DNA from: Candidatus Methylomirabilota bacterium
GTDB lineage: Bacteria > Methylomirabilota > Methylomirabilia > Methylomirabilales > Methylomirabilaceae
Assembly: GCA_028870115.1 (NCBI GenBank)
Contig: JAGWQH010000103.1
Span: forward strand, 1 to 64,000
DNA: 64,000 nucleotides
Direction of reading: 5' to 3'
The notes below the pieces were generated by a model. The model saw only the letters and a program-made list of their open reading frames with translations. It was not told the DNA's origin and searched no databases. A program made the translations under genes and the position numbers. Below are positions 1 to 64,000 of the stretch, one piece after another (the stretch's first letter is position 1; each line of letters starts with the position of its first letter).

Positions 1-937
1 CGGCCTGGCCGCCCAGCCGCCCTTCGGTGCCGACCTCGCGGGCCACGCGGGTGACCTCGGAGGCGAACGACCCCAACTGATCCACCATGGTGTTGATGGT
101 GTCCTTGAGCTGCAGGATCTCGCCCATCGCCTCGACGGTGATCTTCTTCGACAGGTCGCCGGTGGCGACGGCGGTGGTCACCAGGGCGATGTTGCGCACC
201 TGGGAGGTGAGGTTGCCGGCCAGAAGGTTCACGTTGTCGGTCAGGTCCTTCCAGGTGCCCGAGACACCCTTGACCTCGGCCTGGCCGCCCAGCCGCCCTT
301 CGGTGCCGACCTCGCGGGCCACGCGGGTGACCTCGGAGGCGAACGACCCCAACTGATCCACCATGGTGTTGATGGTGTCCTTGAGCTGCAGGATCTCACC
401 CCGAGCGTCTACCGTAATCTTTTGCGACAAGTCGCCACGCGCCACAGCCGTCGTAACCGCCGCGATGTTGCGGACCTGGCCGGTCAGGTTGGCCGCCATG
501 CCGTTGACATTATCGGTGAGGTCTTTCCAGGTGCCGCCTACGCCGGAGACGACCGCCTGGCCGCCCAGTTTGCCTTCGGTGCCGACCTCGCGGGCCACAC
601 GGGTGACCTCGGAGGCGAAGGAACGGAGCTGATCCACCATCGTATTGATGGTCTCTTTAAGCTGGAGGAACTCGCCGCGCACGTCGACGGTGATCTTCTT
701 GGACAGGTCGCCGGTGGCGACAGAGATCGTCACATCCGCGATGTTGCGGACCTGGCCGGTCAGGTTGGCGGCCATGCCGTTGACGCTGTCGGTCAGGTCT
801 TTCCAGGTCCCGGCCACGCCGGAGACGACCGCCTGGCCGCCCAGCTTCCCCTCCATCCCGACCTCGCGGGCCACGCGGGTAACCTCGGAGGCGAAGGAGC
901 TGAGCTGGCTGACCATGGTGTTGACGACCTTGGCGGT
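1..937 (-). repeat. Tandem 276-bp repeat encoding HAMP units
   Basis: The same anchor (CTGGCCGCCC) recurs at 5, 281, 557 and 833, an exact 276-base (92-codon) period. Nucleotide identity between neighbouring copies is high over long stretches, for example in the blocks encoding [13 protein letters not shown] and [12 protein letters not shown]. The reading frame is kept. The array continues past the left edge. Confidence 0.9.
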
Positions 938-1363
938 GCTGAGGAATTCGCCGTCGAGGGATTTGCCTTCCACCTCCAGCGGGACGGCCTGCGACAGGTC
1001 GCCCCGCGCCACGGCCCCGATGACGCGGGCGATTTCGTTGGTGGGCCGCGCCAGATCGCTGACGAGGGTGTTGAACGAACTCACCGTCCGTCCCCATGCG
1101 CCGCTCCCATTACTCAATGAGGCGCGTACGGCGAGCTTCCCCTCCTTGCCCACCACCTTGCCGACGCGGTCGAATTCCGCAGCCATCTGTTCGTTGACCT
1201 CGATGACCTCGTTGAGGAGGTCAGCCGCCTTCCCCGCCACACCGGTCAGCCCGAGCGGCATACGCGCGGAGAAGTCGCCTTTCTTGAAGGCCCGCAGGAC
1301 GTTCAACAGTTCATTCATATCCAGAGTATCCGTCCCACCTCTGGTCGCCGGCTCTGTTGGCAT
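1..1363 (-). CDS. Multi-HAMP signalling protein (N-terminal part; likely sensor kinase), runs off left edge
   Basis: Reading leftward from an ATG preceded by AGGAGG, 454 codons stay open to the window edge, so the C-terminus is missing. The visible part has no membrane segment and is a chain of HAMP modules. A divergent first unit (about residues 1-150) is followed by near-identical 92-residue units carrying motifs such as [20 protein letters not shown] and [12 protein letters not shown]. Soluble poly-HAMP arrays of this type usually precede GAF and histidine-kinase/receiver modules (the group III fungal Nik1-like or bacterial hybrid kinases), but the output domain lies outside this window. 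It is the last visible gene of the chemosensory region, separated from the kinase upstream by about 700 bases that include AT-rich DNA, so it may have its own promoter. Confidence 0.85.
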
Positions 1364-1570
1364 AGCGTGTCCTCCTGAAGACATCTCACCGTGATATCGA
1401 TTCGGTACCACCTATGGCTTGGCGCCGCCCCCCTGCTCACTCATCGCGGACAGCCGAAATACCGGGGGCGCGCGGAATTGATGGCGAAACCAACGGGAAA
1501 TACTAGCGAGAAGAATATGCGCGCCACATGAACCGATCCTGTCGCGGTAATCGAATGTAAGCTGCCGGAA

Positions 1571-1640
1571 GGGCCACACAGTAACCATCAGCAAGACCCG
1601 CTCAACGTCGTTGAGAGGCAAGACATAGCGCCGCCACTCT
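1571..1640 (-). pseudogene. Relic of a cheW gene
   Basis: The translated minus strand reads LPLNDVERVLLMVTVWPF, matching the LNNVERVLPMVEV segment of the intact CheW at 12515-13030. The DNA match is also clear: the stretch around CAAGACCCGCTCAACG is shared, and similarity extends about 50 bases with few mismatches. Nothing CheW-like continues on either side in any frame. It is best read as a leftover of a duplicated or rearranged cheW, lying between the kinase gene and the HAMP gene. Confidence 0.6.
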
Positions 1641-1704
1641 TGACTCCGGTCTATACACCGCGGGAAGGAACGACTCGAAGAATCCCGCAAGCCGCGAAAT
1701 CTCT

Positions 1705-1725
1705 GGGGGGGGGGGAGGGGGGGAG
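1705..1725 (+). repeat. Homopurine G tract
   Basis: Eleven G, one A, seven G, then AGG. It lies in the non-coding stretch beside the cheW relic. It could be a G-quadruplex or slippage site, or simply degenerate DNA; no function is claimed. Confidence 0.6.
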
Positions 1726-1861
1726 GCATGCAGAATGAGCCAGGCCAGACATCTTCGGCTGCCATCGTGGCAGGCCAAGCGGAAGGGTTGTTGTGGGGAG
1801 ACCACCTCGTTCATCATCGCCGTGGCATCACCCTGGTGAAGCAATGTCAGTGCAGTCTCAT

Positions 1862-2040
1862 CAATCCATGCACACTTATATGACCGTTGTTACTGGTACA
1901 TTTAAATTAGTCCATTCAGTCTAATAGTCAAGATTTATTTCTTATACCGTCGATGTATCATTAATATTGCTACCTACACTCAGATTATATCTAATGTGAT
2001 GGCAAGATATATCTTGGGATTAATCTATCTCACTCATCGT
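1862..2040. promoter_or_regulatory. AT-rich island with 14-bp palindrome upstream of the HAMP gene
   Basis: About 180 bases are strongly AT-rich against a GC-rich background. They include the perfect palindrome CAAGATATATCTTG at 2003-2016. Flanking genes are both on the minus strand, so this lies upstream of the HAMP-array gene and could hold its promoter and an operator. No clear -35/-10 pair could be fixed. Confidence 0.35.
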
Positions 2041-2057
2041 CCCGTCTCTGGAGGCTC

Positions 2058-3995
2058 TTAGGAGGGTAATGGAAGAGTAACAGTGAGGGTACTTCCCTGA
2101 CCCTCTCCGGGAGAGGTGGCAGTTACGAAACCTCCGTGCAGCGCGACCAGGCGTTTGGTCAGAGCGAGACCAAGGCCGGTCCCCTGTTGCGGCTTTCCGA
2201 TGGAACTGTCTAACTGTGTAAACTCTTGGAAGAGTCGACTCAGATCCTCAGCCTTGATCCCGATACCGTTATCCTGTACAACAATCTCAACCCACTCGGG
2301 GGTTTCTGAGGTGTGTTCCGCTGCGCACCGCACTGTGCGTGCAGTGACCGTAACGGAACCGCTCGCTGGGGTGAATTTCACGGCGTTGCTCAAAAGGTTA
2401 TACAGAATCTGCTTGAAGCGGAGCGGGTCAGCCACCAGGATGTCAGGGGCCTCTCCCAGGTGCAGCGAGAGCGCCACCCCCTTCCCGTCGGCTTGAATCC
2501 GAAACTCTTCGAGGGCGGCCGTCAGGGCATCGGTAAGCTTGAACGCCTCAGGCCGTAACTCCAGTCGCCCCGCCTCGACCTTTGAGAGGTCTAACAGGTC
2601 GTTGATCAGTTGCAGAAGATGCATTCCGGAATTGTGGATGTGGCGAAGGAATCCTGCCTGCTTCTCGCTCATGGGACCATGGATCCCGGCCTCGAGGAGT
2701 TCTGAAAACCCAAGGATGCTGTTGAGCGGCGTCCGCAGTTCGTGGGACATGTTCGCGAGAAACTGCGATTTGTGGCGGGAGGCTTCCTCGGCCTTACGAG
2801 TCGCCTCCTGGAGCTGCGCATTCGTAGCCTGGAGCTCTCGCGTGCGCTCCTCAACTGTAGCCTCAAGCTGGACGGCTACCATGCGCTGCGTCTCATAGAG
2901 CCGCGCATACTCGATCGCGAGGGCAGCCTGGGTCGCGAAGAGCTGGAACAGCTCGCGCGTGGTGGGGTCGAGGGGGCGGCGGCTGTGCTTCCGGTCCCCC
3001 CCAAAAACTCCAATCGCCTGCCCCTGAACCACCAGGGGCACAATCGCGAACACCGGAGAGCTCAAGGCCTCAATCTGGTCATACGGTGGCTGGAGCCGGA
3101 GCGGCTCGGGGAGAGGTGCCCGGCCATCCCAGACAACCATCTGCTGGGTACGGTAGGCCTCGGCCAGTGCGCCTCCTGCCGGCCCAATCGGGACACAGAT
3201 CGCTGCGAGCGGCTCCTCTACCCCAAGGCTGGCCACTGCCCGTAGTTCACGCTGCTCTGGGTCGACAAGCAGGATATTGACGCGGTCCAGCTCCAACACT
3301 GTCTGGGCGGTCTCGAGGAGACGGTCAAGTCGCTCATGAAGTTCCAGCGGCATCTGGATCTCCAGACTCGCCAGATACAAGGCCCGCAGTACCTCCTGTT
3401 GGCGCTGAAGCTGCTGGGTACGCTCCTGGACCTTCGCCTCAAGATCCTTGGAATAGTTCTCCAGGCTCTTCTTCGAGTCTGTGAGTTGAACGTTCAGGTC
3501 GCAAATCTCTTCAAAACTGGCAAAGAGGAGCTCGATGATCTGCTGTTTGTCAGGGGAGATGGTGATGTCCCGGCCGTTCGCTCGCACGGCGACCTCCATC
3601 TCGAATCGACCCGCTTTTCGCAGCTCCAGGTGCTCAAATATCCGCCGGATCCGCTCCAAGAGGTAGTCGTCTTCGAAAGGCTTCGTAATGAAGTTATCGG
3701 CGCCTCGCTCCAGACCTTTGAGGATGTCGAGAGGTGTCTTTCGTTCAGTGAGGAGGACAAATGGAATTCGCTTGCTCGTCTCGCTCGACCTCACTGCCTG
3801 GCAGAAGGCGTAACCATCCATCTCGGGCATGATGACGTCGGAAATGATAAGGTCGGGCAGCGCCGACTGAATGCGCTGAAGCCCCTCGCGGCCATTTGCG
3901 GCCGTTTCAACCCGATAGTCCTCCCCCTCCAGCAGAAGGCGGATCCGTTCCGCCTGCGTCGGACTATCCTCCACCAAGAGAATCCTACGTTCCAT
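2058..3995 (-). CDS. REC-GAF-HisKA-HATPase hybrid sensor kinase
   Basis: 645 residues. An N-terminal receiver domain (1-125) has acidic pocket E9/D10, phospho-acceptor D53, T83 and K105. A coiled coil (about 160-205) follows, then a GAF domain (about 215-365), a second coiled coil, a dimerisation/phosphotransfer domain with the motif SHELRTPLN (H418), and a catalytic ATPase domain with N537, DNGIG (575-579) and a GTGLGL box near 604-609. No membrane segment is present, so it is cytoplasmic. The start has AGGAGG eight bases upstream. It lies 12 bases after cheB, in the slot taken by the diguanylate cyclase response regulator in Wsp-type operons. The inferred role is to receive phosphate from the CheA homologue on D53 and control a further His-Asp relay. 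Confidence 0.9.
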   Translation of the reverse strand: MERRILLVEDSPTQAERIRLLLEGEDYRVETAANGREGLQRIQSALPDLIISDVIMPEMDGYAFCQAVRSSETSKRIPFVLLTERKTPLDILKGLERGADNFITKPFEDDYLLERIRRIFEHLELRKAGRFEMEVAVRANGRDITISPDKQQIIELLFASFEEICDLNVQLTDSKKSLENYSKDLEAKVQERTQQLQRQQEVLRALYLASLEIQMPLELHERLDRLLETAQTVLELDRVNILLVDPEQRELRAVASLGVEEPLAAICVPIGPAGGALAEAYRTQQMVVWDGRAPLPEPLRLQPPYDQIEALSSPVFAIVPLVVQGQAIGVFGGDRKHSRRPLDPTTRELFQLFATQAALAIEYARLYETQRMVAVQLEATVEERTRELQATNAQLQEATRKAEEASRHKSQFLANMSHELRTPLNSILGFSELLEAGIHGPMSEKQAGFLRHIHNSGMHLLQLINDLLDLSKVEAGRLELRPEAFKLTDALTAALEEFRIQADGKGVALSLHLGEAPDILVADPLRFKQILYNLLSNAVKFTPASGSVTVTARTVRCAAEHTSETPEWVEIVVQDNGIGIKAEDLSRLFQEFTQLDSSIGKPQQGTGLGLALTKRLVALHGGFVTATSPGEGQGSTLTVTLPLPS

Positions 3996-4007
3996 AATCG
4001 TGACCTC

Positions 4008-5042
4008 CTAGCCGTGACTTACCAGGGAGCGGATCGCTCCCACGATCTGCTCCGGCGAGAGCACATGCTCGACCGCCCCCAGGCGGATGGCCTCTGCCGG
4101 CATCCCAAAAATTACGCAACTCTCCTCATCCTGGGCGATCGTCACCCCGCCAGCCTCCCGAAGCCGCTTGAGACCAGCCGCGCCGTCCCGCCCCATCCCG
4201 GTCAGGAGGATGCCGAGAGCGGATCGGCCAAAGGCCTCTGCCACTGACTGAAAGAGATAGGAAGCCGACGGGCAGAAACCGTCCTCGATCGGCTCCTTCG
4301 TCAACCGAATCCGGCCCTCCTTCGTGATCCCCGTCTGAGAACCCTCCGGCGCAAGGTAGACAGTGCCCGGCCGGGTCGCTTCCCCTGACTCGGCCAGCTT
4401 TACCGTGAGGCGAGTCCCCTCGGCGAGCCATTCGGCGAACCCCCCTGTGAACCCCGGCGCGATGTGTTGCACGACGAGGATAGGCGCCCAGAGGTCGCGG
4501 GGTAGCTTTGCCAGAATGTCAGCGATGATCTGAGGGGCGCCGGTGGACCCGCCGATTGCGATGAGTCTGATCGTTCCGTCCGCCATGGCCCAAAGCGGAG
4601 AAGGCGGCGTCGAACGTTCGCGCTTCGGCCATCGCCGGACTACCTTCACCTCCGCCATAAGCTTCACCGTCTCCAGGAGCCGCCGGGTACCCTCGGCCTG
4701 CGCCGAATGATCCGGGCCGCAAGGCTTTTCAACCACTGTTAAGGCGCCGGCCTTGAGGGCCTCGAAGGCTGTGGCCGCTTCATAGCGGGTGGAGCTGGCG
4801 CTGACCATCACGATAGGCGTGGGAACACGCTCCATGATCTGACGGGTCGCCTCATAGCCGTTCATCCGAGGCATGTGGACGTCCATCACGATGACGTCTG
4901 GTTTAAGCCGTTCGGCCTGCTCCACGGCGTCCAGACCGTCCCGGGCTGTGCCAACGACCTGAAGCGCAGGATCCTGGTTAAGCAAAAAGGTCAGATATTC
5001 CCGCACCGTCGCCGAATCATCGGCTACGAGTATCCGGATCAT
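4008..5042 (-). CDS. cheB: CheB: chemoreceptor glutamate methylesterase with receiver domain
   Basis: 344 residues from the ATG that follows GGAGGACGC; an in-frame start nine codons upstream lacks this site. The receiver domain (1-120) has D8/D9 and phospho-acceptor D54. A linker is followed by the methylesterase domain (about 155-340) with the catalytic triad S166 (GGSTGAP), H193 (VQHIAPG) and D286 (GMGRDGAAG). It removes methyl groups from receptor glutamates, working against CheR in receptor adaptation, and is activated by phosphorylation from CheA. It lies 35 bases downstream of the cheA homologue in the same operon. Confidence 0.95.
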   Translation of the reverse strand: MIRILVADDSATVREYLTFLLNQDPALQVVGTARDGLDAVEQAERLKPDVIVMDVHMPRMNGYEATRQIMERVPTPIVMVSASSTRYEAATAFEALKAGALTVVEKPCGPDHSAQAEGTRRLLETVKLMAEVKVVRRWPKRERSTPPSPLWAMADGTIRLIAIGGSTGAPQIIADILAKLPRDLWAPILVVQHIAPGFTGGFAEWLAEGTRLTVKLAESGEATRPGTVYLAPEGSQTGITKEGRIRLTKEPIEDGFCPSASYLFQSVAEAFGRSALGILLTGMGRDGAAGLKRLREAGGVTIAQDEESCVIFGMPAEAIRLGAVEHVLSPEQIVGAIRSLVSHG

Positions 5043-5077
5043 GCGTCCTCCGCTCTCCCCACCCCCCAACCCCTGCT

Positions 5078-7231
5078 TTACACCAGCCGACGGATGAACT
5101 CCAAGAGGCTCGATTGGTCAAAACTTGACTTGAGGATGTACGCGTTCGCGCCAACCTCGATCCCCCGCTCCTTGTTTTCTCGGGACTCCAGTGCAGTCAC
5201 CAGGACCACCGGAAGTTCGGACAGCTTCCGGTCGGCCCGTATCCGGGTTGTCAGATCGAAGCCGTCCATTCGGGGCATGTCCACGTCGGAGACGACAAGG
5301 TCGAACTCCTCAGTGTTGAGGAGCGTCCAGGCCTCCATCCCGTCTACTGCCACCTTTACCTGGTAGCCCGCCGCCTCCAGGAGGTTCTTCTCCATCGTCC
5401 GGGTGGTGATGGAATCGTCCACCACAAGCAGGACCGGCTGACGGTCTTTTTCCTCGTGTGCGACCGCTTTCACCGGTGGGCAAGTGATCTCTCGAATCGA
5501 CCTCAGGAGATCCGCGGGGCGGAGGATCAGCACCACCTGGCCGGTTCCCAGGAGGCCCGCCGCAGCGACATTCTTGACCCGGACGAGCGGGGGCCCGATC
5601 TCCTTCACCAGCACCTCCCGGTCCCCCAGGATCTCTTCGACCAGAAGCCCCACCTGCGCCTCGCCGGATTTCACGATAATGCACGGCCGCTTGCGTCCGG
5701 GCTCCGGCTGGTCTGCCGCCTCTGAAAGTCCGAGCAGTCCGCTGAGACGGGCGATGGAAAGCGGTTGGCCGTTCCAGCGGATCGCTTCGCGCCCCTCCAC
5801 GTGCTCGACCGCATCATGTGCGACGCGGATCGCTTGCTCGATGGCCTCGGTGGGAAGGAGGAAGGGCTGCCCGCCCGCCTGGACCAGAAGACCGCGAAAC
5901 GTCGTGATCGTCGCGGGGAGGATCGCTCGCACCGTCGTCCCCACTCCTGCCCGCGTCTCTGTCCGGATCTGGCCCCCCAGACGCTCCACTCGCTCCTTCA
6001 CGATGGCCAGACCCAAGCCGTGGCCTGAGAGATCGGTCACGATGGGGCTGGTACTGAGACCGGAGCGAAAGAGAAGGTCCAGGGTTTGGTCGCCCGTCAA
6101 CGCCTCCGCCGCCTCGGCGGTCAGGAGGCGCGCCCGAATCGCCGCCGCCTTTACCCGGCCCAGGTCGATCCCGTCCCCATCATCCTCAGCGCGGATCTCG
6201 ATGCGACCCCCCTCCAGCGCGCTGATGGTTACTACCACGCGCCCTCGACGTGATTTGCCCGCCTCTACCCTGGCTTCAGGCATTTCGATCCCGTGGTCGA
6301 TGGCGTTTCGCACAAGATGGATCAACGGCTCCTTCATCGCTTCCAAGACCTTCCGGTCCACCTCCAGGTCGGCCCCATAGGCCACCCACTCAACCTCTTT
6401 GCCGTGCGTTCGTGCCAAATCACGGACCATTCGCGGGAAAAGGTCCAGGACGGTTGAGCTGGGCGTGAGCCTCGTCCGCCGCAGCTCTTCATACAGGCCA
6501 TCCACCGCCCTGCTGATGGTCCGCTGATCGCCGGCAAGATGGCGAAGCAGATCCTCGGCCTGAGCCTCCACCGCCTGAAGTTCAGATCCCCATCCCCTGA
6601 CACCCGCTCTTAACCGCTTGAGCGCCTCGACCAGCGCCTTGGCTTCTCGCACCCGCTCATCGGCAGCGAGCTTTGGCACCAGAAGGTCTTCTGCCTGAAG
6701 AAGCAGGACGTCCAGCTTGGCCGTGGCGAGCCGGACGCTGTCCGCGTGGGGAATGGGAGATGGGGGTGAAGCGGGGGATTGGGGATTGGGGGTTGGGGGT
6801 TGGACTCTGATCCCTAACCCTTGATCCCTAACCCCCGTCTCATTCACCGCTTTCTCGAGGCATCGAATCAGATCAGGCACCACCGTCGAATCGGCGCTGC
6901 CTGCCAAGAGGCGGGCGACGCCATCGACTGCTTCCTGGAGGCGATTCAGGATCGGCTGGCTCAGTACGAGCTGGCCGCGTGTGGCTCGGCTCAGCACCGA
7001 CTCACACGCCTGGCAAATGGTCTCTACATCCATCAGGCTGACGGAGCGCGCGGCTCCCTTCAGCGTGTGGACCTCCCGAAACGTCGCCTCAACGACCTCG
7101 CACATCTCGGCAGGCGGCAACCCGCGGTCCAGCGCCAGCAGGTTCTCCGTAAGGGCCTGAAGATGCTCCTCGGCCTCGATCCGGAACGTAACCAGCAGCC
7201 GGGCCTTGAAGTCGTTCTCTCGATTCGCCAT
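5078..7231 (-). CDS. cheA: CheA-type histidine kinase with C-terminal receiver (CheA-REC hybrid)
   Basis: 717 residues. The N-terminal HPt domain carries H55 (EVHTLKGAAR). A proline-rich linker (about 145-163) stands where the CheY-binding P2 domain would be. The dimerisation region and ATPase domain include LVRNAIDHGIE (about 306-316), DDGDGID and GHGLGL. A CheW-like domain (about 440-580) docks it to receptors. A receiver domain at the C-terminus (598-717) has phospho-acceptor D649 and K701. Lack of P2 together with a fused receiver is typical of the Wsp/Frz/alternative-function class rather than flagellar chemotaxis. It sits between the mcp genes and cheB. Confidence 0.93.
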   Translation of the reverse strand: MANRENDFKARLLVTFRIEAEEHLQALTENLLALDRGLPPAEMCEVVEATFREVHTLKGAARSVSLMDVETICQACESVLSRATRGQLVLSQPILNRLQEAVDGVARLLAGSADSTVVPDLIRCLEKAVNETGVRDQGLGIRVQPPTPNPQSPASPPSPIPHADSVRLATAKLDVLLLQAEDLLVPKLAADERVREAKALVEALKRLRAGVRGWGSELQAVEAQAEDLLRHLAGDQRTISRAVDGLYEELRRTRLTPSSTVLDLFPRMVRDLARTHGKEVEWVAYGADLEVDRKVLEAMKEPLIHLVRNAIDHGIEMPEARVEAGKSRRGRVVVTISALEGGRIEIRAEDDGDGIDLGRVKAAAIRARLLTAEAAEALTGDQTLDLLFRSGLSTSPIVTDLSGHGLGLAIVKERVERLGGQIRTETRAGVGTTVRAILPATITTFRGLLVQAGGQPFLLPTEAIEQAIRVAHDAVEHVEGREAIRWNGQPLSIARLSGLLGLSEAADQPEPGRKRPCIIVKSGEAQVGLLVEEILGDREVLVKEIGPPLVRVKNVAAAGLLGTGQVVLILRPADLLRSIREITCPPVKAVAHEEKDRQPVLLVVDDSITTRTMEKNLLEAAGYQVKVAVDGMEAWTLLNTEEFDLVVSDVDMPRMDGFDLTTRIRADRKLSELPVVLVTALESRENKERGIEVGANAYILKSSFDQSSLLEFIRRLV
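6750..6833 (-). repeat. Low-complexity tandem words inside the cheA linker
   Basis: Short words such as GGGGATTGGGGATTGGG and the pair CTGATCCCTAACC / TTGATCCCTAACC repeat here. In the coding frame they give RDQGLGIRVQPPTPNPQSP. The length keeps the cheA frame open. It looks like a short repeat that spread into a tolerant inter-domain linker. Confidence 0.6.
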
Positions 7232-7246
7232 CGCTGAAACTCTCTG

Positions 7247-9007
7247 TTACCCGGTTCTCCGCCCATTGCCCGATACCCCGACGAGCCCCTTGAGCCCTCC
7301 GGCCTGCTCGTTCAGGGCTCGGGCGGCCTGTTCGACCTGTCGCGTCGAGGCCATGTTCTGGGTGGAGGCCTGCTGGATGTTCTGCATAGCATGCGCCACT
7401 TGTTCCATCCCCGCTACCTGCTGCTGAGCGGAGGCCAGGATCTGCTGGGCCGCCTGGGCGGACTCGGCCAGGCTCTCGGCCAGGAGTCGGATAGCCTCGC
7501 CGCCTCGGCCCGCCACGCCGACCCCGACCTCCGAGGCCTTGACGCCCTGCTCGGTCGCCATCACCGCCGCCTGCGTCGCCCGCTGGATCTCGTTGAGGAT
7601 CGCCCGCACCTGTGCCGTCGCCTGCTTGGACTGCTCGGCCAGCGCCTTGACCTCGGCCGCGACCACGGCAAAGCCCTTCCCGACTTCCCCGGCCTTGGCC
7701 GCCTCGATGGCAGCGTTCACGGCCAGAAGGTTCGACTGCTCAGCGAGGTCATTGACGCTGGCGATGATCTCGCCGATGGCCTGCCCCTGCTCGCTCAGGG
7801 CCAGGATCCGCTCCGCAATGGCCTCCATCCGCGCCTTGGTCTCCTGCATCCCCTTGATGCTCTCCTCTACGGCTCGCCGCCCGTCCTGGGAGACCATCGC
7901 GGTCTTCTGCGCGGCCTCCGTCACAGCGCGCGCCTTCTGGGCCGACACCTGCGCGGTCTGCTTCACTTCATCAACTGTCGTGGAGGTCTCCTGGACCGCC
8001 GTCGCCTCTTCCGCCGTCCCCGAGGCCTGCTGGGTGGTGGCGGCGAGGATCTCCGTACTCGTCGAGGAAAGCTGCCCGACCGCCTCCCGGATAGCCTGGA
8101 AGAGTTTGTCCCTTTCCTCCTCCGCCCGCTTGCGCTCGGTATCCATCCGATCGAGTGACACGGCGGTTGACCAAATCACGATGGCGAAAATGATGATGCT
8201 CGTTACGACGACAAGCGAGAGGCCAAACTCTGCCTCGTAATGCTCCGCCCGCTGGCCCTCCAATGTCAACCACCCCAGGACGAATGGGACCCCAATCGCG
8301 ACGAGCAACAAACGACGCGCGATGATGCCCCCCATACTTTCGTTTACGATTGCCGTCATGAGCCCACGGTCTGGACGCGCGAACATGATGCCGGCGCAGA
8401 GCACGACGAACGTCACCACCGTGTGAATGGCCATATTCGTGTAGGCGGCGACGCCATAGAGTGCTTTAACGTTGTAGGCATAACCCACCAGCGCCAACAA
8501 GGCAACCACCGCTGCGATGAGCGTGAGGATCTGAGCTGGCCGGCGGCTACGGTCGGTCTCCGAGTCCAGAAGCAGCAGCGCGCAGCCCACGAGCAGAAAA
8601 TTTACGGCAGTATTGGGTGCCATCCGGCCTGGTTGAGATGTTGCGAGAGCCCCGACCGCTTCCTTGAACAGCATCTGGTCGATGCCGAGATCTCGACTGA
8701 ACACGAATTGGGTAAGCGTGAGCAGGCCAACCAGGCCAACCGCGAAGGCACACCCTCGCGCGATGCGACGTGTTCGTTGCTCCTTAGATTGCGCCAGTGA
8801 GAGTCGCAGCGACACGCCGGCCAGAACGAAGGCGATCGCGGTATTGGCCTTCATCGTGACTAAGTTAGGCAGGACGCTTTTCAGCGTTGCGATGTCGAGA
8901 ATCCAGCCAACGAGTACCAGACAACCGATAAGAATAACGGTCGTACCGGAAGCGTATGACAGGTATCGGAGCGAAGAAACGAGAGGCGGATTGGTTTGAG
9001 TTGTCAT
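7247..9007 (-). CDS. Methyl-accepting chemotaxis protein with multi-pass membrane sensor
   Basis: 586 residues. The first 280 or so are very hydrophobic, with about seven or eight membrane-spanning stretches and no large periplasmic loop, so the sensor is probably the membrane domain itself (MASE-like). A long helical coil follows, then the receptor signalling hairpin with its conserved tip [16 protein letters not shown] and flanking [14 protein letters not shown]. Possible methylation glutamates lie in the helices on both sides ([11 protein letters not shown]). The cytoplasmic third is almost the same as that of the neighbouring receptor at 9011-10483, so the two arose by duplication. It probably drives the CheA homologue next to it. 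Confidence 0.92.
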
Positions 9008-9010
9008 CGT

Positions 9011-10483
9011 TTAGGCGCGCCTTCCATTCCTCGAGGCCGCAACAAGCCCCTTGAGCCCTCCGGCCAGCCCGTTCAGGGCCCGGGCGGCCTGTTCGACCTG
9101 TCGCGTCGAGGCCATGTTCTGGGTGGAGGCCTGCTGGATATTCTGCATGGCCAGCGCCACTTGATCCACCCCTACCACCTGCTGCTGCGCGGAGGCCAGG
9201 ATCTGCTGGGCCGCCTGGGCGGACTCGGTCAGCCTCTCGGCCAGGAGCCGGATGGCCTCGCCGCCTCGGGCCGCCACGCCGACCCCGGCCTCCGAGGCCT
9301 TGACGCCCTGCTCAGCCGCCATCACCGCCGCCTGAGTAGCCCGCTGGATCTCGTTCAGGATCCCTCGCACCTGTGTCGTCGCCTGCTTAGACTGCTCGGC
9401 CAGCGCCTTGACCTCGGCCGCGACCACGGCAAAGCCCTTCCCGGCTTCTCCGGCCTTGGCCGCCTAGATGGCCGCGTTCACCGCGAGGAGGTTTGACTGC
9501 TCCGCCAGATCGTTGACGGCGGTGATGATCTCACCGATAGCCTGACCCTGCTCGCTCAGTGTCAGGATCCGCTCGGCGATGGTCTCCATCCGTCCCTTGG
9601 TCTCGTGCATCCCCTTGATACTCTCCTCCACAGCCCGTCGGCCCTCCTGGGAGACCTGCGCGATTTGCTGCACGCCCTCTGTCACGGCGCGCGCCTTCTG
9701 CGCCGACACCTGGGCGGTCTGCTTCACCTCGTCCACAGTCGTGGAGGTCTCCTGGACCGCCGTCGCCTCTTCTGCCGTCCCCGAGGCCTGCTGAGTGGTG
9801 GCGGCGAGGATCTCTGAACACGCGGAGGCCAGGGTCCCGATCGTCTGGCGCAGGGGGCGGGTGATTGAGCGCGTCAACCCCCATGTAATGACGACTCCGG
9901 AGGCGAGCGCAAGTCCCGAAACGATGAGCATCGCCCACAACGCCTGAGATGCCCCGGTAACCGCTGACCGTACAACTTCTCGCGTACGGGCGCCTTGCAA
10001 TTCGACGAGGTGGGCGACCAGGGTATCTCGCTGCTGCCGGACGGGCAGAACCCGCTCTGTACGTATACGAAGCGCATCAGCGTGACGACCAGCCCGCTGG
10101 GCCGCCATCGAGGACCGGATGGCTCCTTCCCAGGCGTTCAAGAGATTGAGCGGCTCTCCCCAGCCTGTCTTCAGCTCTGCAGTACCAGCCTGATCCCGCA
10201 ACTCTGTCATGACCCGGCGGACCTCGGCGTTCGCCTCATCAACATCCTTGAGGAGACTTTCGTCCGGTACCAGGAGGTAGCGGAGGAAAATATCAGTTGC
10301 CCTGTCGATGGCGCTGTCCCCCCTCCGTACGGCCCCAAGATCTCTCTCCTGGGCGTGGATCACAGTCTCGAACGTTTCAGCGGTCCGGGAGAGGGCAATG
10401 TATCCTACCCCAGCCACCACCATGAGGAGCACCAGGATCACCGCATACCCAACCGTAATTCGCTGCCCCACTGTCCATTTCAT
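9011..10483 (-). pseudogene. Methyl-accepting chemotaxis protein interrupted by an in-frame TAG
   Basis: The start (ATG after AGGAGAGCGGC) opens a receptor with a membrane helix at residues 11-31, a four-helix periplasmic sensor (about 35-185), a second membrane helix and a HAMP-like linker. The signalling domain stops at a TAG (9464-9466) right in the hairpin tip, NLLAVNAAI-stop-AAKAGE. The neighbour gene has GAG there, so one G-to-T change explains the stop. Beyond it the same frame stays open and fully conserved to 9011. Without the second half the hairpin cannot form, so the gene is non-functional unless the codon is read through or is a sequence error. The conservation after the stop suggests a very recent change. 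Confidence 0.85.
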
Positions 10484-10509
10484 GCCGCTCTCCTATTCAT
10501 CACGTTCTC

Positions 10510-11124
10510 CTAACCACCGACCTCGTCGTTCACGACGATCCGCGGATCCCGGGTCAGCGCCTCCAGGTCCAGAACCGCGATCATTTCTCCCGTAATGCTT
10601 CGGATGCAGGCCTGGCGACCGGCGCTGAGGGTCGCTGGAGGGGGCGCGATCTCGTGAGCCGCCACCCGGATGGACCCTGCCACGGCGTCGGCGAAGATCC
10701 CGAACGTCATCCCTCCAGCCTCCACCGCCACAACCCGGCCCCCCTCGGTGATACCTTGCCCAGGCAGATTGAACAGCCTTCGGAGGTCCAGGACCGGCAG
10801 GATGCACCCGCGGTGGTTGACTACGCCGAGAATGACCGGCGGCGTGCATGGCACAGGCGTCAGCTCCCGGAGAGAAATCACCCCCCTGACGTGAGCCGTC
10901 TCAATGCCGTATCGCTCCCCCGGAAGCGAGAAGACCAGCAAGTCAAGAACCTCTGCAGAGGTTCGGACCTCCACCAAGGGCTTCGCCAGCGCTTGAGCTC
11001 GGCCCCTCAAGATTCGCTTCACCTCTTCAGGGAGAGGACTCCCGCCGGCTTCCAGAGTCCGCCGTGTTTGCTCCAGCCGGGAGTGGGTCACCTGCCAGTT
11101 GACCGCCGGTCGAGTCTCGTTCAT
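10510..11124 (-). CDS. cheW: CheW-like coupling protein (with N-terminal extension)
   Basis: 204 residues. A 50-residue charged N-terminal extension precedes a CheW domain (about 55-200) containing LPGERYGIETAHVRGVI and ILGVVNHRGCILPVLDLRR, both hallmark segments. It links receptors to the CheA homologue. The ATG overlaps the cheR stop by four bases, indicating translational coupling. It corresponds in position to WspD. The extra N-terminal segment sets it apart from the shorter cheW at the start of the operon. Confidence 0.92.
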   Translation of the reverse strand: MNETRPAVNWQVTHSRLEQTRRTLEAGGSPLPEEVKRILRGRAQALAKPLVEVRTSAEVLDLLVFSLPGERYGIETAHVRGVISLRELTPVPCTPPVILGVVNHRGCILPVLDLRRLFNLPGQGITEGGRVVAVEAGGMTFGIFADAVAGSIRVAAHEIAPPPATLSAGRQACIRSITGEMIAVLDLEALTRDPRIVVNDEVGG

Positions 11125-12518
11125 GAGGGCATCTCCAGATACGCCCTGGCAGTCTCAAGAAGCCGGCCCGCGGTCAGGCCGTCGCCGCCCGCCACCGCTT
11201 CTTCGCGCGGGACGGAGTTCAGTAAACTCACGACGGTCTCCATGGAGCGCCGCCCCCGCTTGCGCTGTCCCTGCCGAAGGAGGAGGCTGCCCAGAAGAAA
11301 GTGGGCGGCGGCGGAATCCGGGGCCAGGTAGATGGCCCGTCGAAGGGCTTCCAGAGCCAAAGGGATTTCTCCTCGCTCATGACAGACCGCGGCCAACAGC
11401 AGGTGGGCCCCGGGGTCCAGCCGATCCTGCACCAGCGCGGCCTCGCACAGCTCGCGAGCCGCCTCAAGCTTACCTTGGTCAGCCAGGGCCTGGGCACGCT
11501 GGAGATCGGATGGCGTCTCTGGCGGCGCCTCGGTTAGCTTCGTTTCCGAGAGTATAAGCGGATCCGCTTGCTCCATGTGCCGTGGCTCTTGCATTGGACT
11601 GTCTGCCACTCTCCACCCGCTGTCCACCTCCGGCGCGGAGTTGAAGTCGGAAAGCGGAAGGTTAGCGGCGAACTCTTCCCCCTTCCGGTAAAGAATGGCG
11701 GCGCGGAAAGTAACAGTCACCAGAGGGTGGTAGAGTTCGACTGACGCCTCGGCAGGGCTCACCGCCAGCCATCCTCCCCTCACCAGCGCCCGTTCGAGTA
11801 GGACCGTGGCCGCCTGTTGAGCCTCACGAGTGAAATACATGAGGACGTTGCGACAGAGGATCAGGTCCACAGCGCTCGTGTTGGTCACCACACCCGGATA
11901 GCCATCCTTGGCCAGGTTAAGCGGTGCAAAGGTGACCATCCGCCGAATTCTCGGATCCACCTCGAACGTCTCCGCGCTCAGGCGGTGGAAGTATCGATCC
12001 CGGATCCACTGGGGAGTCTCCCGGAAGGACCATTCCCGGTAGCGCCCTCGCCGCGCTGTCTCAAGAGCATCAGGGTTAATGTCGGTGGCCAGAATCGTGA
12101 GGGCCCAGTCGGCGAGATCGGGGAGCAGGCGATCCAGCAGAATGGCGAGGGAGTAAGGCTCTTCTCCCGTCGCGCATCCGGCGCTCCAGAGCCGGAGCCG
12201 TCGGTTTCTCTCCGTCCGGCGGCCGGTAATGAGCGATGGGAGAACGTGCTGCTCCAGCGCCTCGAAGAGGGCACCATCGCGGAAGAAATAGGTCTCGCCT
12301 ACGGTCAAGTGGCTCGCCAGCCGCCTCCACTCCGCGCTCTCATCCGGTAAGGTTGCGAGCCAGGCCAGATACGTCTCCGGCGCGGAGACGGATGAGGTGT
12401 GACAGGCTTGGACGAGACCCCTCTCCAAGTCGGCTTGACGTCCCCTGGAGAAGTCCAGGCCCAACCGGCCGGCAATAAGCGTCTGCGCCTGAAGGTACAA
12501 CTCCTCTGACAGCCTCAA
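11121..12518 (-). CDS. cheR: CheR-type receptor methyltransferase with C-terminal TPR domain
   Basis: 465 residues. The CheR N-terminal helical domain and catalytic domain (about 1-275) contain LTVGETYFFRD, the SAM-binding stretch LWSAGCATGEEPYSLA and ILCRNVLMYF. A linker then leads to at least two TPR motifs (about 345-430, with ALADQGKLEAARELCEAALV). It methylates receptor glutamates using S-adenosylmethionine. CheR with TPRs is the WspC/FrzF arrangement. The start appears to be TTG overlapping the stop of the upstream cheW by four bases (TTGA); no better ATG is near. Confidence 0.93.
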   Translation of the reverse strand: MRLSEELYLQAQTLIAGRLGLDFSRGRQADLERGLVQACHTSSVSAPETYLAWLATLPDESAEWRRLASHLTVGETYFFRDGALFEALEQHVLPSLITGRRTERNRRLRLWSAGCATGEEPYSLAILLDRLLPDLADWALTILATDINPDALETARRGRYREWSFRETPQWIRDRYFHRLSAETFEVDPRIRRMVTFAPLNLAKDGYPGVVTNTSAVDLILCRNVLMYFTREAQQAATVLLERALVRGGWLAVSPAEASVELYHPLVTVTFRAAILYRKGEEFAANLPLSDFNSAPEVDSGWRVADSPMQEPRHMEQADPLILSETKLTEAPPETPSDLQRAQALADQGKLEAARELCEAALVQDRLDPGAHLLLAAVCHERGEIPLALEALRRAIYLAPDSAAAHFLLGSLLLRQGQRKRGRRSMETVVSLLNSVPREEAVAGGDGLTAGRLLETARAYLEMPS

Positions 12519-13030
12519 TTCTCTAACTCTTCCAAGGCTGTCGTGAGGCGTTGTTCTTCATTCAGCGAGAGGCATGCTTCCACATCGTGGATGAAGAGGA
12601 GGCCGTCAGCGAGCGAGACGATCCCCGCCACGTGACCGATCCCGGGGAGGAGCGCGTCCGGCCGGGTAATGGTCTCCTGTGCAACATCCCTCACCCCCAA
12701 CACCTCGTCGGCCGTCAAGGCCAGGATTCGCCGGCTCGTCCGGACCATCAGCAGGCGGGCAGTCAGGCCGTAGTCGCGGAGGGGCAGACCAAGGCGGCGC
12801 CGGAGATCGATGACCGGAATAACCTGGCCATGGAGGTTCATCACGCCGAGAACCACCGCCGGGGCCTGCGGGAGCGGCGATACTTCGACCATCGGCAAGA
12901 CCCGCTCAACGTTGTTGAGAGGCACTGCATAGCGCTGCCCCTCGATGTCGAAGACGACCAACCGAAGTGTAGAGCTCTGAACGTCTTGATCGGACCTGTC
13001 TGTCAGCCAGGCAGGCAGATCACGCTTCAT
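12515..13030 (-). CDS. cheW: CheW-like coupling protein, first gene of the chemosensory operon
   Basis: 171 residues, mostly one CheW domain (about 22-160) with YAVPLNNVERVLPMVEVSP and LGVMNLHGQVIPVIDLRR. It couples receptors to kinase. It opens the minus-strand operon and corresponds to WspB in order. No strong ribosome site precedes the ATG; a direct repeat TGATCTTGC occurs just upstream. Part of its sequence is duplicated as the relic near 1.6 kb. Confidence 0.92.
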   Translation of the reverse strand: MKRDLPAWLTDRSDQDVQSSTLRLVVFDIEGQRYAVPLNNVERVLPMVEVSPLPQAPAVVLGVMNLHGQVIPVIDLRRRLGLPLRDYGLTARLLMVRTSRRILALTADEVLGVRDVAQETITRPDALLPGIGHVAGIVSLADGLLFIHDVEACLSLNEEQRLTTALEELEN

Positions 13031-13263
13031 GGCAAGATCACCGCAAGATCACCCACGCCTCGCTCCGTCCAAGCAGAACGAATCGCCGTTTGTTTTATGC
13101 ATCAATATACGTATAAGTACGTGTTTTCCCCTAATTTTCACAATATGTCAAGATATTTTTGAATATATCATTGTTAACTTACACTCTACTGGTCCTATTA
13201 AAGCGTAGTTGAACAGATTTTTGCCATATTATGCTACAGGGGAGCAGCTTACGGTGGAATCCC
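13031..13263. other. AT-rich upstream region of the chemosensory operon
   Basis: No gene was found here. From about 13085 to 13215 the DNA is AT-rich. On the minus strand it includes a TTGACA (13146-13151) without a convincing -10 at normal distance. The word CAAGATAT is shared with the palindrome near 2003, hinting that one regulator may act at both places. The promoter of the chemosensory operon should lie here. Confidence 0.4.
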
Positions 13264-13923
13264 TTAAAGGCGGTCTTCAGAATACGTGATCAGGACGCGG
13301 TAACCCAGCGAAGCCAGTCGCTCCGCGGCTGTCTTGGCTTCGGGGTGGGAGACGAACTGTCCAACCCGGACGCGGTAGTAGACCTCCCCGTTGATCTGGG
13401 CCTTCACCAGGTACACACCTGCACCCTTTTGCTCCAGCTCCGCCTTCAGCGCGAGGGCGTTCGACTCCTCGACAAATGAGGCCACCTGCACCGAATAGCG
13501 GGCCGGGCCGGGAGCCGGCTGCGGCGCCTGGGTCAGCCGAACCCTGACCGGCGCTACACCGGGTCCGACCACCCCGAGCAACCGGGCCGAGGCATACGAC
13601 AGGTCGATAATCCGACCGTCCACAAACGGCCCGCGATCATTGATTCTGACGGTGAGAGAACGGCCGTTAGTGAGATTGATCACCTCCACCCAGCTTCCGA
13701 GCGGGATCTCGCGGTGAGCGGCTGTAAGCTGATACATATCGTACACCTCGCCGCTGCTGGTGCGGCGACCATGATACGGATGACCGTACCAGGACGCCAG
13801 CCCCTTCTCGCCCGATGGGTCCTCCCATGCGCGCGGCCCCCGGCTGATCGACGCACACGACGTCAGGAATAAGAGCAACAGCAGCGGCAGCACGAGCATC
13901 GCGGATTGGCGTATTCTGAGCAC
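13264..13923 (-). CDS. rlpA: RlpA-like septal lytic transglycosylase lipoprotein
   Basis: 219 residues from a GTG preceded by AGGAGG; longer in-frame starts lie inside bioD. The signal peptide ends in the lipobox LTSC, so it is a lipoprotein. A double-psi beta-barrel domain (about 35-125) has GLASWYGHPYHGRRTSSGE and the RINDRGPFVDGRIIDLS box with the conserved Asp. A C-terminal SPOR domain (about 145-218) binds denuded glycan at division sites. It cuts peptidoglycan strands during septation. The start is four bases after the bioD stop, so translation is probably coupled to the biotin genes. Confidence 0.9.
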   Translation of the reverse strand: MLRIRQSAMLVLPLLLLLFLTSCASISRGPRAWEDPSGEKGLASWYGHPYHGRRTSSGEVYDMYQLTAAHREIPLGSWVEVINLTNGRSLTVRINDRGPFVDGRIIDLSYASARLLGVVGPGVAPVRVRLTQAPQPAPGPARYSVQVASFVEESNALALKAELEQKGAGVYLVKAQINGEVYYRVRVGQFVSHPEAKTAAERLASLGYRVLITYSEDRL

Positions 13924-13927
13924 TAGA

Positions 13928-14665
13928 TCACCTCCTGATAGATTCCGGAAACAGATCGTCGAGGTACGACGCGAGAATTCGCTGAAGGACCGGGCTGCGC
14001 CATAGAGTATTTCCCCGGATGTCTGACAGGTGAGGAATCTCACCAAGGACCGGGATCGGCAAAAGACGGCGGAGGACCGAAAGATTGGTCGTTCGGGCAG
14101 TCGATCGCTCCGCTGTCGCGCGATTCACGATGGCCCCGGCCACCGGAACGCGGGCAGCAAGGGCAGCCTCGACCGTCAGTCTGGCATGGTTCAACGCGCC
14201 AAGCCTGGACCCGATCACCACGACCAAAGGCAGTTGCAACCGGTCAGCAAGATCGAGGAACGACACCTTTTCGGTGATAGGAACCAATAGACCGCCGGCA
14301 CCCTCTACCAGCATTATGGCATGTCGATCGGCGAGACGATCGAAGCGCTCCAGCAGCCGCTCGACATCGATGGATCGTCGCAACCGCTCAGCCGCCACCA
14401 TCGGGGCCAGCGGCTCACGGAAGCGATATGGGTTGATCAGGTCGAGGGCGTCCCGCGATCCTGCCGCCTCACGAAGCGCCAAGGCGTCCGGCGGTCGCAG
14501 CCGGCCATCTCCCGTAGGGCAGCCGGTCTCGACCGGCTTCATCACCCCGATGTCGATCCCACATGTCCGCAAGGCATGCGCCAGCCCGGCCGTAATCAGC
14601 GTCTTCCCGACGCCGGTATCCGTGCCGGTCACGAATAGACCTCGACGTCTAGTGTAATGCGCCAT
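13928..14665 (-). CDS. bioD: Dethiobiotin synthetase (BioD)
   Basis: 245 residues. The P-loop GTDTGVGKT (14-22) near the N-terminus, VMKPVETGC and VEGAGGLLVP are all characteristic. The enzyme closes the ureido ring of dethiobiotin from 7,8-diaminopelargonate, CO2 and ATP, the step between BioA and BioB. It lies about 200 bases downstream of bioA, with a repeat element in between, and directly upstream of rlpA. Confidence 0.95.
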   Translation of the reverse strand: MAHYTRRRGLFVTGTDTGVGKTLITAGLAHALRTCGIDIGVMKPVETGCPTGDGRLRPPDALALREAAGSRDALDLINPYRFREPLAPMVAAERLRRSIDVERLLERFDRLADRHAIMLVEGAGGLLVPITEKVSFLDLADRLQLPLVVVIGSRLGALNHARLTVEAALAARVPVAGAIVNRATAERSTARTTNLSVLRRLLPIPVLGEIPHLSDIRGNTLWRSPVLQRILASYLDDLFPESIRR

Positions 14666-14678
14666 AGACCCCTTACAT

Positions 14679-14825
14679 CCCGTTCGTGGTGAGCCCTTCG
14701 GCCATCCCAGCCGTTCGCCCTGAGCCTGTCGAAGGAAAACGGCTGGGATGCTCAGGACAGGCTTGTCGAACCATGAACGGAACTAGCCACAATACATCAC
14801 CCTTCGACAGGCTCAGGGCGAACGG
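14679..14825. repeat. Dispersed inverted-repeat element between bioA and bioD
   Basis: Two 25-base arms at 14711-14735 and 14801-14825 are perfect reverse complements (core CTTCGACAGGCTCAGGGCG). A second small stem pairs 14703-14714 with 14739-14750. Degenerate copies of the same word lie at about 14679-14700 and 14751-14780. It is a REP-like family. A further copy sits inside the HD gene at about 25.5 kb. It could act as a transcription attenuator or mRNA stabiliser within the bio operon. Confidence 0.85.
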
Positions 14826-14865
14826 TGAATGTCAAGAAGCGTTGGACTCACTACACTAGCGCCTT

Positions 14866-16212
14866 TCATTGCTCCGTCACAGCCCTGATAGAGTCACGAA
14901 CAATTCGAACCATCCTGACGATGTCCTCAGGCGAAATCGACAGGGGCGGCATCAGGACGATGACGTTGCCCAGCGGTCGGATGATCAGCCCTCGTCGCCG
15001 CGCCTCCAGGATAGTCCGAATCCCGATCTTCGCCCCGTAAGGGTACGGCTCCCCGCACGCCGGTTCCTGCATCAGCTCGATCCCAACCATGAACCCCACC
15101 TGCCGGATGTCGCCCACATGCGGCAGCGATCGCAGCGATTCGAGTTCCCGACGAAGTAACGCGATCTTGGGCTGCAGCCGTTTGAGAGTGCGCTCCCGCT
15201 GAAAGCACTGGAGATTCGCGAGGGCGGCGGCGCAGGCCAGCGGGTTGGCCGTGTAGCTATGGCCGTGAAAGAAACTCTTCTTTTCCCCATAAGGAGCGCA
15301 GAAGCCGTCGAAGATCTCCTGCGTCGTAAGCGTTGCAGCCAGCGGAAGATATCCTCCCGTCAGTCCCTTCGCCAGGCAGAGCAGGTCTAGCGTCACCCCC
15401 TCCTGTTCACAGGCAAACATCGTCCCGGTCCGGCCAAAGCCGGTGGCGACCTCGTCCAGGATCAGCAGCACGTTGTACTGTGAGCAAAGTGAGCGGACCG
15501 CCTTCAAGAAGTCCGGCGGTGAGGGTAGCATCCCGGCCGCACCCTGGATCAGCGGCTCCATGACGAGACCCGCGATCCGATCATGATCGCGCGCCAGCAT
15601 CGACTCCAGCCGCATGAGCGGATCTGACCGGCGGCGACGGTCCCATGGCGCCCGATACGGCGACGGGATCCGTCGGATGGCAAAGAGGAGCGGCCGGTAA
15701 AGCTGATGGAACAGATCGATCCCGCCGACGCTGACCGCGCCCAGGGTGTCGCCGTGATACGCCTCTTCCAGCGCGATAAATCGGCTTTTGCGGGCAAGCG
15801 CTCCACCCTGCTGCTGCCAGTACTGAAACGCCATCTTGAGCGCGATCTCGACGGCGGTCGAGCCGTTGTCGGAGTAGAAGACCTTGGTAAGTCCTTTCGG
15901 CGCGATCCGAATGAGGGTTCTGGCCAGCTCAATGGCAAGCGGATGCGAAAGACCCAGGAAGGTGGTGTGGGCGATCTTCCCCAGTTGGGCGCGGATGGCC
16001 CGATCGATCGCGGCGTTGCGGTGGCCGTGGACCGTCACCCAGAGCGAGGAGACGCCGTCCAGGTAGCGGTGCCCTTCCACATCGATGAGGGTACTCCCCT
16101 CACCCCGCTCGATGATCGGGTGACGTTCCTGCAGCCAGTCCTGCATCTGGGTGAACGGATGCCAAACGTAGCGTTTGTCGTCCTGCTGGAGCCGATGGCT
16201 GCGAGCGGCCAT
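14866..16212 (-). CDS. bioA: Adenosylmethionine-8-amino-7-oxononanoate aminotransferase (BioA)
   Basis: 448 residues. This class III PLP aminotransferase has the BioA signature WHPFTQMQDW near the N-terminus, DEVATGFGRTG and the PLP lysine in CLAKGLTGGYLP. It makes 7,8-diaminopelargonate using SAM as amino donor. The ATG chosen lies nine bases past the bioB stop; a TTG four codons upstream overlapping that stop is the alternative. It lies between bioB and bioD in one operon. Confidence 0.95.
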   Translation of the reverse strand: MAARSHRLQQDDKRYVWHPFTQMQDWLQERHPIIERGEGSTLIDVEGHRYLDGVSSLWVTVHGHRNAAIDRAIRAQLGKIAHTTFLGLSHPLAIELARTLIRIAPKGLTKVFYSDNGSTAVEIALKMAFQYWQQQGGALARKSRFIALEEAYHGDTLGAVSVGGIDLFHQLYRPLLFAIRRIPSPYRAPWDRRRRSDPLMRLESMLARDHDRIAGLVMEPLIQGAAGMLPSPPDFLKAVRSLCSQYNVLLILDEVATGFGRTGTMFACEQEGVTLDLLCLAKGLTGGYLPLAATLTTQEIFDGFCAPYGEKKSFFHGHSYTANPLACAAALANLQCFQRERTLKRLQPKIALLRRELESLRSLPHVGDIRQVGFMVGIELMQEPACGEPYPYGAKIGIRTILEARRRGLIIRPLGNVIVLMPPLSISPEDIVRMVRIVRDSIRAVTEQ

Positions 16213-16220
16213 GGCGAAGG

Positions 16221-17267
16221 TCAAAGCGCAGCGGTCGCGGCGTGGCGTTCCGGGGGGAGCAACGATTCGCCAAAGTCAAGCCCCAGATCACGGAACATCT
16301 TGAGGTCGTCGCTCACGCTTCGATTCCTGGTGGTCAGGAAGTCGCCGACCATCACCCCGCTTGCGCCGGCAAAAAAGATCATCGGGTGCAGCTCGCCCAG
16401 ATGCTGCCGCCCCGCGCAGATGAAGATGTTCTTGGTCGGAAGGATCCATCGAAAGAGCGCGATCACCTTCAGTATCTCAAGGGGCGCTAATGGAGGGAAC
16501 TGCTGGAACCGGGTCCCGTCCACGGCGATGAAAAAGTTCAGAGGGACCTCGTCTACGTCCAGCTCTCTCAGGGCGAAGGCCAGCTCGGCGCGATGCCTGG
16601 GCTCCTCTCCCATCCCGAAGACCCCTCCACTGCACGCCCTGATCCCGGCGGCCTTCGCCGCCCTGATGGTCGCGACCCGCTCGTCATAGGAGTGGGTCGT
16701 GCAGACCTTCGGAAAGTAGGAACGGCCGGTCTCCAGATTGTGGTTGAACGTGGTGAGGCCGGCCGCCTTAAGCTGTCGGAACTCTTCATCGCCCATGATC
16801 CCGAGTGAGGCATGCCCCTCGACCAGGCCGTCCTGCGCAATGGCGCGAAGCCCCTCGACAAGTCGCTGAAAATCCGTGGATGCAGCGGCGTAGCCGCGCG
16901 CTGCGGTCACGACCCCAAGCGCGGTGGCGCCGTACGCTCGCGCCTTCCTGGCGGCCAGGACCATCTCGTCCGGAGAGATCACGCTATACCTGGCGACCTC
17001 GGTGGCCTGGCGGGACGACTGACTACAGAAACCGCAATCCTCCGGACAGCCGCCACTCTTGGCGTTGACGATGCCGCACAGATGGATCCGATTCCCGAAC
17101 CGATCCAGCCGGAGACGATTCGCCACCTGAAACAGTTCATGGACGTCGTAATCGGACCGCTCGAATAGCAGGGCGGCCTCCTCGAACGCCAGCGTCCCTC
17201 CGGCCAGCACCCGCTCGCCGATCCGCCGCACTTGTGCCGTCATCCCGTGTAACTGTACGGTTTCCAC
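16221..17267 (-). CDS. bioB: Biotin synthase (BioB), radical SAM
   Basis: 348 residues. The radical-SAM cysteines C74, C78 and C81 lie in GGCPEDCGFCSQSS. Conserved YSVISPDEMV and CSGGVFGMGE follow, matching BioB throughout. It inserts sulfur into dethiobiotin. The GTG start has GGGGGA close by; an ATG eight codons in is the alternative. It leads the minus-strand operon bioB-bioA-bioD-rlpA. No bioF or bioC/H is present nearby, so the early steps must be encoded elsewhere. Confidence 0.95.
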   Translation of the reverse strand: METVQLHGMTAQVRRIGERVLAGGTLAFEEAALLFERSDYDVHELFQVANRLRLDRFGNRIHLCGIVNAKSGGCPEDCGFCSQSSRQATEVARYSVISPDEMVLAARKARAYGATALGVVTAARGYAAASTDFQRLVEGLRAIAQDGLVEGHASLGIMGDEEFRQLKAAGLTTFNHNLETGRSYFPKVCTTHSYDERVATIRAAKAAGIRACSGGVFGMGEEPRHRAELAFALRELDVDEVPLNFFIAVDGTRFQQFPPLAPLEILKVIALFRWILPTKNIFICAGRQHLGELHPMIFFAGASGVMVGDFLTTRNRSVSDDLKMFRDLGLDFGESLLPPERHAATAAL

Positions 17268-17405
17268 GATTCCCCCGTTGTATCTAATCCGTACGCATGA
17301 TCTAAACCTCGAATAAAGTTGAGCCTACTGAAGCCGTCCGGTGATGTCAAGCCGAAATGGTCACCTGAGGGCAGATGTTGATCGCGCAACCCTTTTCATA
17401 TGCCT

Positions 17406-17482
17406 GTCATTGCGAGCGCTCGAAGGGTGCGGGGCAATCTCAGTACACAACGGCGAGATGGCTTCGCTACGCTCGCAATGAC
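17406..17482. repeat. Dispersed inverted repeat (GTCATTGCGAG family), copy 1
   Basis: The arms GTCATTGCGAGCG (17406-17418) and CGCTCGCAATGAC (17470-17482) are perfect 13-base inverted repeats, with an inner GGCAATCTC / GAGATGGC pair. The element lies in the 335-base divergent gap between bioB and mlaE, which otherwise holds no gene. A second copy is at 43579-43682. Confidence 0.85.
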
Positions 17483-17602
17483 GCATTTCAATGTCTGTTC
17501 TCGGGGCGATAGGAAACGATTGACAAATTGGAGGGCGTATGCGATCCTATCGCGCTGTCAGTTCCGTCGCTGGCACGCTGGGAATCTCCTTTGGAGTAGA
17601 GC

Positions 17603-18373
17603 ATGGGTAACCCGTTAGAGGCTATCGGACGCGCGGTCCTCAAGCAGGTCCAGACCATGGGGCACATGGCTATCTTCCTGGGTTCCACCGGTTTCTGGGC
17701 GGTCCTGCCACCGTTGAAGTTCAGGCGTGTTGTCGATCAGCTCCATTTTATCGGGGTGAAGTCAAGCTCAATTATTCTTCTGACTGCGGCCTTCAGCGGA
17801 ATGGTACTGGGACTTCAGGGGTACTACACGCTTCGGAAGTTCGGGTCTGAGGCCCTTCTCGGTCCGGCCGTTGGTCTGAGCCTGATCCGAGAGTTAGGGC
17901 CGGTGATGGCGGCCTTAATGGTGGCGGCTCGGGCCGGATCGGCCTCTGCCGCAGAGATCGGCATCATGCGGATCACCGAGCAGATCGATGCGCTGGAGGC
18001 GATGGCCGTCAATCCCATGAAGTATCTCGTGGTACCCAAGGTCATCGCGGGACTGATTGCCGTTCCTCTCCTCACAGCTATCTTCGACGTAGTTGGAATC
18101 TTTGGCGGCTACCTCATCGGGGTGAAGCTGCTCGGCGTCGGCGCCGGCACCTACTTTTCCGAGATGCGGAATATGGTGGAGATGAGCGACGTGCGTGGCG
18201 GTTTCCTGAAGTCGGTGAGCTTCGGCCTTATTGTCACCTGGGTCTGCACATACAAGGGGTTTTATACCGGATATGGGGCCGAGGGCGTGGGCAAGGCGAC
18301 CACTGAAGCCGTCGTTCTCTCGTCGGTCCTGGTGCTGGTCTGGAACTACTTCATGACCGCCGTCCTGTTTTAA
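17603..18373 (+). CDS. mlaE: MlaE-type ABC transporter permease
   Basis: 256 residues. It has five or six membrane helices and the MlaE-family core GLQGYYTLRKFGSEALLGPAVGLSLIRELGPV and SASAAEIGIMRITEQIDALE (long hydrophobic and loop blocks around residues 70-135). It forms the inner-membrane channel of a phospholipid transporter that maintains outer-membrane asymmetry. GGAG lies six bases before the ATG. It is the first gene of the mla operon, followed five bases later by mlaF. Confidence 0.95.
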   Translation: MGNPLEAIGRAVLKQVQTMGHMAIFLGSTGFWAVLPPLKFRRVVDQLHFIGVKSSSIILLTAAFSGMVLGLQGYYTLRKFGSEALLGPAVGLSLIRELGPVMAALMVAARAGSASAAEIGIMRITEQIDALEAMAVNPMKYLVVPKVIAGLIAVPLLTAIFDVVGIFGGYLIGVKLLGVGAGTYFSEMRNMVEMSDVRGGFLKSVSFGLIVTWVCTYKGFYTGYGAEGVGKATTEAVVLSSVLVLVWNYFMTAVLF

Positions 18374-18378
18374 ACCGG

Positions 18379-19125
18379 ATGATTCAGCTCATTAAACTGT
18401 ACAAGAGCTTTGAGCAGCAACAGGTGCTCAAGGGAGTGAACCTGACCATCCCACGAGGGCAGGTAACCGCCGTTATCGGGCGGAGCGGAGGCGGCAAAAG
18501 CGTGCTGCTTAAACACCTCGTCGGCCTTATGCGACCGGACAGCGGTCAGGTGCTGGTCGACGGGATCGACCTCTGCCGGCTCCGCGGGAAGGCTTTAGAT
18601 TCAGTACGCGAAAAGTTCGGCGTTCTATTCCAGGGTGGCGCCCTGTTTGACTCGCTGACGGTATTCGACAATGTGGCCTTCCCACTCCGAGAAAAGACCA
18701 AGCTGACGGAAGGCGAGATTGCCAAGCGCACGATGCAGCGGCTGGAGGCCGTGGGGCTCGCTGATATGACGCACAAATATCCCGCGGAACTCAGCGGGGG
18801 GATGAAGAAGCGGGCGGCCCTGGCCCGGGCCCTGGTCCACGACCCGCAGATCATCCTTTTTGACGAACCGACGACGGGCCTTGATCCGATCTTGCTGAAT
18901 GCCGTCCATCGGCTGATTCTGGACGCCCACAAGCGCTTCGGATTTACCGCAGTCGTGGTCAGTCACGATATCCCGGAGATCTTCGACATCGCTCAGACGG
19001 TGGCGATGCTCCACAATGGGATCATCGTGGAACACGACAGTCCGGACAAGATCATGGCGTCCGCCAATCCTGTCGTTCGACAGTTTCTCACCGGGGCCAG
19101 CAACGGCCAGACCGGTCCGGAGTAG
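18379..19125 (+). CDS. mlaF: MlaF-type ABC transporter ATPase
   Basis: 248 residues. Walker A is GRSGGGKS (34-41), the Q-loop lies in VLFQGGALF, the signature is LSGGMKKR (138-145), Walker B is IILFDEP (158-164) and the switch His is in VVSHDIPEI. It powers lipid transport with MlaE and MlaD. The LSGGMKKR variant is characteristic of the Mla/Mce ATPases. Confidence 0.95.
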   Translation: MIQLIKLYKSFEQQQVLKGVNLTIPRGQVTAVIGRSGGGKSVLLKHLVGLMRPDSGQVLVDGIDLCRLRGKALDSVREKFGVLFQGGALFDSLTVFDNVAFPLREKTKLTEGEIAKRTMQRLEAVGLADMTHKYPAELSGGMKKRAALARALVHDPQIILFDEPTTGLDPILLNAVHRLILDAHKRFGFTAVVVSHDIPEIFDIAQTVAMLHNGIIVEHDSPDKIMASANPVVRQFLTGASNGQTGPE

Positions 19126-19199
19126 CCAAAGCGATCGATCGGGGAGGTCCTGGCGATGCCATCAGGATTTGTGGAAGATCAAAACGGAGAGTCGGATCG

Positions 19200-19640
19200 A
19201 TGAAGCGACTGACCATGGAAACGCTGGTAGGGCTATTCGTGGTGGTGGGAATCGTGGCGTTAGCCTGGCTCTCAATCAGGCTCGGTAAGCTTGAGATAGT
19301 CGGCGAGCGGGGGTATACTGTCCTCGCCGAGTTCGACTCGGTTGCAGGTCTGAAGAATGGGGCGGTCGTCGAAATCGCAGGAGTCGAGGTGGGCAGGGTC
19401 AAAGAAATCGACCTGAAGAGCTATCGGGCTGTTGTGGTCATGAGCATCGATCCCAGCGTCAAGCTCCAGGATGACGCGATCGTCTCGATCCGGACAAAGG
19501 GGCTAATCGGCGAGAAGTATGTGAGGATCACACCAGGGGGCTCCGACACGATGGTCCAGCCGGGCGGTAAGCTTCGGGATACCGAAGACCCCATAGACAT
19601 AGAGCAACTCATCGCGAATTATATCTTTGGCAAGCTCTAG
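19200..19640 (+). CDS. mlaD: MlaD-type substrate-binding protein (MCE domain)
   Basis: 146 residues. One N-terminal membrane helix (about 8-24) anchors a periplasmic MCE domain (about 38-118) with AEFDSVAGLKNGAVVEIAGV and IRTKGLIGEKYV. MlaD hexamers bind MlaE and carry lipids across the periplasm. Length is normal for a single-MCE protein. CGGAGAG lies upstream of the ATG. Confidence 0.93.
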   Translation: MKRLTMETLVGLFVVVGIVALAWLSIRLGKLEIVGERGYTVLAEFDSVAGLKNGAVVEIAGVEVGRVKEIDLKSYRAVVVMSIDPSVKLQDDAIVSIRTKGLIGEKYVRITPGGSDTMVQPGGKLRDTEDPIDIEQLIANYIFGKL

Positions 19641-19694
19641 CGGGAAAGTCAATCTGAAGCTCACATTGAACCGCTGATCTCGAAGGAGGCGCTC

Positions 19695-21089
19695 ATGATG
19701 AATGCAGGCCGAGCGAGACGAGCACATTGGGTCGTGTTGCCCTTGGCGCTCATAACAACGGTGGCTACCGTACTGCCGGCATCCGCACAGTCGCCGGAAC
19801 CGAAGGCCAGCTACAGCTTGAAGGATCTGATTCAGCGCACCCTGGCTACAAGTCCCGAAATCCGCCAGATGGAGAGAGGCGCCGAGGCGGCGATGGCAAA
19901 GAAAGATCAGGCCGATGCGGGGCGGCTCCCGCAGATCGAGGTGACTGGGGTGGTGGGACCGTCCTCTCGCGCCCGCGGTACCGTTGAGGGGGGTTCTCCG
20001 GATAGAAAGGACAAACCCACTGTCAATAATGTGTTCGAGCGCGTCGAGATGCAGCTGGTCCAACCACTCTATACTTTCGGAAAGCTTACGGGCTTCCGTG
20101 AAGCAGCGGAACAGGGGGTGAAGGTCGAGAAGGCGAAGGTGGACGAGAAGGCCGCTGACCTGATCTTGAAGGTCAAGGAGCTGTACTACGGCCGACTGTT
20201 GGCGAGCGACATGCTTGGGTTAATTGATGAGATCAACGAGGATCTCGACAAGGCGATCGAGAAGACGGAACGACAGCTCAAGGCTGAAGTGCCTGGGGCC
20301 GATGAGATGGATCTGTACAAGTTAAAAGCATTTCGAGGCGAGGTATTGAAGAACCGGGAAGAGGCCCAGAAAGGGTTCGATCTCGCCACGGGCGGTCTGA
20401 TGTTCTACGCAGGTCTTGATCGCACAAAACCGTTTGAGCTGGATACGATAGGGCTGGAGGTCACCCCCAAGGAGGTGGCACCGGTGGACCGGGGAATGGA
20501 TATGGCGCTGGAGCTACGACCGGAGATGACTCAGGTGCGGGCAGGGCTCAAGGCTACGGAATCGCTGGTCAAAGCAGAGGAGAGTAACCTGTATCCCCAG
20601 TTCTTCGTCGCATTAAACGGCGTCTATGCTCAGGCGGGGAATCGAACCCGGCAGCAGAACCCCTTTGCCTATGATCCGTTGAACGACCGCTACGCTGTGG
20701 TTGTCCTTGGCTTCAAGTACAACCTTGACTTCGGAATCACGCGAGGGAAAATCCGGGTGGCTCAGGCGGAGCACCTGAAGGTTGGGGATATGAAGTTGTT
20801 TGCCGAGCAGGGGGTCCCGTTGCAGGTGCGTAAGGCCCATCGAGAGCTTACTGAGGCGCAGGAGGCGCTGAAAGCTACAGAGGACGGGTGGCGGAACGCG
20901 AAGAAATGGCTGGTGGCGGCCAAAGCGAACTACGACCTTGGAGTCGGGGAGTCCAGGGAACTCGGCCAGGCTGCGGAGACATACGCCAGACTGCGGGCAG
21001 ACAACTTCAAAGCGATGTACAATTATAATCTTGCGCTTGCGAACATCGAACATGCCACAGGTCAAGCGGTAAAGGAGGAGGCGAAGTGA
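19695..21089 (+). CDS. TolC-family outer membrane channel protein
   Basis: 464 residues. The signal peptide (about 1-32, ending ASA-QSPE) is followed by the two-fold OEP repeat of long helices and short strands. Characteristic segments are LQLVQPLYTFGKL in the first half and GFKYNLDFGITRGKIRVAQAE in the second. It should form a trimeric outer membrane duct. AAGGAGG precedes the ATG. Its place between mlaD and mlaC, overlapping the latter, suggests it is part of the lipid transport machine rather than a drug pump; a membrane-fusion partner is absent here. Confidence 0.88.
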   Translation: MMNAGRARRAHWVVLPLALITTVATVLPASAQSPEPKASYSLKDLIQRTLATSPEIRQMERGAEAAMAKKDQADAGRLPQIEVTGVVGPSSRARGTVEGGSPDRKDKPTVNNVFERVEMQLVQPLYTFGKLTGFREAAEQGVKVEKAKVDEKAADLILKVKELYYGRLLASDMLGLIDEINEDLDKAIEKTERQLKAEVPGADEMDLYKLKAFRGEVLKNREEAQKGFDLATGGLMFYAGLDRTKPFELDTIGLEVTPKEVAPVDRGMDMALELRPEMTQVRAGLKATESLVKAEESNLYPQFFVALNGVYAQAGNRTRQQNPFAYDPLNDRYAVVVLGFKYNLDFGITRGKIRVAQAEHLKVGDMKLFAEQGVPLQVRKAHRELTEAQEALKATEDGWRNAKKWLVAAKANYDLGVGESRELGQAAETYARLRADNFKAMYNYNLALANIEHATGQAVKEEAK

Positions 21090-21751
21090 CCGCGAACTAT
21101 TCCGATACCAGGTGCACATGGAAGATGCTAGTACTTGTCGGGGCGGCCATAGCGGTATTGTGGACTCCGGGACAGAGCCTGGCCGGTCCCGCGACAGATC
21201 AGGTCAAGGGAACCGTTGACCAGGTGTTAAAGATCCTGACCGATCCGGCCCTCAAGGGTGAGCAGAAGACCAAAGAGCGCCGGGCCAAGCTTCGCAAGAC
21301 CGTATTGGAGCGATTTGATTTCTCTGAGATGTCAAAGCGCTCCATGGGCCGGTACTGGAGCGAGCGTACTCCCGAGGAGCGCGCCAAATTCGTCGGCCTG
21401 TTCACCGATCTTTTAGAGCGGGCCTATGTTGATCGAGTCGAGGGGTATACAGGCGAGCAGATCTTGTACCTGGAAGAGACGGGAGATGGAAACTATTCCG
21501 AGGTGCGGACGAAGATCGTGACCAAACGAAACCAGGAAATCCCCATCTTCTACCGTCTGCAGAAGGCCGACTCCAAATGGGAGGTCTATGACATTGTTGT
21601 CGAGGGTGTCAGCCTGGTGAACAACTATCGTACCCAGTTCAGCAAGATCATTCGCACCTCCTCGTACCAGGATCTGGTGAAGAAGATGCAGGCCAAGGTC
21701 GAGGGTGAGGAGGGGTCAGAGCTTGGCGCCCCCAAGTCGAAGGTCCGGTGA
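21086..21751 (+). CDS. mlaC: MlaC-type periplasmic phospholipid-binding protein
   Basis: 221 residues, GTG start overlapping the tolC-like stop by four bases, with AAGGAGGAG upstream. The signal peptide (about 1-33) precedes the Ttg2D/MlaC domain with FDFSEMSKRSMGRYWSERTP and GVSLVNNYRTQFSKII. It ferries phospholipids between the inner-membrane MlaEFD complex and the outer membrane. Confidence 0.93.
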   Translation: MTANYSDTRCTWKMLVLVGAAIAVLWTPGQSLAGPATDQVKGTVDQVLKILTDPALKGEQKTKERRAKLRKTVLERFDFSEMSKRSMGRYWSERTPEERAKFVGLFTDLLERAYVDRVEGYTGEQILYLEETGDGNYSEVRTKIVTKRNQEIPIFYRLQKADSKWEVYDIVVEGVSLVNNYRTQFSKIIRTSSYQDLVKKMQAKVEGEEGSELGAPKSKVR

Positions 21752-21764
21752 AAAAGGAGTCGCG

Positions 21765-21974
21765 ATGACGGGAGACGTTCAGAGCCTTTATCATAAGATC
21801 ACGATTTGGTGCGCGGCGGGTCATCCGCCGTATCTCTCAACGGACATGGCGAAAAGCTTCAGCGACTATCTGCTGAGCTTCCTCAAATCGGCTGAGGGAG
21901 AGAGATTCCTGCGGACCCTGGGTTATATCCGAATTGTGGAATCTGCCGGGGAGAAGCAGAGCGCGGAAACCTGA
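21765..21974 (+). CDS. Small protein of unknown function after mlaC
   Basis: 69 residues from an ATG with AAAGGAG seven bases before it. No signal peptide or membrane helix is seen. The sequence (for example DMAKSFSDYLLSFLKSAEGE) looks helical and soluble. I do not recognise the family. It is probably co-transcribed with the mla genes because the spacing from mlaC is only 13 bases. It converges with the next gene. Confidence 0.6.
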   Translation: MTGDVQSLYHKITIWCAAGHPPYLSTDMAKSFSDYLLSFLKSAEGERFLRTLGYIRIVESAGEKQSAET

Positions 21975-21977
21975 CCC

Positions 21978-22208
21978 TCACGACTCCTTCGGCCGCTGTA
22001 ACTCCAGAAGGATCTTTTCGAGAGACTCTTTGGCGTGCCTTGCCTGTTCGACGTGGCCGCCAAGGAACTGGATCAGTTCATTCCGCATGGTCGGTCTCAG
22101 CGGTGTGAGGAAGCGCACGATCCCCTCCAGCGCCCCGTCGATCGCCTCCACCGCCGCCCGTACCTGCTCTCGAACTGCCTCTTCTGTCTTCGATGGTTCC
22201 TCTATCAT
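21978..22208 (-). CDS. Small helical protein of unknown function
   Basis: 76 residues from an ATG with AAAGG upstream; a start 31 codons earlier is possible but its added N-terminus looks unstructured. It is highly charged and helical (EEAVREQVRAAVEAIDGAL), with no membrane segment. Family not recognised. It converges on the preceding gene with three bases between stops and is divergent from the helicase. Confidence 0.5.
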   Translation of the reverse strand: MIEEPSKTEEAVREQVRAAVEAIDGALEGIVRFLTPLRPTMRNELIQFLGGHVEQARHAKESLEKILLELQRPKES

Positions 22209-22398
22209 GTTCAAAGACCTTTCTATCTTCTCAGTCTGTCCAGCTTCATCCACCACCACGCTCAGCTTACACGACGTACGCGCCTGACGCAAGGGGATCA
22301 CCTGTCGCGCTCCAGGCTGCTTCGATGCTCCATGGCACCCTGGATGATCCGAGGTGGTTGAAGCGGCGAGCGCAATCTGTTAGTCTTAATAAAAAAAG

Positions 22399-24879
22399 AT
22401 GTCAAAAGAACACAGACCCATCGAGATCGATTCCTCGCCCCTGCCGCGGGACGCGCAGGCGCTTGTCGATTCGTTCCGCGACCGGTATCCATTCCCCCTT
22501 GACCCATTCCAGGAGGAGGCCATCGGTCTGATCGCGGAGGGCAGCTCCGTGATCGTCTCCGCCCCGACCGGGGCAGGTAAGACCCTCATCGCTGAATTCG
22601 CAATCTACCGGGCGCTGGCCCATCAGCACCGCATCGCCTACACGACCCCTCTGAAGGCCTTGAGCAATCAGAAATATGCCGATTTCACCCGTCAGTGGGG
22701 TGAAGAGACGGTCGGCATTGTCACGGGCGACGTAAAGGTGAACTCCCGCGCGCCACTCGTGGTCATGACCACCGAGATCCTCAGAAATAAGTTCTACGGG
22801 GGCGAGTTCGAGGGACTTCGCTATGTAGTGCTGGACGAATGCCACTACATGGGGAATGTGGGACGGGGAACCGTGTGGGAAGAGATCATCATCAACTGCC
22901 CCCCAGAAGTCCAGCTTGTTGCCCTCTCGGCCACCGTCAGCAACATCGGTGAGATCGCCGAGTGGATCGGTCAGACGCACCGCCCGATTCGAGCTATCCA
23001 CCATCCGGTCCGGCCGGTGCCGCTGCAGTACCTGCTCTGCGATAAGGAGGGGCAACTCTGGCCGCCTGAGCCGGCTTCGGTCCGGCGGATTCTACACGCG
23101 TCCTTCTCCAGCCGAAATGCGTACGAGGGACGGGAAATGGGTCGATGGGATCGGCGCGGGGAGCGGCGGCACCGTATCTTCCGCCGTCGTGCGCTCGACG
23201 AGAGCATCGCCATTTCCGTATTGCGGGCGCGCCGTTGGTTGCCGGTCATCTACTTTATCTTCAGTCGATCAGGATGCGAGCGGGCCCTCGCTCGCCTCCT
23301 GGAGCGCGGCATACCGCTTTTGGATCCCGCCAGGGGTGAGGAGATCGAGGAGGCGATTCAACGGACGCTGCTCGACTACCCGAGCATCAGTCCTGAGAGC
23401 GATCTGAATCGACTGATTCTGAACGGGCTCCGTCGCGGTGTAGGACTGCACCACGCAGGCGTCTTGCCGGCATTGAAGCGGCTCACGGAGGTTCTGTTTG
23501 AACGAGGACTGGTGCGGGTCGTCTTTGCGACTGAAACAATGAGCCTGGGGATTCATATGCCGGCCAAAAGCGTGGTGATCGGAGGGCTTCGTAAGCGGAC
23601 CGATCTCGGGTTTCGGGGACTGACCGTGGGAGAGTTGTTCCAGATGGCCGGTCGGGCCGGGCGACGGGGGATCGATCCTGAAGGAACCTGCCTCCTGGCG
23701 CTTGATTCAGTTGAGGCGGCCGAAGACGCCGTTCGCCTGGTATGCGGCGATCCGGAGCCGATCGAGAGCCGATTTCGGATCGGCTACAGCAGCGCGGCGT
23801 TACTGATCGACATACAACGCGAGCCCGAGGCGATCCGCAAAACCATAGAGAAAAGCTTTGGCCAGTTTCAGAATCGTCGAAAGATCGAGGCCAGCCGGAG
23901 GGAACAAGAGGGGTTAATCCGTAGACTAGCCGACGCCGAGGGCATAGCATCACCCTGTTGCCCGGTCGGCACGCTGATCGAGTATCGGGAGCAGCGCGCC
24001 GCGCTGGAGCACGAGCGGGAACGGCTTGCGCATCTGCGGGTCGCGACCGCGCGGGCCGGCCGTACAGGTGGTCGAGGTCGCGGTCGACGACCTGCCGGTT
24101 CCGTAACCCTTTTCTGGGGCGACTTCGAGGAGAGCCGGTCGAAACTTGACGCGATGGCCCTCGCCCTCTCCCAGATGCCGTGTCACCGCTGCACGGAACG
24201 GCCGCTCCGTGAGCGGCAGCTCAAGCAGTCGCGACAACTGGGGAAGATGCTGGATCGCCACCATCAGACGCAGCAGCAACTCCAGAATTCCTACTGGGAA
24301 CAGTTCCTGCGGGTTGTGGGAATCCTCCAGCAGTTCGGCTACCTCGAGGATGGACGGCTGGGTGCGGAAGGCCGTCTGATTGCGTCACTGCGCCACGATA
24401 ACGAGCTGTTGGTGGCCCGGGTGGTCTTCTCCGGGCTTCTGAAGGGGCTTTCGCCCGAGGAACTGGCAGCGCTCCTCTCATGCCTGGTGGAGGAACCGCG
24501 GAGAACCGAGCAGCCTGCCGCCAAGCTGTTTCTCCGCGATCAGGCGCACCTTCGCCGACGCGTGAAGATACTGGAAGATCTGAGCCAGGAGGTGGACAGG
24601 GCCCAGCGGTCCCACCAGGTTGAGCTTCCGGTCTCGATGCACACGACCTATCTGGCAGCCACCCATCGGTGGGTTGCCGGCGAGGACGACTGGCTGGCGC
24701 TGGTGGAGCAAAGTTTCGGAGGACATGAGGGCGACCTCATCCGGGCATTCCGCCGACTGATCGACCTGTGCCGGCAGCTTGAAGAGAGTCCGGAGTTGCC
24801 GGTCGATCTGACGCGAACCCTGTCGCGGGCGACCGCGATGTTAGATCGAGGCATCGTGTTGGAATCCGCATTGATCTAG
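22399..24879 (+). CDS. Ski2-like DEAD/DEAH-box RNA helicase with DSHCT-like C-terminus
   Basis: 826 residues. Walker A is APTGAGKT (about 55-62), the DECH box is at 146-149, SAT is in ALSATVSN, and motif VI is QMAGRAGRRGID. The C-terminal third has long helical arginine-rich stretches and a terminal segment like the DSHCT domain of Mtr4/Ski2 (VDLTRTLSRATAMLDRGI). Homologues in cyanobacteria and Chloroflexi act in RNA processing. The ATG follows an A-rich run with no obvious Shine-Dalgarno. It is 11 bases from the HD gene, so the two are probably co-transcribed. Confidence 0.9.
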   Translation: MSKEHRPIEIDSSPLPRDAQALVDSFRDRYPFPLDPFQEEAIGLIAEGSSVIVSAPTGAGKTLIAEFAIYRALAHQHRIAYTTPLKALSNQKYADFTRQWGEETVGIVTGDVKVNSRAPLVVMTTEILRNKFYGGEFEGLRYVVLDECHYMGNVGRGTVWEEIIINCPPEVQLVALSATVSNIGEIAEWIGQTHRPIRAIHHPVRPVPLQYLLCDKEGQLWPPEPASVRRILHASFSSRNAYEGREMGRWDRRGERRHRIFRRRALDESIAISVLRARRWLPVIYFIFSRSGCERALARLLERGIPLLDPARGEEIEEAIQRTLLDYPSISPESDLNRLILNGLRRGVGLHHAGVLPALKRLTEVLFERGLVRVVFATETMSLGIHMPAKSVVIGGLRKRTDLGFRGLTVGELFQMAGRAGRRGIDPEGTCLLALDSVEAAEDAVRLVCGDPEPIESRFRIGYSSAALLIDIQREPEAIRKTIEKSFGQFQNRRKIEASRREQEGLIRRLADAEGIASPCCPVGTLIEYREQRAALEHERERLAHLRVATARAGRTGGRGRGRRPAGSVTLFWGDFEESRSKLDAMALALSQMPCHRCTERPLRERQLKQSRQLGKMLDRHHQTQQQLQNSYWEQFLRVVGILQQFGYLEDGRLGAEGRLIASLRHDNELLVARVVFSGLLKGLSPEELAALLSCLVEEPRRTEQPAAKLFLRDQAHLRRRVKILEDLSQEVDRAQRSHQVELPVSMHTTYLAATHRWVAGEDDWLALVEQSFGGHEGDLIRAFRRLIDLCRQLEESPELPVDLTRTLSRATAMLDRGIVLESALI

Positions 24880-24890
24880 AGGGGTGATCG

Positions 24891-26387
24891 ATGGCCGCAC
24901 CGCGCACCACTCCACCGCAATCGACCGGGAACGGGAGCACGCCGCTTGCGTCACCCTACGAAGGGGTGGCCTTACTGGCGGATCCAATCCACGGCTATAT
25001 TGTCTTCACAGTGCCGACGGGTAACCGGTCGGAACGGACCGAGAAGGAGATCATTGATAGCCCTTGGGTCCAACGGTTGCGCCGCATTCACCAACTGCAG
25101 AGCAGTTGGTGGGTCTACCCCTCGGGCGAGCACAGTCGGTTTCAGCATGTCCTGGGGACTATGCACATGGCCGGCGCGTTCGCCAGACACCTCTATCCCA
25201 CCCTGAAGGAGACATTCGGGAAGACCCTGCCGTCGGAGCCGTTCATCGAAGAGCTGTTGAGGCTTACCGGACTGCTCCACGACGTGGGACATGGTCCCTT
25301 CGGACATTTTTTCGATGACCACTTCCTGCAGCAGTTTCACGTCGGTGGCGCGCGACTGAACCACGAGATTCTGGGAATGGCTATCCTCACGAAGAAGCTG
25401 GGGCGGATCATCAAAGCGATCCGCCGAAGTCCGAGCGGGCCGTTTCAGTCGAATGAGCGACTTGACCCCGGACAGATCGCGTTTTTGATCAAGAAGCCGG
25501 AGACCGGCCCTTCGACAGGGCTCAGGACCGGCCCCGTGGTCGGCTTTCCGGACTGGCTGCTGGCGCTTCGCCCGCTCTTCTCCGGGATCTACACCGTGGA
25601 CAACCTTGATTATGTTCAGCGAGATGCCTATATGACCGGTTTCTCGCTGGATATGGTGGACATCGAGCGGCTGCTGCTGTACACATTTTTTACACCGAAG
25701 GGGCTGACCCTGCACAAAGCCGGAGAGTCGGCCCTGATGCGATTCCTGAATGCAAAGTTCGCCCTCTACGCGCACGTCTACCATCACCGAACGACCAGAG
25801 CCATCGATCTGCACGTCCAGGAGATCTTCAAGGAGACGATGGCGCGAATCGCTCCGTATAATCCGTACAAGGCACTGGACCGATACCTGGAACTGACCGA
25901 TTGGTTCCTACTCGAACGGGTTCGTGAGTGGGCTACCTCGAAGGATCCGCACGAACGGGCGCTGGGAGCGGAATGGGGGAAGATCTTGGGTCGGAAGGTC
26001 AAGTGGAAGATGGCCTATGATTTCGTGTCCACCATCGAGGAGTCGCAGCGGATGGTCCAGTTTCAGACCGCCGCACATCTGGAGGAGGCGATCCGCCGCC
26101 ACCTGTCCACGCGCCTGCATGGGATCGAGTTCAAGGTGGACATGGCCGCGCTCGATCCCCGGCCCATCAACCCTCTGGCCGAAGGGAGCAAGCAGATCTT
26201 TATGTACAATCCGGCGACGGGCGAAGTGTCGCCCAGACCGCTCATGGACCTATTTCGCGATATCCCGCCCAAGGTAGCCCGGTACCGGGTTTTCACCACA
26301 GACCGCCGCTATGTCAAGGCTCTCAGCGAGGCCTCCGAAAAGGCGCTGACCGGCGCCGCCGGTGAATCGGTTCCGACCAACATCTAA
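24891..26387 (+). CDS. HD-domain phosphohydrolase (dGTPase/SAMHD1-like)
   Basis: 498 residues. The HD metal site is H81/H86 (EHSRFQHVLG), H130-D131 (LLHDVGHGPFGH) and the later DNLDYVQRDAYMTG block near 237-250. This family hydrolyses dNTPs or related nucleotides. An insertion at about residues 203-215 (GPSTGLRTGP) is encoded by a dispersed repeat and is unlikely to be part of the fold core. The gene follows the helicase closely. Confidence 0.88.
   Translation: MAAPRTTPPQSTGNGSTPLASPYEGVALLADPIHGYIVFTVPTGNRSERTEKEIIDSPWVQRLRRIHQLQSSWWVYPSGEHSRFQHVLGTMHMAGAFARHLYPTLKETFGKTLPSEPFIEELLRLTGLLHDVGHGPFGHFFDDHFLQQFHVGGARLNHEILGMAILTKKLGRIIKAIRRSPSGPFQSNERLDPGQIAFLIKKPETGPSTGLRTGPVVGFPDWLLALRPLFSGIYTVDNLDYVQRDAYMTGFSLDMVDIERLLLYTFFTPKGLTLHKAGESALMRFLNAKFALYAHVYHHRTTRAIDLHVQEIFKETMARIAPYNPYKALDRYLELTDWFLLERVREWATSKDPHERALGAEWGKILGRKVKWKMAYDFVSTIEESQRMVQFQTAAHLEEAIRRHLSTRLHGIEFKVDMAALDPRPINPLAEGSKQIFMYNPATGEVSPRPLMDLFRDIPPKVARYRVFTTDRRYVKALSEASEKALTGAAGESVPTNI
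25501..25535 (+). repeat. REP-like repeat inserted in frame in the HD gene
   Basis: CTTCGACAGGGCTCAGGA, flanked by CCGGCC on both sides, matches the core of the inverted repeat between bioA and bioD (14711-14825) with small differences. It is translated as GPSTGLRTGP. The surrounding frame is intact. Confidence 0.7.
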
Positions 26388-26599
26388 ACGGGGTACCTTA
26401 ATGTAGGCGTTCAACACCCCTTCCTCTGGAATCCTGGCCGGTCCAGGTGTAGAAACGGCTGAGAGTTCTCAGAAAGCCCTGAAAAGTGTTTGACATCTTG
26501 GCGAGCGCATGGCAAGCTACGCTGCACGAAAACAGTTCGGTCTTGTTCGACAGAGATCTGTGACATTGTGGCCAGGGATACCGCGTGGAGGGACAGGCG

Positions 26600-26908
26600 A
26601 TGTACTATATGATCGAGTTCGATCAAAAGTCAGGGATTACACGGAAACAGGTAGCCGAAGCGTATCAGCAGTTTGCCGACCACTTCGCAAAGCTCCTCCC
26701 GCAGTTTAAGCTTGTCGGCCTTTTCTCTCGTGACCTCTACGTGGGGCATCGTCCTCAGTACCTGGCACTCTGGGAGTTCCCCGCCTATGCTGATCTCGAC
26801 GCATGGGAGAAGCTCTGGACAACGGACCAAGAAGGACGACGGCTGGCCCAGGAGCTGAGCGAGATTGCTCAAGACTGGGATGCCAAGGTAATGACCAAGC
26901 TCCTCTAA
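26600..26908 (+). CDS. Dimeric alpha/beta-barrel (ferredoxin-like) small protein
   Basis: 102 residues from the ATG after GGAGGG. The pattern beta-alpha-beta-beta-alpha-beta (MYYMIEFDQ... KLVGLFSRDLYVG... YLALWEFPAYADLDAWEKLW) resembles NIPSNAP-type or other dimeric alpha-beta-barrel proteins, often involved in small-molecule binding or monooxygenation. No signal peptide. The substrate is unknown. About 190 bases upstream hold no gene. Confidence 0.7.
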   Translation: MYYMIEFDQKSGITRKQVAEAYQQFADHFAKLLPQFKLVGLFSRDLYVGHRPQYLALWEFPAYADLDAWEKLWTTDQEGRRLAQELSEIAQDWDAKVMTKLL

Positions 26909-26968
26909 GACCGGGTTCGCCAAGGCTCCAGCAGGGCGGTCCTACCGTCCAGCCGGGGCCCCTCCCGC

Positions 26969-26997
26969 TTGACAAGCGTTATACAATACCGTACAAA
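26969..26997 (+). promoter_or_regulatory. Sigma-70-type promoter of tRNA-Met
   Basis: TTGACA at 26969-26974, a 17-base spacer and TACAAA at 26992-26997. The tRNA begins 26 bases after the -10. Confidence 0.65.
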
Positions 26998-27022
26998 CCC
27001 TTAAGGGTGCGTAAGTTATCAC

Positions 27023-27099
27023 GGCGGTGTAGCTCAGTCGGTCAGAGCACGCGGCTCATATCCGCGGCGTCACTGGTTCGAGTCCAGTCACCGCCACCA
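27023..27099 (+). tRNA. tRNA-Met (anticodon CAT), CCA encoded
   Basis: 77 nt cloverleaf. Acceptor GGCGGTG pairs with CACCGCC, discriminator A, CCA encoded. The anticodon stem CGCGG/CCGCG carries loop CTCATAT with anticodon CAT. The T arm CTGGTTCGAGTCCAG is standard. The first pair G-C rules out an initiator tRNA. Elongator Met is most likely; an Ile tRNA with modified CAU cannot be fully excluded from sequence alone. Confidence 0.93.
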
Positions 27100-27196
27100 A
27101 GTCCTCACGCCTTCTTTCCCTGGCGACGTATAGCCGCCATGGGCCTCTGGAATATCGCCGCGCTATTCAGCCAGCCATCCGACACGCGATCCGCTG

Positions 27197-27613
27197 CTAC
27201 TTCACGGGGACGGTATCCGGCTGGTCCTTCTCTGCGATGTTGAACGTCAAAGCCTTGGCGGGAGTTGCCACACTGAGGTTCTTGACGCGATGCACCTGCT
27301 CGGGCGCCAAATGGAAGGTGTCGCCGCGCTTCAAGGTGACTGGTGGCTTCCCTTTGACCTCCATGCTGATGGTGCCTTCAAGGAGGTAAATGAGCTCTTC
27401 TCCGTGGTGATAGTGCAGCCCGGTGACCGCTCCCGGCGCAAACTCCACCAGGACCAGCATACCCTCCTTCCCTTCAATCCCTGCCAGAGGCGTCTTGAGC
27501 AGCACGGTGCGGTTCATCGGCGCCTGCTGAGCATTCACGGTTTGAGTCCCGATTACCCCCACTGCGATCCCGGTCGCCAATGTGAAACTGAGCAACAAGG
27601 CGGTGCGTTTCAT
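27197..27613 (-). CDS. Secreted cupin-domain protein
   Basis: 138 residues. The signal peptide (about 1-28, ending VNA-QQ) is followed by a cupin barrel. Motif 1 is G-X5-HYHHGEE-X3-L-X-G (HYHHGEELIYLLEG), with three His and a Glu as metal ligands. Motif 2 is GDTFHLAPEQVHRVKN. It is exported to the periplasm; whether it is an enzyme or a sensor is unknown. The ATG follows AAGGAGAAACC. Confidence 0.85.
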   Translation of the reverse strand: MKRTALLLSFTLATGIAVGVIGTQTVNAQQAPMNRTVLLKTPLAGIEGKEGMLVLVEFAPGAVTGLHYHHGEELIYLLEGTISMEVKGKPPVTLKRGDTFHLAPEQVHRVKNLSVATPAKALTFNIAEKDQPDTVPVK

Positions 27614-27711
27614 GGGTTTCTCCTTTCTGTAACGTCGACTGTTTCGCGATTAAACTCACAGCTCAAATGCCCACCGAAAACAGAAACCCCCGCCAAGCGG
27701 CGGGGGGATCA

Positions 27712-27787
27712 TGGTGGGCGGTACTGGGATCGAACCAGTGACCTCCGCCGTGTGAAGACGGCGCTCTCCCGACTGAGCTAACCGCCC
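27712..27787 (-). tRNA. tRNA-Val (anticodon CAC), CCA encoded
   Basis: 76 nt on the minus strand. Acceptor GGGCGGT pairs with ACCGCCC, discriminator A plus CCA. The anticodon stem CCGTC/GGCGG has loop TTCACAC with anticodon CAC. T arm is CTGGTTCGATCCCAG. Confidence 0.95.
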
Positions 27788-27804
27788 AACCTTTTACGTT
27801 GGCT

Positions 27805-27832
27805 ATTGTACATCCCACCTAAAATAAGTCAA
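27805..27832 (-). promoter_or_regulatory. Sigma-70-type promoter of tRNA-Val
   Basis: On the minus strand TTGACT (27832-27827), a 16-base spacer and TACAAT (27810-27805) lie just upstream of the tRNA. Confidence 0.65.
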
Positions 27833-27872
27833 GTCATTCCAGTGGCACAGACCATGGCGCCGCCTGCGCGCG

Positions 27873-27918
27873 CAAGGGCGGATTCGCCTTGAAGTTTGAG
27901 CGGTGCGAGCATAACATA
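27873..27918 (+). repeat. Direct repeat, left copy, flanking the DMT/GNAT module
   Basis: A 25-base block starting CAAGGGCGGATTCG differs by one base from 30004-30028. After an 11-base variable stretch both copies have GCATAACATA. The remaining 225 bases of this gap have no gene. Confidence 0.75.
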
Positions 27919-28012
27919 CAGTTCTTGTTGGTAACATAGGAGATTGAGCGAGAGATCGTTATTGCTTTCCAGAAAGGGTCGCGCATGCTGCAAGTGAGAG
28001 TGTTGTAGGCCA

Positions 28013-28468
28013 ATGTCGCCGGCTTCTCCGCCTACGACCGGCCACAAGGTCCCCCTGGGTGTCTGGCTGGGTCTCATCTTTGCGGTCTGCATCGACACCG
28101 TTGTTCAGCTTGTCTGGTCAAAGGCCGCCACCGATGTGCTGGGCGATGGCGCGCTGGATACGCTCCTTGGCATGTTCGCTCATCCCTTGTTGTATGCGAT
28201 GCTTGGAATGTATGCCATGCAGTTCGTCAACTGGATGATTGTACTGTCTAAGGCCGATCTCAGTTTTGCCCAACCGATCACTGCGTGCAGCTACGTTCTG
28301 ACAGCAGCGGGATCGGCCTATTTCCTGGCCGATCGCGTTACCCCGCTGCGAATTGCCGGTATTTCGCTTATTCTGATCGGGGTATGGCTCATCAGCAGAA
28401 CCACGCACCATACCGGCGCACCCTCAATGGTCCATCCGGTAACCGATGCGCTCGAGGATTCGCCATGA
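28013..28468 (+). CDS. Small DMT/EamA-like membrane protein, subunit 1
   Basis: 151 residues with four predicted membrane helices (about 17-40, 57-80, 88-108, 113-130), as in SMR/ArnE-F-type half-size transporters. It has a short polar N-terminus and a cytoplasmic tail. Its stop overlaps the start of a second four-helix protein, so the two probably form a heterodimer. Substrate unknown; polyprenyl-linked sugars, lipids or amines are all possible for this superfamily. Confidence 0.8.
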   Translation: MSPASPPTTGHKVPLGVWLGLIFAVCIDTVVQLVWSKAATDVLGDGALDTLLGMFAHPLLYAMLGMYAMQFVNWMIVLSKADLSFAQPITACSYVLTAAGSAYFLADRVTPLRIAGISLILIGVWLISRTTHHTGAPSMVHPVTDALEDSP

Positions 28469-28830
28469 GCCAGCGGATGACCGGCATTCTGCTTGTGCTC
28501 ATCGCTGTCGCCTGCGAGGCGGTCGGGCAGCTCTGCTTCAAGCGGGCCGCCAACCACGCGCACGGCAGCGCCAGGCTGTCAGCGATTCGCAAGGTGTTTG
28601 CCAGGTATGAGTGGATCGGGGCCGGGATCGGCTGCTTCGGCGTCGAATGGGGATTCTGGACGATCGCCCTCACCCTGCTGCCGGTCAGCGTGGCCCAGCC
28701 GATGGCCAGCGTCGAACTGGTCGTCGTCACGTTACTCTCGCGCAGCTTCCTGAAGGAAAAAGTCAGCCCAAGGCGATGGGCGGGGATCGGATTGATCCTG
28801 GCGGGCGTCTGCCTGGTCGGATTCAGTTGA
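28465..28830 (+). CDS. Small DMT/EamA-like membrane protein, subunit 2
   Basis: 121 residues with four membrane helices. It contains the EamA/SMR-like stretches VAQPMASVELVVVTLLSRS and GIGLILAGVCLVGFS. It starts with ATGA overlap on the preceding gene and ends with TGATG overlap on the next, so all three genes are translationally linked. It is the likely partner of subunit 1. Confidence 0.82.
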   Translation: MSQRMTGILLVLIAVACEAVGQLCFKRAANHAHGSARLSAIRKVFARYEWIGAGIGCFGVEWGFWTIALTLLPVSVAQPMASVELVVVTLLSRSFLKEKVSPRRWAGIGLILAGVCLVGFS

Positions 28831-29999
28831 TGCCCGGCCATTCCGAATTCTCTGTCCGCTGGTTCGCGTCCGCAACGCAGATTGCCGACGATCTGTGGGA
28901 GACCTGCTTCCCTCCTCCACTGGAGGGCCAGTGGTGGTATGCTGCGCTGGAGAACAGCCGGATCGAGGACCAGTTCAGATTCGCCTATATGCAGATCGAG
29001 CGATCGGGCGAACCGGTGGGCATTGTCCCGGTCTTCGTCATGGACGTGCCGATCGACCTGGTCGCCCCGCCGAAGCTCGCCGGCGTCCTGAAGTGGCTGG
29101 GGGCGCTCATCCGCGTCGTCCGTTATCAGCGAACACTGTTCATCGGCTCAGTGTGCGCCGATGAAGGATGGGTCGGCCTGAAACCGGGAATCTCACTCGC
29201 ACACGTCGCCCCCGTCATTCAACGCGCTACTGATGAACGGGCCAGGGTCGAACAGTGCAACATGATCGTCTGGAAGGACTTTCCCGGTCCTCAGGCGGTC
29301 GATCTGGAGTCGATTAAAACGGAATTGGGGCTGTTCAAGCTGGTCAGTTTTCCCAGTACTCAATTGCGCCTTTCCGGTCCCGGTTTTGAACCCTATCTCA
29401 AGAACCTCACAGGCTCCCGGCGGCATAATCTGAAGAAGAAGCTCAGACGCGGCAAGGAACGGGGCAAGCTGCACACGACGGTTGTGCAACATCCAGATGA
29501 CGCGACGCTGGATGAAATCTGGGGCCTGTTCTGGCAGACCTACGAAAAAGGCAAGACCAAATTCGAGCGATTCAACATCGAGTTCTTCCGGCAGATCCGC
29601 CGATGCCCGCAGGCCCATTTCATCCTGATGCGCGATACCGACACGCACGCGCTGGCGGCCTTTATGCTCTGCTTTCAGCTTGGGACACGGGCGATCAACA
29701 AATTTCTCGGGATCGATTATACGCTGGACGGCGGCAATCGGTTTCTGTATTTCCAGCTCTGGGAACAGTTCGTCGAATGGGCGTCCCGCACCGGCGCGAC
29801 CGAACTGCAGAGCGGGCAAACCGGCTATCGCGCCAAGTTGGATGTGGGGCACGATCTGGTCCCCTTGACCAACTACTGCAAGCACATCTCGCCGTTCTTT
29901 CATGGCCTATTTGAAACGGCCACCCGGGATGTGACATGGGAAACCCTGGACGAGGATCTGGCGGTATTCTTGAAGGCTCATGGGAATGACTCGATATGA
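28830..29999 (+). CDS. GNAT/FemAB-like acyl- or aminoacyl-transferase
   Basis: 389 residues, ATG overlapping the upstream stop. The C-terminal half has the GNAT-fold BioF2/FemAB-like pattern: GSRRHNLKKKLRRGKERG (about residue 197), IWGLFWQTYEKGKTKFERFN and ELQSGQTGYRAKLDVG near the end. Such proteins transfer acyl or aminoacyl groups to peptidoglycan, lipids or sugars. No membrane segment. With two transporter subunits it suggests modification of an exported lipid-linked or envelope compound; this is inference. Confidence 0.78.
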   Translation: MPGHSEFSVRWFASATQIADDLWETCFPPPLEGQWWYAALENSRIEDQFRFAYMQIERSGEPVGIVPVFVMDVPIDLVAPPKLAGVLKWLGALIRVVRYQRTLFIGSVCADEGWVGLKPGISLAHVAPVIQRATDERARVEQCNMIVWKDFPGPQAVDLESIKTELGLFKLVSFPSTQLRLSGPGFEPYLKNLTGSRRHNLKKKLRRGKERGKLHTTVVQHPDDATLDEIWGLFWQTYEKGKTKFERFNIEFFRQIRRCPQAHFILMRDTDTHALAAFMLCFQLGTRAINKFLGIDYTLDGGNRFLYFQLWEQFVEWASRTGATELQSGQTGYRAKLDVGHDLVPLTNYCKHISPFFHGLFETATRDVTWETLDEDLAVFLKAHGNDSI

Positions 30000-30003
30000 C
30001 GTA

Positions 30004-30049
30004 CAAGGGCGGATTCGTCTTGAAGTTTCAGCAAGACAGGCATAACATA
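30004..30049 (+). repeat. Direct repeat, right copy, flanking the DMT/GNAT module
   Basis: Matches 27873-27918 in the same orientation: one mismatch in the first 25 bases and shared GCATAACATA. It begins five bases after the GNAT gene ends. Confidence 0.75.
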
Positions 30050-30065
30050 TTGTTATTACTGCTTC

Positions 30066-30165
30066 GAGAGCCCCTCACCCACGCGCTCTCCCCAAAGGGG
30101 CGAGGGAAAATAAAAAGACTCCTCTCCCCCGAGAGGGGAGAGGATGAAGGCGAGGGGGCAGGGTA
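30066..30165. repeat. Dispersed inverted-repeat element (CTCTCCCC family), copy 1
   Basis: A perfect nine-base stem CCTCTCCCC (30121-30129) / GGGGAGAGG (30135-30143) lies inside a larger imperfect dyad (CCCCTCACCC... GCGAGGGGG). It is related to the element at 57753-57800. It fills the gap before the SDR gene. Confidence 0.75.
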
Positions 30166-30185
30166 TTGGTAATAAGTAAGGGATC

Positions 30186-30941
30186 ATGCGAGTAGAAGCG
30201 CAACGGGTGGCGGTGATCACCGGCGGCACCAAAGGGATCGGCAAAGCGATCGCCTACCGCCTCGCCCAGGATGGGTGCGATATCGTCCTGAACTATCATG
30301 GCGACGACGGTGCAGCCCAATCGGCCCTCCGGGAGTTCGATAGCCTCCCCGTCAAGACGATAGCTGTGAAAGCGGATGTCTCCACATCGGCCGGCGCGTC
30401 CCTTGTCATCGAGACGGCAGTCAGCCAACTCGGCTCTCTTGATGTCCTGGTCAACAACGTGGGGCCGTTTTTCGTGCGGGCCTTATCCGACACTACCGAT
30501 GACGAATGGCGACGAACCCTGGACAGCAACCTGAGCAGCGCCTTTTATTGCAGTAGAGCGGCCCTGCGGGTCATGCGAAAGCGGCGGGCCGGCAGCATCA
30601 CCAATATCGGGGCGCTCAATGTGGAGCATTCGCCGATTGGGGTCTTTGAGGCCCCAGTCTACTACATCGCCAAGTCCGGCGTGATCATGCTGACCAGATC
30701 GTTGGCACGATCCGAAGCGCCATGGGGCATCCGAGTGAACGCCGTCAACCCCGGTTTCATCGAAACCGAAACCTACGGTCAGTATCGCGCCGAGGATAAA
30801 GCTGCCTGGACCAGAATGATCCCCCTCGGTCGATTAGGCACGCCTGGCGATGTCGCCGAGGCGGTGAGTTTCCTGGCGTCCGACAAAGCGCGATATGTGA
30901 CAGGGGCGATCCTCCACGTCCACGGCGGCCTCTGGGTGTAA
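30186..30941 (+). CDS. Short-chain dehydrogenase/reductase, candidate pterin reductase of the H4MPT pathway
   Basis: 251 residues. The Rossmann motif is GGTKGIG (13-19), NNVG is at 90-93, and the catalytic pair is Y159 and K163 (YYIAKSG). The usual catalytic Ser about 13 residues before the Tyr is absent; the region reads NIGALNVEHSP. Some pteridine reductases (PTR1 type) also replace that Ser. The gene leads a four-gene run with H4MPT-type biosynthesis genes and overlaps or abuts the next one (TAATG). A dihydromethanopterin reductase role is therefore plausible, but other SDR reactions remain possible. Confidence 0.8.
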   Translation: MRVEAQRVAVITGGTKGIGKAIAYRLAQDGCDIVLNYHGDDGAAQSALREFDSLPVKTIAVKADVSTSAGASLVIETAVSQLGSLDVLVNNVGPFFVRALSDTTDDEWRRTLDSNLSSAFYCSRAALRVMRKRRAGSITNIGALNVEHSPIGVFEAPVYYIAKSGVIMLTRSLARSEAPWGIRVNAVNPGFIETETYGQYRAEDKAAWTRMIPLGRLGTPGDVAEAVSFLASDKARYVTGAILHVHGGLWV

Positions 30942-30961
30942 TGAGCGAATGCAGGGGGCGC

Positions 30962-32302
30962 ATGAAGATCCTCTTCATTACCGGCAAGCTGGCCGAGCGC
31001 GCCCTGAAAGAGACGCTGGCCGGCATGCAGGCCGAGTTCGACCACGAGGTGGCCGTTCTCAAGATCAGCGTGGCCGCCCTGATGACTACGCCGTTCATTC
31101 TCCATTCGCTTCGGTCGCCCAGCGCTGATCTGCTGATGATCCCTGGACTCTGCCGCATAGAACCTCACGAGTTGGAGCAGTCGCTGGGCGTGAAGGTCGA
31201 AAAGGGGCCCAAGGATCTGCGTGATATCCCCTACTACTTTGGCGTAGAGAAGCAACGGGAGGGGTATGGCGGGCACGATCTGACCATCCTGGCCGAGATC
31301 AACGACGCCCCCACCCTGCCGGTCGGCGAGATCCTCAGCAAGGCGCGCTACTACGCGGCCTGCGGCGCGGATGTCATCGACGTCGGTTGTACACCGGGGC
31401 AACCGGCCGGCAATGTTGGCGAGATCGTCTCGGCGCTTCGGTCCGAAGGGTTCCGGGTCAGCATCGACAGTTTCGATCCGCAGGAGATCCTCGCCGCCGA
31501 CAAGGCCGGCGCCGAACTGCTCCTGAGCCTGAACGCTCAGAACCTGCATCTGGCCCCGGATCTGCAGTGTACCCCGGTGATCATTCCCGACTTCGGCAAG
31601 GGGCTGGATTCCCTCGCGGCAAATATCAAGGCGGTAGAGCGCCTGGGCGGCCGACGATACCTCATCGACCCGATCCTCGCGCCGATCAGCTTCGGTTTCG
31701 CCGAATCGCTCGCTCGCTACGCTGAGGCGAGGCGTCGCTTCCCGCAGGCAGAAATCCTCATGGGGGTGGGGAACGTCACCGAGCTGACCGATGCCGACAG
31801 CACCGGGATCAATGCGCTGCTCACCGGGGTGATGTCGGAGCTACAGATCCGCTATGCGCTCACCACCGAGGTGGCCTCGTGGGCCAGGGGCTCTGTCCGC
31901 GAATTGGATCTGGCTCGCCGTCTCATGTATTACGCCCGGCAGCACGGGGTGTTGCCGAAAGATATCGACGACGGCCTGCTTACCATCAAGGATCGGCGGA
32001 TCGATTGCCCGTCAGAGGCGGAGCTGAGGGAGATGCAGCGGATGGTAACGGACCCGAACTTCCGGATCTTTGCCGACCGAGAAGCCATCTATGTGTTTAA
32101 TCGCGATCTCTTCATCAAGGAGACCGACATCCGCCGGATCTTCGACCAGCTCACGACACACCTCGGCCCGGAACCGATCGGCCACGCCTTTTACCTGGGT
32201 CGCGAGCTGATGAAGGCGAGGTTGGCGATGCTGCTCGGGAAGAAATATATTCAAGAAGACGAGCTGAAATGGGGATATCTTAACTATGACCTACCTCAAT
32301 GA
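30962..32302 (+). CDS. Dihydropteroate synthase-like protein (DUF6513-type) of H4MPT biosynthesis
   Basis: 446 residues from the ATG after AGGGGGCGC; an ATG seven codons earlier overlaps the SDR stop. The N-terminal domain (about 1-140, MKILFITGKLAERALKETL) is specific to this family. The central part is a pterin-binding TIM barrel resembling DHPS, with DVIDVGCTPG (near 140), VSIDSFD, SLNAQNL and DPILAPISFGF. Homologues are found in archaeal-like C1 clusters of methylotrophs and Planctomycetes. It probably joins the pterin and ribofuranosyl-aminobenzene parts, or a related step. Confidence 0.85.
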   Translation: MKILFITGKLAERALKETLAGMQAEFDHEVAVLKISVAALMTTPFILHSLRSPSADLLMIPGLCRIEPHELEQSLGVKVEKGPKDLRDIPYYFGVEKQREGYGGHDLTILAEINDAPTLPVGEILSKARYYAACGADVIDVGCTPGQPAGNVGEIVSALRSEGFRVSIDSFDPQEILAADKAGAELLLSLNAQNLHLAPDLQCTPVIIPDFGKGLDSLAANIKAVERLGGRRYLIDPILAPISFGFAESLARYAEARRRFPQAEILMGVGNVTELTDADSTGINALLTGVMSELQIRYALTTEVASWARGSVRELDLARRLMYYARQHGVLPKDIDDGLLTIKDRRIDCPSEAELREMQRMVTDPNFRIFADREAIYVFNRDLFIKETDIRRIFDQLTTHLGPEPIGHAFYLGRELMKARLAMLLGKKYIQEDELKWGYLNYDLPQ

Positions 32303-32327
32303 AATGCAGGCGCAAGGGGACAGGGCT

Positions 32328-32879
32328 ATGATTATTGAGAGTATCGTCACAACGATGAATGAGGCGGGAGAGGCGAACTTCGCGCCGATGGGGGTCACCA
32401 TCGACGAAGGGGAGATCGTTATCCGGCCCTATACCGATTCGGCCACCTGTCGGAATCTTGTCGCCACCAGTGCTGCTGTCGTCAATCTGACCGACAACTG
32501 CCGGCTGTTCGCCGAAAGCGCTATCACCAGCCCTCAGTTTCCGACCTTTCCGGCTGAGCTTATCACCGGCCTTGTGTTGACCGACGCCTGCTCGTATTAC
32601 GAGTGTTCAGTCATGTATGCCGATACCGCCACGTCGCGCGCGACCTTCCGCTGCAAGATCATCAAGAAGGGGGTGCTGCGGGAATTTATCGGGTTCAACC
32701 GGGCGAAGAACGCCATTATTGAGGCGGCCATCCTCGCCACACGGGTCCGGTTCATGGAAGTGGACACGATCCTTCAGGAGTATCGCCGCCTGTCCGAGAT
32801 TGTGCAGAAGACCGGGGGTGAGCAGGAAGCCCTGGCGATGCAATACCTCCAGAACTACGTGGAGCGGCAGCCTCAATGA
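32328..32879 (+). CDS. DUF447 family protein (flavin-reductase-like fold)
   Basis: 183 residues from the ATG that follows AAGGGG by eight bases. Starting here gives the usual family N-terminus MIIESIVTT; an ATG 14 codons earlier overlaps the upstream gene. Conserved FAPMGV, CRNLVATSAAVVNLTDN and RAKNAIIEAAILATR are seen. DUF447 proteins occur in methanogens and in H4MPT-containing bacteria, with a split-barrel FMN-binding-like fold. A role in cofactor synthesis is expected but the reaction is unknown. Confidence 0.82.
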   Translation: MIIESIVTTMNEAGEANFAPMGVTIDEGEIVIRPYTDSATCRNLVATSAAVVNLTDNCRLFAESAITSPQFPTFPAELITGLVLTDACSYYECSVMYADTATSRATFRCKIIKKGVLREFIGFNRAKNAIIEAAILATRVRFMEVDTILQEYRRLSEIVQKTGGEQEALAMQYLQNYVERQPQ

Positions 32880-33865
32880 GGGTGACGGTTAAGGCCCATG
32901 CCAGGCTTCACTTCGGCTTCATCGACCCCGATGGCTCATCGGGTCGACAGTTCGGGAGCATCGGGCTGTCAATCAACGAACCCGCGATCATACTCGAGGC
33001 CACGCCGGCAGATCGCCTCTCGGCCGCAGGGCAAGAGCGGGATCGTGTCCTCGCATTGGCCCGCCGCTTCCTCCGCCACTATAATATTCGCCACAGGGCA
33101 CACATCGCCGTCAAAACAACTATCCCCGCCCATGCCGGCCTAGGCTCGGGAACGCAACTTGCGCTCAGCGTCGCTTCAGCGCTGGCTCGCCTTTTCTCCA
33201 TCAACGCCGATGTTCGGAAGTTGGCGGCCGTGATGGGCAGAGGGGGTCGGTCGGGGATCGGGATCGCTGCCTTTGAGCGGGGCGGTTTCATCGTGGACGC
33301 CGGACGGAGGGTGAGCATGGGTAGAACAGTGGAGAGCGAGTTGAAGCGCATTGAAGCACGGACCTCAGGGCTCCTCCCTCCAACGATCGTTCGCTATCCC
33401 CTTCCGAGGGAGTGGACCTTTGTTGTGGCGGTCCCACACGTTGGTCATGGGCTCACCGGAAAAAAAGAGGTCCGGGCGTTTCACCGGCTCGCCGGCCGTC
33501 CTGCCGACGCGGGACGACTCAGCCGAATCGTGCTCATGCAGATGCTCCCGTCGGTGCTTGAGCGCGACCCTATCGTCTTCGGTGAGTCGCTTACCAGGAT
33601 TCAGCGAATTGTTGGAGCATGGTTCCAATCCGTCCAAGGCGGAACGTTCGCCACCACGCAGGGGGCGGCGCTGGTCAAGGCGATGTCGCGGGCTGGGGCG
33701 TTAGGGGTCGGGCAGAGTTCCTGGGGACCGGCGGTCTATGGACTGGCGAAGGATCAGGAGATGGCCGCATCGATTATGGGAAGGATGAGGACAATCGTCC
33801 CGCACAAGATCAACGCCGATATCTTTCCGGTAAGGGCCTTCAATCGAGGGGCCGACATCCGCTGA
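32876..33865 (+). CDS. Beta-ribofuranosylaminobenzene 5'-phosphate synthase (beta-RFAP synthase)
   Basis: 329 residues, ATG overlapping the DUF447 stop (ATGA). This GHMP-kinase-fold protein has ARLHFGFIDPDGSSGRQFGSIG at the N-terminus and the glycine loop HAGLGSGTQLALS. GRGGRSGIGIAAFERGG is typical for the family. It condenses p-hydroxybenzoate (or p-aminobenzoate) with PRPP, releasing CO2 and PPi, the committing step of methanopterin synthesis. It is the strongest marker that this organism makes its own H4MPT. Confidence 0.93.
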   Translation: MRVTVKAHARLHFGFIDPDGSSGRQFGSIGLSINEPAIILEATPADRLSAAGQERDRVLALARRFLRHYNIRHRAHIAVKTTIPAHAGLGSGTQLALSVASALARLFSINADVRKLAAVMGRGGRSGIGIAAFERGGFIVDAGRRVSMGRTVESELKRIEARTSGLLPPTIVRYPLPREWTFVVAVPHVGHGLTGKKEVRAFHRLAGRPADAGRLSRIVLMQMLPSVLERDPIVFGESLTRIQRIVGAWFQSVQGGTFATTQGAALVKAMSRAGALGVGQSSWGPAVYGLAKDQEMAASIMGRMRTIVPHKINADIFPVRAFNRGADIR

Positions 33866-33903
33866 GTTGTAAGGAACCGGATACATTGAATAGTGACACG
33901 AAG

Positions 33904-35055
33904 ATGACACAATTCACCATCCAGGGATCCCGTTGGATTCTCGGTCTGATCATGTTTACGATCTGGCTGATGGAGATGTGGACCCCAGGCAACATCTTTA
34001 TTTCGTACGGCTATGTCTTACCTATCCTTCTGGCATCCGCGTTCTACCCAAAGCGGATCGCCATTGTCACTATCGGAATGTGCATCGTCTTAACCTATGC
34101 CGGAATGTGGGGTCCCATCGAGCAATTCACCTGGGAAGCGCTGATTAACCGGTCCATTACGTCGGTCGTCTTGGCCGCTGCAGGCTATTTCAGTCTGGCA
34201 CGTGAGGCTCTGCAATCCAAACTGCAGCAGGCGACACAGGATATGTCGCGACAGAACGATGATCTTATCGCGGCGTACGGCCGGCTGTTCGCAACCGAGC
34301 AACGGCTGAAGCGAGCCGAGCAAATGGCGGCGATGGGCAAGTTGGTGGCCTCAGTCGCGCACGAAATCGGCACACCGCTCCATTCGGTTTCTATGCATCT
34401 CCAGATACTGGAAGATGAACCCGGAATCACAGCAGAGATGAAAAACCGCATCGGCATCATCCAATCGCAAGTCGATCGCGTGGTGCTGCTCATCCAGGAT
34501 CTCCTGGTGTCCACGCGCAATCCCCAGCCGACCTTGGCCCCGGTCCTGCTCGATACGGTGGTTCAAGATGCGCTGAAACTCACCCGCCCGATGCTGGCTG
34601 CAAAAGGCATACGAGTCCAGACTGAGTTTCTGACGACACTACCGCCGGTATTGTGCGATAAAACCCAACTCGAACAGGTATTGTTGAACCTCATCGCCAA
34701 CGCCATCGAAGCGATGCCGCAAGGCGGAAGACTTACCCTTCGAACTGTCCGTCGCAACCCTCGGGCCGAAGCCGACACGGCATCCCCACTGCCGGATGAA
34801 AAAAACCTTGATGGCATTGCGGTGATTACAGTCCAGGATAATGGCCGAGGCATTGCTGAGGAACATCAAAGGTTCATCTTCGAACCGTTCTTCACCACTA
34901 AAGAGATCGGCAAAGGCAGTGGCCTGGGACTGGCGATCTCCAGAGACATCATTACGGCCCATGGTGGTACCCTCACCGTGGAGAGCCAGGCAGGATCGGG
35001 AACCACCGTACAGATCGCCTTGCCGATCCACACGCGTGTGGAGCAGTATGCCTAA
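33904..35055 (+). CDS. Membrane sensor histidine kinase (NtrB-like partner)
   Basis: 383 residues. There are three or four membrane helices in the first 100 residues (about 11-26, 31-48, 52-70, 84-98) and no sizeable periplasmic loop. A coiled coil (about 101-140) follows, then VAHEIGTPLH with H153, DNGRG and GSGLGLAIS. The ATG has a weak ribosome site; an in-frame TTG six codons upstream with AAGGAA nine bases before it is an alternative. It overlaps the next gene by eight bases and should phosphorylate it. Confidence 0.9.
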   Translation: MTQFTIQGSRWILGLIMFTIWLMEMWTPGNIFISYGYVLPILLASAFYPKRIAIVTIGMCIVLTYAGMWGPIEQFTWEALINRSITSVVLAAAGYFSLAREALQSKLQQATQDMSRQNDDLIAAYGRLFATEQRLKRAEQMAAMGKLVASVAHEIGTPLHSVSMHLQILEDEPGITAEMKNRIGIIQSQVDRVVLLIQDLLVSTRNPQPTLAPVLLDTVVQDALKLTRPMLAAKGIRVQTEFLTTLPPVLCDKTQLEQVLLNLIANAIEAMPQGGRLTLRTVRRNPRAEADTASPLPDEKNLDGIAVITVQDNGRGIAEEHQRFIFEPFFTTKEIGKGSGLGLAISRDIITAHGGTLTVESQAGSGTTVQIALPIHTRVEQYA

Positions 35056-36415
35056 GCCGCCTCGAATCCTCGTCGTCGATGATGATGCCACAGCCGGCGC
35101 AGTCTTGGCCGAAGTCTTAACCAAAGCCGGCTACGAAGTGGAGGTGGCAGGCGGAGGAGCCGAAGCGGTGGAAATGGGTCAGCGGGATCCCGTGGATCTG
35201 GTGCTGACCGATATCAAAATGGCAGGCATGGACGGTATGGCCGTGCTCAAGCGGTTTCGAGAGTTCAGCCCGGAGACCCCGATCATCCTCCTTACCGCCT
35301 TCGGCGCCATAGAGTCGGCTATCGAGGCGATCAAGGGCGGGGCCTATGATTACATCAGCAAGCCGTTCAAGAAGGATGAGGTCCTGCTCACAATCCGTCG
35401 AGCCCTGGATCAGCGCCGGTTACTATGCGAGAACCTGCAGTACCGACAGGAGCTTCGCAACCGATATCAGTTTTCCAATATCATTGGAAGCAGCCGAGTG
35501 ATGATCGACGTGTATAAGCTGGTAGCCCGTGTGGCGCCCGGGCGTAGCCCCGTCCTGCTGCAAGGTGAGAGCGGAACCGGCAAAGAGCTGATTGCCAGGG
35601 CGATTCATTATAATGGGCCTCGGGTAAATGCGCCCTTCGTGGCGGTGAACTGCGCGGCTCTGACCGAAAGCCTGCTGGAGAGCGAGCTGTTCGGCCACGA
35701 GAAGGGTGCCTTTACGGGGGCAACGGCCGTGAAGCCGGGGCTGTTTGAGCAGGCCACCGGCGGGACGATTCTCCTGGACGAGGTGGGGGATATGAGCCCC
35801 GCCTTGCAAGCCAAACTGTTACGGGTCCTGCAGGAGCAGGAAATCCGACGGGTCGGAAGCGACAGGTCGATCCCCGTTGATGTCCGGGTGCTCGCCTCCA
35901 CCAATCGCGACCTCTGGTCCATGGTGAGGAAGGAGCAGTTCCGCGAGGATCTGTACTACCGCCTCAACGGTGTGATCATTACATTACCGCCGCTGCGCGA
36001 CCGTCGGGAAGATATCCCGATGTTGGCCTATCATTTTATACAAAAGTTTGCTATCATGAACCAGAAACGGGTGGTAGGGATTTCGCCGGAAGCCCTGATG
36101 GTACTCCAGCAAGCGGATTGGCCCGGGAATATCCGGGAGTTGGAGCATACGGTTGAATCGGCGGTGATCATGACCAGCCACGAGATCATCATGCCGGACG
36201 ATCTTCCGGTCGCTTTGCGCAAATCAGCGCCCGTTGCCACTACACTGGAATTTCCGAACCTTGTCACGCTGGAAGAGCTGGAAAAGCGGTACCTTATCAG
36301 GATTCTTAATGAGACACGGGGCAACAAGACTCAAGCCGCCAAGATACTCGGAATTGATCGGCGAACGCTGTATCGGATGGCCGAACGCTTTGGGCTGGAC
36401 CTCACCGACGAGTGA
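35048..36415 (+). CDS. Sigma-54-dependent response regulator (NtrC family)
   Basis: 455 residues. The receiver (1-120) has DDD at 11-13, phospho-acceptor D55 and K105. The AAA+ domain (about 142-375) has Walker A GESGTGKE (173-180), the sigma-54 contact loop GAFTGA (220-225) and GGTILLDEVGD. The C-terminal Fis-type HTH contains NKTQAAKILGIDRRTLYR. All parts needed to activate RpoN promoters are intact. A candidate sigma-54 promoter lies 220 bases downstream, ahead of the HAD operon, its likely target. Confidence 0.94.
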   Translation: MPKPPRILVVDDDATAGAVLAEVLTKAGYEVEVAGGGAEAVEMGQRDPVDLVLTDIKMAGMDGMAVLKRFREFSPETPIILLTAFGAIESAIEAIKGGAYDYISKPFKKDEVLLTIRRALDQRRLLCENLQYRQELRNRYQFSNIIGSSRVMIDVYKLVARVAPGRSPVLLQGESGTGKELIARAIHYNGPRVNAPFVAVNCAALTESLLESELFGHEKGAFTGATAVKPGLFEQATGGTILLDEVGDMSPALQAKLLRVLQEQEIRRVGSDRSIPVDVRVLASTNRDLWSMVRKEQFREDLYYRLNGVIITLPPLRDRREDIPMLAYHFIQKFAIMNQKRVVGISPEALMVLQQADWPGNIRELEHTVESAVIMTSHEIIMPDDLPVALRKSAPVATTLEFPNLVTLEELEKRYLIRILNETRGNKTQAAKILGIDRRTLYRMAERFGLDLTDE

Positions 36416-36633
36416 CCTCCATCGGACGGCGACCAATCCGCCACACCTGCGAAAACGCCACACTGCGTCAGAACCCCTTATTTCTCACGGAGTTCCCTTC
36501 TCTCATCCGATCAAGCAGGACATACATGCTACTTAGTATTTCTTGTGGATCTCTATCGTGCTAGCGGTGTAACATATTGAAAATAGATTGATTATCTCAG
36601 GAGCCTTGTTAGACCGATGGGCTGATTTAACAT

Positions 36634-36649
36634 CGGCATATATTTTGCA
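36634..36649 (+). promoter_or_regulatory. Candidate sigma-54 promoter ahead of the HAD-aminotransferase operon
   Basis: CGGCATATATTTTGCA has GG (36635-36636) and GC (36647-36648) with exactly ten bases between, matching GGCA at -24 and TTGCA at -12. It lies in an AT-rich stretch 21 bases upstream of the HAD ATG and downstream of a sigma-54 activator gene. The 254-base gap has no other gene. Confidence 0.5.
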
Positions 36650-36669
36650 TAAAACTTTCATGTTCTATT

Positions 36670-37422
36670 ATGAATCAACTGTGTGTTTCAGAAACAATCT
36701 ATTCGAATTTCAGGCTCGGCAACCACACGCTGAGTCCCAGACGAACGGGCCTGTCGCGCGACCTGTTAGCGCTTCAAGTCCTCTGTGATTTCGACGGGAC
36801 CATCACGAAAGTAGATGCTACGGACGCCGTCCTCGAAACCTTTGCCCTGTCGGCTTTTCGCGAATGGGAGGGTCGATGGGAACGAGGCGAGATCACCAGC
36901 CGGGAGTGTCTGTCTCGACAAGTCGAATTGATCCGGGCAGATCGGGCAGAACTGGTGCAGTTTGCGGCTGAACTCCCCGTCGACGAGGGAATTGTCACAC
37001 TTAACCAACGGTGCATAGAGCGCGGTATCCCACTGATGATTGTCAGTGACGGCCTCGATTTGATCATCGAGACCGTATTGCAGCAACACGGTCTCTCGCA
37101 CATCCCTGCGATCTCCAACCGCCTGGTCTGGAATGGGAACGGGTACCCCTCGCTCAGCTTCCCGTTTGCATCGCCTGGCTGTTGGGTTGGGGCCGGCACA
37201 TGTAAATGCGCTGCAGCCGCATCCGGCGGGCTTTCGCTGAAGGATACGGCGTACATCGGAGACGGACGTTCCGATCGGTGCGTATCAACCGTGGCACAAC
37301 AGGTCTTTGCCAAGGGAAGACTGCGAGAGTGGTGCGATCTGCAGGGGATCGCCTGTGAGCCGTTCGAGACGCTTACCGACGTTACTGAACGTCTCTTTCG
37401 GAAGGGAGAACAGATCGAATGA
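36670..37422 (+). CDS. HAD-family phosphatase (MtnX/SerB-like)
   Basis: 250 residues. The catalytic motif I is DFDGTIT at about residue 40, motif II is in IVSDG and the metal motif is YIGDGRSDRC. It resembles the HAD-IB phosphatases MtnX and phosphoserine phosphatase in length and layout. The only canonical start in frame is the ATG used here, which adds about 35 residues before the usual domain start and has no clear ribosome site. The stop overlaps the aminotransferase ATG. The substrate is unknown; a phosphate ester made in the same pathway is likely. Confidence 0.82.
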   Translation: MNQLCVSETIYSNFRLGNHTLSPRRTGLSRDLLALQVLCDFDGTITKVDATDAVLETFALSAFREWEGRWERGEITSRECLSRQVELIRADRAELVQFAAELPVDEGIVTLNQRCIERGIPLMIVSDGLDLIIETVLQQHGLSHIPAISNRLVWNGNGYPSLSFPFASPGCWVGAGTCKCAAAASGGLSLKDTAYIGDGRSDRCVSTVAQQVFAKGRLREWCDLQGIACEPFETLTDVTERLFRKGEQIE

Positions 37423-38813
37423 ATCGCGTCGACGAGAACCGACTCAGCGAAGCGGCGCTGCGTGAAAAGGAAGCGCAGTATTGCTCGCATGGCGATACGG
37501 TGCACTACTCGTCCGTTCCCAAGTTCTTTCAAGGCTGCGAGGGCAGCTTTCTCTACGATCGCGAGGACAGGCCATACCTCGATCTCCAGATGTGGTACTC
37601 CGCGGTGAACTTTGGCTATCGCAATACAAGCATTGTGGACGCACTGAAGGTGCAGCTCGATCAGTTGCCACAGTTGGCGTGCCAGTATCTCCACGAAGAA
37701 AAGGTCCTGGTGGCCGAGCGGTTGGCGACCGAATGTCTGCGGGCATTCGGAATGAGAGGGCGCGTGCAGTTCAATGTCGGGGGCTCCCAGGCCATCGAGG
37801 ACTCTATGAAGCTCGTGCGCAATGCGACTGGCAAGTCCCTGTTTATGGCCTTTATGGGCGGGTACCATGGCCGAACCCTCGGGACCTCCGAGATCACTTC
37901 CAGCTACCGCTACCGTCGACGCTTTGGCCATTTTTCAAACCGAGCGCATTTCGTACCGTTCCCGTATTGCTTCCGGTGTCCATACGGGATGAAGCTGGAG
38001 AGCTGCGACTATTACTGCGCCGATCAGGTTGGGCGCCTGTTTGAAACGGAGTTCAACTCATTCTGGGATGCGAAGGCTGAAGAGCCGGAGTTTATTGCGT
38101 TTTATGTGGAGCCCGTACTGGGTACCGGAGGCTACGTCGTACCCCCGCCGGACTATTTCCGGCGGCTCAAGACCATCCTGGATGAGCGACAAATCCTCCT
38201 GGTAGACGATGAGATTCAAATGGGATTTTTCAGGACGGGGAGGTTTTGGGCCATCGAGCACTTCGGCGTCAAGCCGAACATCGTCGTCTTCGGGAAGGCA
38301 TTGACCAACGGCCTTAATCCCATCTCCGGGTTGTGGGCCGAGGAGCGCCTCATCTCTCCCCAGGCCTTCCCACCGGGGTCGACGCATTCCACTTTCTCAT
38401 CCAATCCGTTGGGCACGGCCGCAGCCTTAGCGACATTGCAGTGGATTGAGCAGCAGGATTATGAACGGAAGGTAGCCGAATCAGGTGCCTATTTCTTACA
38501 GCAGCTCGAGGACCTCAAGAAACGACATACTACCATCGGGGACGTCTCCGGCCTTGGTCTGGCGCTTCGTATCGAGGTCACGCAGGCCGACGGGTTTACA
38601 CCCAACAAGCCGCTCACAGACCGGATCTTCGAGCGGGGCCTGGCTGGAGGGATTCCAACATCCCGCGGCCCGATGGGGTTAGTGTTGGACGTCGGGGGAT
38701 ATTACAAGAACGTCTTCACCCTTGCGCCTTGTCTGGATATCACCACTGGCGAGATCGATCTGGCCATCGAAATGCTGGACCGGCTGTTTACCCAGTGCGA
38801 GGAACAACCATGA
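37419..38813 (+). CDS. Class III PLP-dependent aminotransferase
   Basis: 464 residues. PLP-binding DDEIQMGFFRTG (D264) and the lysine K293 in FGKALTNG are present. A cysteine set C184, C187, C196 and C200 (CFRCPYG...SCDYYC) occurs in several class III aminotransferases and may be structural. It is not BioA, which is encoded separately at 14866-16212. Coupled by four-base overlaps to the phosphatase before it and the hydrolase after it, it looks like one step of a dedicated pathway. Donor and acceptor cannot be read from sequence. Confidence 0.88.
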   Translation: MNRVDENRLSEAALREKEAQYCSHGDTVHYSSVPKFFQGCEGSFLYDREDRPYLDLQMWYSAVNFGYRNTSIVDALKVQLDQLPQLACQYLHEEKVLVAERLATECLRAFGMRGRVQFNVGGSQAIEDSMKLVRNATGKSLFMAFMGGYHGRTLGTSEITSSYRYRRRFGHFSNRAHFVPFPYCFRCPYGMKLESCDYYCADQVGRLFETEFNSFWDAKAEEPEFIAFYVEPVLGTGGYVVPPPDYFRRLKTILDERQILLVDDEIQMGFFRTGRFWAIEHFGVKPNIVVFGKALTNGLNPISGLWAEERLISPQAFPPGSTHSTFSSNPLGTAAALATLQWIEQQDYERKVAESGAYFLQQLEDLKKRHTTIGDVSGLGLALRIEVTQADGFTPNKPLTDRIFERGLAGGIPTSRGPMGLVLDVGGYYKNVFTLAPCLDITTGEIDLAIEMLDRLFTQCEEQP

Positions 38814-39763
38814 GACGACCGCCGGCCACGCAGTGTGGCCCCCTTGACGAGATGGTCGGCCGACGGCCGACCGACCTGGCCATCCAGACCCGCTCACAAG
38901 GTCTGGTGTACTTGATTCACGGGGTAACAGGGACACCAACGGAGATGAGCTACCTCGGACGGCGGCTGGCGCGCAACGGATGGGACGTCTATGCCACAAC
39001 CCTTCCGGGCCACTGCACGCGGATCAGAGATTTGCTGAAAACTTCCGAACATGACTGGATCACGCACGTGCAGGAACAACTGGCTTTCGTGCGCGAACGA
39101 TATAACTACCTCTATGTGGCCGGCCTAAGTGCGGGCGCACTTCTGGCCCTGCAATCCTCAGTGACCGTAGACGTTGACGCACTCGGCGTCCTGTCGCCCA
39201 CATTCATCTATGATGGGTGGAATACGCCTCGGATCAGGGCGCTCTTGCCGTTTGTCATGAAGGTGGCTCCCCTGCACTATCTCCTCTTCCATGCGGATGG
39301 CCCGCCTTTTGGCATTAAGGACGAGCAGCTTCAGGCCCACATTCGGGCAGCGTATCATCCGCTCGCGCTCATGCGCGGATGGATCAGGGACAGGTGGGCC
39401 CAATGGAAGAACCGTGGCGCCGACGCCGCAATCCGCGCCAACTCCGCGGCCTCGAAGGGCTATCCGATCTTCCCGCTGAAGACCTTGAGCCATATCGACC
39501 GGCTCATCGCGCGGGTTCGTGGTCGCTTGGGTGAGGTGACGGCACCTACCGTAATCCTCCAGGCCCGCGAGGACGACATGACCGGTCCACGCAATGGCGA
39601 GCTGGTCTACAATACCATCGCGTCACAACAGAAGCACCTGATCCTGTTGGATGACTGCTACCATGTGATCACAGTGGATAAGCAGAGAAGGGCCGTTGCC
39701 AACCACCTGATTGAGTTCTTTGGTCGCCAGACCTCCAGATTGGAGACGCATCAACTCGCGTAG
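38810..39763 (+). CDS. Alpha/beta hydrolase (carboxylesterase/lipase-like)
   Basis: 317 residues from the ATG overlapping the aminotransferase stop, with GAGGAA upstream. The oxyanion-hole region is LIHGVTGTPTEM, the nucleophile elbow is GLSAGA with its Ser, and the acid and His are expected near REDDMTGP and CYHVITVD. A cap-domain insertion lies at about 150-215. It is similar in layout to monoacylglycerol lipase/Est30 carboxylesterases. No signal peptide. It is the third gene of the putative sigma-54 operon. Confidence 0.85.
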   Translation: MRRPPATQCGPLDEMVGRRPTDLAIQTRSQGLVYLIHGVTGTPTEMSYLGRRLARNGWDVYATTLPGHCTRIRDLLKTSEHDWITHVQEQLAFVRERYNYLYVAGLSAGALLALQSSVTVDVDALGVLSPTFIYDGWNTPRIRALLPFVMKVAPLHYLLFHADGPPFGIKDEQLQAHIRAAYHPLALMRGWIRDRWAQWKNRGADAAIRANSAASKGYPIFPLKTLSHIDRLIARVRGRLGEVTAPTVILQAREDDMTGPRNGELVYNTIASQQKHLILLDDCYHVITVDKQRRAVANHLIEFFGRQTSRLETHQLA

Positions 39764-39801
39764 CCTCCCCGGGACGACGAGGCAAGAGATTTTTTCTCGT
39801 C

Positions 39802-42468
39802 TTACTTCAATATCAGCCTGACCTTGCTCACCCCTTCAGGCTCATGGCTGATCTTGAATCCGAGCGTCTCGCACACCCGAAGCATGTTGGTGTTGTCGGT
39901 GAGGACGGTGCCGGTGACCTCTCCCAGCCCCTTATCCTGGGCCACACCAATCAGCATGTCCACCAGTTTGTAGCCCAGGCCTTTGCCCTGAAAATCATCG
40001 TGCACCACAACGGCAAACTCGCTGCTCGTGCAATCCGGCTCAATGATCAACCGTCCGATGCCGATAATCCGTTTTTTCTCCCCCTCTCTCAGCTCCGCCA
40101 CAATCGCCATCTCCCGGTCGTAATCGATATTGCAGAACCGAATCAGCATCTCATGCGTGATCTTCTTTAAGACCTGAAAGAACCTCCCCCGCAATGTCTC
40201 CTCGGAGAGGGTCGAGAGCATCTCACGCTCCAGAGGTTCGTCCTCCGGTCGGATCGGCCTCAAGAGTACCTCGGTCCCGTCGGTCAATCGCCATGGGGCC
40301 ACATATCGCGCAGGATACGGGGTAATGACGAGATGGGGATAGCCGTCGGTGTGTCCCAGGCCCGCCGGATCGAGGATGATTCTGGCATCGAGGGCGCAGG
40401 CCTTGCCTTCGGAGATGGCGAGTGGGTTGATATCGATCTCGGCGATCTCCGGAAAATCGACGACTAGATTAGAAAAGCTCGTCAGAATCTGCTCCAACTG
40501 CTGCATATCCGCAGGGGGCCTCCCCCGATAGCCCTGGATCATCCTGAAGACCTTCGTCTCCTCCATCAGCCTTCTCGCAAGGGTCTGGTTCAACGGCGGC
40601 AGACCGATGGAGAAGTCCTGAAACATCTCTACCCCGATTCCCCCCATTCCAAAGAGGATCACCGCACCGAACTCTTTATCCTTTTTCATCCCCAGGATCA
40701 GTTCGTAATCGACCTTTTCCACCATCTGCTGAACGGAGATCCCCGAGATGCTCGCCTGCGGGGCTTTCTTCTGAACCCTTTTCATCAGACGTTCATAATT
40801 ATTCTTCAGCTCACGGTCGGAATCGATCCCGATGACCACACCGCCGACGTCGCTTTTATGAGAGATATCGGGGGACACGATCTTCAGCACAACCGGGTAA
40901 CCGACCAAATTCGCCAGACTCAGGGCTTCTTCCAGATTCTTCGTGAGATGCGGCTTGACGGTGGGAACACCGTAATTCACGAGAAACCGCTTCGATTCGT
41001 TCTCCGTCAGGAGCATCCGCCCCTCTTTGTACAGCTCGGCGATGAAGGCCTTGAGGTTATGTTTGGGCGGCGCCTGGTCTACCGATAATTGCCCAGGGGT
41101 TTCATACAGGAGCTCGAGGTTCCGCCCGTACCGGTACATGTAGAGGTAGGTCTTCACGGCCTCTTCCGGCGTCGCATATGTGGGGATGTTGTGTTGAAGG
41201 GTGGTATTCCGCGCGCCTTCGACCTGCTCCCCGCCCATCCAGACGGTAATGAATGGTTTACGGCTCTGATCGGCGATCTCGGTGAAGCGCCTGGCGAGTT
41301 CGTCCGGTTGTGTGGCCCCCTGCGGCGTATAGATGGTAATCACGCCGTTCACGCCGGGATCATCCAGGCAGGTGGTGACGGCCGTCTCGTACCGCTCTCT
41401 ATCCGCATCCCCCAGGATATCCACCGGGTTTGCCTTACTCCAATATGCGGGAAGATGGGCGTCCAGCGCCCTGGTGCTGTCATCCGTCAGTCGTGCGAGC
41501 CTTCCGCCCAGCCCTATCAACATGTCCGTCGCAATGACCCCGGCTCCTCCTGCATTGGTAACAATCGCGATCTCGCACCCTTTCGGGAGATGCTTTGCAT
41601 GCAGGACCTCAGCCACATTAAACAGATCCGAAATATCTCTCACCCTGACAACGCCGATCCGTTTGAAGGCGGCATCGTATGTTCGATCTTCACCCCCCAT
41701 CGATCCGGTATGAGACAACGCAGCCTGTGCGCTCTCGGCGAATTTTCCGGGCTTTAACACGATGATCGGTTTGTTCCTCGCAAACCCCCTGGCGGCGCTG
41801 ATGAACTTCTTCGCGTTCCCGACCGCCTCCATATAGAGCATGATACTTTTCGTGTTCGGATCATCGCCGAGGAAATCGATCAGATCCCCAAAATCGACAT
41901 CGATCATAGAGCCGAGAGAGGCAAAGAGGCTGAAACCGACATGGGCATGCATGGCCCAGTCGAGGATCGCGCTCCCCAGCGCTCCACTCTGGGAGATAAA
42001 GGCGATCCGCCCGGCGTCAGGACGGGCTTTCAGAAAAGAGGCGTTCAGCCCGGTGACGGGCCGGATGACACCGAGACAATTGGGCCCGATGATTCTCATA
42101 CCGTACCGTTTCCGGGTCTCCCGGATCCGATCCTCCAACCTCTTGCCCTTTTCACCGACCTCCTTGAACCCTGCGGAGATGATGACGATCCCCCCCACTC
42201 CGGCCTCTCCGCACTCTCCAACAAGATCGGGAACTGTGGACGCAGGCGTGGCAATCACGGCAAGATCGACCGGCTTCGGGACCGCCGCAATTTGGGTACA
42301 GGCATCTATCCCCAGGATCTTTTTTCGGTTCGGATTCACCGGAAAGATCGACGCAGTCTTTTGCGCGAGGAGATTCTCCATGATGGCCCGTCCCACGGAA
42401 CCTGTATGCTCAGAGGCACCGATAACGGCAATGGTCTTCGGACTGACGATTTTATCCAGGCCACTCAT
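39802..42468 (-). CDS. NDP-forming acyl-CoA synthetase fused to GNAT acetyltransferase
   Basis: 888 residues from the ATG after GGGAG. A CoA-binding Rossmann domain (about 10-105, KTIAVIGASEHTGSVGRAI) is followed by succinyl-CoA-ligase-like domains (about 140-450), an ATP-grasp domain (about 480-700, VLKIVSPDISHKSDVGGVVIG) and a C-terminal GNAT domain (about 715-888, DFQGKGLGYKLVDMLIGVA). This fusion is the Pat/AcuA-like protein lysine acetyltransferase family, which tunes acetyl-CoA synthetase in other bacteria; an active acetate-CoA ligase is the other option. It converges with the hydrolase gene. Confidence 0.88.
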   Translation of the reverse strand: MSGLDKIVSPKTIAVIGASEHTGSVGRAIMENLLAQKTASIFPVNPNRKKILGIDACTQIAAVPKPVDLAVIATPASTVPDLVGECGEAGVGGIVIISAGFKEVGEKGKRLEDRIRETRKRYGMRIIGPNCLGVIRPVTGLNASFLKARPDAGRIAFISQSGALGSAILDWAMHAHVGFSLFASLGSMIDVDFGDLIDFLGDDPNTKSIMLYMEAVGNAKKFISAARGFARNKPIIVLKPGKFAESAQAALSHTGSMGGEDRTYDAAFKRIGVVRVRDISDLFNVAEVLHAKHLPKGCEIAIVTNAGGAGVIATDMLIGLGGRLARLTDDSTRALDAHLPAYWSKANPVDILGDADRERYETAVTTCLDDPGVNGVITIYTPQGATQPDELARRFTEIADQSRKPFITVWMGGEQVEGARNTTLQHNIPTYATPEEAVKTYLYMYRYGRNLELLYETPGQLSVDQAPPKHNLKAFIAELYKEGRMLLTENESKRFLVNYGVPTVKPHLTKNLEEALSLANLVGYPVVLKIVSPDISHKSDVGGVVIGIDSDRELKNNYERLMKRVQKKAPQASISGISVQQMVEKVDYELILGMKKDKEFGAVILFGMGGIGVEMFQDFSIGLPPLNQTLARRLMEETKVFRMIQGYRGRPPADMQQLEQILTSFSNLVVDFPEIAEIDINPLAISEGKACALDARIILDPAGLGHTDGYPHLVITPYPARYVAPWRLTDGTEVLLRPIRPEDEPLEREMLSTLSEETLRGRFFQVLKKITHEMLIRFCNIDYDREMAIVAELREGEKKRIIGIGRLIIEPDCTSSEFAVVVHDDFQGKGLGYKLVDMLIGVAQDKGLGEVTGTVLTDNTNMLRVCETLGFKISHEPEGVSKVRLILK

Positions 42469-42668
42469 ACCCGTCTCCCTCACGTGTTCGTCGGCACTGT
42501 ACATGGAACGTTGTCTGACAATAAAGTACAAGGAACTATAGTATAGAACGGCGTTTCAAACAAGACATGCACTGCGGACAGACGATTGCGGATGTCAGAT
42601 CGAACGTGAGGGTCTTAAAGAGGGGAACGGGAACGAGGGGCAAGGAGCTGTAGAGCGTACCGCGTATA

Positions 42669-43544
42669 TCAACGTGCGCTGCCACCCAGCACAAATTCGC
42701 CCCCCCGCTCCAACGCCACCACAAAGAGCGCCGAGGCGGTCAGGTCCGCGGTGGTCCCCGGATTGAGTCGGTTGTCGTCTCTGCGGAGAGCGCGATCCCA
42801 ACGCCGAAGTCTTCGCCAACCCTGCTCAGTATAGACCCCGCCGATAGCGAGGATCTTGCCCGCCTCCCGCGAGATCCTGGCGGCCTCGCGCGCTCCGCAT
42901 TTACGCGCAATGAGCGAATCCGGTACGCGCGACAGCAGCGTCAGACAGGTCTGAATGACCGCAGCTTCCGGATCGCCTGACTCCCGGAGAGAGCGCTCGA
43001 GGGTCGGAGCACCGATGGTAAAGGTAATCTCGAAGTCGGTAACATACTCGCGCGCGATCGAATCCCGATCAGCCGACGCGCGCATCGCCTCAAGGAGCGG
43101 CACCCTGCCATGCGTTGCCCGGACATCCAACTGATCCGCCTGTCCGAGGCCGCCGGGTGCTGCCAGGCGAATCGCCTCGTAAACTCGTTGTCCATCGTAG
43201 GGCGTGAGGGCAGTCAGCACACTCCGAAGGCTGGACCGAAGGGATCGGCGTCCTTTGCGCAAGGCCGCCTTTGCCAGCGGAACAAAGAGGAGCGCGATAC
43301 CAAGGTTGGTGTTCCGGCCGACCAGCCGCTTCGTCTCTCGAACCGCGTCAAGGACCAATGAACCGATCGCTACGGTGGCCGCTTTCCGCAGGACCTGTCC
43401 AAGGACGATGGAACTGGCGAGAAAATCGGTATAGCGCGTATCGGCGAAGTCGGCGAATGGGGTAACGTTCCCGGGCTTATCGGCGCTCACCTCCAGGAGG
43501 CAGGCGAGTTGAGCAGCGAGGGAGACTTTGTCGGCCGGCGACAT
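42669..43544 (-). CDS. CitG/MdcB-like triphosphoribosyl-dephospho-CoA synthase family protein
   Basis: 291 residues from the ATG that follows AGGGATAGACTG; an earlier start would fall in a repeat element. Family features are CLLEVSADKPGNVTPFADFADTRYTDF near the N-terminus, TNLGIALLFVPLAKA and the late GAREAARISREAG. In citrate or malonate lyase systems this enzyme makes the CoA-derived prosthetic group, but no lyase is present here. Homologues occur in C1 clusters of methylotrophs, suggesting a ribosyl-transfer role in H4MPT or methylofuran synthesis; the substrate is not known. The gap to the upstream gene on its right holds a repeat; the 200-base gap on its left has nothing recognisable. 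Confidence 0.82.
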   Translation of the reverse strand: MSPADKVSLAAQLACLLEVSADKPGNVTPFADFADTRYTDFLASSIVLGQVLRKAATVAIGSLVLDAVRETKRLVGRNTNLGIALLFVPLAKAALRKGRRSLRSSLRSVLTALTPYDGQRVYEAIRLAAPGGLGQADQLDVRATHGRVPLLEAMRASADRDSIAREYVTDFEITFTIGAPTLERSLRESGDPEAAVIQTCLTLLSRVPDSLIARKCGAREAARISREAGKILAIGGVYTEQGWRRLRRWDRALRRDDNRLNPGTTADLTASALFVVALERGGEFVLGGSAR

Positions 43545-43578
43545 CAGTCTATCCCTAGCACAGGTACATTTGCGTGGC

Positions 43579-43682
43579 GTCATTGCGAGGGAGTACCGCG
43601 ACCGTGGCAATCTCCAAGTTCTGTAATAGTGTCCCTGTAAGCTGAGAACGGTGAGATTGCTTCGCCTGCGGCTCGCAATGAC
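43579..43682. repeat. Dispersed inverted repeat (GTCATTGCGAG family), copy 2
   Basis: Arms GTCATTGCGAG (43579-43589) and CTCGCAATGAC (43672-43682), with inner GGCAATCTC and GAGATTGC also complementary. Same family as 17406-17482. It separates the CitG-like gene from the ATP-grasp gene. Confidence 0.85.
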
Positions 43683-43699
43683 GAGTCAGTTCGCATCGC

Positions 43700-44569
43700 T
43701 TATGGTTGCAGTTGCCTGAGCAGGTGATCGGCGACCTCTTGAGCGATCTCGATCTCCGTAGTCCGCTGCAGGCCGGACCAGCCGGGAATGCTGTTGACCT
43801 CCACAACCGTGTAACCGTGAGAGGTCTGAAGCAGGTCGATCCCGGCATAATCGGTCCCGAGGAGTCTACTCGCTTCGAGGCAGAGACCGGTTGCCTCGTC
43901 ATCCATAACGTGAGGCTCCGGTCGCGCACCCTGAGAGACATTATGCCGCCACCCTTCCGACCGCCGACGCATGGCCGCAACCACCCGATCTCCGATCACC
44001 AGACCCCTCAGATCGTAATCGCCATGCGGGACAAATTCCTGGATGTAGAAGATGCTCCGAGTCAGCGCGAGGGCGCGAAAGACTCGATAGGCGACATCGG
44101 CGTCGCAGAGTCGCATCATCCCTCTTCCCCCGGCGCCGAAAAGCGGCTTGACGACCACGTCGCTAAGTTCGTGGAACGCCGCTATCGCCTCGTCGAACCC
44201 CTCAGCTACTATGGTCTTCGGAGTTGGCAGGCCGCGTGACGCAAGCAGACTGGACGTATAATACTTATCGACGGTCTGTTCCAGCGGGCTCGGCCGATTC
44301 ATGATCCGAATCCCTGACGCTTCCAGACGGTGCAGTGCGTTCATCCTGAAGACGATCTGCTCTAATGACCCTTCCGGAATCGTTCGAACCAGCAGTGCAT
44401 CGTACGATTCGAGGGGTTGGCCATCGATCGCGACAAGCGGATCACCTGGAGCGCGGGCCACCAGCCGGGTAATCGGCAAAAAGTCGGTCTGGCAACCGCG
44501 TCGCGCCAGCGCCTTCGCAAGGGCCTCGACGTGCCACGCTTTTCTATCGGCGAGGATCCCGATCTTCAT
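43700..44569 (-). CDS. RimK-like ATP-grasp ligase, probable glutamate-adding step of cofactor synthesis
   Basis: 289 residues. ATP-grasp elements: the P-loop-like VVKPLFGAGGRGMM, the metal ligands in DLLQTSHGYTVVEVNSIPGWSG, and the preceding NRPSPLEQTVDKYYTSSLL typical of RimK/MptN. Archaeal MptN adds glutamate to tetrahydrosarcinapterin. In bacterial C1 clusters the homologue may add glutamate to H4MPT or methylofuran. It lies downstream of mch, separated by a repeat. Confidence 0.85.
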   Translation of the reverse strand: MKIGILADRKAWHVEALAKALARRGCQTDFLPITRLVARAPGDPLVAIDGQPLESYDALLVRTIPEGSLEQIVFRMNALHRLEASGIRIMNRPSPLEQTVDKYYTSSLLASRGLPTPKTIVAEGFDEAIAAFHELSDVVVKPLFGAGGRGMMRLCDADVAYRVFRALALTRSIFYIQEFVPHGDYDLRGLVIGDRVVAAMRRRSEGWRHNVSQGARPEPHVMDDEATGLCLEASRLLGTDYAGIDLLQTSHGYTVVEVNSIPGWSGLQRTTEIEIAQEVADHLLRQLQP

Positions 44570-44574
44570 TTTGA

Positions 44575-44715
44575 GCGATCAGCTATCAGCCGTCAGCATA
44601 CAGCACAAACCAAGGGATCCGATGGCGCCATCCCAACTCGCGTTTGTAGCTGACAACCGATGACTGAGAGCTGCAAGCTTGCTTGTCAATGGCTGATCGC
44701 TGTCGGCTGACAGCA
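44575..44715. repeat. Dispersed AGCTATCAGC-type repeat between mch and the ATP-grasp gene
   Basis: GATCAGCTATCAGCCGTCAG (about 44577-44596) and the inverted GCTGATCGCTGTCGGCTGACAG (44691-44712) form an imperfect dyad spanning the gap. A related single arm lies in the fhcC-fhcD gap (46513-46552). Confidence 0.65.
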
Positions 44716-44722
44716 TTTCTGA

Positions 44723-45673
44723 TCAACTAAGGAGAGAAGTCTGGAGCAGTTCGGCATTGAAGCGCCCGGCCCTGAAGGTTCGGCCGCTGGCGGCATTGGT
44801 AATGGCGATCTTGGCCGGACTGAAGAGGAACGGATCGATCTTGTAGAAGTCGCCGTCATACCGCTTAAACAGGTCGCGGAACAACTGACCATAGTCCCGC
44901 GACGCGCAGGACGGAATCTTATCGATCAACGCCGCGATCTCGTCATCGGTCGACGACACCGTCAGATAGACCTTGCTGCCGTACAACACACAGTCGTTGG
45001 TCCGTCCGATAGCCGTCAGATCGTCGGCAGAAGGGGTGGCAATAGGACAGGTTCCAAAGCCACTGAGCGTCTTGGTGACGTCAAAGTCGAGTTCGAACAG
45101 TTTGTGCATGGCGGTCTCGACCGACCGCGCCGCAATCTGTACCGCGCCGGCTACACTTCGCGTGGCCGCGACCGCCAACGAGACCCGATCCGGCTTGACG
45201 CCGCACTTCTCGGCCACGTACTCGGCCACCTCTTCATCCGGCAGTCGCCCGCTCTCCAGCACCAGAACTGCTGAGTCGGCGTCGTCCCGGATGCGGATCG
45301 TTTCGTAGAGCTCCTCGGTCCTGGCCAGCGCCCGGGCTGGCCCCGACCCCATCCCGAAAAACTTCCCGCGATGGACCCGCCAACCGGCATACTGTGAACC
45401 AAGGCACGGGAGCACCGGACCGTCGATCGCCACGCTGATGCCGGAAAACGAGAAGTCGCCATAATCCAGCGGAAGGAACGAGACCTCCCCAAGTCCGCCG
45501 AGGCAGATCTCCGCCAGCCCTTTCCCCGCCAGCAACCCCCCCGGCACCTTGACCCCAAGATCGACGAGTCTGGCACCGTTCTTCAACGTCGAGACCGAGA
45601 TCCCGAGCGCGGAGGCTCGAGCCGACATCCTATTAAGAATCTCAACCGCCTGGCGATTCAGACTGAGCGACAC
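44723..45673 (-). CDS. mch: Methenyl-H4MPT cyclohydrolase (Mch)
   Basis: 316 residues, GTG start with GGAGG eight bases upstream. The full length matches Mch, including SLNRQAVEILNRMSARASALG, LPCLGSQYAGWRV, FGMGSGPARAL and GFGTCPIATPS. It interconverts methenyl-H4MPT and N5-formyl-H4MPT in the cytoplasm. It follows fhcC by 13 bases. Confidence 0.97.
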   Translation of the reverse strand: MSLSLNRQAVEILNRMSARASALGISVSTLKNGARLVDLGVKVPGGLLAGKGLAEICLGGLGEVSFLPLDYGDFSFSGISVAIDGPVLPCLGSQYAGWRVHRGKFFGMGSGPARALARTEELYETIRIRDDADSAVLVLESGRLPDEEVAEYVAEKCGVKPDRVSLAVAATRSVAGAVQIAARSVETAMHKLFELDFDVTKTLSGFGTCPIATPSADDLTAIGRTNDCVLYGSKVYLTVSSTDDEIAALIDKIPSCASRDYGQLFRDLFKRYDGDFYKIDPFLFSPAKIAITNAASGRTFRAGRFNAELLQTSLLS

Positions 45674-45686
45674 AGCCGTATCCTCC

Positions 45687-46496
45687 TCAGGCGGCGATCA
45701 GGATTTCGCCCTTACCGACATCGGCCAGGTCCCCATGGTAGCGTCGAACCAGGCCATTCGTAGGAACGGGAGGCTCCACCCCAAGTTGCGTGAGCCCTTT
45801 GAACAGCATTCGGAGAAAGACCGGCGCATAGGTGCAGTCGTAGGCAAAGGTCGGCAGCAGGTCAACGGGCCGCAGGCAGACGATCGTCCCCTTCTGCATT
45901 CCACCTCCTGTCCTGATGCCTGCCTGGCCAAACAGACAGATCGTCCCGTTCGTCATCATGGCTCCCAGGAAGTCCTCGGCATTCCCTTTGATGACGATGA
46001 GGCCTCGCCGCATATAGGCGCCCACTTCATGCCCGACGTTCCCCCCGACTATGATAATCCCGCCCTGCATGCCGTACTTGCTGCCCCGATAGGCGGCTCC
46101 GACGCGATGCCTGGCATTACCCGTGACGCGGATCAGCCCACCTTGCATTTCGACACCGAGGAAATCGTCGGCATTGCCTTCGATGAGGATCTCGCCGCCT
46201 CGCATGTACGACCCGGCATGCATCCCGGCATCGCCACGGACGACGACCCGACCTCGCGTCATTCCGGAGCCGATCCACTTCACCCGTCCCGCGCAGCCCT
46301 CAATGATGATCTCGTCCGACCGCTCCCCCTCGACCTTGAAGAAGTCGCCAAGTCGGTGGCTCTCATTTCCCAATGCGACGGGCATCGCCTCGATCTCGGC
46401 CTGGCTGCGCTCGACGAACAGATCGGGCGAGATCGACTCAGCCTCAAGCGGGATATTCGTCGGAATCTCTTTTGTATGAAGTACGACTGGTGACAT
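45687..46496 (-). CDS. fhcC: Formyltransferase/hydrolase complex subunit C (FwdC-like)
   Basis: 269 residues. After a 70-residue start comes a GXGXG beta-helix domain built from repeats such as GRVVVRGDAGMHAGSYMRGG and GLIVIKGNAEDFLGAMM, as in FwdC and glutamate synthase alpha C-termini. The tail (about 220-269) fits the FhcC type. It is structural in the Fhc complex. AGAGGG precedes the ATG. Confidence 0.96.
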   Translation of the reverse strand: MSPVVLHTKEIPTNIPLEAESISPDLFVERSQAEIEAMPVALGNESHRLGDFFKVEGERSDEIIIEGCAGRVKWIGSGMTRGRVVVRGDAGMHAGSYMRGGEILIEGNADDFLGVEMQGGLIRVTGNARHRVGAAYRGSKYGMQGGIIIVGGNVGHEVGAYMRRGLIVIKGNAEDFLGAMMTNGTICLFGQAGIRTGGGMQKGTIVCLRPVDLLPTFAYDCTYAPVFLRMLFKGLTQLGVEPPVPTNGLVRRYHGDLADVGKGEILIAA

Positions 46497-46512
46497 GCTA
46501 CCCTCTTTTCAT

Positions 46513-46552
46513 AAATCAGCTGTCAGCGATCAGCCTTCAGCTAATAGCTGAT
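46513..46552. repeat. AGCTATCAGC-type repeat at the fhcC-fhcD junction
   Basis: ATCAGCTGTCAGCGATCAGC with further TCAGCTAATAGCTGAT forms an imperfect dyad. It covers the 33-base gap and reaches into the last codons of fhcD, so the C-terminus of FhcD is partly repeat-encoded. Confidence 0.6.
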
Positions 46553-47444
46553 GGAGGTGAAAGTGATGTTTTCCCAGCTTTCCGCCGTAGTTACCGGCGG
46601 AGATCTTCATGACACCTGGACCGCACGCGGCTCGAATACCAACCCGCATGGCCTCTCCTACCGCCTCCGGCGTCAGGCCATCGATGACGATCTCAAGGAC
46701 CGCCCCGACCCCTTCCGGCAGTTCACTCCGGACCGCCCCTCTCAGCGATGGACAGAAAGCCGTGTTGCTTGAGGCATTGAGGAACTTGTAGCGGGAGCCA
46801 ACCTTACTGCCGGATCTGACGATACCGCCGGGGAAGGGCATAATCACGCCTCGCACCTTTCGCATCGCCTCAATTGCCCGCTCCGCGCCCTGCAGGGTTC
46901 CGGACAGCTCGCTTCCCAACAACAAGAAGTTGCCGCCGGCGACACCCTTTTGTACGCCGAACCGGTCTTCGACAATAAACTCACCGTCCATTACAGGAAT
47001 CCGCCAGAAACGGCGAGGTCCGGTCCCATTGCCGGTCATCCGCGAGTCGAATCGTTTGCTGATCTGAAATCCGTCGCCGAAGAACTTGAGCTTGCCCCCT
47101 ATCGACAGACGATCTTCCGCCTCCAAGGCGTTGTAACAGGCCGAGGAAGGAGCGGTCATCACGCACTGGCCGATCCGGTTGATAAGCTGCTCCTGAACCG
47201 CCTTTTTTGACATGGCAAACAGCAGCACACTTACGCCGGGGCGGTCATCAGGAGTCTCCTGAGGCTCGATCCCCTCGATACTCACTTCACAGCCGCAGCC
47301 AATGACTGACGTGCCGAAACCTGCCATGCTCCGCGCCGCCTCCAGGGCCCACGCCTTGCTGCACGCGGTAATCAGTACCCGGCCGGCATAAGCGCCGAAT
47401 GCCTCTGCATATGTCTCGTCGATGCAAACACCATTAATCTCCAT
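46530..47444 (-). CDS. fhcD: Formylmethanofuran:H4MPT formyltransferase (FhcD/Ftr)
   Basis: 304 residues, the length of archaeal Ftr. It contains INGVCIDETYAEAFGAYAGR at the start, GFGTSVIGCGCEVSIEG, and MPFPGGIVRSGSKVGSRYKF, all family hallmarks. It transfers the formyl group from N5-formyl-H4MPT to methylofuran within the Fhc complex. Neighbours are fhcA upstream and fhcC downstream. The last few residues overlap a repeat. Confidence 0.97.
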   Translation of the reverse strand: MEINGVCIDETYAEAFGAYAGRVLITACSKAWALEAARSMAGFGTSVIGCGCEVSIEGIEPQETPDDRPGVSVLLFAMSKKAVQEQLINRIGQCVMTAPSSACYNALEAEDRLSIGGKLKFFGDGFQISKRFDSRMTGNGTGPRRFWRIPVMDGEFIVEDRFGVQKGVAGGNFLLLGSELSGTLQGAERAIEAMRKVRGVIMPFPGGIVRSGSKVGSRYKFLNASSNTAFCPSLRGAVRSELPEGVGAVLEIVIDGLTPEAVGEAMRVGIRAACGPGVMKISAGNYGGKLGKHHFHLHQLLAEG

Positions 47445-47471
47445 CGTGTCTCCGTCAGATCAACAACAATA

Positions 47472-49112
47472 TCATCGAGGCGCTCCCACAGGGATCGCCT
47501 CTCGGTTGGGGATGTCCTCAATATCGATTGGGAAATTCTGGTACCGGATCGTATAGTAGTTTTCGAATTCGGTCTTAAAGGTCGGATCCATCTCGCCGAC
47601 TTCAGGCGGGATAACAAACAGCGTCTTCCCGTCAGGGCTATGAACGATCTCACCATCTCGAAGGACCATCTCTCCGCCCTTGATGACATAGACCGGGTGC
47701 TCAAACATCTGTTCCTTATCGCTATCTTTGGAATAGATCGTAATGTCGGCATCCGCTCCGACCCCCAGGTGGCCCTTGTGCGTGAGCCCCAATGCTCTCG
47801 CTGGACCCGCCCTGGAGATGATGGCAATCTCATTCAGGGTGTACTCACGGTCAAGGGACGACAGGATGGTCTCGGGCATCACACGCTTGTGAACACGCTT
47901 CAGCATCTCATCCCGGAACGGTTTGTCCATGAGCAACCTGATGATCCAGGGATAGAAGTAGAAGGGACCGCCGTTGGGATGATCGGTGGAGAGGAACACC
48001 CGCCACGGATCACGGATCAGGAGAAAGAGCTCCAGCCCAATGGCCCATTGAAGGGCGTTCACAAAGTTATTCTCTCGATATGTGTACGGGACGATCCCGC
48101 ACCCTGACTCTACCTCTATGTCCTGGTTGTACCACTTATTCTTACTGAGCTTGTACAACCGGTACTGCCACGGGCCGTCCGCCGTGATGGTAGTGGCATC
48201 GCCGAAGACGATCTGACCGATGTCCGTCGTGATGTTGGGATGGGTGTTGATATACTCCGCGATTTCAGTCGCCTTTGAGCAGAAGCCGCCCCAGTTTTCC
48301 CCGCCGTAACTGTGAAACTGCGCGTGCGCCACGTGGAGCCGTGCGCCCTCGAGCGTCCGCATCGTGTCTAAGGTCGTCAGGTAATTATTGGGTGTGCCCA
48401 GGCTATTGGCGTGCAGGTGGATCGAGTGAGGCAACCCGAGGCTTTCGTTGGCCCAGGAGAGCGCCTTCAGAATCTGGCGCGGCGTCACGTCGAAATAATG
48501 GACCTTGTCGTCAAGATTCGCGATATCCTTCCCGTACTTCCACTGCTCTACCCCGCCGGGGTTGACCAGTTTCACGCCATAGGCCTTCAACGACCGGAGG
48601 AGCCAGGCGACATATCGCTTGACCTTCTCCATCTCGCCGGCCTTGATGAACTTCAGAATAAACTCATTACTCCCCAATTCGATATACAGCCCCTTATCTA
48701 CGATCGGGATGTCGATCAACTCCTCATGGGTATGCCGAACGCCGATGGGGGCGTTTGCGCCCTCCATCACCGTGGTATAGCCCATCTGAGCATACAGGTA
48801 GCCGGTCGCAAATGTAGAAGGGACCGTAGAACCAACGCCGGATCTCATGCCGGGTTTCGCACTGAACAGCATATGCCGGTGGTCCTCCGGCCTGAACCCG
48901 CGAGCCGCGTTGACCGCCGGACTGCCGATGTGGGTATGAATATCGACACCACCTGGCATAACCACCAAGTTACTGGCGTCAATGACCTCGGCAGGCGCGG
49001 TGCAGGACTCTACGATCTTTCCATCCTCAACACAGATCTCTTTAATGGTCCCATCGATCCCGTTCGCCGGGTCGTAGACCTCGCCGCCGACAATTCGTAA
49101 TGAGCGTCCCAT
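47472..49112 (-). CDS. fhcA: Formyltransferase/hydrolase complex subunit A (FwdA-like amidohydrolase)
   Basis: 546 residues. Amidohydrolase fold with metal-binding H59 and H61 (GGVDIHTHIG), a central lysine/histidine region with SIHLHANSLGTPNNY, and the STDHPNGGPFYFYP segment carrying the catalytic Asp. It hydrolyses formylmethylofuran to formate (or the reverse). It lies 11 bases after fhcB. Confidence 0.96.
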   Translation of the reverse strand: MGRSLRIVGGEVYDPANGIDGTIKEICVEDGKIVESCTAPAEVIDASNLVVMPGGVDIHTHIGSPAVNAARGFRPEDHRHMLFSAKPGMRSGVGSTVPSTFATGYLYAQMGYTTVMEGANAPIGVRHTHEELIDIPIVDKGLYIELGSNEFILKFIKAGEMEKVKRYVAWLLRSLKAYGVKLVNPGGVEQWKYGKDIANLDDKVHYFDVTPRQILKALSWANESLGLPHSIHLHANSLGTPNNYLTTLDTMRTLEGARLHVAHAQFHSYGGENWGGFCSKATEIAEYINTHPNITTDIGQIVFGDATTITADGPWQYRLYKLSKNKWYNQDIEVESGCGIVPYTYRENNFVNALQWAIGLELFLLIRDPWRVFLSTDHPNGGPFYFYPWIIRLLMDKPFRDEMLKRVHKRVMPETILSSLDREYTLNEIAIISRAGPARALGLTHKGHLGVGADADITIYSKDSDKEQMFEHPVYVIKGGEMVLRDGEIVHSPDGKTLFVIPPEVGEMDPTFKTEFENYYTIRYQNFPIDIEDIPNREAIPVGAPR

Positions 49113-49123
49113 GTCGATTATCC

Positions 49124-50479
49124 TCAGCCTCTACCGGCCGGGGCGGGAGCGGCATTGCTATGACTCTTTATCGCCTTTATCTTTGCGATAATGCGCTCAA
49201 GGATCTCCCGATCCGATGGGTAGGGTGACTCAACCACCTTTTTGAACAACAGGGGGATGTGATCCATCCTGTACGCCATTCCTCCGGCACCGATGGCGCC
49301 CTGCGCCGACGGAATCACGATGTCGGCGACTCTGGTCGTATCGCTCTCTTTAGGATCGATGGCAATCAGCGGGATTGATTTGAGATGCTCCCCCATACTG
49401 CCGGGAAAGTTCCCGATGGCGTCACCCGCGATCACTAGCGACGCATCGATCTCTTTACGGGCCAACATATCGACTACAGAAAATTCTCCGGGGTTGAATC
49501 GGGGATAGCCGCGACTCATGTTGACGTGGAACGGAAAGCCGGTTTGCCATGTCAGCACCTGTGCCATTCCCACCACATTCCCGTGACCCCTCATCGCCGC
49601 GCACGAAAACTTTGTAAACTGGTTGAGATCTTGAGCGAGCTTGAGCAGCGCAACAAGATTCAGGTATTTTCCTCTGGTCTGGGTCAGACCCATCCCCCAA
49701 TAGATGATCCCGAACTTGGCGCTCTTCATTTTCTCTACAAGCGCTTTCAACTCATCGACTGGTATGCCTCCAACCTCGGCCTGCGGCAGTTCGTGGCCCC
49801 TCACAAGCGCCCTGAGCGCAGAGATGACCTCGTAGTCGGAGTTCGGTTTCATCTGGATAAAGGCGTCGGCGATTCGTGTGGTCGGCGTCGGCCTGACATC
49901 GACATGAATGACCATCCGGTCCTTCTTACCCTTGGGGGTGAACATCCCCTTGACGGTGACCGAGTAACGAGTGGCGTGCCGTGGGTGAGCCTCGGCCGGA
50001 TTACAACCCCAAAAGATCACCAGATCGGCCCGGTTCTTCGTCTCTCCAGACGTGCAGGTCGGGATGCCGACGGTCATCACCGCCTGATAGCTCGGCGCGT
50101 GACAGACCGAGGAGGTATGGTCGATATTCGCACCGATCAGATCGGCCAGCTCGATCGACGCCCGCTGCGCGCCCAGCTCGGTCGAGTCGAGTCCATAGAT
50201 GAGGGGGTACTTGGCCTTGGCGAGAATCTCTGCCGCCGCATCGATGCACTCATCAACCGTCGCCGGTTTTCCATGAATCCTCGGGGTCGACAACCCCTCC
50301 AGGTGATGGAGAAAGGTGGCTTTACCCAGGACGCAGGCATTCTTAACCTCTACGATCTTCCCATTCTCGACCTTGACCTCAAGATCGTCACACGTCACAC
50401 CGCAGAAGGGGCACACGACGCCCGTCATCACATACGGTTCTTTCACAGCCGGTTCTTTCACGGCAACGCTCTCAGCCAT
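49124..50479 (-). CDS. fhcB: Formyltransferase/hydrolase complex subunit B (FwdB-like molybdopterin protein) with intact Fe-S and active-site cysteines
   Basis: 451 residues from the ATG after GGAGG; a TTG three codons upstream is also possible. The N-terminus has the [4Fe-4S] motif C23-P-F-C26-G-V-T-C30-D-D and a fourth cysteine C49 (NACVLG). The segment SSVCHAPSYQ holds C126, at the place of the Cys or Sec that binds Mo/W in archaeal FwdB. In methylotrophs such as Methylorubrum, FhcB is described as lacking these metal sites. Together with the FwdD-like gene it overlaps by eight bases, this suggests a catalytic formylmethanofuran dehydrogenase subunit. Confidence 0.93.
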   Translation of the reverse strand: MAESVAVKEPAVKEPYVMTGVVCPFCGVTCDDLEVKVENGKIVEVKNACVLGKATFLHHLEGLSTPRIHGKPATVDECIDAAAEILAKAKYPLIYGLDSTELGAQRASIELADLIGANIDHTSSVCHAPSYQAVMTVGIPTCTSGETKNRADLVIFWGCNPAEAHPRHATRYSVTVKGMFTPKGKKDRMVIHVDVRPTPTTRIADAFIQMKPNSDYEVISALRALVRGHELPQAEVGGIPVDELKALVEKMKSAKFGIIYWGMGLTQTRGKYLNLVALLKLAQDLNQFTKFSCAAMRGHGNVVGMAQVLTWQTGFPFHVNMSRGYPRFNPGEFSVVDMLARKEIDASLVIAGDAIGNFPGSMGEHLKSIPLIAIDPKESDTTRVADIVIPSAQGAIGAGGMAYRMDHIPLLFKKVVESPYPSDREILERIIAKIKAIKSHSNAAPAPAGRG

Positions 50480-50810
50480 GGCGTTCAACCTCCACCGTGA
50501 TCCCCTTCGAATCCGGCATCCCTGTAGCCTGGGTATCCGGACCGATCAGGGCGTTACTCAGTTCTCCATAAGGAATAAAGACGATCCCCTGCGGGATATC
50601 GGTTTTTTTCAATTTGACCACGATCGAACCGTAGTTCGATTTGACCCGCGCCTGAACCCCGTCCTGTAACCCTAACGCTTCAATATCCTTGAGGTTCATC
50701 TGCAAGGTCGAGACCTCGTCTCGGTACTCTTGGGCTTCCTTACCTAGATGGGCTGAACTTCCCTGCTTGGTCGATCGACCGGTAATCAATATAAACTGTG
50801 TTTCAGACAC
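50472..50810 (-). CDS. FwdD-like molybdopterin-dinucleotide-binding subunit
   Basis: 112 residues, GTG start with AGGAG upstream. One small double-psi-barrel domain with FILITGRSTKQG at the start, IPQGIVFIPYGELSNALIGP and the terminal DTQATGMPDSKG, all matching archaeal FwdD/FmdD. This domain caps the pterin cofactor of FwdB. It overlaps fhcB by eight bases, so the two are made together. Standard four-gene bacterial fhc operons do not include it. Confidence 0.88.
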   Translation of the reverse strand: MSETQFILITGRSTKQGSSAHLGKEAQEYRDEVSTLQMNLKDIEALGLQDGVQARVKSNYGSIVVKLKKTDIPQGIVFIPYGELSNALIGPDTQATGMPDSKGITVEVERHG

Positions 50811-50936
50811 CTGATTCTCACTCCTATCCTAATAGTGAAATCTTACCACAGAACCGATTCAAGCAGAACCTACACGTTCACCTGAACAGAGAAGGTGAGA
50901 GTTGAAGCGCCGATATGCGCCACCCGCAATGAAGCC

Positions 50937-51821
50937 TCAGGCGAAGAGCCGTCTCTGAGCAATCTCCAAAGCCTTATTCTCGTCAAGAACCACGAACTTC
51001 TCCGAGGTTCGGATGGTCTCGAGCATTTCGATCTCGACATCATATTTCAGGACCCCAACGGCGAGCGCGCCGATTCCCTTGATACCCGGCGCGATCTCTT
51101 TCAGATCATCATTCGGCGACAGGTTGTAGATGCCGGTCGGGGGAACGGCATTGACGTCGGCCACAAGCTTACCCGACGGGAGCGCTTTCAGAACCGCCTC
51201 TGAAATCATCTGCACGCCGGCCTTGCCGGTCGTCAGGATGACATCAGCGCTACGCAGATGCGAGATCTTCTCATCATCCGTCGCCATTGCGGCGCCCTTG
51301 ACTGAGCCTCCCGTCTGCGCTGATAGCCGTTGGGCCAGACGCTCGACGGCACTCAATTGTCTGGAACCGATAATCACTTCGGCCCCCAGCTTCACGCAGA
51401 GACTCGCCGCAACCGTACCCACGGGGCCCGTTCCGCCCGGGATGGCAACCTGTTTGCCGCGCAATCCGCCGAGCGCCTGCTCCGCCTTGGCAACCAGCGC
51501 CACAGCCGTCGTATACGACCCCTTGGGATCGATCATCATCGACACCTGGAAGGGGGGGAACATGCTCTTCACAGCGGTCTCACGGACCCGCTCGGCCGAC
51601 TCTATGTCGTTACCCCCGATAAAGAGCGCGCTAAACTTGGCGCCTTTCGGCCCACGGGAGAAGATGATATCCTGCACCAGAAGGACTGCCGACTCCTCAG
51701 TCACACTACCATATGGAATTACGGCGTGGAAACCCGCATCGTACGCCATGTTGATGTCAAATGGACTCGGTTGGGATTCCGTCGTCAAAAAATAGAGCAG
51801 GTGCTTTCGCTCTGTCGTCAT
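50937..51821 (-). CDS. mtdB: NAD(P)-dependent methylene-H4MPT dehydrogenase (MtdB)
   Basis: 294 residues. N-terminal pterin-binding part with HLLYFLTTESQPSPFDINMA, then a Rossmann domain with IPGGTGPVGTVAAS (127-140). It oxidises methylene-H4MPT to methenyl-H4MPT with NAD+ or NADP+. It lies between fae and the fwdD-like gene, with about 130 bases on each side. Confidence 0.95.
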   Translation of the reverse strand: MTTERKHLLYFLTTESQPSPFDINMAYDAGFHAVIPYGSVTEESAVLLVQDIIFSRGPKGAKFSALFIGGNDIESAERVRETAVKSMFPPFQVSMMIDPKGSYTTAVALVAKAEQALGGLRGKQVAIPGGTGPVGTVAASLCVKLGAEVIIGSRQLSAVERLAQRLSAQTGGSVKGAAMATDDEKISHLRSADVILTTGKAGVQMISEAVLKALPSGKLVADVNAVPPTGIYNLSPNDDLKEIAPGIKGIGALAVGVLKYDVEIEMLETIRTSEKFVVLDENKALEIAQRRLFA

Positions 51822-51951
51822 AGGCCCTCACTCAGTGGAAATAATCAAAGGGGCTGGCGGGCAAGAAGCCAATCAGGCCTTCAGTGCTCGCCCGACAGCC
51901 CCCTTCGATGTAGATGATCGTATTCTTTAATTCTGCCTCGTATCGATCCGA

Positions 51952-52446
51952 CTACGCGAATGGATGCTTGACCTTATCCTTCTGCGCCAGGATCTCACTC
52001 ATTGAGGGCTGCTCTGCCAAGGCCCGCGCGATCGACTCTTTGGTCGCCTTATAGTTGTAGTCGTAGATCTTCTTATTGTCATCGGCCTCCCAGTGGATGA
52101 AGACGCCGACCACGACCGCCAGGTCTTCAGCATCCTTGGCGGAGATCACGCCTTCGGCAACGCTATCCACCACTGCCTTCGCCACAGCCGCCTGGGCTGG
52201 GCCGAACATCTGGACCGCCTGCTTCGCGCCCTTGATCGTCACCTTGTTGAACATCACCGTCGCAGGCTTCGCCAGCAAATTCGGCGCTACGACCGCCAAC
52301 AGGGCGCTGTGTCCCGCACTCTGCTGAGCGAGACGCTGTGCGAAGACGGCGCCGACGGGACCGCTCTTGGGACCAATCATCAGGTCAATATGTGCCACCT
52401 CGTTGCCGTCACCCGCCAATGACTCGCCAACCATGATATCGCGCAT
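51952..52446 (-). CDS. fae: Formaldehyde-activating enzyme (Fae)
   Basis: 164 residues from the second of two close ATGs, which has AAGGAGGA at seven bases; the first ATG touches that site. It contains VGESLAGDGNEVAHIDLMIG with the catalytic His (H19), FNKVTIKGAKQAVQMFGPAQ and VFIHWEADD. It condenses formaldehyde with H4MPT to methylene-H4MPT. It is the first gene of the C1 operon and has a strong promoter, fitting its usual high abundance. Confidence 0.97.
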   Translation of the reverse strand: MRDIMVGESLAGDGNEVAHIDLMIGPKSGPVGAVFAQRLAQQSAGHSALLAVVAPNLLAKPATVMFNKVTIKGAKQAVQMFGPAQAAVAKAVVDSVAEGVISAKDAEDLAVVVGVFIHWEADDNKKIYDYNYKATKESIARALAEQPSMSEILAQKDKVKHPFA

Positions 52447-52531
52447 CGACATTCCTCCTTCTCCTTATTCACCCTTACCGGTTAAGTTTACCGCTCACAA
52501 CGATTTATCGTTACTCAGACACGAAGCTCAT

Positions 52532-52560
52532 AATTTAATTTGAGCAGATCATCATGTCAA
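52532..52560 (-). promoter_or_regulatory. Sigma-70 promoter of the fae operon
   Basis: On the minus strand TTGACA (52560-52555), a 17-base spacer and TAAATT (52537-52532). It leaves an untranslated leader of about 80 bases before fae. The -10 lies within an AT-rich dyad GCTCATAATTTAATTTGAGC (52526-52545), a possible operator. The rest of the 230-base gap has no gene. Confidence 0.7.
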
Positions 52561-52685
52561 GCTTTTTCCCTCTATCGCTCAACATCTCAGTTCAGATATT
52601 GAAGTAAAGGTGGGATCAACAGTCAGACGTTACTGAGGTGTAAGCTCGGAACCATAACAGCAGGGAAACACCGCGCGTCACATGC

Positions 52686-53405
52686 CTAAGGCGATTGGAC
52701 GATAGGCGGGATATTGGAGTACAGGATCGTATCGGACGCCTCCGCCTTGTAAATGGACGAGGGCGGTACAGGGGCCGGCGATTGCGCAGCGACTACCTGT
52801 GTGACCGCCTTGATTGCCCCATTCCTCTGACGCTCCCGTTGCCCGCGTCGGTACAGGCCGAGGACTTTGGTTACGTAATCCCGAGTCTCCTGATAGGGAG
52901 GTACGCCCCTGTACCGAAGGACCGCGTTCTCTCCGGCATTATAGGCGGCCAATGCCAGCGTAAGATCCCCCTGGAACAGGTCCAGGAGTTGGCGCAGGTA
53001 GCGGACGCCGGCCCCGATATTCTCGTGAGGATCGTAGGCATCACCCACTGAGAAGCGCCAGATGGTGGCGGGCATGAGTTGCATCAACCCTTGCGCCCCC
53101 TTGCGCGAGACGGCCTTGCGATTAAAGTTCGACTCCACCTGAATCACGGCTCGAATCAGGGCGGGATCAATCTCGTACTCAGCAGCGAGGGCGTCGATCA
53201 GTTCTGACATGTTCGCGCCGGTAAGTCGGGCGGTGGAAGGCAACACTCCCGGTTGGAGCAGCCTGTGCTGCGGTGTTGTCGGCGTATTGGTAAAGTGAGT
53301 GATCCCGTCCTCGTTGATTCGGTAATAGATCTCCCCTCGCGCCGGTCCTGCCGATAGCAGGACGAGGCTCGCCAGCGCCATCGCAATCCGCCAACTCTTT
53401 CTCAC
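52686..53405 (-). CDS. SLT-family lytic transglycosylase with DUF4124 N-terminus
   Basis: 239 residues from a GTG with AGGAGG four bases before it. The signal peptide (about 1-24) is followed by a short DUF4124-like segment (EIYYRINEDGITHFTNTP). The Slt domain has ESNFNRKAVSRKGAQGLMQL with the catalytic Glu, NIGAGVRYLRQLLDLF and LALAAYNAGENAV. It cleaves peptidoglycan in the periplasm. It is divergent from nothing nearby; the fae promoter lies downstream. Confidence 0.92.
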   Translation of the reverse strand: MRKSWRIAMALASLVLLSAGPARGEIYYRINEDGITHFTNTPTTPQHRLLQPGVLPSTARLTGANMSELIDALAAEYEIDPALIRAVIQVESNFNRKAVSRKGAQGLMQLMPATIWRFSVGDAYDPHENIGAGVRYLRQLLDLFQGDLTLALAAYNAGENAVLRYRGVPPYQETRDYVTKVLGLYRRGQRERQRNGAIKAVTQVVAAQSPAPVPPSSIYKAEASDTILYSNIPPIVQSP

Positions 53406-53493
53406 ACCGCCTCCTAGTCGTGGCCGCAACTATGATTTTTACCGTATACCAAACCCAGCCTCCGGATGCAAGCGGAATCCGCCAACTTCTGCC

Positions 53494-54231
53494 TTAGAAG
53501 CCGAAACTCGAGAGCAGCCGCTCGGTCAGGTAGAACAGCAGAATGCCAACAAACACCATGAGCGCCATCAGGATCCCCTTCTCGCGGTTCACCTCAGGCA
53601 TCAGGTCAGACGCCGCCACATAGATCATCACCCCGGCAGACAGCGCCAACCGATATCCCAACAGCCCCTGGAGATAAGATGCACATATCGCGCCAACTAT
53701 GGTCGAGAGACCAATGCCAATCGATGAGCTCATCGCCACCATGCGAGACCTACCCGCAGCCAGCATAATCGAGCCGACCGTGAACCCCTCTGGGATCTTG
53801 TGAAGAGCAACCGCGACAAAGATTAAAAATCCCAATCCCACACTGACATGAAAACCCGACGCAATCGACACTCCGTCGAAGAAGGTGTGGATCAACAGCC
53901 CAGCGAGGGCAAAGAGGCTCACCGACGGCGCCAGGACGACCTCCGTATGAGTCTCCTCCCCGAAGTGAAAATGCGAGGCCAGTATATGTTCAGCAAAATG
54001 GATCAGGAGATAGCCGGCCAGAATAAGCAGGGGGGCGTGATCGGTGAGACGAATACTTTCGGGAATCATGCCGAGGAAGGCCGCTCCGAGCATGAAACCG
54101 GCTCCAAGGGCGATGAAGTATTTGAGCAGCGCCTCGTCCCATCGCTGTTTGATCGTGACCAGGAGCCCGCCCGCCACGTTCGCCGCGGCGGCTGCGCAGC
54201 CAAAGATCAAGCCGATGTAAAAAGAGTCCAT
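53494..54231 (-). CDS. ZIP-family metal transporter
   Basis: 245 residues, about eight membrane helices. The ZIP metal site is in helices IV-V with HTFFDGVSIASGF and ALHKIPEGF. A histidine-bearing loop (HFAEHILASHFHFGEETH) lies between helices III and IV. It imports zinc or another divalent cation across the inner membrane. The ATG at the start of a clear first helix was chosen over an upstream GTG. Confidence 0.9.
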   Translation of the reverse strand: MDSFYIGLIFGCAAAAANVAGGLLVTIKQRWDEALLKYFIALGAGFMLGAAFLGMIPESIRLTDHAPLLILAGYLLIHFAEHILASHFHFGEETHTEVVLAPSVSLFALAGLLIHTFFDGVSIASGFHVSVGLGFLIFVAVALHKIPEGFTVGSIMLAAGRSRMVAMSSSIGIGLSTIVGAICASYLQGLLGYRLALSAGVMIYVAASDLMPEVNREKGILMALMVFVGILLFYLTERLLSSFGF

Positions 54232-54406
54232 GATTGTTACCCCGGAGGAGAGTTGGTGAAATGGTAACGTAGCTGGTCGTTGCCCCCTTGTCAAAGCATT
54301 TGTCGGTGTGCCTGGCTACCCAGGGAGATTCGCTTTGCCTGGAAGGCTGCTGGAGATTATACTTATAATAGAAAAAACAGCCAGTTTACAGCTTTGAGGA
54401 GGCTAC

Positions 54407-55213
54407 ATGGACGCAAGCGGAGAGCAATTCGATGCGTTAGTGCGAATTATGGAGCGGCTCCGGGCAGATGATGGATGCCCATGGGACCGGGAGCAGACGC
54501 GGCAGACCTTGAAGCCGTTTCTGATCGAGGAAGCCTATGAAGTGGTGGAGGCGATCGACGAGGGCGACCCCAAGCAGATCATGGGAGAACTCGGCGATCT
54601 GCTCTTTCAGGTGGTCTTTCACGCCCAGGTCGCGGCCGAGCGGCGAGAGTTCACCATAGGGCAGGTTCTGGCGACTACAGCCGACAAGATGGTACGCCGC
54701 CATCCCCATGTCTTCGGCGGCGGCACAGCCTCTACGGCCCGTGAGGTCCTGGATCAGTGGGAGGAGCTGAAGCGCAAGGAACGTAGTACTGCGGCCGCTA
54801 GCCCCGTATCGGCCCTGGACGGTGTTCCCAGAGAACTGCCGGGCCTTCTCCGCGCTCAACGGCTGCAGGACAAGGCCGCAAGGGTCGGATTTGACTGGCC
54901 TGAGATCTCGGGAGTCACGGCAAAGATCGAAGAAGAGCTTGGCGAACTCAGGGAGGCCATGAAGACCGCTGCGCCGGAGGAGATTGAGCAAGAACTGGGG
55001 GACGTGCTGTTCAGCCTGGTCAATCTCGCCAGATTTTTGAACTTGAGCGCCGAGGAGGCGCTTCGCAAAAGCATCACGCGATTCGCGACCAGGTTCCAGT
55101 CTATGGAGAAGGCGCTACAGCGGGATGGTCGCCATATGAAAGAGATCGGCCTGGAGGAGATGGAGCGGCTATGGCAGCACGCCAAGCGTCAAAACCGCTC
55201 CACCGGCGCATGA
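54407..55213 (+). CDS. mazG: Nucleoside triphosphate pyrophosphohydrolase MazG
   Basis: 268 residues with two MazG domains. The first (about 10-120) has DDGCPWDREQTRQTLKPFLIEEAYE; the second (about 150-255) has EEELGELREAM and EQELGDVLFSLVNLARF. The EExxE metal motifs are seen in both. It hydrolyses non-canonical or excess NTPs to NMP and PPi. GAGGAGG precedes the ATG. The 175-base gap upstream has an AT-rich stretch but no clear site. Confidence 0.95.
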   Translation: MDASGEQFDALVRIMERLRADDGCPWDREQTRQTLKPFLIEEAYEVVEAIDEGDPKQIMGELGDLLFQVVFHAQVAAERREFTIGQVLATTADKMVRRHPHVFGGGTASTAREVLDQWEELKRKERSTAAASPVSALDGVPRELPGLLRAQRLQDKAARVGFDWPEISGVTAKIEEELGELREAMKTAAPEEIEQELGDVLFSLVNLARFLNLSAEEALRKSITRFATRFQSMEKALQRDGRHMKEIGLEEMERLWQHAKRQNRSTGA

Positions 55214-55246
55214 CATTTTTTGGCCATCCATGACTTGAGTACACAC

Positions 55247-56605
55247 ATGATTAAACGACTCGTCATCTGGTGTATATTGATAGGTATCGCGCTGGCGTGG
55301 CCTGCCGCCACCTACTCGAGGTCGGCGCCCACCGCCAGGCCCGTGCTGGCCATTCAGGTCGAAGGGGTGATCGCCCCCAGTACGGCCGACTATATCATCC
55401 GCGCCATCAAACAGACCGACCACGAGGTGGCCCAGGCCCTCGTCATCGAGCTGGACACCCCTGGCGGCCTTGATCTCTCGATGCGCGCCATCATCAAGGA
55501 GATGCTGGCGGCCGAGCGCCCGATTATCGTCTATGTCTCGCCCAGGGGCGCCCGCGCCGCGTCCGCCGGCGCCTTCATCACCCTGGCCGCTCACGTCGCC
55601 GCCATGGCGCCGGGAACCAATATCGGTGCCGCCCACCCGGTCAATATGGGGGGCCAGATGGATAAAGAGATGACCAAGAAAGTCACCAACGACGCGGCCG
55701 CTTATATCCGAACTATCGCTGAGCAGCGCGGCCGGAATGTCCAGTGGGCCGAGGATGCCGTCCGTAAGAGTGTCTCGGTGACCGAGAAAGAGGCGCTGAA
55801 GCTTAAGATTATCGACGTCGTGGCGGACAAGCTGGATGACCTGCTTGTCGCGCTGGATGGCCGGGAGGTCACGACGGCCCTCGACAAGGTTACGCTCCAC
55901 ACCAAGGGGGTCGAGGTCAGTCGGCTCGAGATGGGCCTGCGCGATAAGATCCTGAAGGTAATCTCCGATCCGACCATCGCGTACATGCTGCTCATGTTGG
56001 GCATGGCCGGGCTCTATTTCGAGCTCTCGACCCCGGGCGCCATCCTGCCCGGTGTCCTTGGGGGGATCTGCCTGATCCTGGCCTTTTACGCCTTCCAGAC
56101 CCTGCCCATCAATTACGCCGGACTGCTCCTGATCCTGCTGGCGATCATTCTGTTTATCGCCGAGGTCAAGGTCGTCTCCCACGGGATACTTGCCGTAGGC
56201 GGGATTATCGCCATGATCCTCGGCTCCACGATGCTGATCAGGAGCCCGGAGTCGTTCATGCGGATCTCGCTGCCGGCGATTCTGGGGACAACAGCGGTGA
56301 CGGCAGCGTTCTTCATCTTCGTCGTCACGATGGCCCTCAGGGCCCAGCGCCAAAAGACCACCACCGGCGCGGAGGGCCTCATCGGGCAGATCGGAACGGT
56401 GAGGACGCCGCTCACACCGGAGGGAAGCGTCTTGGTGGGAGGCGAGCTCTGGTCGGCTCAATGCAAGGAGGGAGCTGAACCCGGCAGCAAGGTCCGGGTC
56501 CGGGCGGTGAAGGGGCTCATGTTATTCGTCAGCAAAGACAATGAGGCAGTGACCGTCGAAGCCGATGCCATGTCAACGCAACAACGACAGGGAGGGCAGG
56601 CATGA
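55247..56605 (+). CDS. NfeD-family membrane serine protease
   Basis: 452 residues. The signal peptide (about 1-25) is followed by a ClpP-like domain with [20 protein letters not shown] carrying the catalytic Ser, and the nearby Lys in a later helix. Four or five membrane helices lie at about 240-370, and a C-terminal OB-fold NfeD domain at about 380-450 ([17 protein letters not shown]). It is known to pair with stomatin-like proteins, whose gene overlaps its stop by four bases. The ATG used gives a clean signal peptide. Confidence 0.93.
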
Positions 56606-57420
56606 ATCCCGTGCAGATTCTCTCGACCGTTTTCGGCTTAGTCCCGATACTCTTTCTCCTCATCCTGGCGCTTTTCATCCTTGCCAGCTCGGTCCGTATA
56701 CTCCCTGAATACGAACGGGCCGTGATCTTCCGTCTGGGTCGTCTCGCCAAGGCGATCGTGAATGTGGGCGGCACCGGCAATGGACCAGGCCTGATCCTCC
56801 TGATCCCGATGATCGATCGGATGACGAAGGTCAGTCTGCGGACGGTGGCCATGGACGTTCCCTCCCAGGACGTCATCACCAAGGATAATGTGTCGGTCAA
56901 GGTGAACGCCGTGATCTACTTCCGGGTGATCGACCCGGAGCGCGCCATCGTCCAGGTCGAAAATTACCTCTTCGCCACCTCCCAGATCGCCCAAACCACC
57001 CTCAGGAGCGTCCTGGGACAGTCGGAACTGGACGAGCTGCTGGCCGAACGCGACCGGCTCAACCAGCGGCTTCAACAGATTATCGACCAGCACACCGATC
57101 CATGGGGGATCAAGGTGACCGTGGTGGAGATCAAGCTCGTGGACCTCCCGCACGAGATGCAGCGGGCCATGGCCAAGCAGGCGGAGGCCGAGCGGGAGAA
57201 GCGGGCGAAGATCATCCACGCCGAGGGTGAGCTGCAAGCCTCCGAAAAACTGGCGCAGGCGGGCAGGATCCTGGCCACAGAATCTGTCACCATCCAGCTT
57301 CGATACCTGCAGACGCTCACCGAGATCGCCACAGAAAAGAACTCCACGATTGTTTTCCCGATCCCGATCGACATCTTGAAGATCTTCTTGTACGACCAAA
57401 AAAAGAGTACTCAGTCATGA
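56602..57420 (+). CDS. Stomatin/prohibitin-like SPFH protein (slipin)
   Basis: 272 residues. One N-terminal membrane hairpin (about 10-32) is followed by the SPFH domain with [34 protein letters not shown] and [20 protein letters not shown], then a helical tail. It forms ring or cage assemblies on the membrane with NfeD. It is coupled to nfeD (ATGA overlap) and to the DUF427 gene that follows. Confidence 0.95.
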
Positions 57421-57698
57421 AGGCCATCTGGAAGGGAGTGACTATCGCCGAGAGCACCGATACAGTGGTCGTCGAGGGCAATCATTACTTCCCCCGCGCC
57501 TCGGTCCGATCCGAATGTCTCCGCGAAAGCGCCACCCATAGCACCTGCCACTGGAAGGGCGAAGCCAGCTACTACGACCTGATCGTCGGCGATGCAGTGA
57601 ATCCGGACGCGGCGTGGTACTACCCTGTGCCTAAGGACGCCGCGAAACAGATTGCCGATCGCGTCGCGTTCTGGAAAGGCGTCCAGGTCATCGAGTAA
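57417..57698 (+). CDS. DUF427 family protein
   Basis: 93 residues, ATG overlapping the slipin stop. It matches DUF427: [35 protein letters not shown] and [22 protein letters not shown] small beta-tent fold of unknown biochemical role. Location in the nfeD-slipin operon may be incidental. Confidence 0.9.
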
Positions 57699-57752
57699 GA
57701 GGAGATTTTGGTACCCCTCGCCGTTCAGGGCGGGGTGCAGTTCTTTTTTTAC

Positions 57753-57800
57753 GTTCCCCTCGCCCCCTCTCTAGGGGGAGAGGGTCAGGGTGAGGGGGAC
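57753..57800. repeat. Dispersed inverted-repeat element (CTCTCCCC family), copy 2
   Basis: GTTCCCCTCGCCCC ... GTGAGGGGGAC forms an imperfect dyad with inner CCCCCTCTCTAGGGGGAGAG. It is related to 30066-30165. It lies between DUF427 and msrA after a T run. Confidence 0.75.
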
Positions 57801-57810
57801 TTTCTAACCG

Positions 57811-58263
57811 ATGAAGAAGGCTACGTTTGGGGCGGGGTGTTTCTGGGGTGTCGAAGCCGCGTTTCGCCGGGTGCCGGGTGTCGTCTCAACGACAGTCGGA
57901 TATATGGGCGGTTACTTCGAGAACCCGTCGTACCGAGATGTGTGCTCGGGCACGACCGGCCATGCGGAGGTTGTCCAGGTAGACTATGACCCTTCAAAGG
58001 TCTCCTACGACAATCTTCTGGATATCTTCTGGTCGATCCATGACCCAACCACTTTGAATCGTCAAGGTCCGGACCTCGGCGCGCAGTACCGGTCCGTGAT
58101 CTTCTTTCACGATGCCGACCAGCAGGCTGCCGCGCTGACCTCCAAACAGAAGCTGGAACTCAGCAGAAAGCACCGACAGCCGGTCGTAACCGAGATTACA
58201 CCGGCCTCGACCTTTTACCGGGCAGAGGAATACCACCAGAAATACCTGGAGAAGCAGACCTAG
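57811..58263 (+). CDS. msrA: Peptide methionine sulfoxide reductase MsrA
   Basis: 150 residues. The catalytic Cys is C10 in [35 protein letters not shown] and [11 protein letters not shown] are also typical. It reduces methionine-S-sulfoxide in proteins. The length is near the minimum for the family, with no C-terminal recycling cysteines. Confidence 0.95.
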
Positions 58264-58314
58264 CCTCGCTGTACGATCTAGACAACCCCGCCTTCCTCGT
58301 GTATTCTCACCCCC

Positions 58315-58929
58315 GTGGATACCCCAAGAGACCAATCCCCGCTTAAGGCGTGCGAGGACAAGCTCCTGAGATTGCTGGTTCAGCACTCCTTCCAGCACAG
58401 CAACGAGCCGGTCTTTACCCTGGCCTCCGGCCGAAAGAGCCACTACTATATCAATTGCAAGCAAACGACGTTCATGTCGGAGGCGATGCCGCTCCTTGGC
58501 CGGCTCTTCTTCGAGCGAATCAAGGCTATTGAACAAAGAGACGGGAAACAGATCGCCGCCGTCGGAGGTCTCACCCTCGGCGCCGACCCGATTGCCTGCG
58601 CCGTCGCCTATCACAGCGCACTTCAAGGAACACCGGTCCAGGCCTTCAGCGTCCGAAAGGAACCGAAGGGCCATGGAGCCCAGAAATGGGTCGAGGGGTT
58701 CGAGCGGCCGGGCGCAAGGGTCGTGATTATTGAAGATGTCATCACCACCGGCGGTTCGACCCTCAAGGCGATCGATGGCGCGCTGCATGCGGGCTTTCAG
58801 ATCGTTAAGGTGCTGGCGCTTGTGGACCGGCAGGAGGGCGGCCGCGAGGAGTTGCTGAAAAACGGGTATGAGCTGGAGCCGATCTACACCATCGAGAATT
58901 TGATGCGGGTTGCAGGCCAGGCGAGGTAA
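58315..58929 (+). CDS. pyrE: Orotate phosphoribosyltransferase (PyrE)
   Basis: 204 residues from a GTG without a clear ribosome site. It contains FTLASGRKSHYYINCKQTTF and the PRPP motif VVIIEDVITTGGSTL. It makes orotidine monophosphate in pyrimidine synthesis. Confidence 0.94.
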   Translation: MDTPRDQSPLKACEDKLLRLLVQHSFQHSNEPVFTLASGRKSHYYINCKQTTFMSEAMPLLGRLFFERIKAIEQRDGKQIAAVGGLTLGADPIACAVAYHSALQGTPVQAFSVRKEPKGHGAQKWVEGFERPGARVVIIEDVITTGGSTLKAIDGALHAGFQIVKVLALVDRQEGGREELLKNGYELEPIYTIENLMRVAGQAR

Positions 58930-59016
58930 CTCACTTCATTCCCCACCCAAAAAGGCTACTGGACAAACCAACCGCTTTCCGCTAAGTTATGAAGGCCTTC
59001 AGTTCTATCGATTCGC

Positions 59017-59070
59017 AGGGGCGCTGCTTGCTGCGCCCATCTTCTGGCAGGGCAAGCCCTGCCCCTACTA
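59017..59070. repeat. GC-rich hairpin repeat upstream of tRNA-Ala
   Basis: GGCAGGGC (59046-59053) and GCCCTGCC (59056-59063) form an eight-base stem, next to a weaker GGGCGC/GCGCCC dyad. It is possibly another dispersed repeat, or a terminator for pyrE. The rest of the gap shows nothing. Confidence 0.55.
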
Positions 59071-59097
59071 TGTTGGTCGCTAAACGCTGCTCTTCAT

Positions 59098-59173
59098 GGG
59101 GGGTTAGCTCAGTTGGGAGAGCGCGGCGTTCGCAACGCCGAGGCCAGGGGTTCGAATCCCCTACCCTCCACCA
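59098..59173 (+). tRNA. tRNA-Ala (anticodon CGC), CCA encoded
   Basis: 76 nt. Acceptor GGGGGGT/ACCCTCC gives the G3:U70 wobble pair that identifies alanine tRNA. The anticodon stem CGGCG/CGCCG has loop TTCGCAA, anticodon CGC. T arm AGGGGTTCGAATCCCCT; discriminator A plus CCA. Confidence 0.96.
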
Positions 59174-59199
59174 TCGCTTTTCCTTGAGATTTCCATACG

Positions 59200-59376
59200 T
59201 TAGCCGATCATGGCCGATATGCTGTGGCCGGCTTCTTTATTGGCGATGTCAGTAGCGATGCCCATTGCTCCCGAAACCAACCGCTCCACAACCTCCCCAT
59301 CGCAAAGCAAGTCCAGGACCATGGCAGTCTTACGGGTAGGGATCCAGCGATTCAATGTCCGGGCCGACTCCGGCAT
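59200..59376 (-). CDS. Small putative HTH protein, transposase OrfA/DUF1153-like
   Basis: 58 residues from an ATG with a near-perfect AAGGAGGTG six bases before it. The N-terminal half (LNRWIPTRKTAMVLDLLCDG) resembles the first helices of DUF1153/IS3-OrfA-type HTH domains, but the second half does not. It could be a truncated transposase start that kept its ribosome site, or a small regulator. About 370 bases to its right, up to 59747, hold no recognisable gene. Confidence 0.4.
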   Translation of the reverse strand: MPESARTLNRWIPTRKTAMVLDLLCDGEVVERLVSGAMGIATDIANKEAGHSISAMIG

Positions 59377-59747
59377 CCGGCACCTCCTTGTTGGGTCGCC
59401 CCGGCGTGTCACAGTCCCTGTCTACTCGTCAGGGGGGGCAGTATAATGTTTTACTACAGGAGGACTGGAATCTATCTACATTCATCATTCATCCAAAGAG
59501 TCAGAGTCCTCTTTCTACGTCCTACTCAGTTTCACAATCGATTGCTGACTTTTCTGAGAAAAAATCATAAAAGCTCTGCAAGGCTCCACCCACGAGACCA
59601 TGCGCGCCGGGTGTCGTGACGGAGTTGTGGGCCTGTGTAAATGGCTGCCGATTGGGAGGAAGGGACCGGGCCTTAGACAAGCGACCATCGAGGAAGAAGA
59701 TCTGGTAACCACCGTCTAGGATGCATCTCAACATTGGGAGGGAGATA

Positions 59748-60311
59748 GTGGACACGATATCGCAGATAGTCAGTCATCGGTGTCGAAAACGTACCGTATT
59801 CGCTGTTTCCCTTTCACTGAGACTCATGCTATTGAGCCTGGGATTGCTGGTGACGGTCAGTTGCGCGGTGACGGTCGCCGACCCGCCGTCCGGCCCGCCT
59901 CCAGCGGGTCAGGCGTGGGTTCAGGTGCGTGGAGCGTGGGTCCCGGCGCCAGCACCCCCTTCGGATGGGCCGTATGAATGGGTGGAGAGTCAATGGGTCC
60001 CCATTCCCACGCCGCCACCTGCAACAGAATGGATCCCAGGACACTGGGGACCCCGGGGCTGGATCCCCGGTCACTGGGCGCCGGTGCCAACGGCCCCAGC
60101 CGGCGCCATGTGGGTGTCCGGGCACTGGCAGACCGGAGTGTGGATCGCCGGCCATTGGAGCGGAGCACCTGCAACTGAGCGTTGGGTGCCAGGACACTGG
60201 CGGGCCGGCGTCTGGGTGCCTGGCCATTGGGCGGGCCAGCCCCCGGCGAGTCACTGGGTACCAGGACACTGGGGTCGCTTCGGGCGCTGGATACCTGGCC
60301 ACTGGCGCTGA
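59748..60311 (+). CDS. YXWGXW-type repeat lipoprotein
   Basis: 187 residues from a GTG with GGAGG six bases upstream; an ATG nine codons earlier has none. The hydrophobic segment ends in a lipobox (LLVTVSC), so it is probably lipidated. The rest is rich in Pro and Trp and consists of repeats of the type W-V/I-P-G-H-W at short intervals (about eleven). Such repeats occur in envelope proteins of unknown function. No enzyme motif. Confidence 0.7.
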   Translation: MDTISQIVSHRCRKRTVFAVSLSLRLMLLSLGLLVTVSCAVTVADPPSGPPPAGQAWVQVRGAWVPAPAPPSDGPYEWVESQWVPIPTPPPATEWIPGHWGPRGWIPGHWAPVPTAPAGAMWVSGHWQTGVWIAGHWSGAPATERWVPGHWRAGVWVPGHWAGQPPASHWVPGHWGRFGRWIPGHWR

Positions 60312-60550
60312 GGCACCATTGCAACGAACCGATCACCGAACTGCGATCGATACCCCAGAGGCGGCGCCAATTCAGCCCTGATGGTTCCGTACCAAAGGAA
60401 CTGAACAACTACCGCCTGGAAGGCGGTAGGTTCGGACGGTCGTTAATTTGAAAATGACTGTCGTCCTGGATCGGTTCCCCTTCTTGCTCGGCAATGTACT
60501 CTTGGATCATCGCATCAGTAATAAATTGGGTTTGACAACTTGATTTGGCC

Positions 60551-60860
60551 CACTTCGCTCATCTGATTTGGCCCACCCTGCGAGACACCACAGGGTCGTG
60601 TGTTCGCCGTAGGCGTCCCGCACGTACTTGCGCACGGGTGGCAGCGCGCCGGCCAAGGCCTGTCGTACCATCCGCCGGTACACCTCGAACTTGCGCGCTA
60701 CCCCCAGGATCGCGCCCTCTCCATGCTCGTATTCCCGCCTCATCTGCTCGAATAGCTCCACCGTTTTTTGCTCACCCGGCCTCCCTTCCAAATCATTCGG
60801 CCCGGACTATCATAAGCCGGTGTGCGTGTAAGGGGTGGGCCAAATCAGGTGAGCGAAGTG
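60551..60860. mobile_element. Deletion relic of an IS21-like element with terminal inverted repeats
   Basis: The arms 60551-60578 and 60833-60860 are 28-base inverted repeats with a single mismatch (core TGATTTGGCCCACCC). On the left the word TGATTTGGCCCAC occurs twice (60541 and 60564), as in the multiple end repeats of IS21. Only a transposase start is left between them, so it cannot move alone. Confidence 0.75.
60609..60791 (-). pseudogene. IS21 transposase (IstA) N-terminal fragment
   Basis: The translated segment reads [20 protein letters not shown] and [17 protein letters not shown], typical of the IstA N-terminus and its HTH. After about 60 codons the frame runs into unrelated sequence and the left terminal repeat. 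The integrase core and istB are missing. Confidence 0.75.
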
Positions 60861-60913
60861 AGCCGATTTAGCAACTGTCTTCCTTGTCAAGGGGTACAAG
60901 CGACATGTTCGCT

Positions 60914-61281
<368 letters not shown>

Positions 61282-61377
61282 TCATGACCGCGAACACCAC
61301 GAATTGTCACGATAATAGTGTCTGTTCCTACTTTTCTATTTTCGGAGGGCCTTATAAGGCATTGCGACCGACGACAC

Positions 61378-61668
61378 TCAGACGCCGACGACGATGCGAA
61401 TTTCCCGTTCGGCACCGTCGCCAAGAGCGGCCAGCGCGGCCTGGTAACCGGGACTGTCATGAGTGGCAACAGCCTGCTCGACACTATCGAACTCGATCAG
61501 AACGATGCGCTGTTTCACGCCGTATTCGTACACCTTCGCCGGCTCCCCACGCGCAAGAATGCGTCCTCCGCCGGCAGTGATTGCGGGACCGGCCAGCTTC
61601 GCGTATGCCGCAAGTTTGTCAGGGTCCTTTACCGCACGATATGCGCTGACCCAATAGGCCTTTGACAT
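61378..61668 (-). CDS. DUF1330 family protein
   Basis: 96 residues; AAGGAGAAAGG precedes the ATG. It matches DUF1330: AYWVSAYRAVKDPDKLAAYA, GGRILARGEP and RIVLIEFDSVEQAVATHDSPGYQAA. Dimeric alpha-beta-barrel fold of unknown reaction. It looks intact despite lying in a region of transposase relics. Confidence 0.9.
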   Translation of the reverse strand: MSKAYWVSAYRAVKDPDKLAAYAKLAGPAITAGGGRILARGEPAKVYEYGVKQRIVLIEFDSVEQAVATHDSPGYQAALAALGDGAEREIRIVVGV

Positions 61669-62107
61669 GATGTTTTCCTTTCTCCTTTAATTTGTGCGCC
61701 TCACGAGGCTGTAGAAAAACTACGAACAGCGCGTCTTTCGAGGCCTCAGCAATAGGCCATGATTTACCTTACTGCCAGTAGGCAGACCGGCCTAATCTGT
61801 TTAGGGCCGACGGGCTCGCCGTCTAATCTGGCAGGGGCCCCGATCTCCCCGGGCGCCTTTTGCTGCGTGGTTACGGGGGTGTTAGCGGCAAGGGGGGGGT
61901 AGTGGGTGGAGATCCTGGGTGTCTTCCCATCGTGGTGGCCACGCCACTCCTGGACGGTCCGGTTGGCAGAGCCCTCTTCACGGACGTTCTTCATCTTCGC
62001 CAGGCGGTCGTGAGAAAGGGGCGGAGATTTTCTGAAAACAGGAGAGTCACGAGGTGCCCATGATTCGGAGGGCTCGGCCGGTCCCCGCGTCCCTCGACGC
62101 CCCGCCG
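61669..62107. other. Gene-free stretch in the accessory region
   Basis: About 440 bases. It contains short open frames on both strands that show no recognisable domain or good ribosome site. Probably remnant DNA from past insertions. Confidence 0.5.
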
Positions 62108-62503
62108 CTAGTACGCCCGGCTTCGCCTGGGGGCCGGCAGTGGCGTGGTCGACGCCGCCGCGTCATGCACAGTCACCGTCGCGCTGGCCTCAGGTCCGAC
62201 CTCTTGGTGGCGCGTATTCGCACCGATGATCCTGACGAAGTGCCGGCCGTTCGGCAGGCCCGTGAGTTCCATCGATGTCCCAAACGGCGGCCCCGGGTTG
62301 GCCCCGTCCAGGTAGAGATGGATATGGTTGACATCCCCGGCCCCCTTGAACTCCCACTGTATCAACATGCTGGGACCTATGGCTTCGCCATCCTTCGGCG
62401 ACACGAGCTTAACCGTGGCCTGCTGCTGCGCCCAGCCGATAGAGAGCCCTGCGACGAATACCATCGCTACTCCCGTCATTATCGACGTCATCAACTTTCC
62501 CAT
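62108..62503 (-). CDS. Secreted small beta-rich protein
   Basis: 131 residues from the ATG after AAGGAGAGATCAC. Signal peptide 1-26 (AWA-QQ or close). The rest resembles an Ig-like fold (VKLVSPKDGEAIGPSMLIQW, VNHIHLYLDGANPG, LTGLPNGRHFVRIIG). The segment VNHIHLYLDG recurs in small periplasmic proteins. Function unknown. Confidence 0.75.
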   Translation of the reverse strand: MGKLMTSIMTGVAMVFVAGLSIGWAQQQATVKLVSPKDGEAIGPSMLIQWEFKGAGDVNHIHLYLDGANPGPPFGTSMELTGLPNGRHFVRIIGANTRHQEVGPEASATVTVHDAAASTTPLPAPRRSRAY

Positions 62504-62584
62504 GTGATCTCTCCTTCTTCAAGGTGCAGGGGGGCACTAATCCACCACGCTGCCATGCGGGTGAGTCGGTTGCGCGGGTGACGG

Positions 62585-62767
62585 TTACTTCGCGATGTAG
62601 GCATTCAGCCCGATGGTGACGGGCTTACCTTCTACCAGCACATCCGTCTTCATATTCCCGCGTGTGCTGGCGACGACGAGCGTCTTTCCGCTTGCGCTTG
62701 GGGTGGGCGTTTCAAGGTCTGCCGTGATAATGAGCTTTTTGCCTTCGAGCTTGACCGTAATGGCCAT
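62585..62767 (-). CDS. Small conserved-looking protein of unknown function
   Basis: 60 residues from an ATG seven bases after AGGAGG. Beta-rich (MAITVKLEGKKLIITADLET, MKTDVLVEGKPVTIGLNAYI). No signal peptide. Family not recognised. It lies between the secreted protein and the toxin-antitoxin relic, possibly one transcript with the former. Confidence 0.6.
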   Translation of the reverse strand: MAITVKLEGKKLIITADLETPTPSASGKTLVVASTRGNMKTDVLVEGKPVTIGLNAYIAK

Positions 62768-62816
62768 GGGTGTTCCTCCTGTGAAGTGGGCTCGTCCCAA
62801 CGCGCGCCGTCAACGT

Positions 62817-63156
62817 CTATTTCAACTGCCGGATGGCTGTCGCATTCAGAAGCTTGGCGAAAACGAGCCTGACTCTATCGCGCCCAGTGACAGCCCCCTG
62901 AAGCTCTGGTCGCTTGGACGAGCAGACCGACTTGGACAGCCTGTTCGTCGTCAAACGGGACCGGCTCCAGGGGGAGGAGAGCCGGAGTCTCTCGAATGGC
63001 GGCCTCCGGGATCCCTGCCAGCGCCAGACGTGCGGCCGCCTCAACAAGGTTGACCGCGGAGATCGCGGCGTCCGCAAGGAGCGGGACGACCCCTTCAGCC
63101 CCGTCCTCCTGATTCCACAGAGCCAGGAGCGCAGAGGCATCGAAGACGGCCTTACT
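62817..63156 (-). pseudogene. vapC: VapC-like PIN-domain toxin, frameshifted and without a normal start
   Basis: The PIN start AVFDASALLALWNQEDG with its first Asp and SAVNLVEAAARLAL are intact. At a run of five C (62894-62898; G on the coding strand) the frame shifts: one frame ends at CHWAR, while the family continuation GRDRVRLVFAKLLNATAI lies in the next. The final TADR motif is missing and no ATG or GTG stands at the usual start. It is inactive as it stands. Confidence 0.75.
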
Positions 63157-63361
63157 CGCGTTGCACCTCGTGTCGTTGCTCGCGTAACAGTGTGTCAACA
63201 AGGGCGGCATCCGCCGGGATATACTGGCGAACGCAGCGTTGTGCCTCAGCAATGCCCTGCCGGATCGGGATCAGGCGCAACGTGGCCTCTTCGATCCTTA
63301 GGACCACAGGATCCCCAGGACGGAGCGCAAGGGCGTCACGGAGCGCGGTCGGCATGACCAC
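63152..63361 (-). CDS. vapB: VapB-like AbrB/SpoVT antitoxin (possibly truncated)
   Basis: 69 residues. The AbrB-type fold reads VVMPTALRDALALRPGDPVV and LRIEEATLRLIP. The usual first strand (SAHIGKGARV) is encoded just upstream in frame but without an ATG/GTG/TTG, so the N-terminus may be damaged, or the annotated GTG is a fallback start. It overlaps the VapC relic. About 250 bases to its right, up to 63614, hold no gene. Confidence 0.6.
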   Translation of the reverse strand: MVMPTALRDALALRPGDPVVLRIEEATLRLIPIRQGIAEAQRCVRQYIPADAALVDTLLREQRHEVQRE

Positions 63362-63614
63362 TCGCGCGCCTTTCCCGATGTGGGCACTCCATGCGGTGTG
63401 TCTTCTATCGTGAGTGACATACTACACAAATACCACGTTATGAGTCAATGTCGATGCCTAATTAATGCGGTCCGTCGCTTCTCCTCCAATTGGTCCCCTT
63501 TCCACGCTCACTGAGATAGTGATCCGAGAAGCCTCAAATTTACTCTGGCGTCATCGATCCTTCATACGGTCGTAACAAATGGTCGTTAGGATGTCCTTCA
63601 AAAAGGAGAATGAC

Positions 63615-63833
63615 ATGCTGATTACCTTGAAGGTTGATTCGGGTTCTTACGACCGGCTGGTCGCAAAGGGCGAGGTACAGAGGGGTTACCTGTTGGGCTT
63701 CTCTCCGTATTTCGATGATCAATTTGTGCTGAGCCCGATCGATGGGACTATCGAACGGATTGCGTACGACAGGGAAGGACAGGCGCTGCTCATCAGTATT
63801 CGCCGAACGGGCAGGCAACAACGAGCGGCTTGA
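63615..63833 (+). CDS. Small biotinyl/lipoyl-like barrel-sandwich protein
   Basis: 72 residues from the ATG with AAAGGAG six bases upstream. The C-terminal half FVLSPIDGTIERIAYDREGQ resembles the hammerhead/barrel-sandwich fold of biotinyl and lipoyl carriers, but there is no lysine in an MKM/DK-type site. Function unknown. It is followed 18 bases later by the partial secreted protein. Confidence 0.6.
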   Translation: MLITLKVDSGSYDRLVAKGEVQRGYLLGFSPYFDDQFVLSPIDGTIERIAYDREGQALLISIRRTGRQQRAA

Positions 63834-63851
63834 CACTCAAAGGGGGAGATG

Positions 63852-64000
63852 ATGAGTCTGAGAGAGAGATCGGTCCAGGGAATCGTGATAGCTTGCTGCC
63901 TGCTGCTCATGCCGGTTGGCGCGTGGGCCGATAAGTTACAGGATCTCGAACAGAGGTATGAGGATCAACAGAAGTCACTCACGCAGTTGCGACAGGAGAT
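63852..64000 (+). CDS. Secreted coiled-coil protein, truncated by the right window edge
   Basis: About 49 codons are visible from an ATG (a second ATG sits three bases upstream) after AGGGGGAG. A signal peptide (GIVIACCLLLMPVGAWA) is followed by a coiled coil (KLQDLEQRYEDQQKSLTQLR). The remainder is outside the window, so no function can be assigned. Confidence 0.7.
   Translation, partial: MSLRERSVQGIVIACCLLLMPVGAWADKLQDLEQRYEDQQKSLTQLRQE

Follow-up and report, generated by a model that had tools for sequence, protein, structure and literature searches.

Formylmethanofuran dehydrogenases of archaea (Fwd/Fmd; PDB entries 5t5i, 8rja, and 7bkb) combine FwdA zinc-site residues with a metal site in FwdB, a separate FwdD, and FwdC. 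Lys64 of their FwdA is conserved and may gate the passage between the two active sites, a role that is speculative (PMC11656701), and the oxidative direction is possible for these complexes (PMC11656701, PMC11493965). The bacterial Fhc complex is represented by the textbook hydrolase of Methylorubrum (6s6y); our comparison with it rests on PMC10100899, PMC7325909, and the 6s6y sequence. Bacterial FwdB has also been described: 149 bacterial hits have been reported, along with transfer from Archaea (PMC10100899), and the fwdDBA-ftr-fwdC operon of Hakuba Actinobacteria retains both the Fe-S domain and Cys118 (PMC7325909).

This work examines a fwdD-B-A-ftr-C cluster from Methylomirabilota within a window of 64,000 nt, by which we mean the whole stretch of DNA that was analyzed. 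Like archaeal Fwd/Fmd, the cluster encodes all metal-site residues of the B subunit, a separate FwdD, the FwdA zinc-site residues, and FwdC. It differs in having Ftr inside the operon, a bacterial H4MPT cluster around it, no FwdG/F that we could find, and Ala in place of Lys64. With bacterial Fhc (Methylorubrum and five proteobacterial plasmid loci, L033-L037) it shares the order B-A-Ftr-C and nearby H4MPT genes, whereas the proteobacterial FhcBs lack the metal ligand and pocket, have no FwdD beside them, and in the case of 6s6y_B begin only after the Fe-S domain. The Hakuba operon is alike in gene order, in its Fe-S domain and ligand Cys, and in having no FwdF/G, of which none was found here; however, its genome was described as lacking genes for H4MPT synthesis and as having a Wood-Ljungdahl setting (PMC7325909), while the cluster in the window is of the C1-oxidation kind, accompanied by fae, mtdB, mch, and genes for H4MPT synthesis. 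Since bacterial FwdB and the fwdDBA-ftr-fwdC operon have already been published, the Cys cluster is not new in kind. What is new here is a candidate Sec/tungstate module and a changed residue at the presumed FwdA gate.

Gene content of the window

The window belongs to a 2.8-Mb genome (G000) placed with Methylomirabilota by its named relatives: REEB33, at 95% identity, CSP1-5, and one Methylomirabilis MAG. Gene order is bacterial, with fwdD-B-A-ftr-C set between fae/mtdB and mch (Table 1), and the B-A-Ftr-C operon with H4MPT genes, a trait of bacterial Fhc, is present. NCBIfam models for formylmethanofuran dehydrogenase subunits A, B, and C, for formyltransferase, for cyclohydrolase, and for Fae match the products, each with a score that exceeds the curated cutoff.

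Table 1. Features of the cluster and of the second fwdB (window positions unless a contig is named)
Feature	Position	Strand	Basis or remark
CitG-like gene	42669..43610	-	Azospirillum H4MPT cluster has one too
MptN-like ATP-grasp, H4MPT glutamate ligase type	43700..44569	-	252 bits, below the 350 cutoff
mch, methenyl-H4MPT cyclohydrolase	44723..45673	-	NCBIfam
fwdC/fhcC	45687..46496	-	NCBIfam
ftr/fhcD, formyl-MFR:H4MPT formyltransferase	46530..47444	-	NCBIfam
fwdA/fhcA, amidohydrolase subunit, 546 aa	47472..49112	-	TIGR03121 743 bits; Zn-site H59, H61, K181, D377 kept
FwdA Ala66, where archaeal gatekeeper Lys64 stands	48915..48917	-	FwdA comparison
fwdB/fhcB, 454 aa from TTG or 451 aa from ATG at 50479	49124..50488	-	TIGR03129 543 bits; PDB FwdB E 1e-131
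Active-site R300 and H302 (MRGHGNV)	49583..49591	-	R288/H290 of 5t5i_B; G/S/A and G/A/T in proteobacterial FhcB
Metal ligand C129 and neighbor H130 (SSVCHAPS)	50099..50104	-	C118/H119 of 5t5i_B
[4Fe-4S] ligands C26, C29, C33, C52 (TTG numbering)	50333..50413	-	Aligned to C9, C12, C16, C35 of 5t5i_B
fwdD, pterin-binding fourth domain, 112 aa	50472..50810	-	PDB FwdD chains, NF042908
mtdB-like methylene-H4MPT dehydrogenase	50937..51821	-	Pfam Mpt_N
fae, formaldehyde-activating enzyme	51952..52452	-	NCBIfam
H4MPT biosynthesis genes	30941..33865	+	DHPS-like 30941-32302; beta-RFAP synthase family 32876-33865
Second FwdB	G000:C65:3591-4913		68% identical to window FwdB; one frame break, TGA at metal ligand (SSV-U-HGPG)

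In a phmmer search of the PDB, archaeal FwdB chains match the window FwdB at E values from 1e-131 (8rja_B) to 1e-103, with 5t5i_B at 2e-126, and the Methylorubrum chain 6s6y_B is far off, matching at 6.5e-15 and only from residue 72 onward. Foldseek likewise places 8rja_B and 5t5i_B above 6s6y_B; for this comparison only the overall fold of the AlphaFold model (ten rows) was used, as its mean pLDDT is 67.5 and it is weak at the cofactor loops. The ATG start is codon 4 of the TTG-started frame, and fwdD overlaps fwdB by 17 nt with the TTG start or by 8 nt with the ATG start. The identification of this small overlapping gene as fwdD, made in the preliminary description, agrees with five solved FwdD chains (E=2e-21 to 7e-14) and with NF042908 (E=6e-27), although the latter reaches only 94 bits against the model's cutoff of 175.

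Metal-site residues and classes of bacterial B subunit

Site residues were mapped on 5t5i_B, the structure of M. wolfei FwdB. The cysteines first noticed in the sequence (C23, C26, C30, C49, and C126 in ATG numbering; C26, C29, C33, C52, and C129 from TTG) are real, and in the alignment with archaeal FwdB they fall on the metal sites of the reference. All four [4Fe-4S] cysteines, the metal-ligand Cys, and the His, Arg, and His of the archaeal pocket are kept. Across an alignment of 22 B subunits, every member of both Methylomirabilis FwdB types shows all four cysteines, with either Cys or Sec as the ligand.

The preliminary description had also contrasted this protein with Methylorubrum FhcB as lacking the metal sites and FwdD. 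Among the five proteobacterial FhcBs examined, that contrast holds for the ligand, the pocket, and FwdD but not for the N-terminal cysteines. These FhcBs, encoded on plasmids, keep all four of these cysteines but have Ala as ligand, Leu at the His119 position, and Gly, Ser, or Ala at the Arg288 position; their clusters contain no fwdD. Three of them score 152, 216, and 261 bits with TIGR03129 (cutoff, 328), versus 543 for the window protein. With Ala in these five, the ligand is not common to the other bacterial FhcBs examined. Because the four cysteines are found in both, the Fe-S motif alone is not diagnostic, whereas ligand, pocket, and FwdD do separate the types. FwdD adjoins every ligand-bearing FwdB examined for which the upstream sequence is covered. 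By these sequence features, the bacterial B subunits examined form two classes, having either the ligand plus FwdD or neither, so that it would be wrong to label all fhcB genes as hydrolase scaffolds. The deep placement of proteobacterial FhcB in our tree is flagged as long-branch and was left out of use.

Distribution in Methylomirabilota

Nearly all genomes of the genus have a ligand-bearing Cys copy of FwdB. FwdD is found in 14 of 15 (the fifteenth, G027, is 80% complete), and the order fwdD-B-A-ftr-C-mch is kept across Methylomirabilis wherever the locus is long enough. Given this conservation and the E values above, the window FwdB and FwdD are not chance matches. In the wider phylum, most genomes are without a strong FwdB match, and one (G084) has a 48% relative. 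At the FwdA gatekeeper position, every Methylomirabilales locus that was read has Ala, and the archaea and proteobacteria that were read, as well as G084, have Lys.

CSP1-5 (L069:9779-11092) and a second genome (G023; L075:6508-7824) also encode a third FwdB-like family with four cysteines and Phe at the metal-ligand position, with no FwdD match within the stretch covered.

A second FwdB with an in-frame UGA

Elsewhere in the genome of the window, a second fwdB is broken in frame only by a TGA that falls exactly on the metal ligand. An in-frame UGA occupies this position in six Methylomirabilis genomes, including G000 and G025, the latter of which we take to be probably M. oxyfera. The five other copies are 84 to 92% identical to that of G000 (one is cut by a contig end), and phylogenetically the Sec copies group as a single clade next to the order's Cys copies. 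The gene has the marks of a selenoprotein: UGA at a catalytic Cys, coding that goes on beyond it, and Cys homologs. The genome also encodes tRNA-Sec (65.9 bits; cutoff, 47), SelA, SelB, and SelD, with SelD itself containing an in-frame TGA (GAG-U-ACK); SelB is found in 15/15 genomes of the genus.

The second copy has its own fwdD, and upstream lie a Mop molbindin (TIGR00638, above cutoff) and a TupA-like binding protein whose match to the TupA model is strong by E value (2e-63) but stands at 214 bits against a cutoff of 400. Five complete loci share the order mop-tupA-(porin)-fwdD-fwdB, and there is no second fwdA, ftr, or fwdC at the Sec locus. For cofactor synthesis, MoaA scores above its cutoff and the MobA model stays below its curated one. 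The second FwdD-FwdB pair, in which Sec would be the metal ligand, probably represents a W/Se isoform using the single FwdA/Ftr/FwdC set in common with the Cys pair.

It is highly improbable that the UGA is instead a nonsense mutation or assembly error in a pseudogene. A hairpin 3' of the TGA (GUCUGCAG-GGU-CUGCAGAC, 8 bp) occurs in five genomes, with one mismatch in G000, and makes a SECIS plausible; yet Rfam gives no SECIS family match, and the folding energy, which about 5 to 7% of synonymous shuffles equal in four genomes, is unremarkable in G000 and G025; the G000 value counts toward a pseudogene. Decay is visible as well: a degraded C-terminal fragment of a further fwdB lies 11 kb away (G000:C65:15980-16138), next to a porin gene that resembles the ones around the Sec operon, and the fwdD2 match next to the Sec fwdB of G021 (C51:4119-4424) contains TAG and TAA and may be frameshifted or decayed. 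Against these observations stand the identical codon position in six genomes, purifying selection downstream of the UGA (dN/dS, 0.05 to 0.14), the conserved operon, the full Sec machinery, and the presence of Sec in the same UHxP motif of archaeal FwdB (PMC13188914).

That source discusses FwdB among methanogenic archaea and also notes a Methylomirabilota MAG rich in selenoproteins (PMC13188914); our literature search, of partial coverage, found no report of a bacterial Sec-FwdB. A close parallel is with the archaeon Methanopyrus kandleri, where a Sec and a Cys B subunit likewise occur in one organism; here, the organism is a bacterium and the Sec copy has Mop and TupA-like genes as neighbors. 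For M. kandleri, both a selenium-dependent and a selenium-independent formylmethanofuran dehydrogenase were reportedly described by Vorholt in 1997 (cited in PMC13188914). The Sec/tungstate module predicts that methane-oxidizing NC10 cultures depend on tungsten and selenium, and their published medium already contains both (PMC6094997).

Search for an electron partner

The observation that no FwdF/FwdG gene is nearby extends beyond the immediate surroundings: the window and the rest of its contig contain no C-x2-C-x2-C-x3-C ferredoxin motif, and no ferredoxin-type motif was found near the Sec operon. A whole-genome search with a FwdG-like query returned NuoI of two complex I operons among the inspected matches, and a third, weak match; FwdG is a poor query that retrieves many irrelevant ferredoxins (PMC11493965). 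No ferredoxin was found in the 1.5-kb gap between ftr and fwdC of G084. An extra gene between mtdB and fwdD (CSP1-5, L025; also L030) was considered as a lead and set aside, as it reads as a short-chain dehydrogenase-like protein. A NarH-like protein is encoded far along C65.

In G025, the Sec fwdB is followed by genes for a NuoF-like diaphorase and an FdhA-like protein (L070:10004-14082), and G031 (L073) retains short remnants of NuoF-like and FdhA-like genes. The G025 locus is probably Damo_1134-1138, which has been listed as a formate dehydrogenase (PMC6094997). Because G000 does not have these genes at that place, they are a lead and not evidence.

Proposed function of the cluster

We consider the cluster likely to specify a catalytically active Mo/W formyl-(methyl/methano)furan dehydrogenase, operon-linked with a formyltransferase (FwdD-B-A-Ftr-C), that takes formyl groups to CO2. 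The preliminary description had read the complex as a true dehydrogenase, and the sequence tests support that reading, in that the ligand falls on the metal site and is not shared by the other FhcBs examined. In the proposed pathway, formaldehyde would be converted to formyl-H4MPT via Fae, MtdB, and Mch, and Ftr would transfer the formyl group from H4MPT to the furan cofactor. The FwdA zinc site would then hydrolyze the formyl-furan, and an internal cavity would lead the formate to the Mo/W-bis-pterin of FwdB/FwdD, which has C129 as its predicted ligand, for oxidation to CO2, with electrons leaving by the [4Fe-4S] cluster of FwdB. Oxidation is the most likely direction; both it and the predicted metal content and tunneling go beyond what gene order, site residues, FwdD, and conservation establish. 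If active, such a complex would close formaldehyde oxidation to CO2 in one assembly, with no free formate step and with low-potential electrons as a product, unlike the textbook Methylorubrum hydrolase.

Site residues identical to those of solved archaeal FwdB, the presence of FwdD, genus-wide conservation, the Sec copy, and MoaA above its cutoff all argue for a dehydrogenase, and the Sec paralog with its tungstate-type genes is a stronger sign than the window sequence that the site is used. Published work points the same way: of three formyl/formate oxidation systems in M. oxyfera, Damo_0456-60 has the highest transcription (PMC6094997), and oxidation is possible for archaeal complexes (PMC11656701, PMC11493965). 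On the other side, no FwdG/FwdF or other carrier was found beside the cluster, Lys64 of FwdA is Ala, the NF042908 FwdD and MobA models score below their curated cutoffs, and AlphaFold is weak at the cofactor loops. Relatives also have separate formate dehydrogenases (PMC6094997), so free formate may still be made. The failure to find a carrier, these formate dehydrogenases, and the proteobacterial gene order B-A-Ftr-C would suit a hydrolase like Methylorubrum Fhc, in which the B site is an ancestral relic or holds a cofactor without turnover and formate is released for oxidation by separate enzymes; Ala at the Lys64 gate might even let formate escape. We judge this unlikely, given that nearly all members of the genus retain FwdD and every pocket residue, that ligand, pocket, and FwdD have been lost together in the proteobacterial FhcBs examined, and that purifying selection on a Sec paralog does not fit a relic well.

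A dehydrogenase running reductively, from CO2 to formyl-H4MPT as in hydrogenotrophic archaea and feeding assimilation, would use the same active-site chemistry as the archaeal complexes, and the window does hold a complete chain to methylene-H4MPT. This direction is nonetheless very unlikely: CO2 fixation in relatives goes through the Calvin cycle (PMC6094997), a ferredoxin of very low potential would be required (PMC11656701) where no carrier was found, and the fae/mtdB/mch context is oxidative.

Within the preferred oxidative dehydrogenase, a more tentative proposal, which we hold as possible but doubtful, is that one FwdA-Ftr-FwdC scaffold accepts interchangeable FwdBD modules, one Cys (Mo or W) and one Sec/W, switched by W/Se supply. 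Formyl groups would be oxidized to CO2 by way of an ungated formate channel, and something other than ferredoxin, for example an NAD diaphorase, would take up the electrons. If true, bacteria would be using a formyl dehydrogenase based on selenium and tungsten when they oxidize methane or methanol.

Apart from the C1 genes, the window contains a chemotaxis cluster (2058-13030) in which a methyl-accepting protein is split into two open reading frames, 9464-10483 and 9011-9427 (span, 9011-10483), as if frameshifted.
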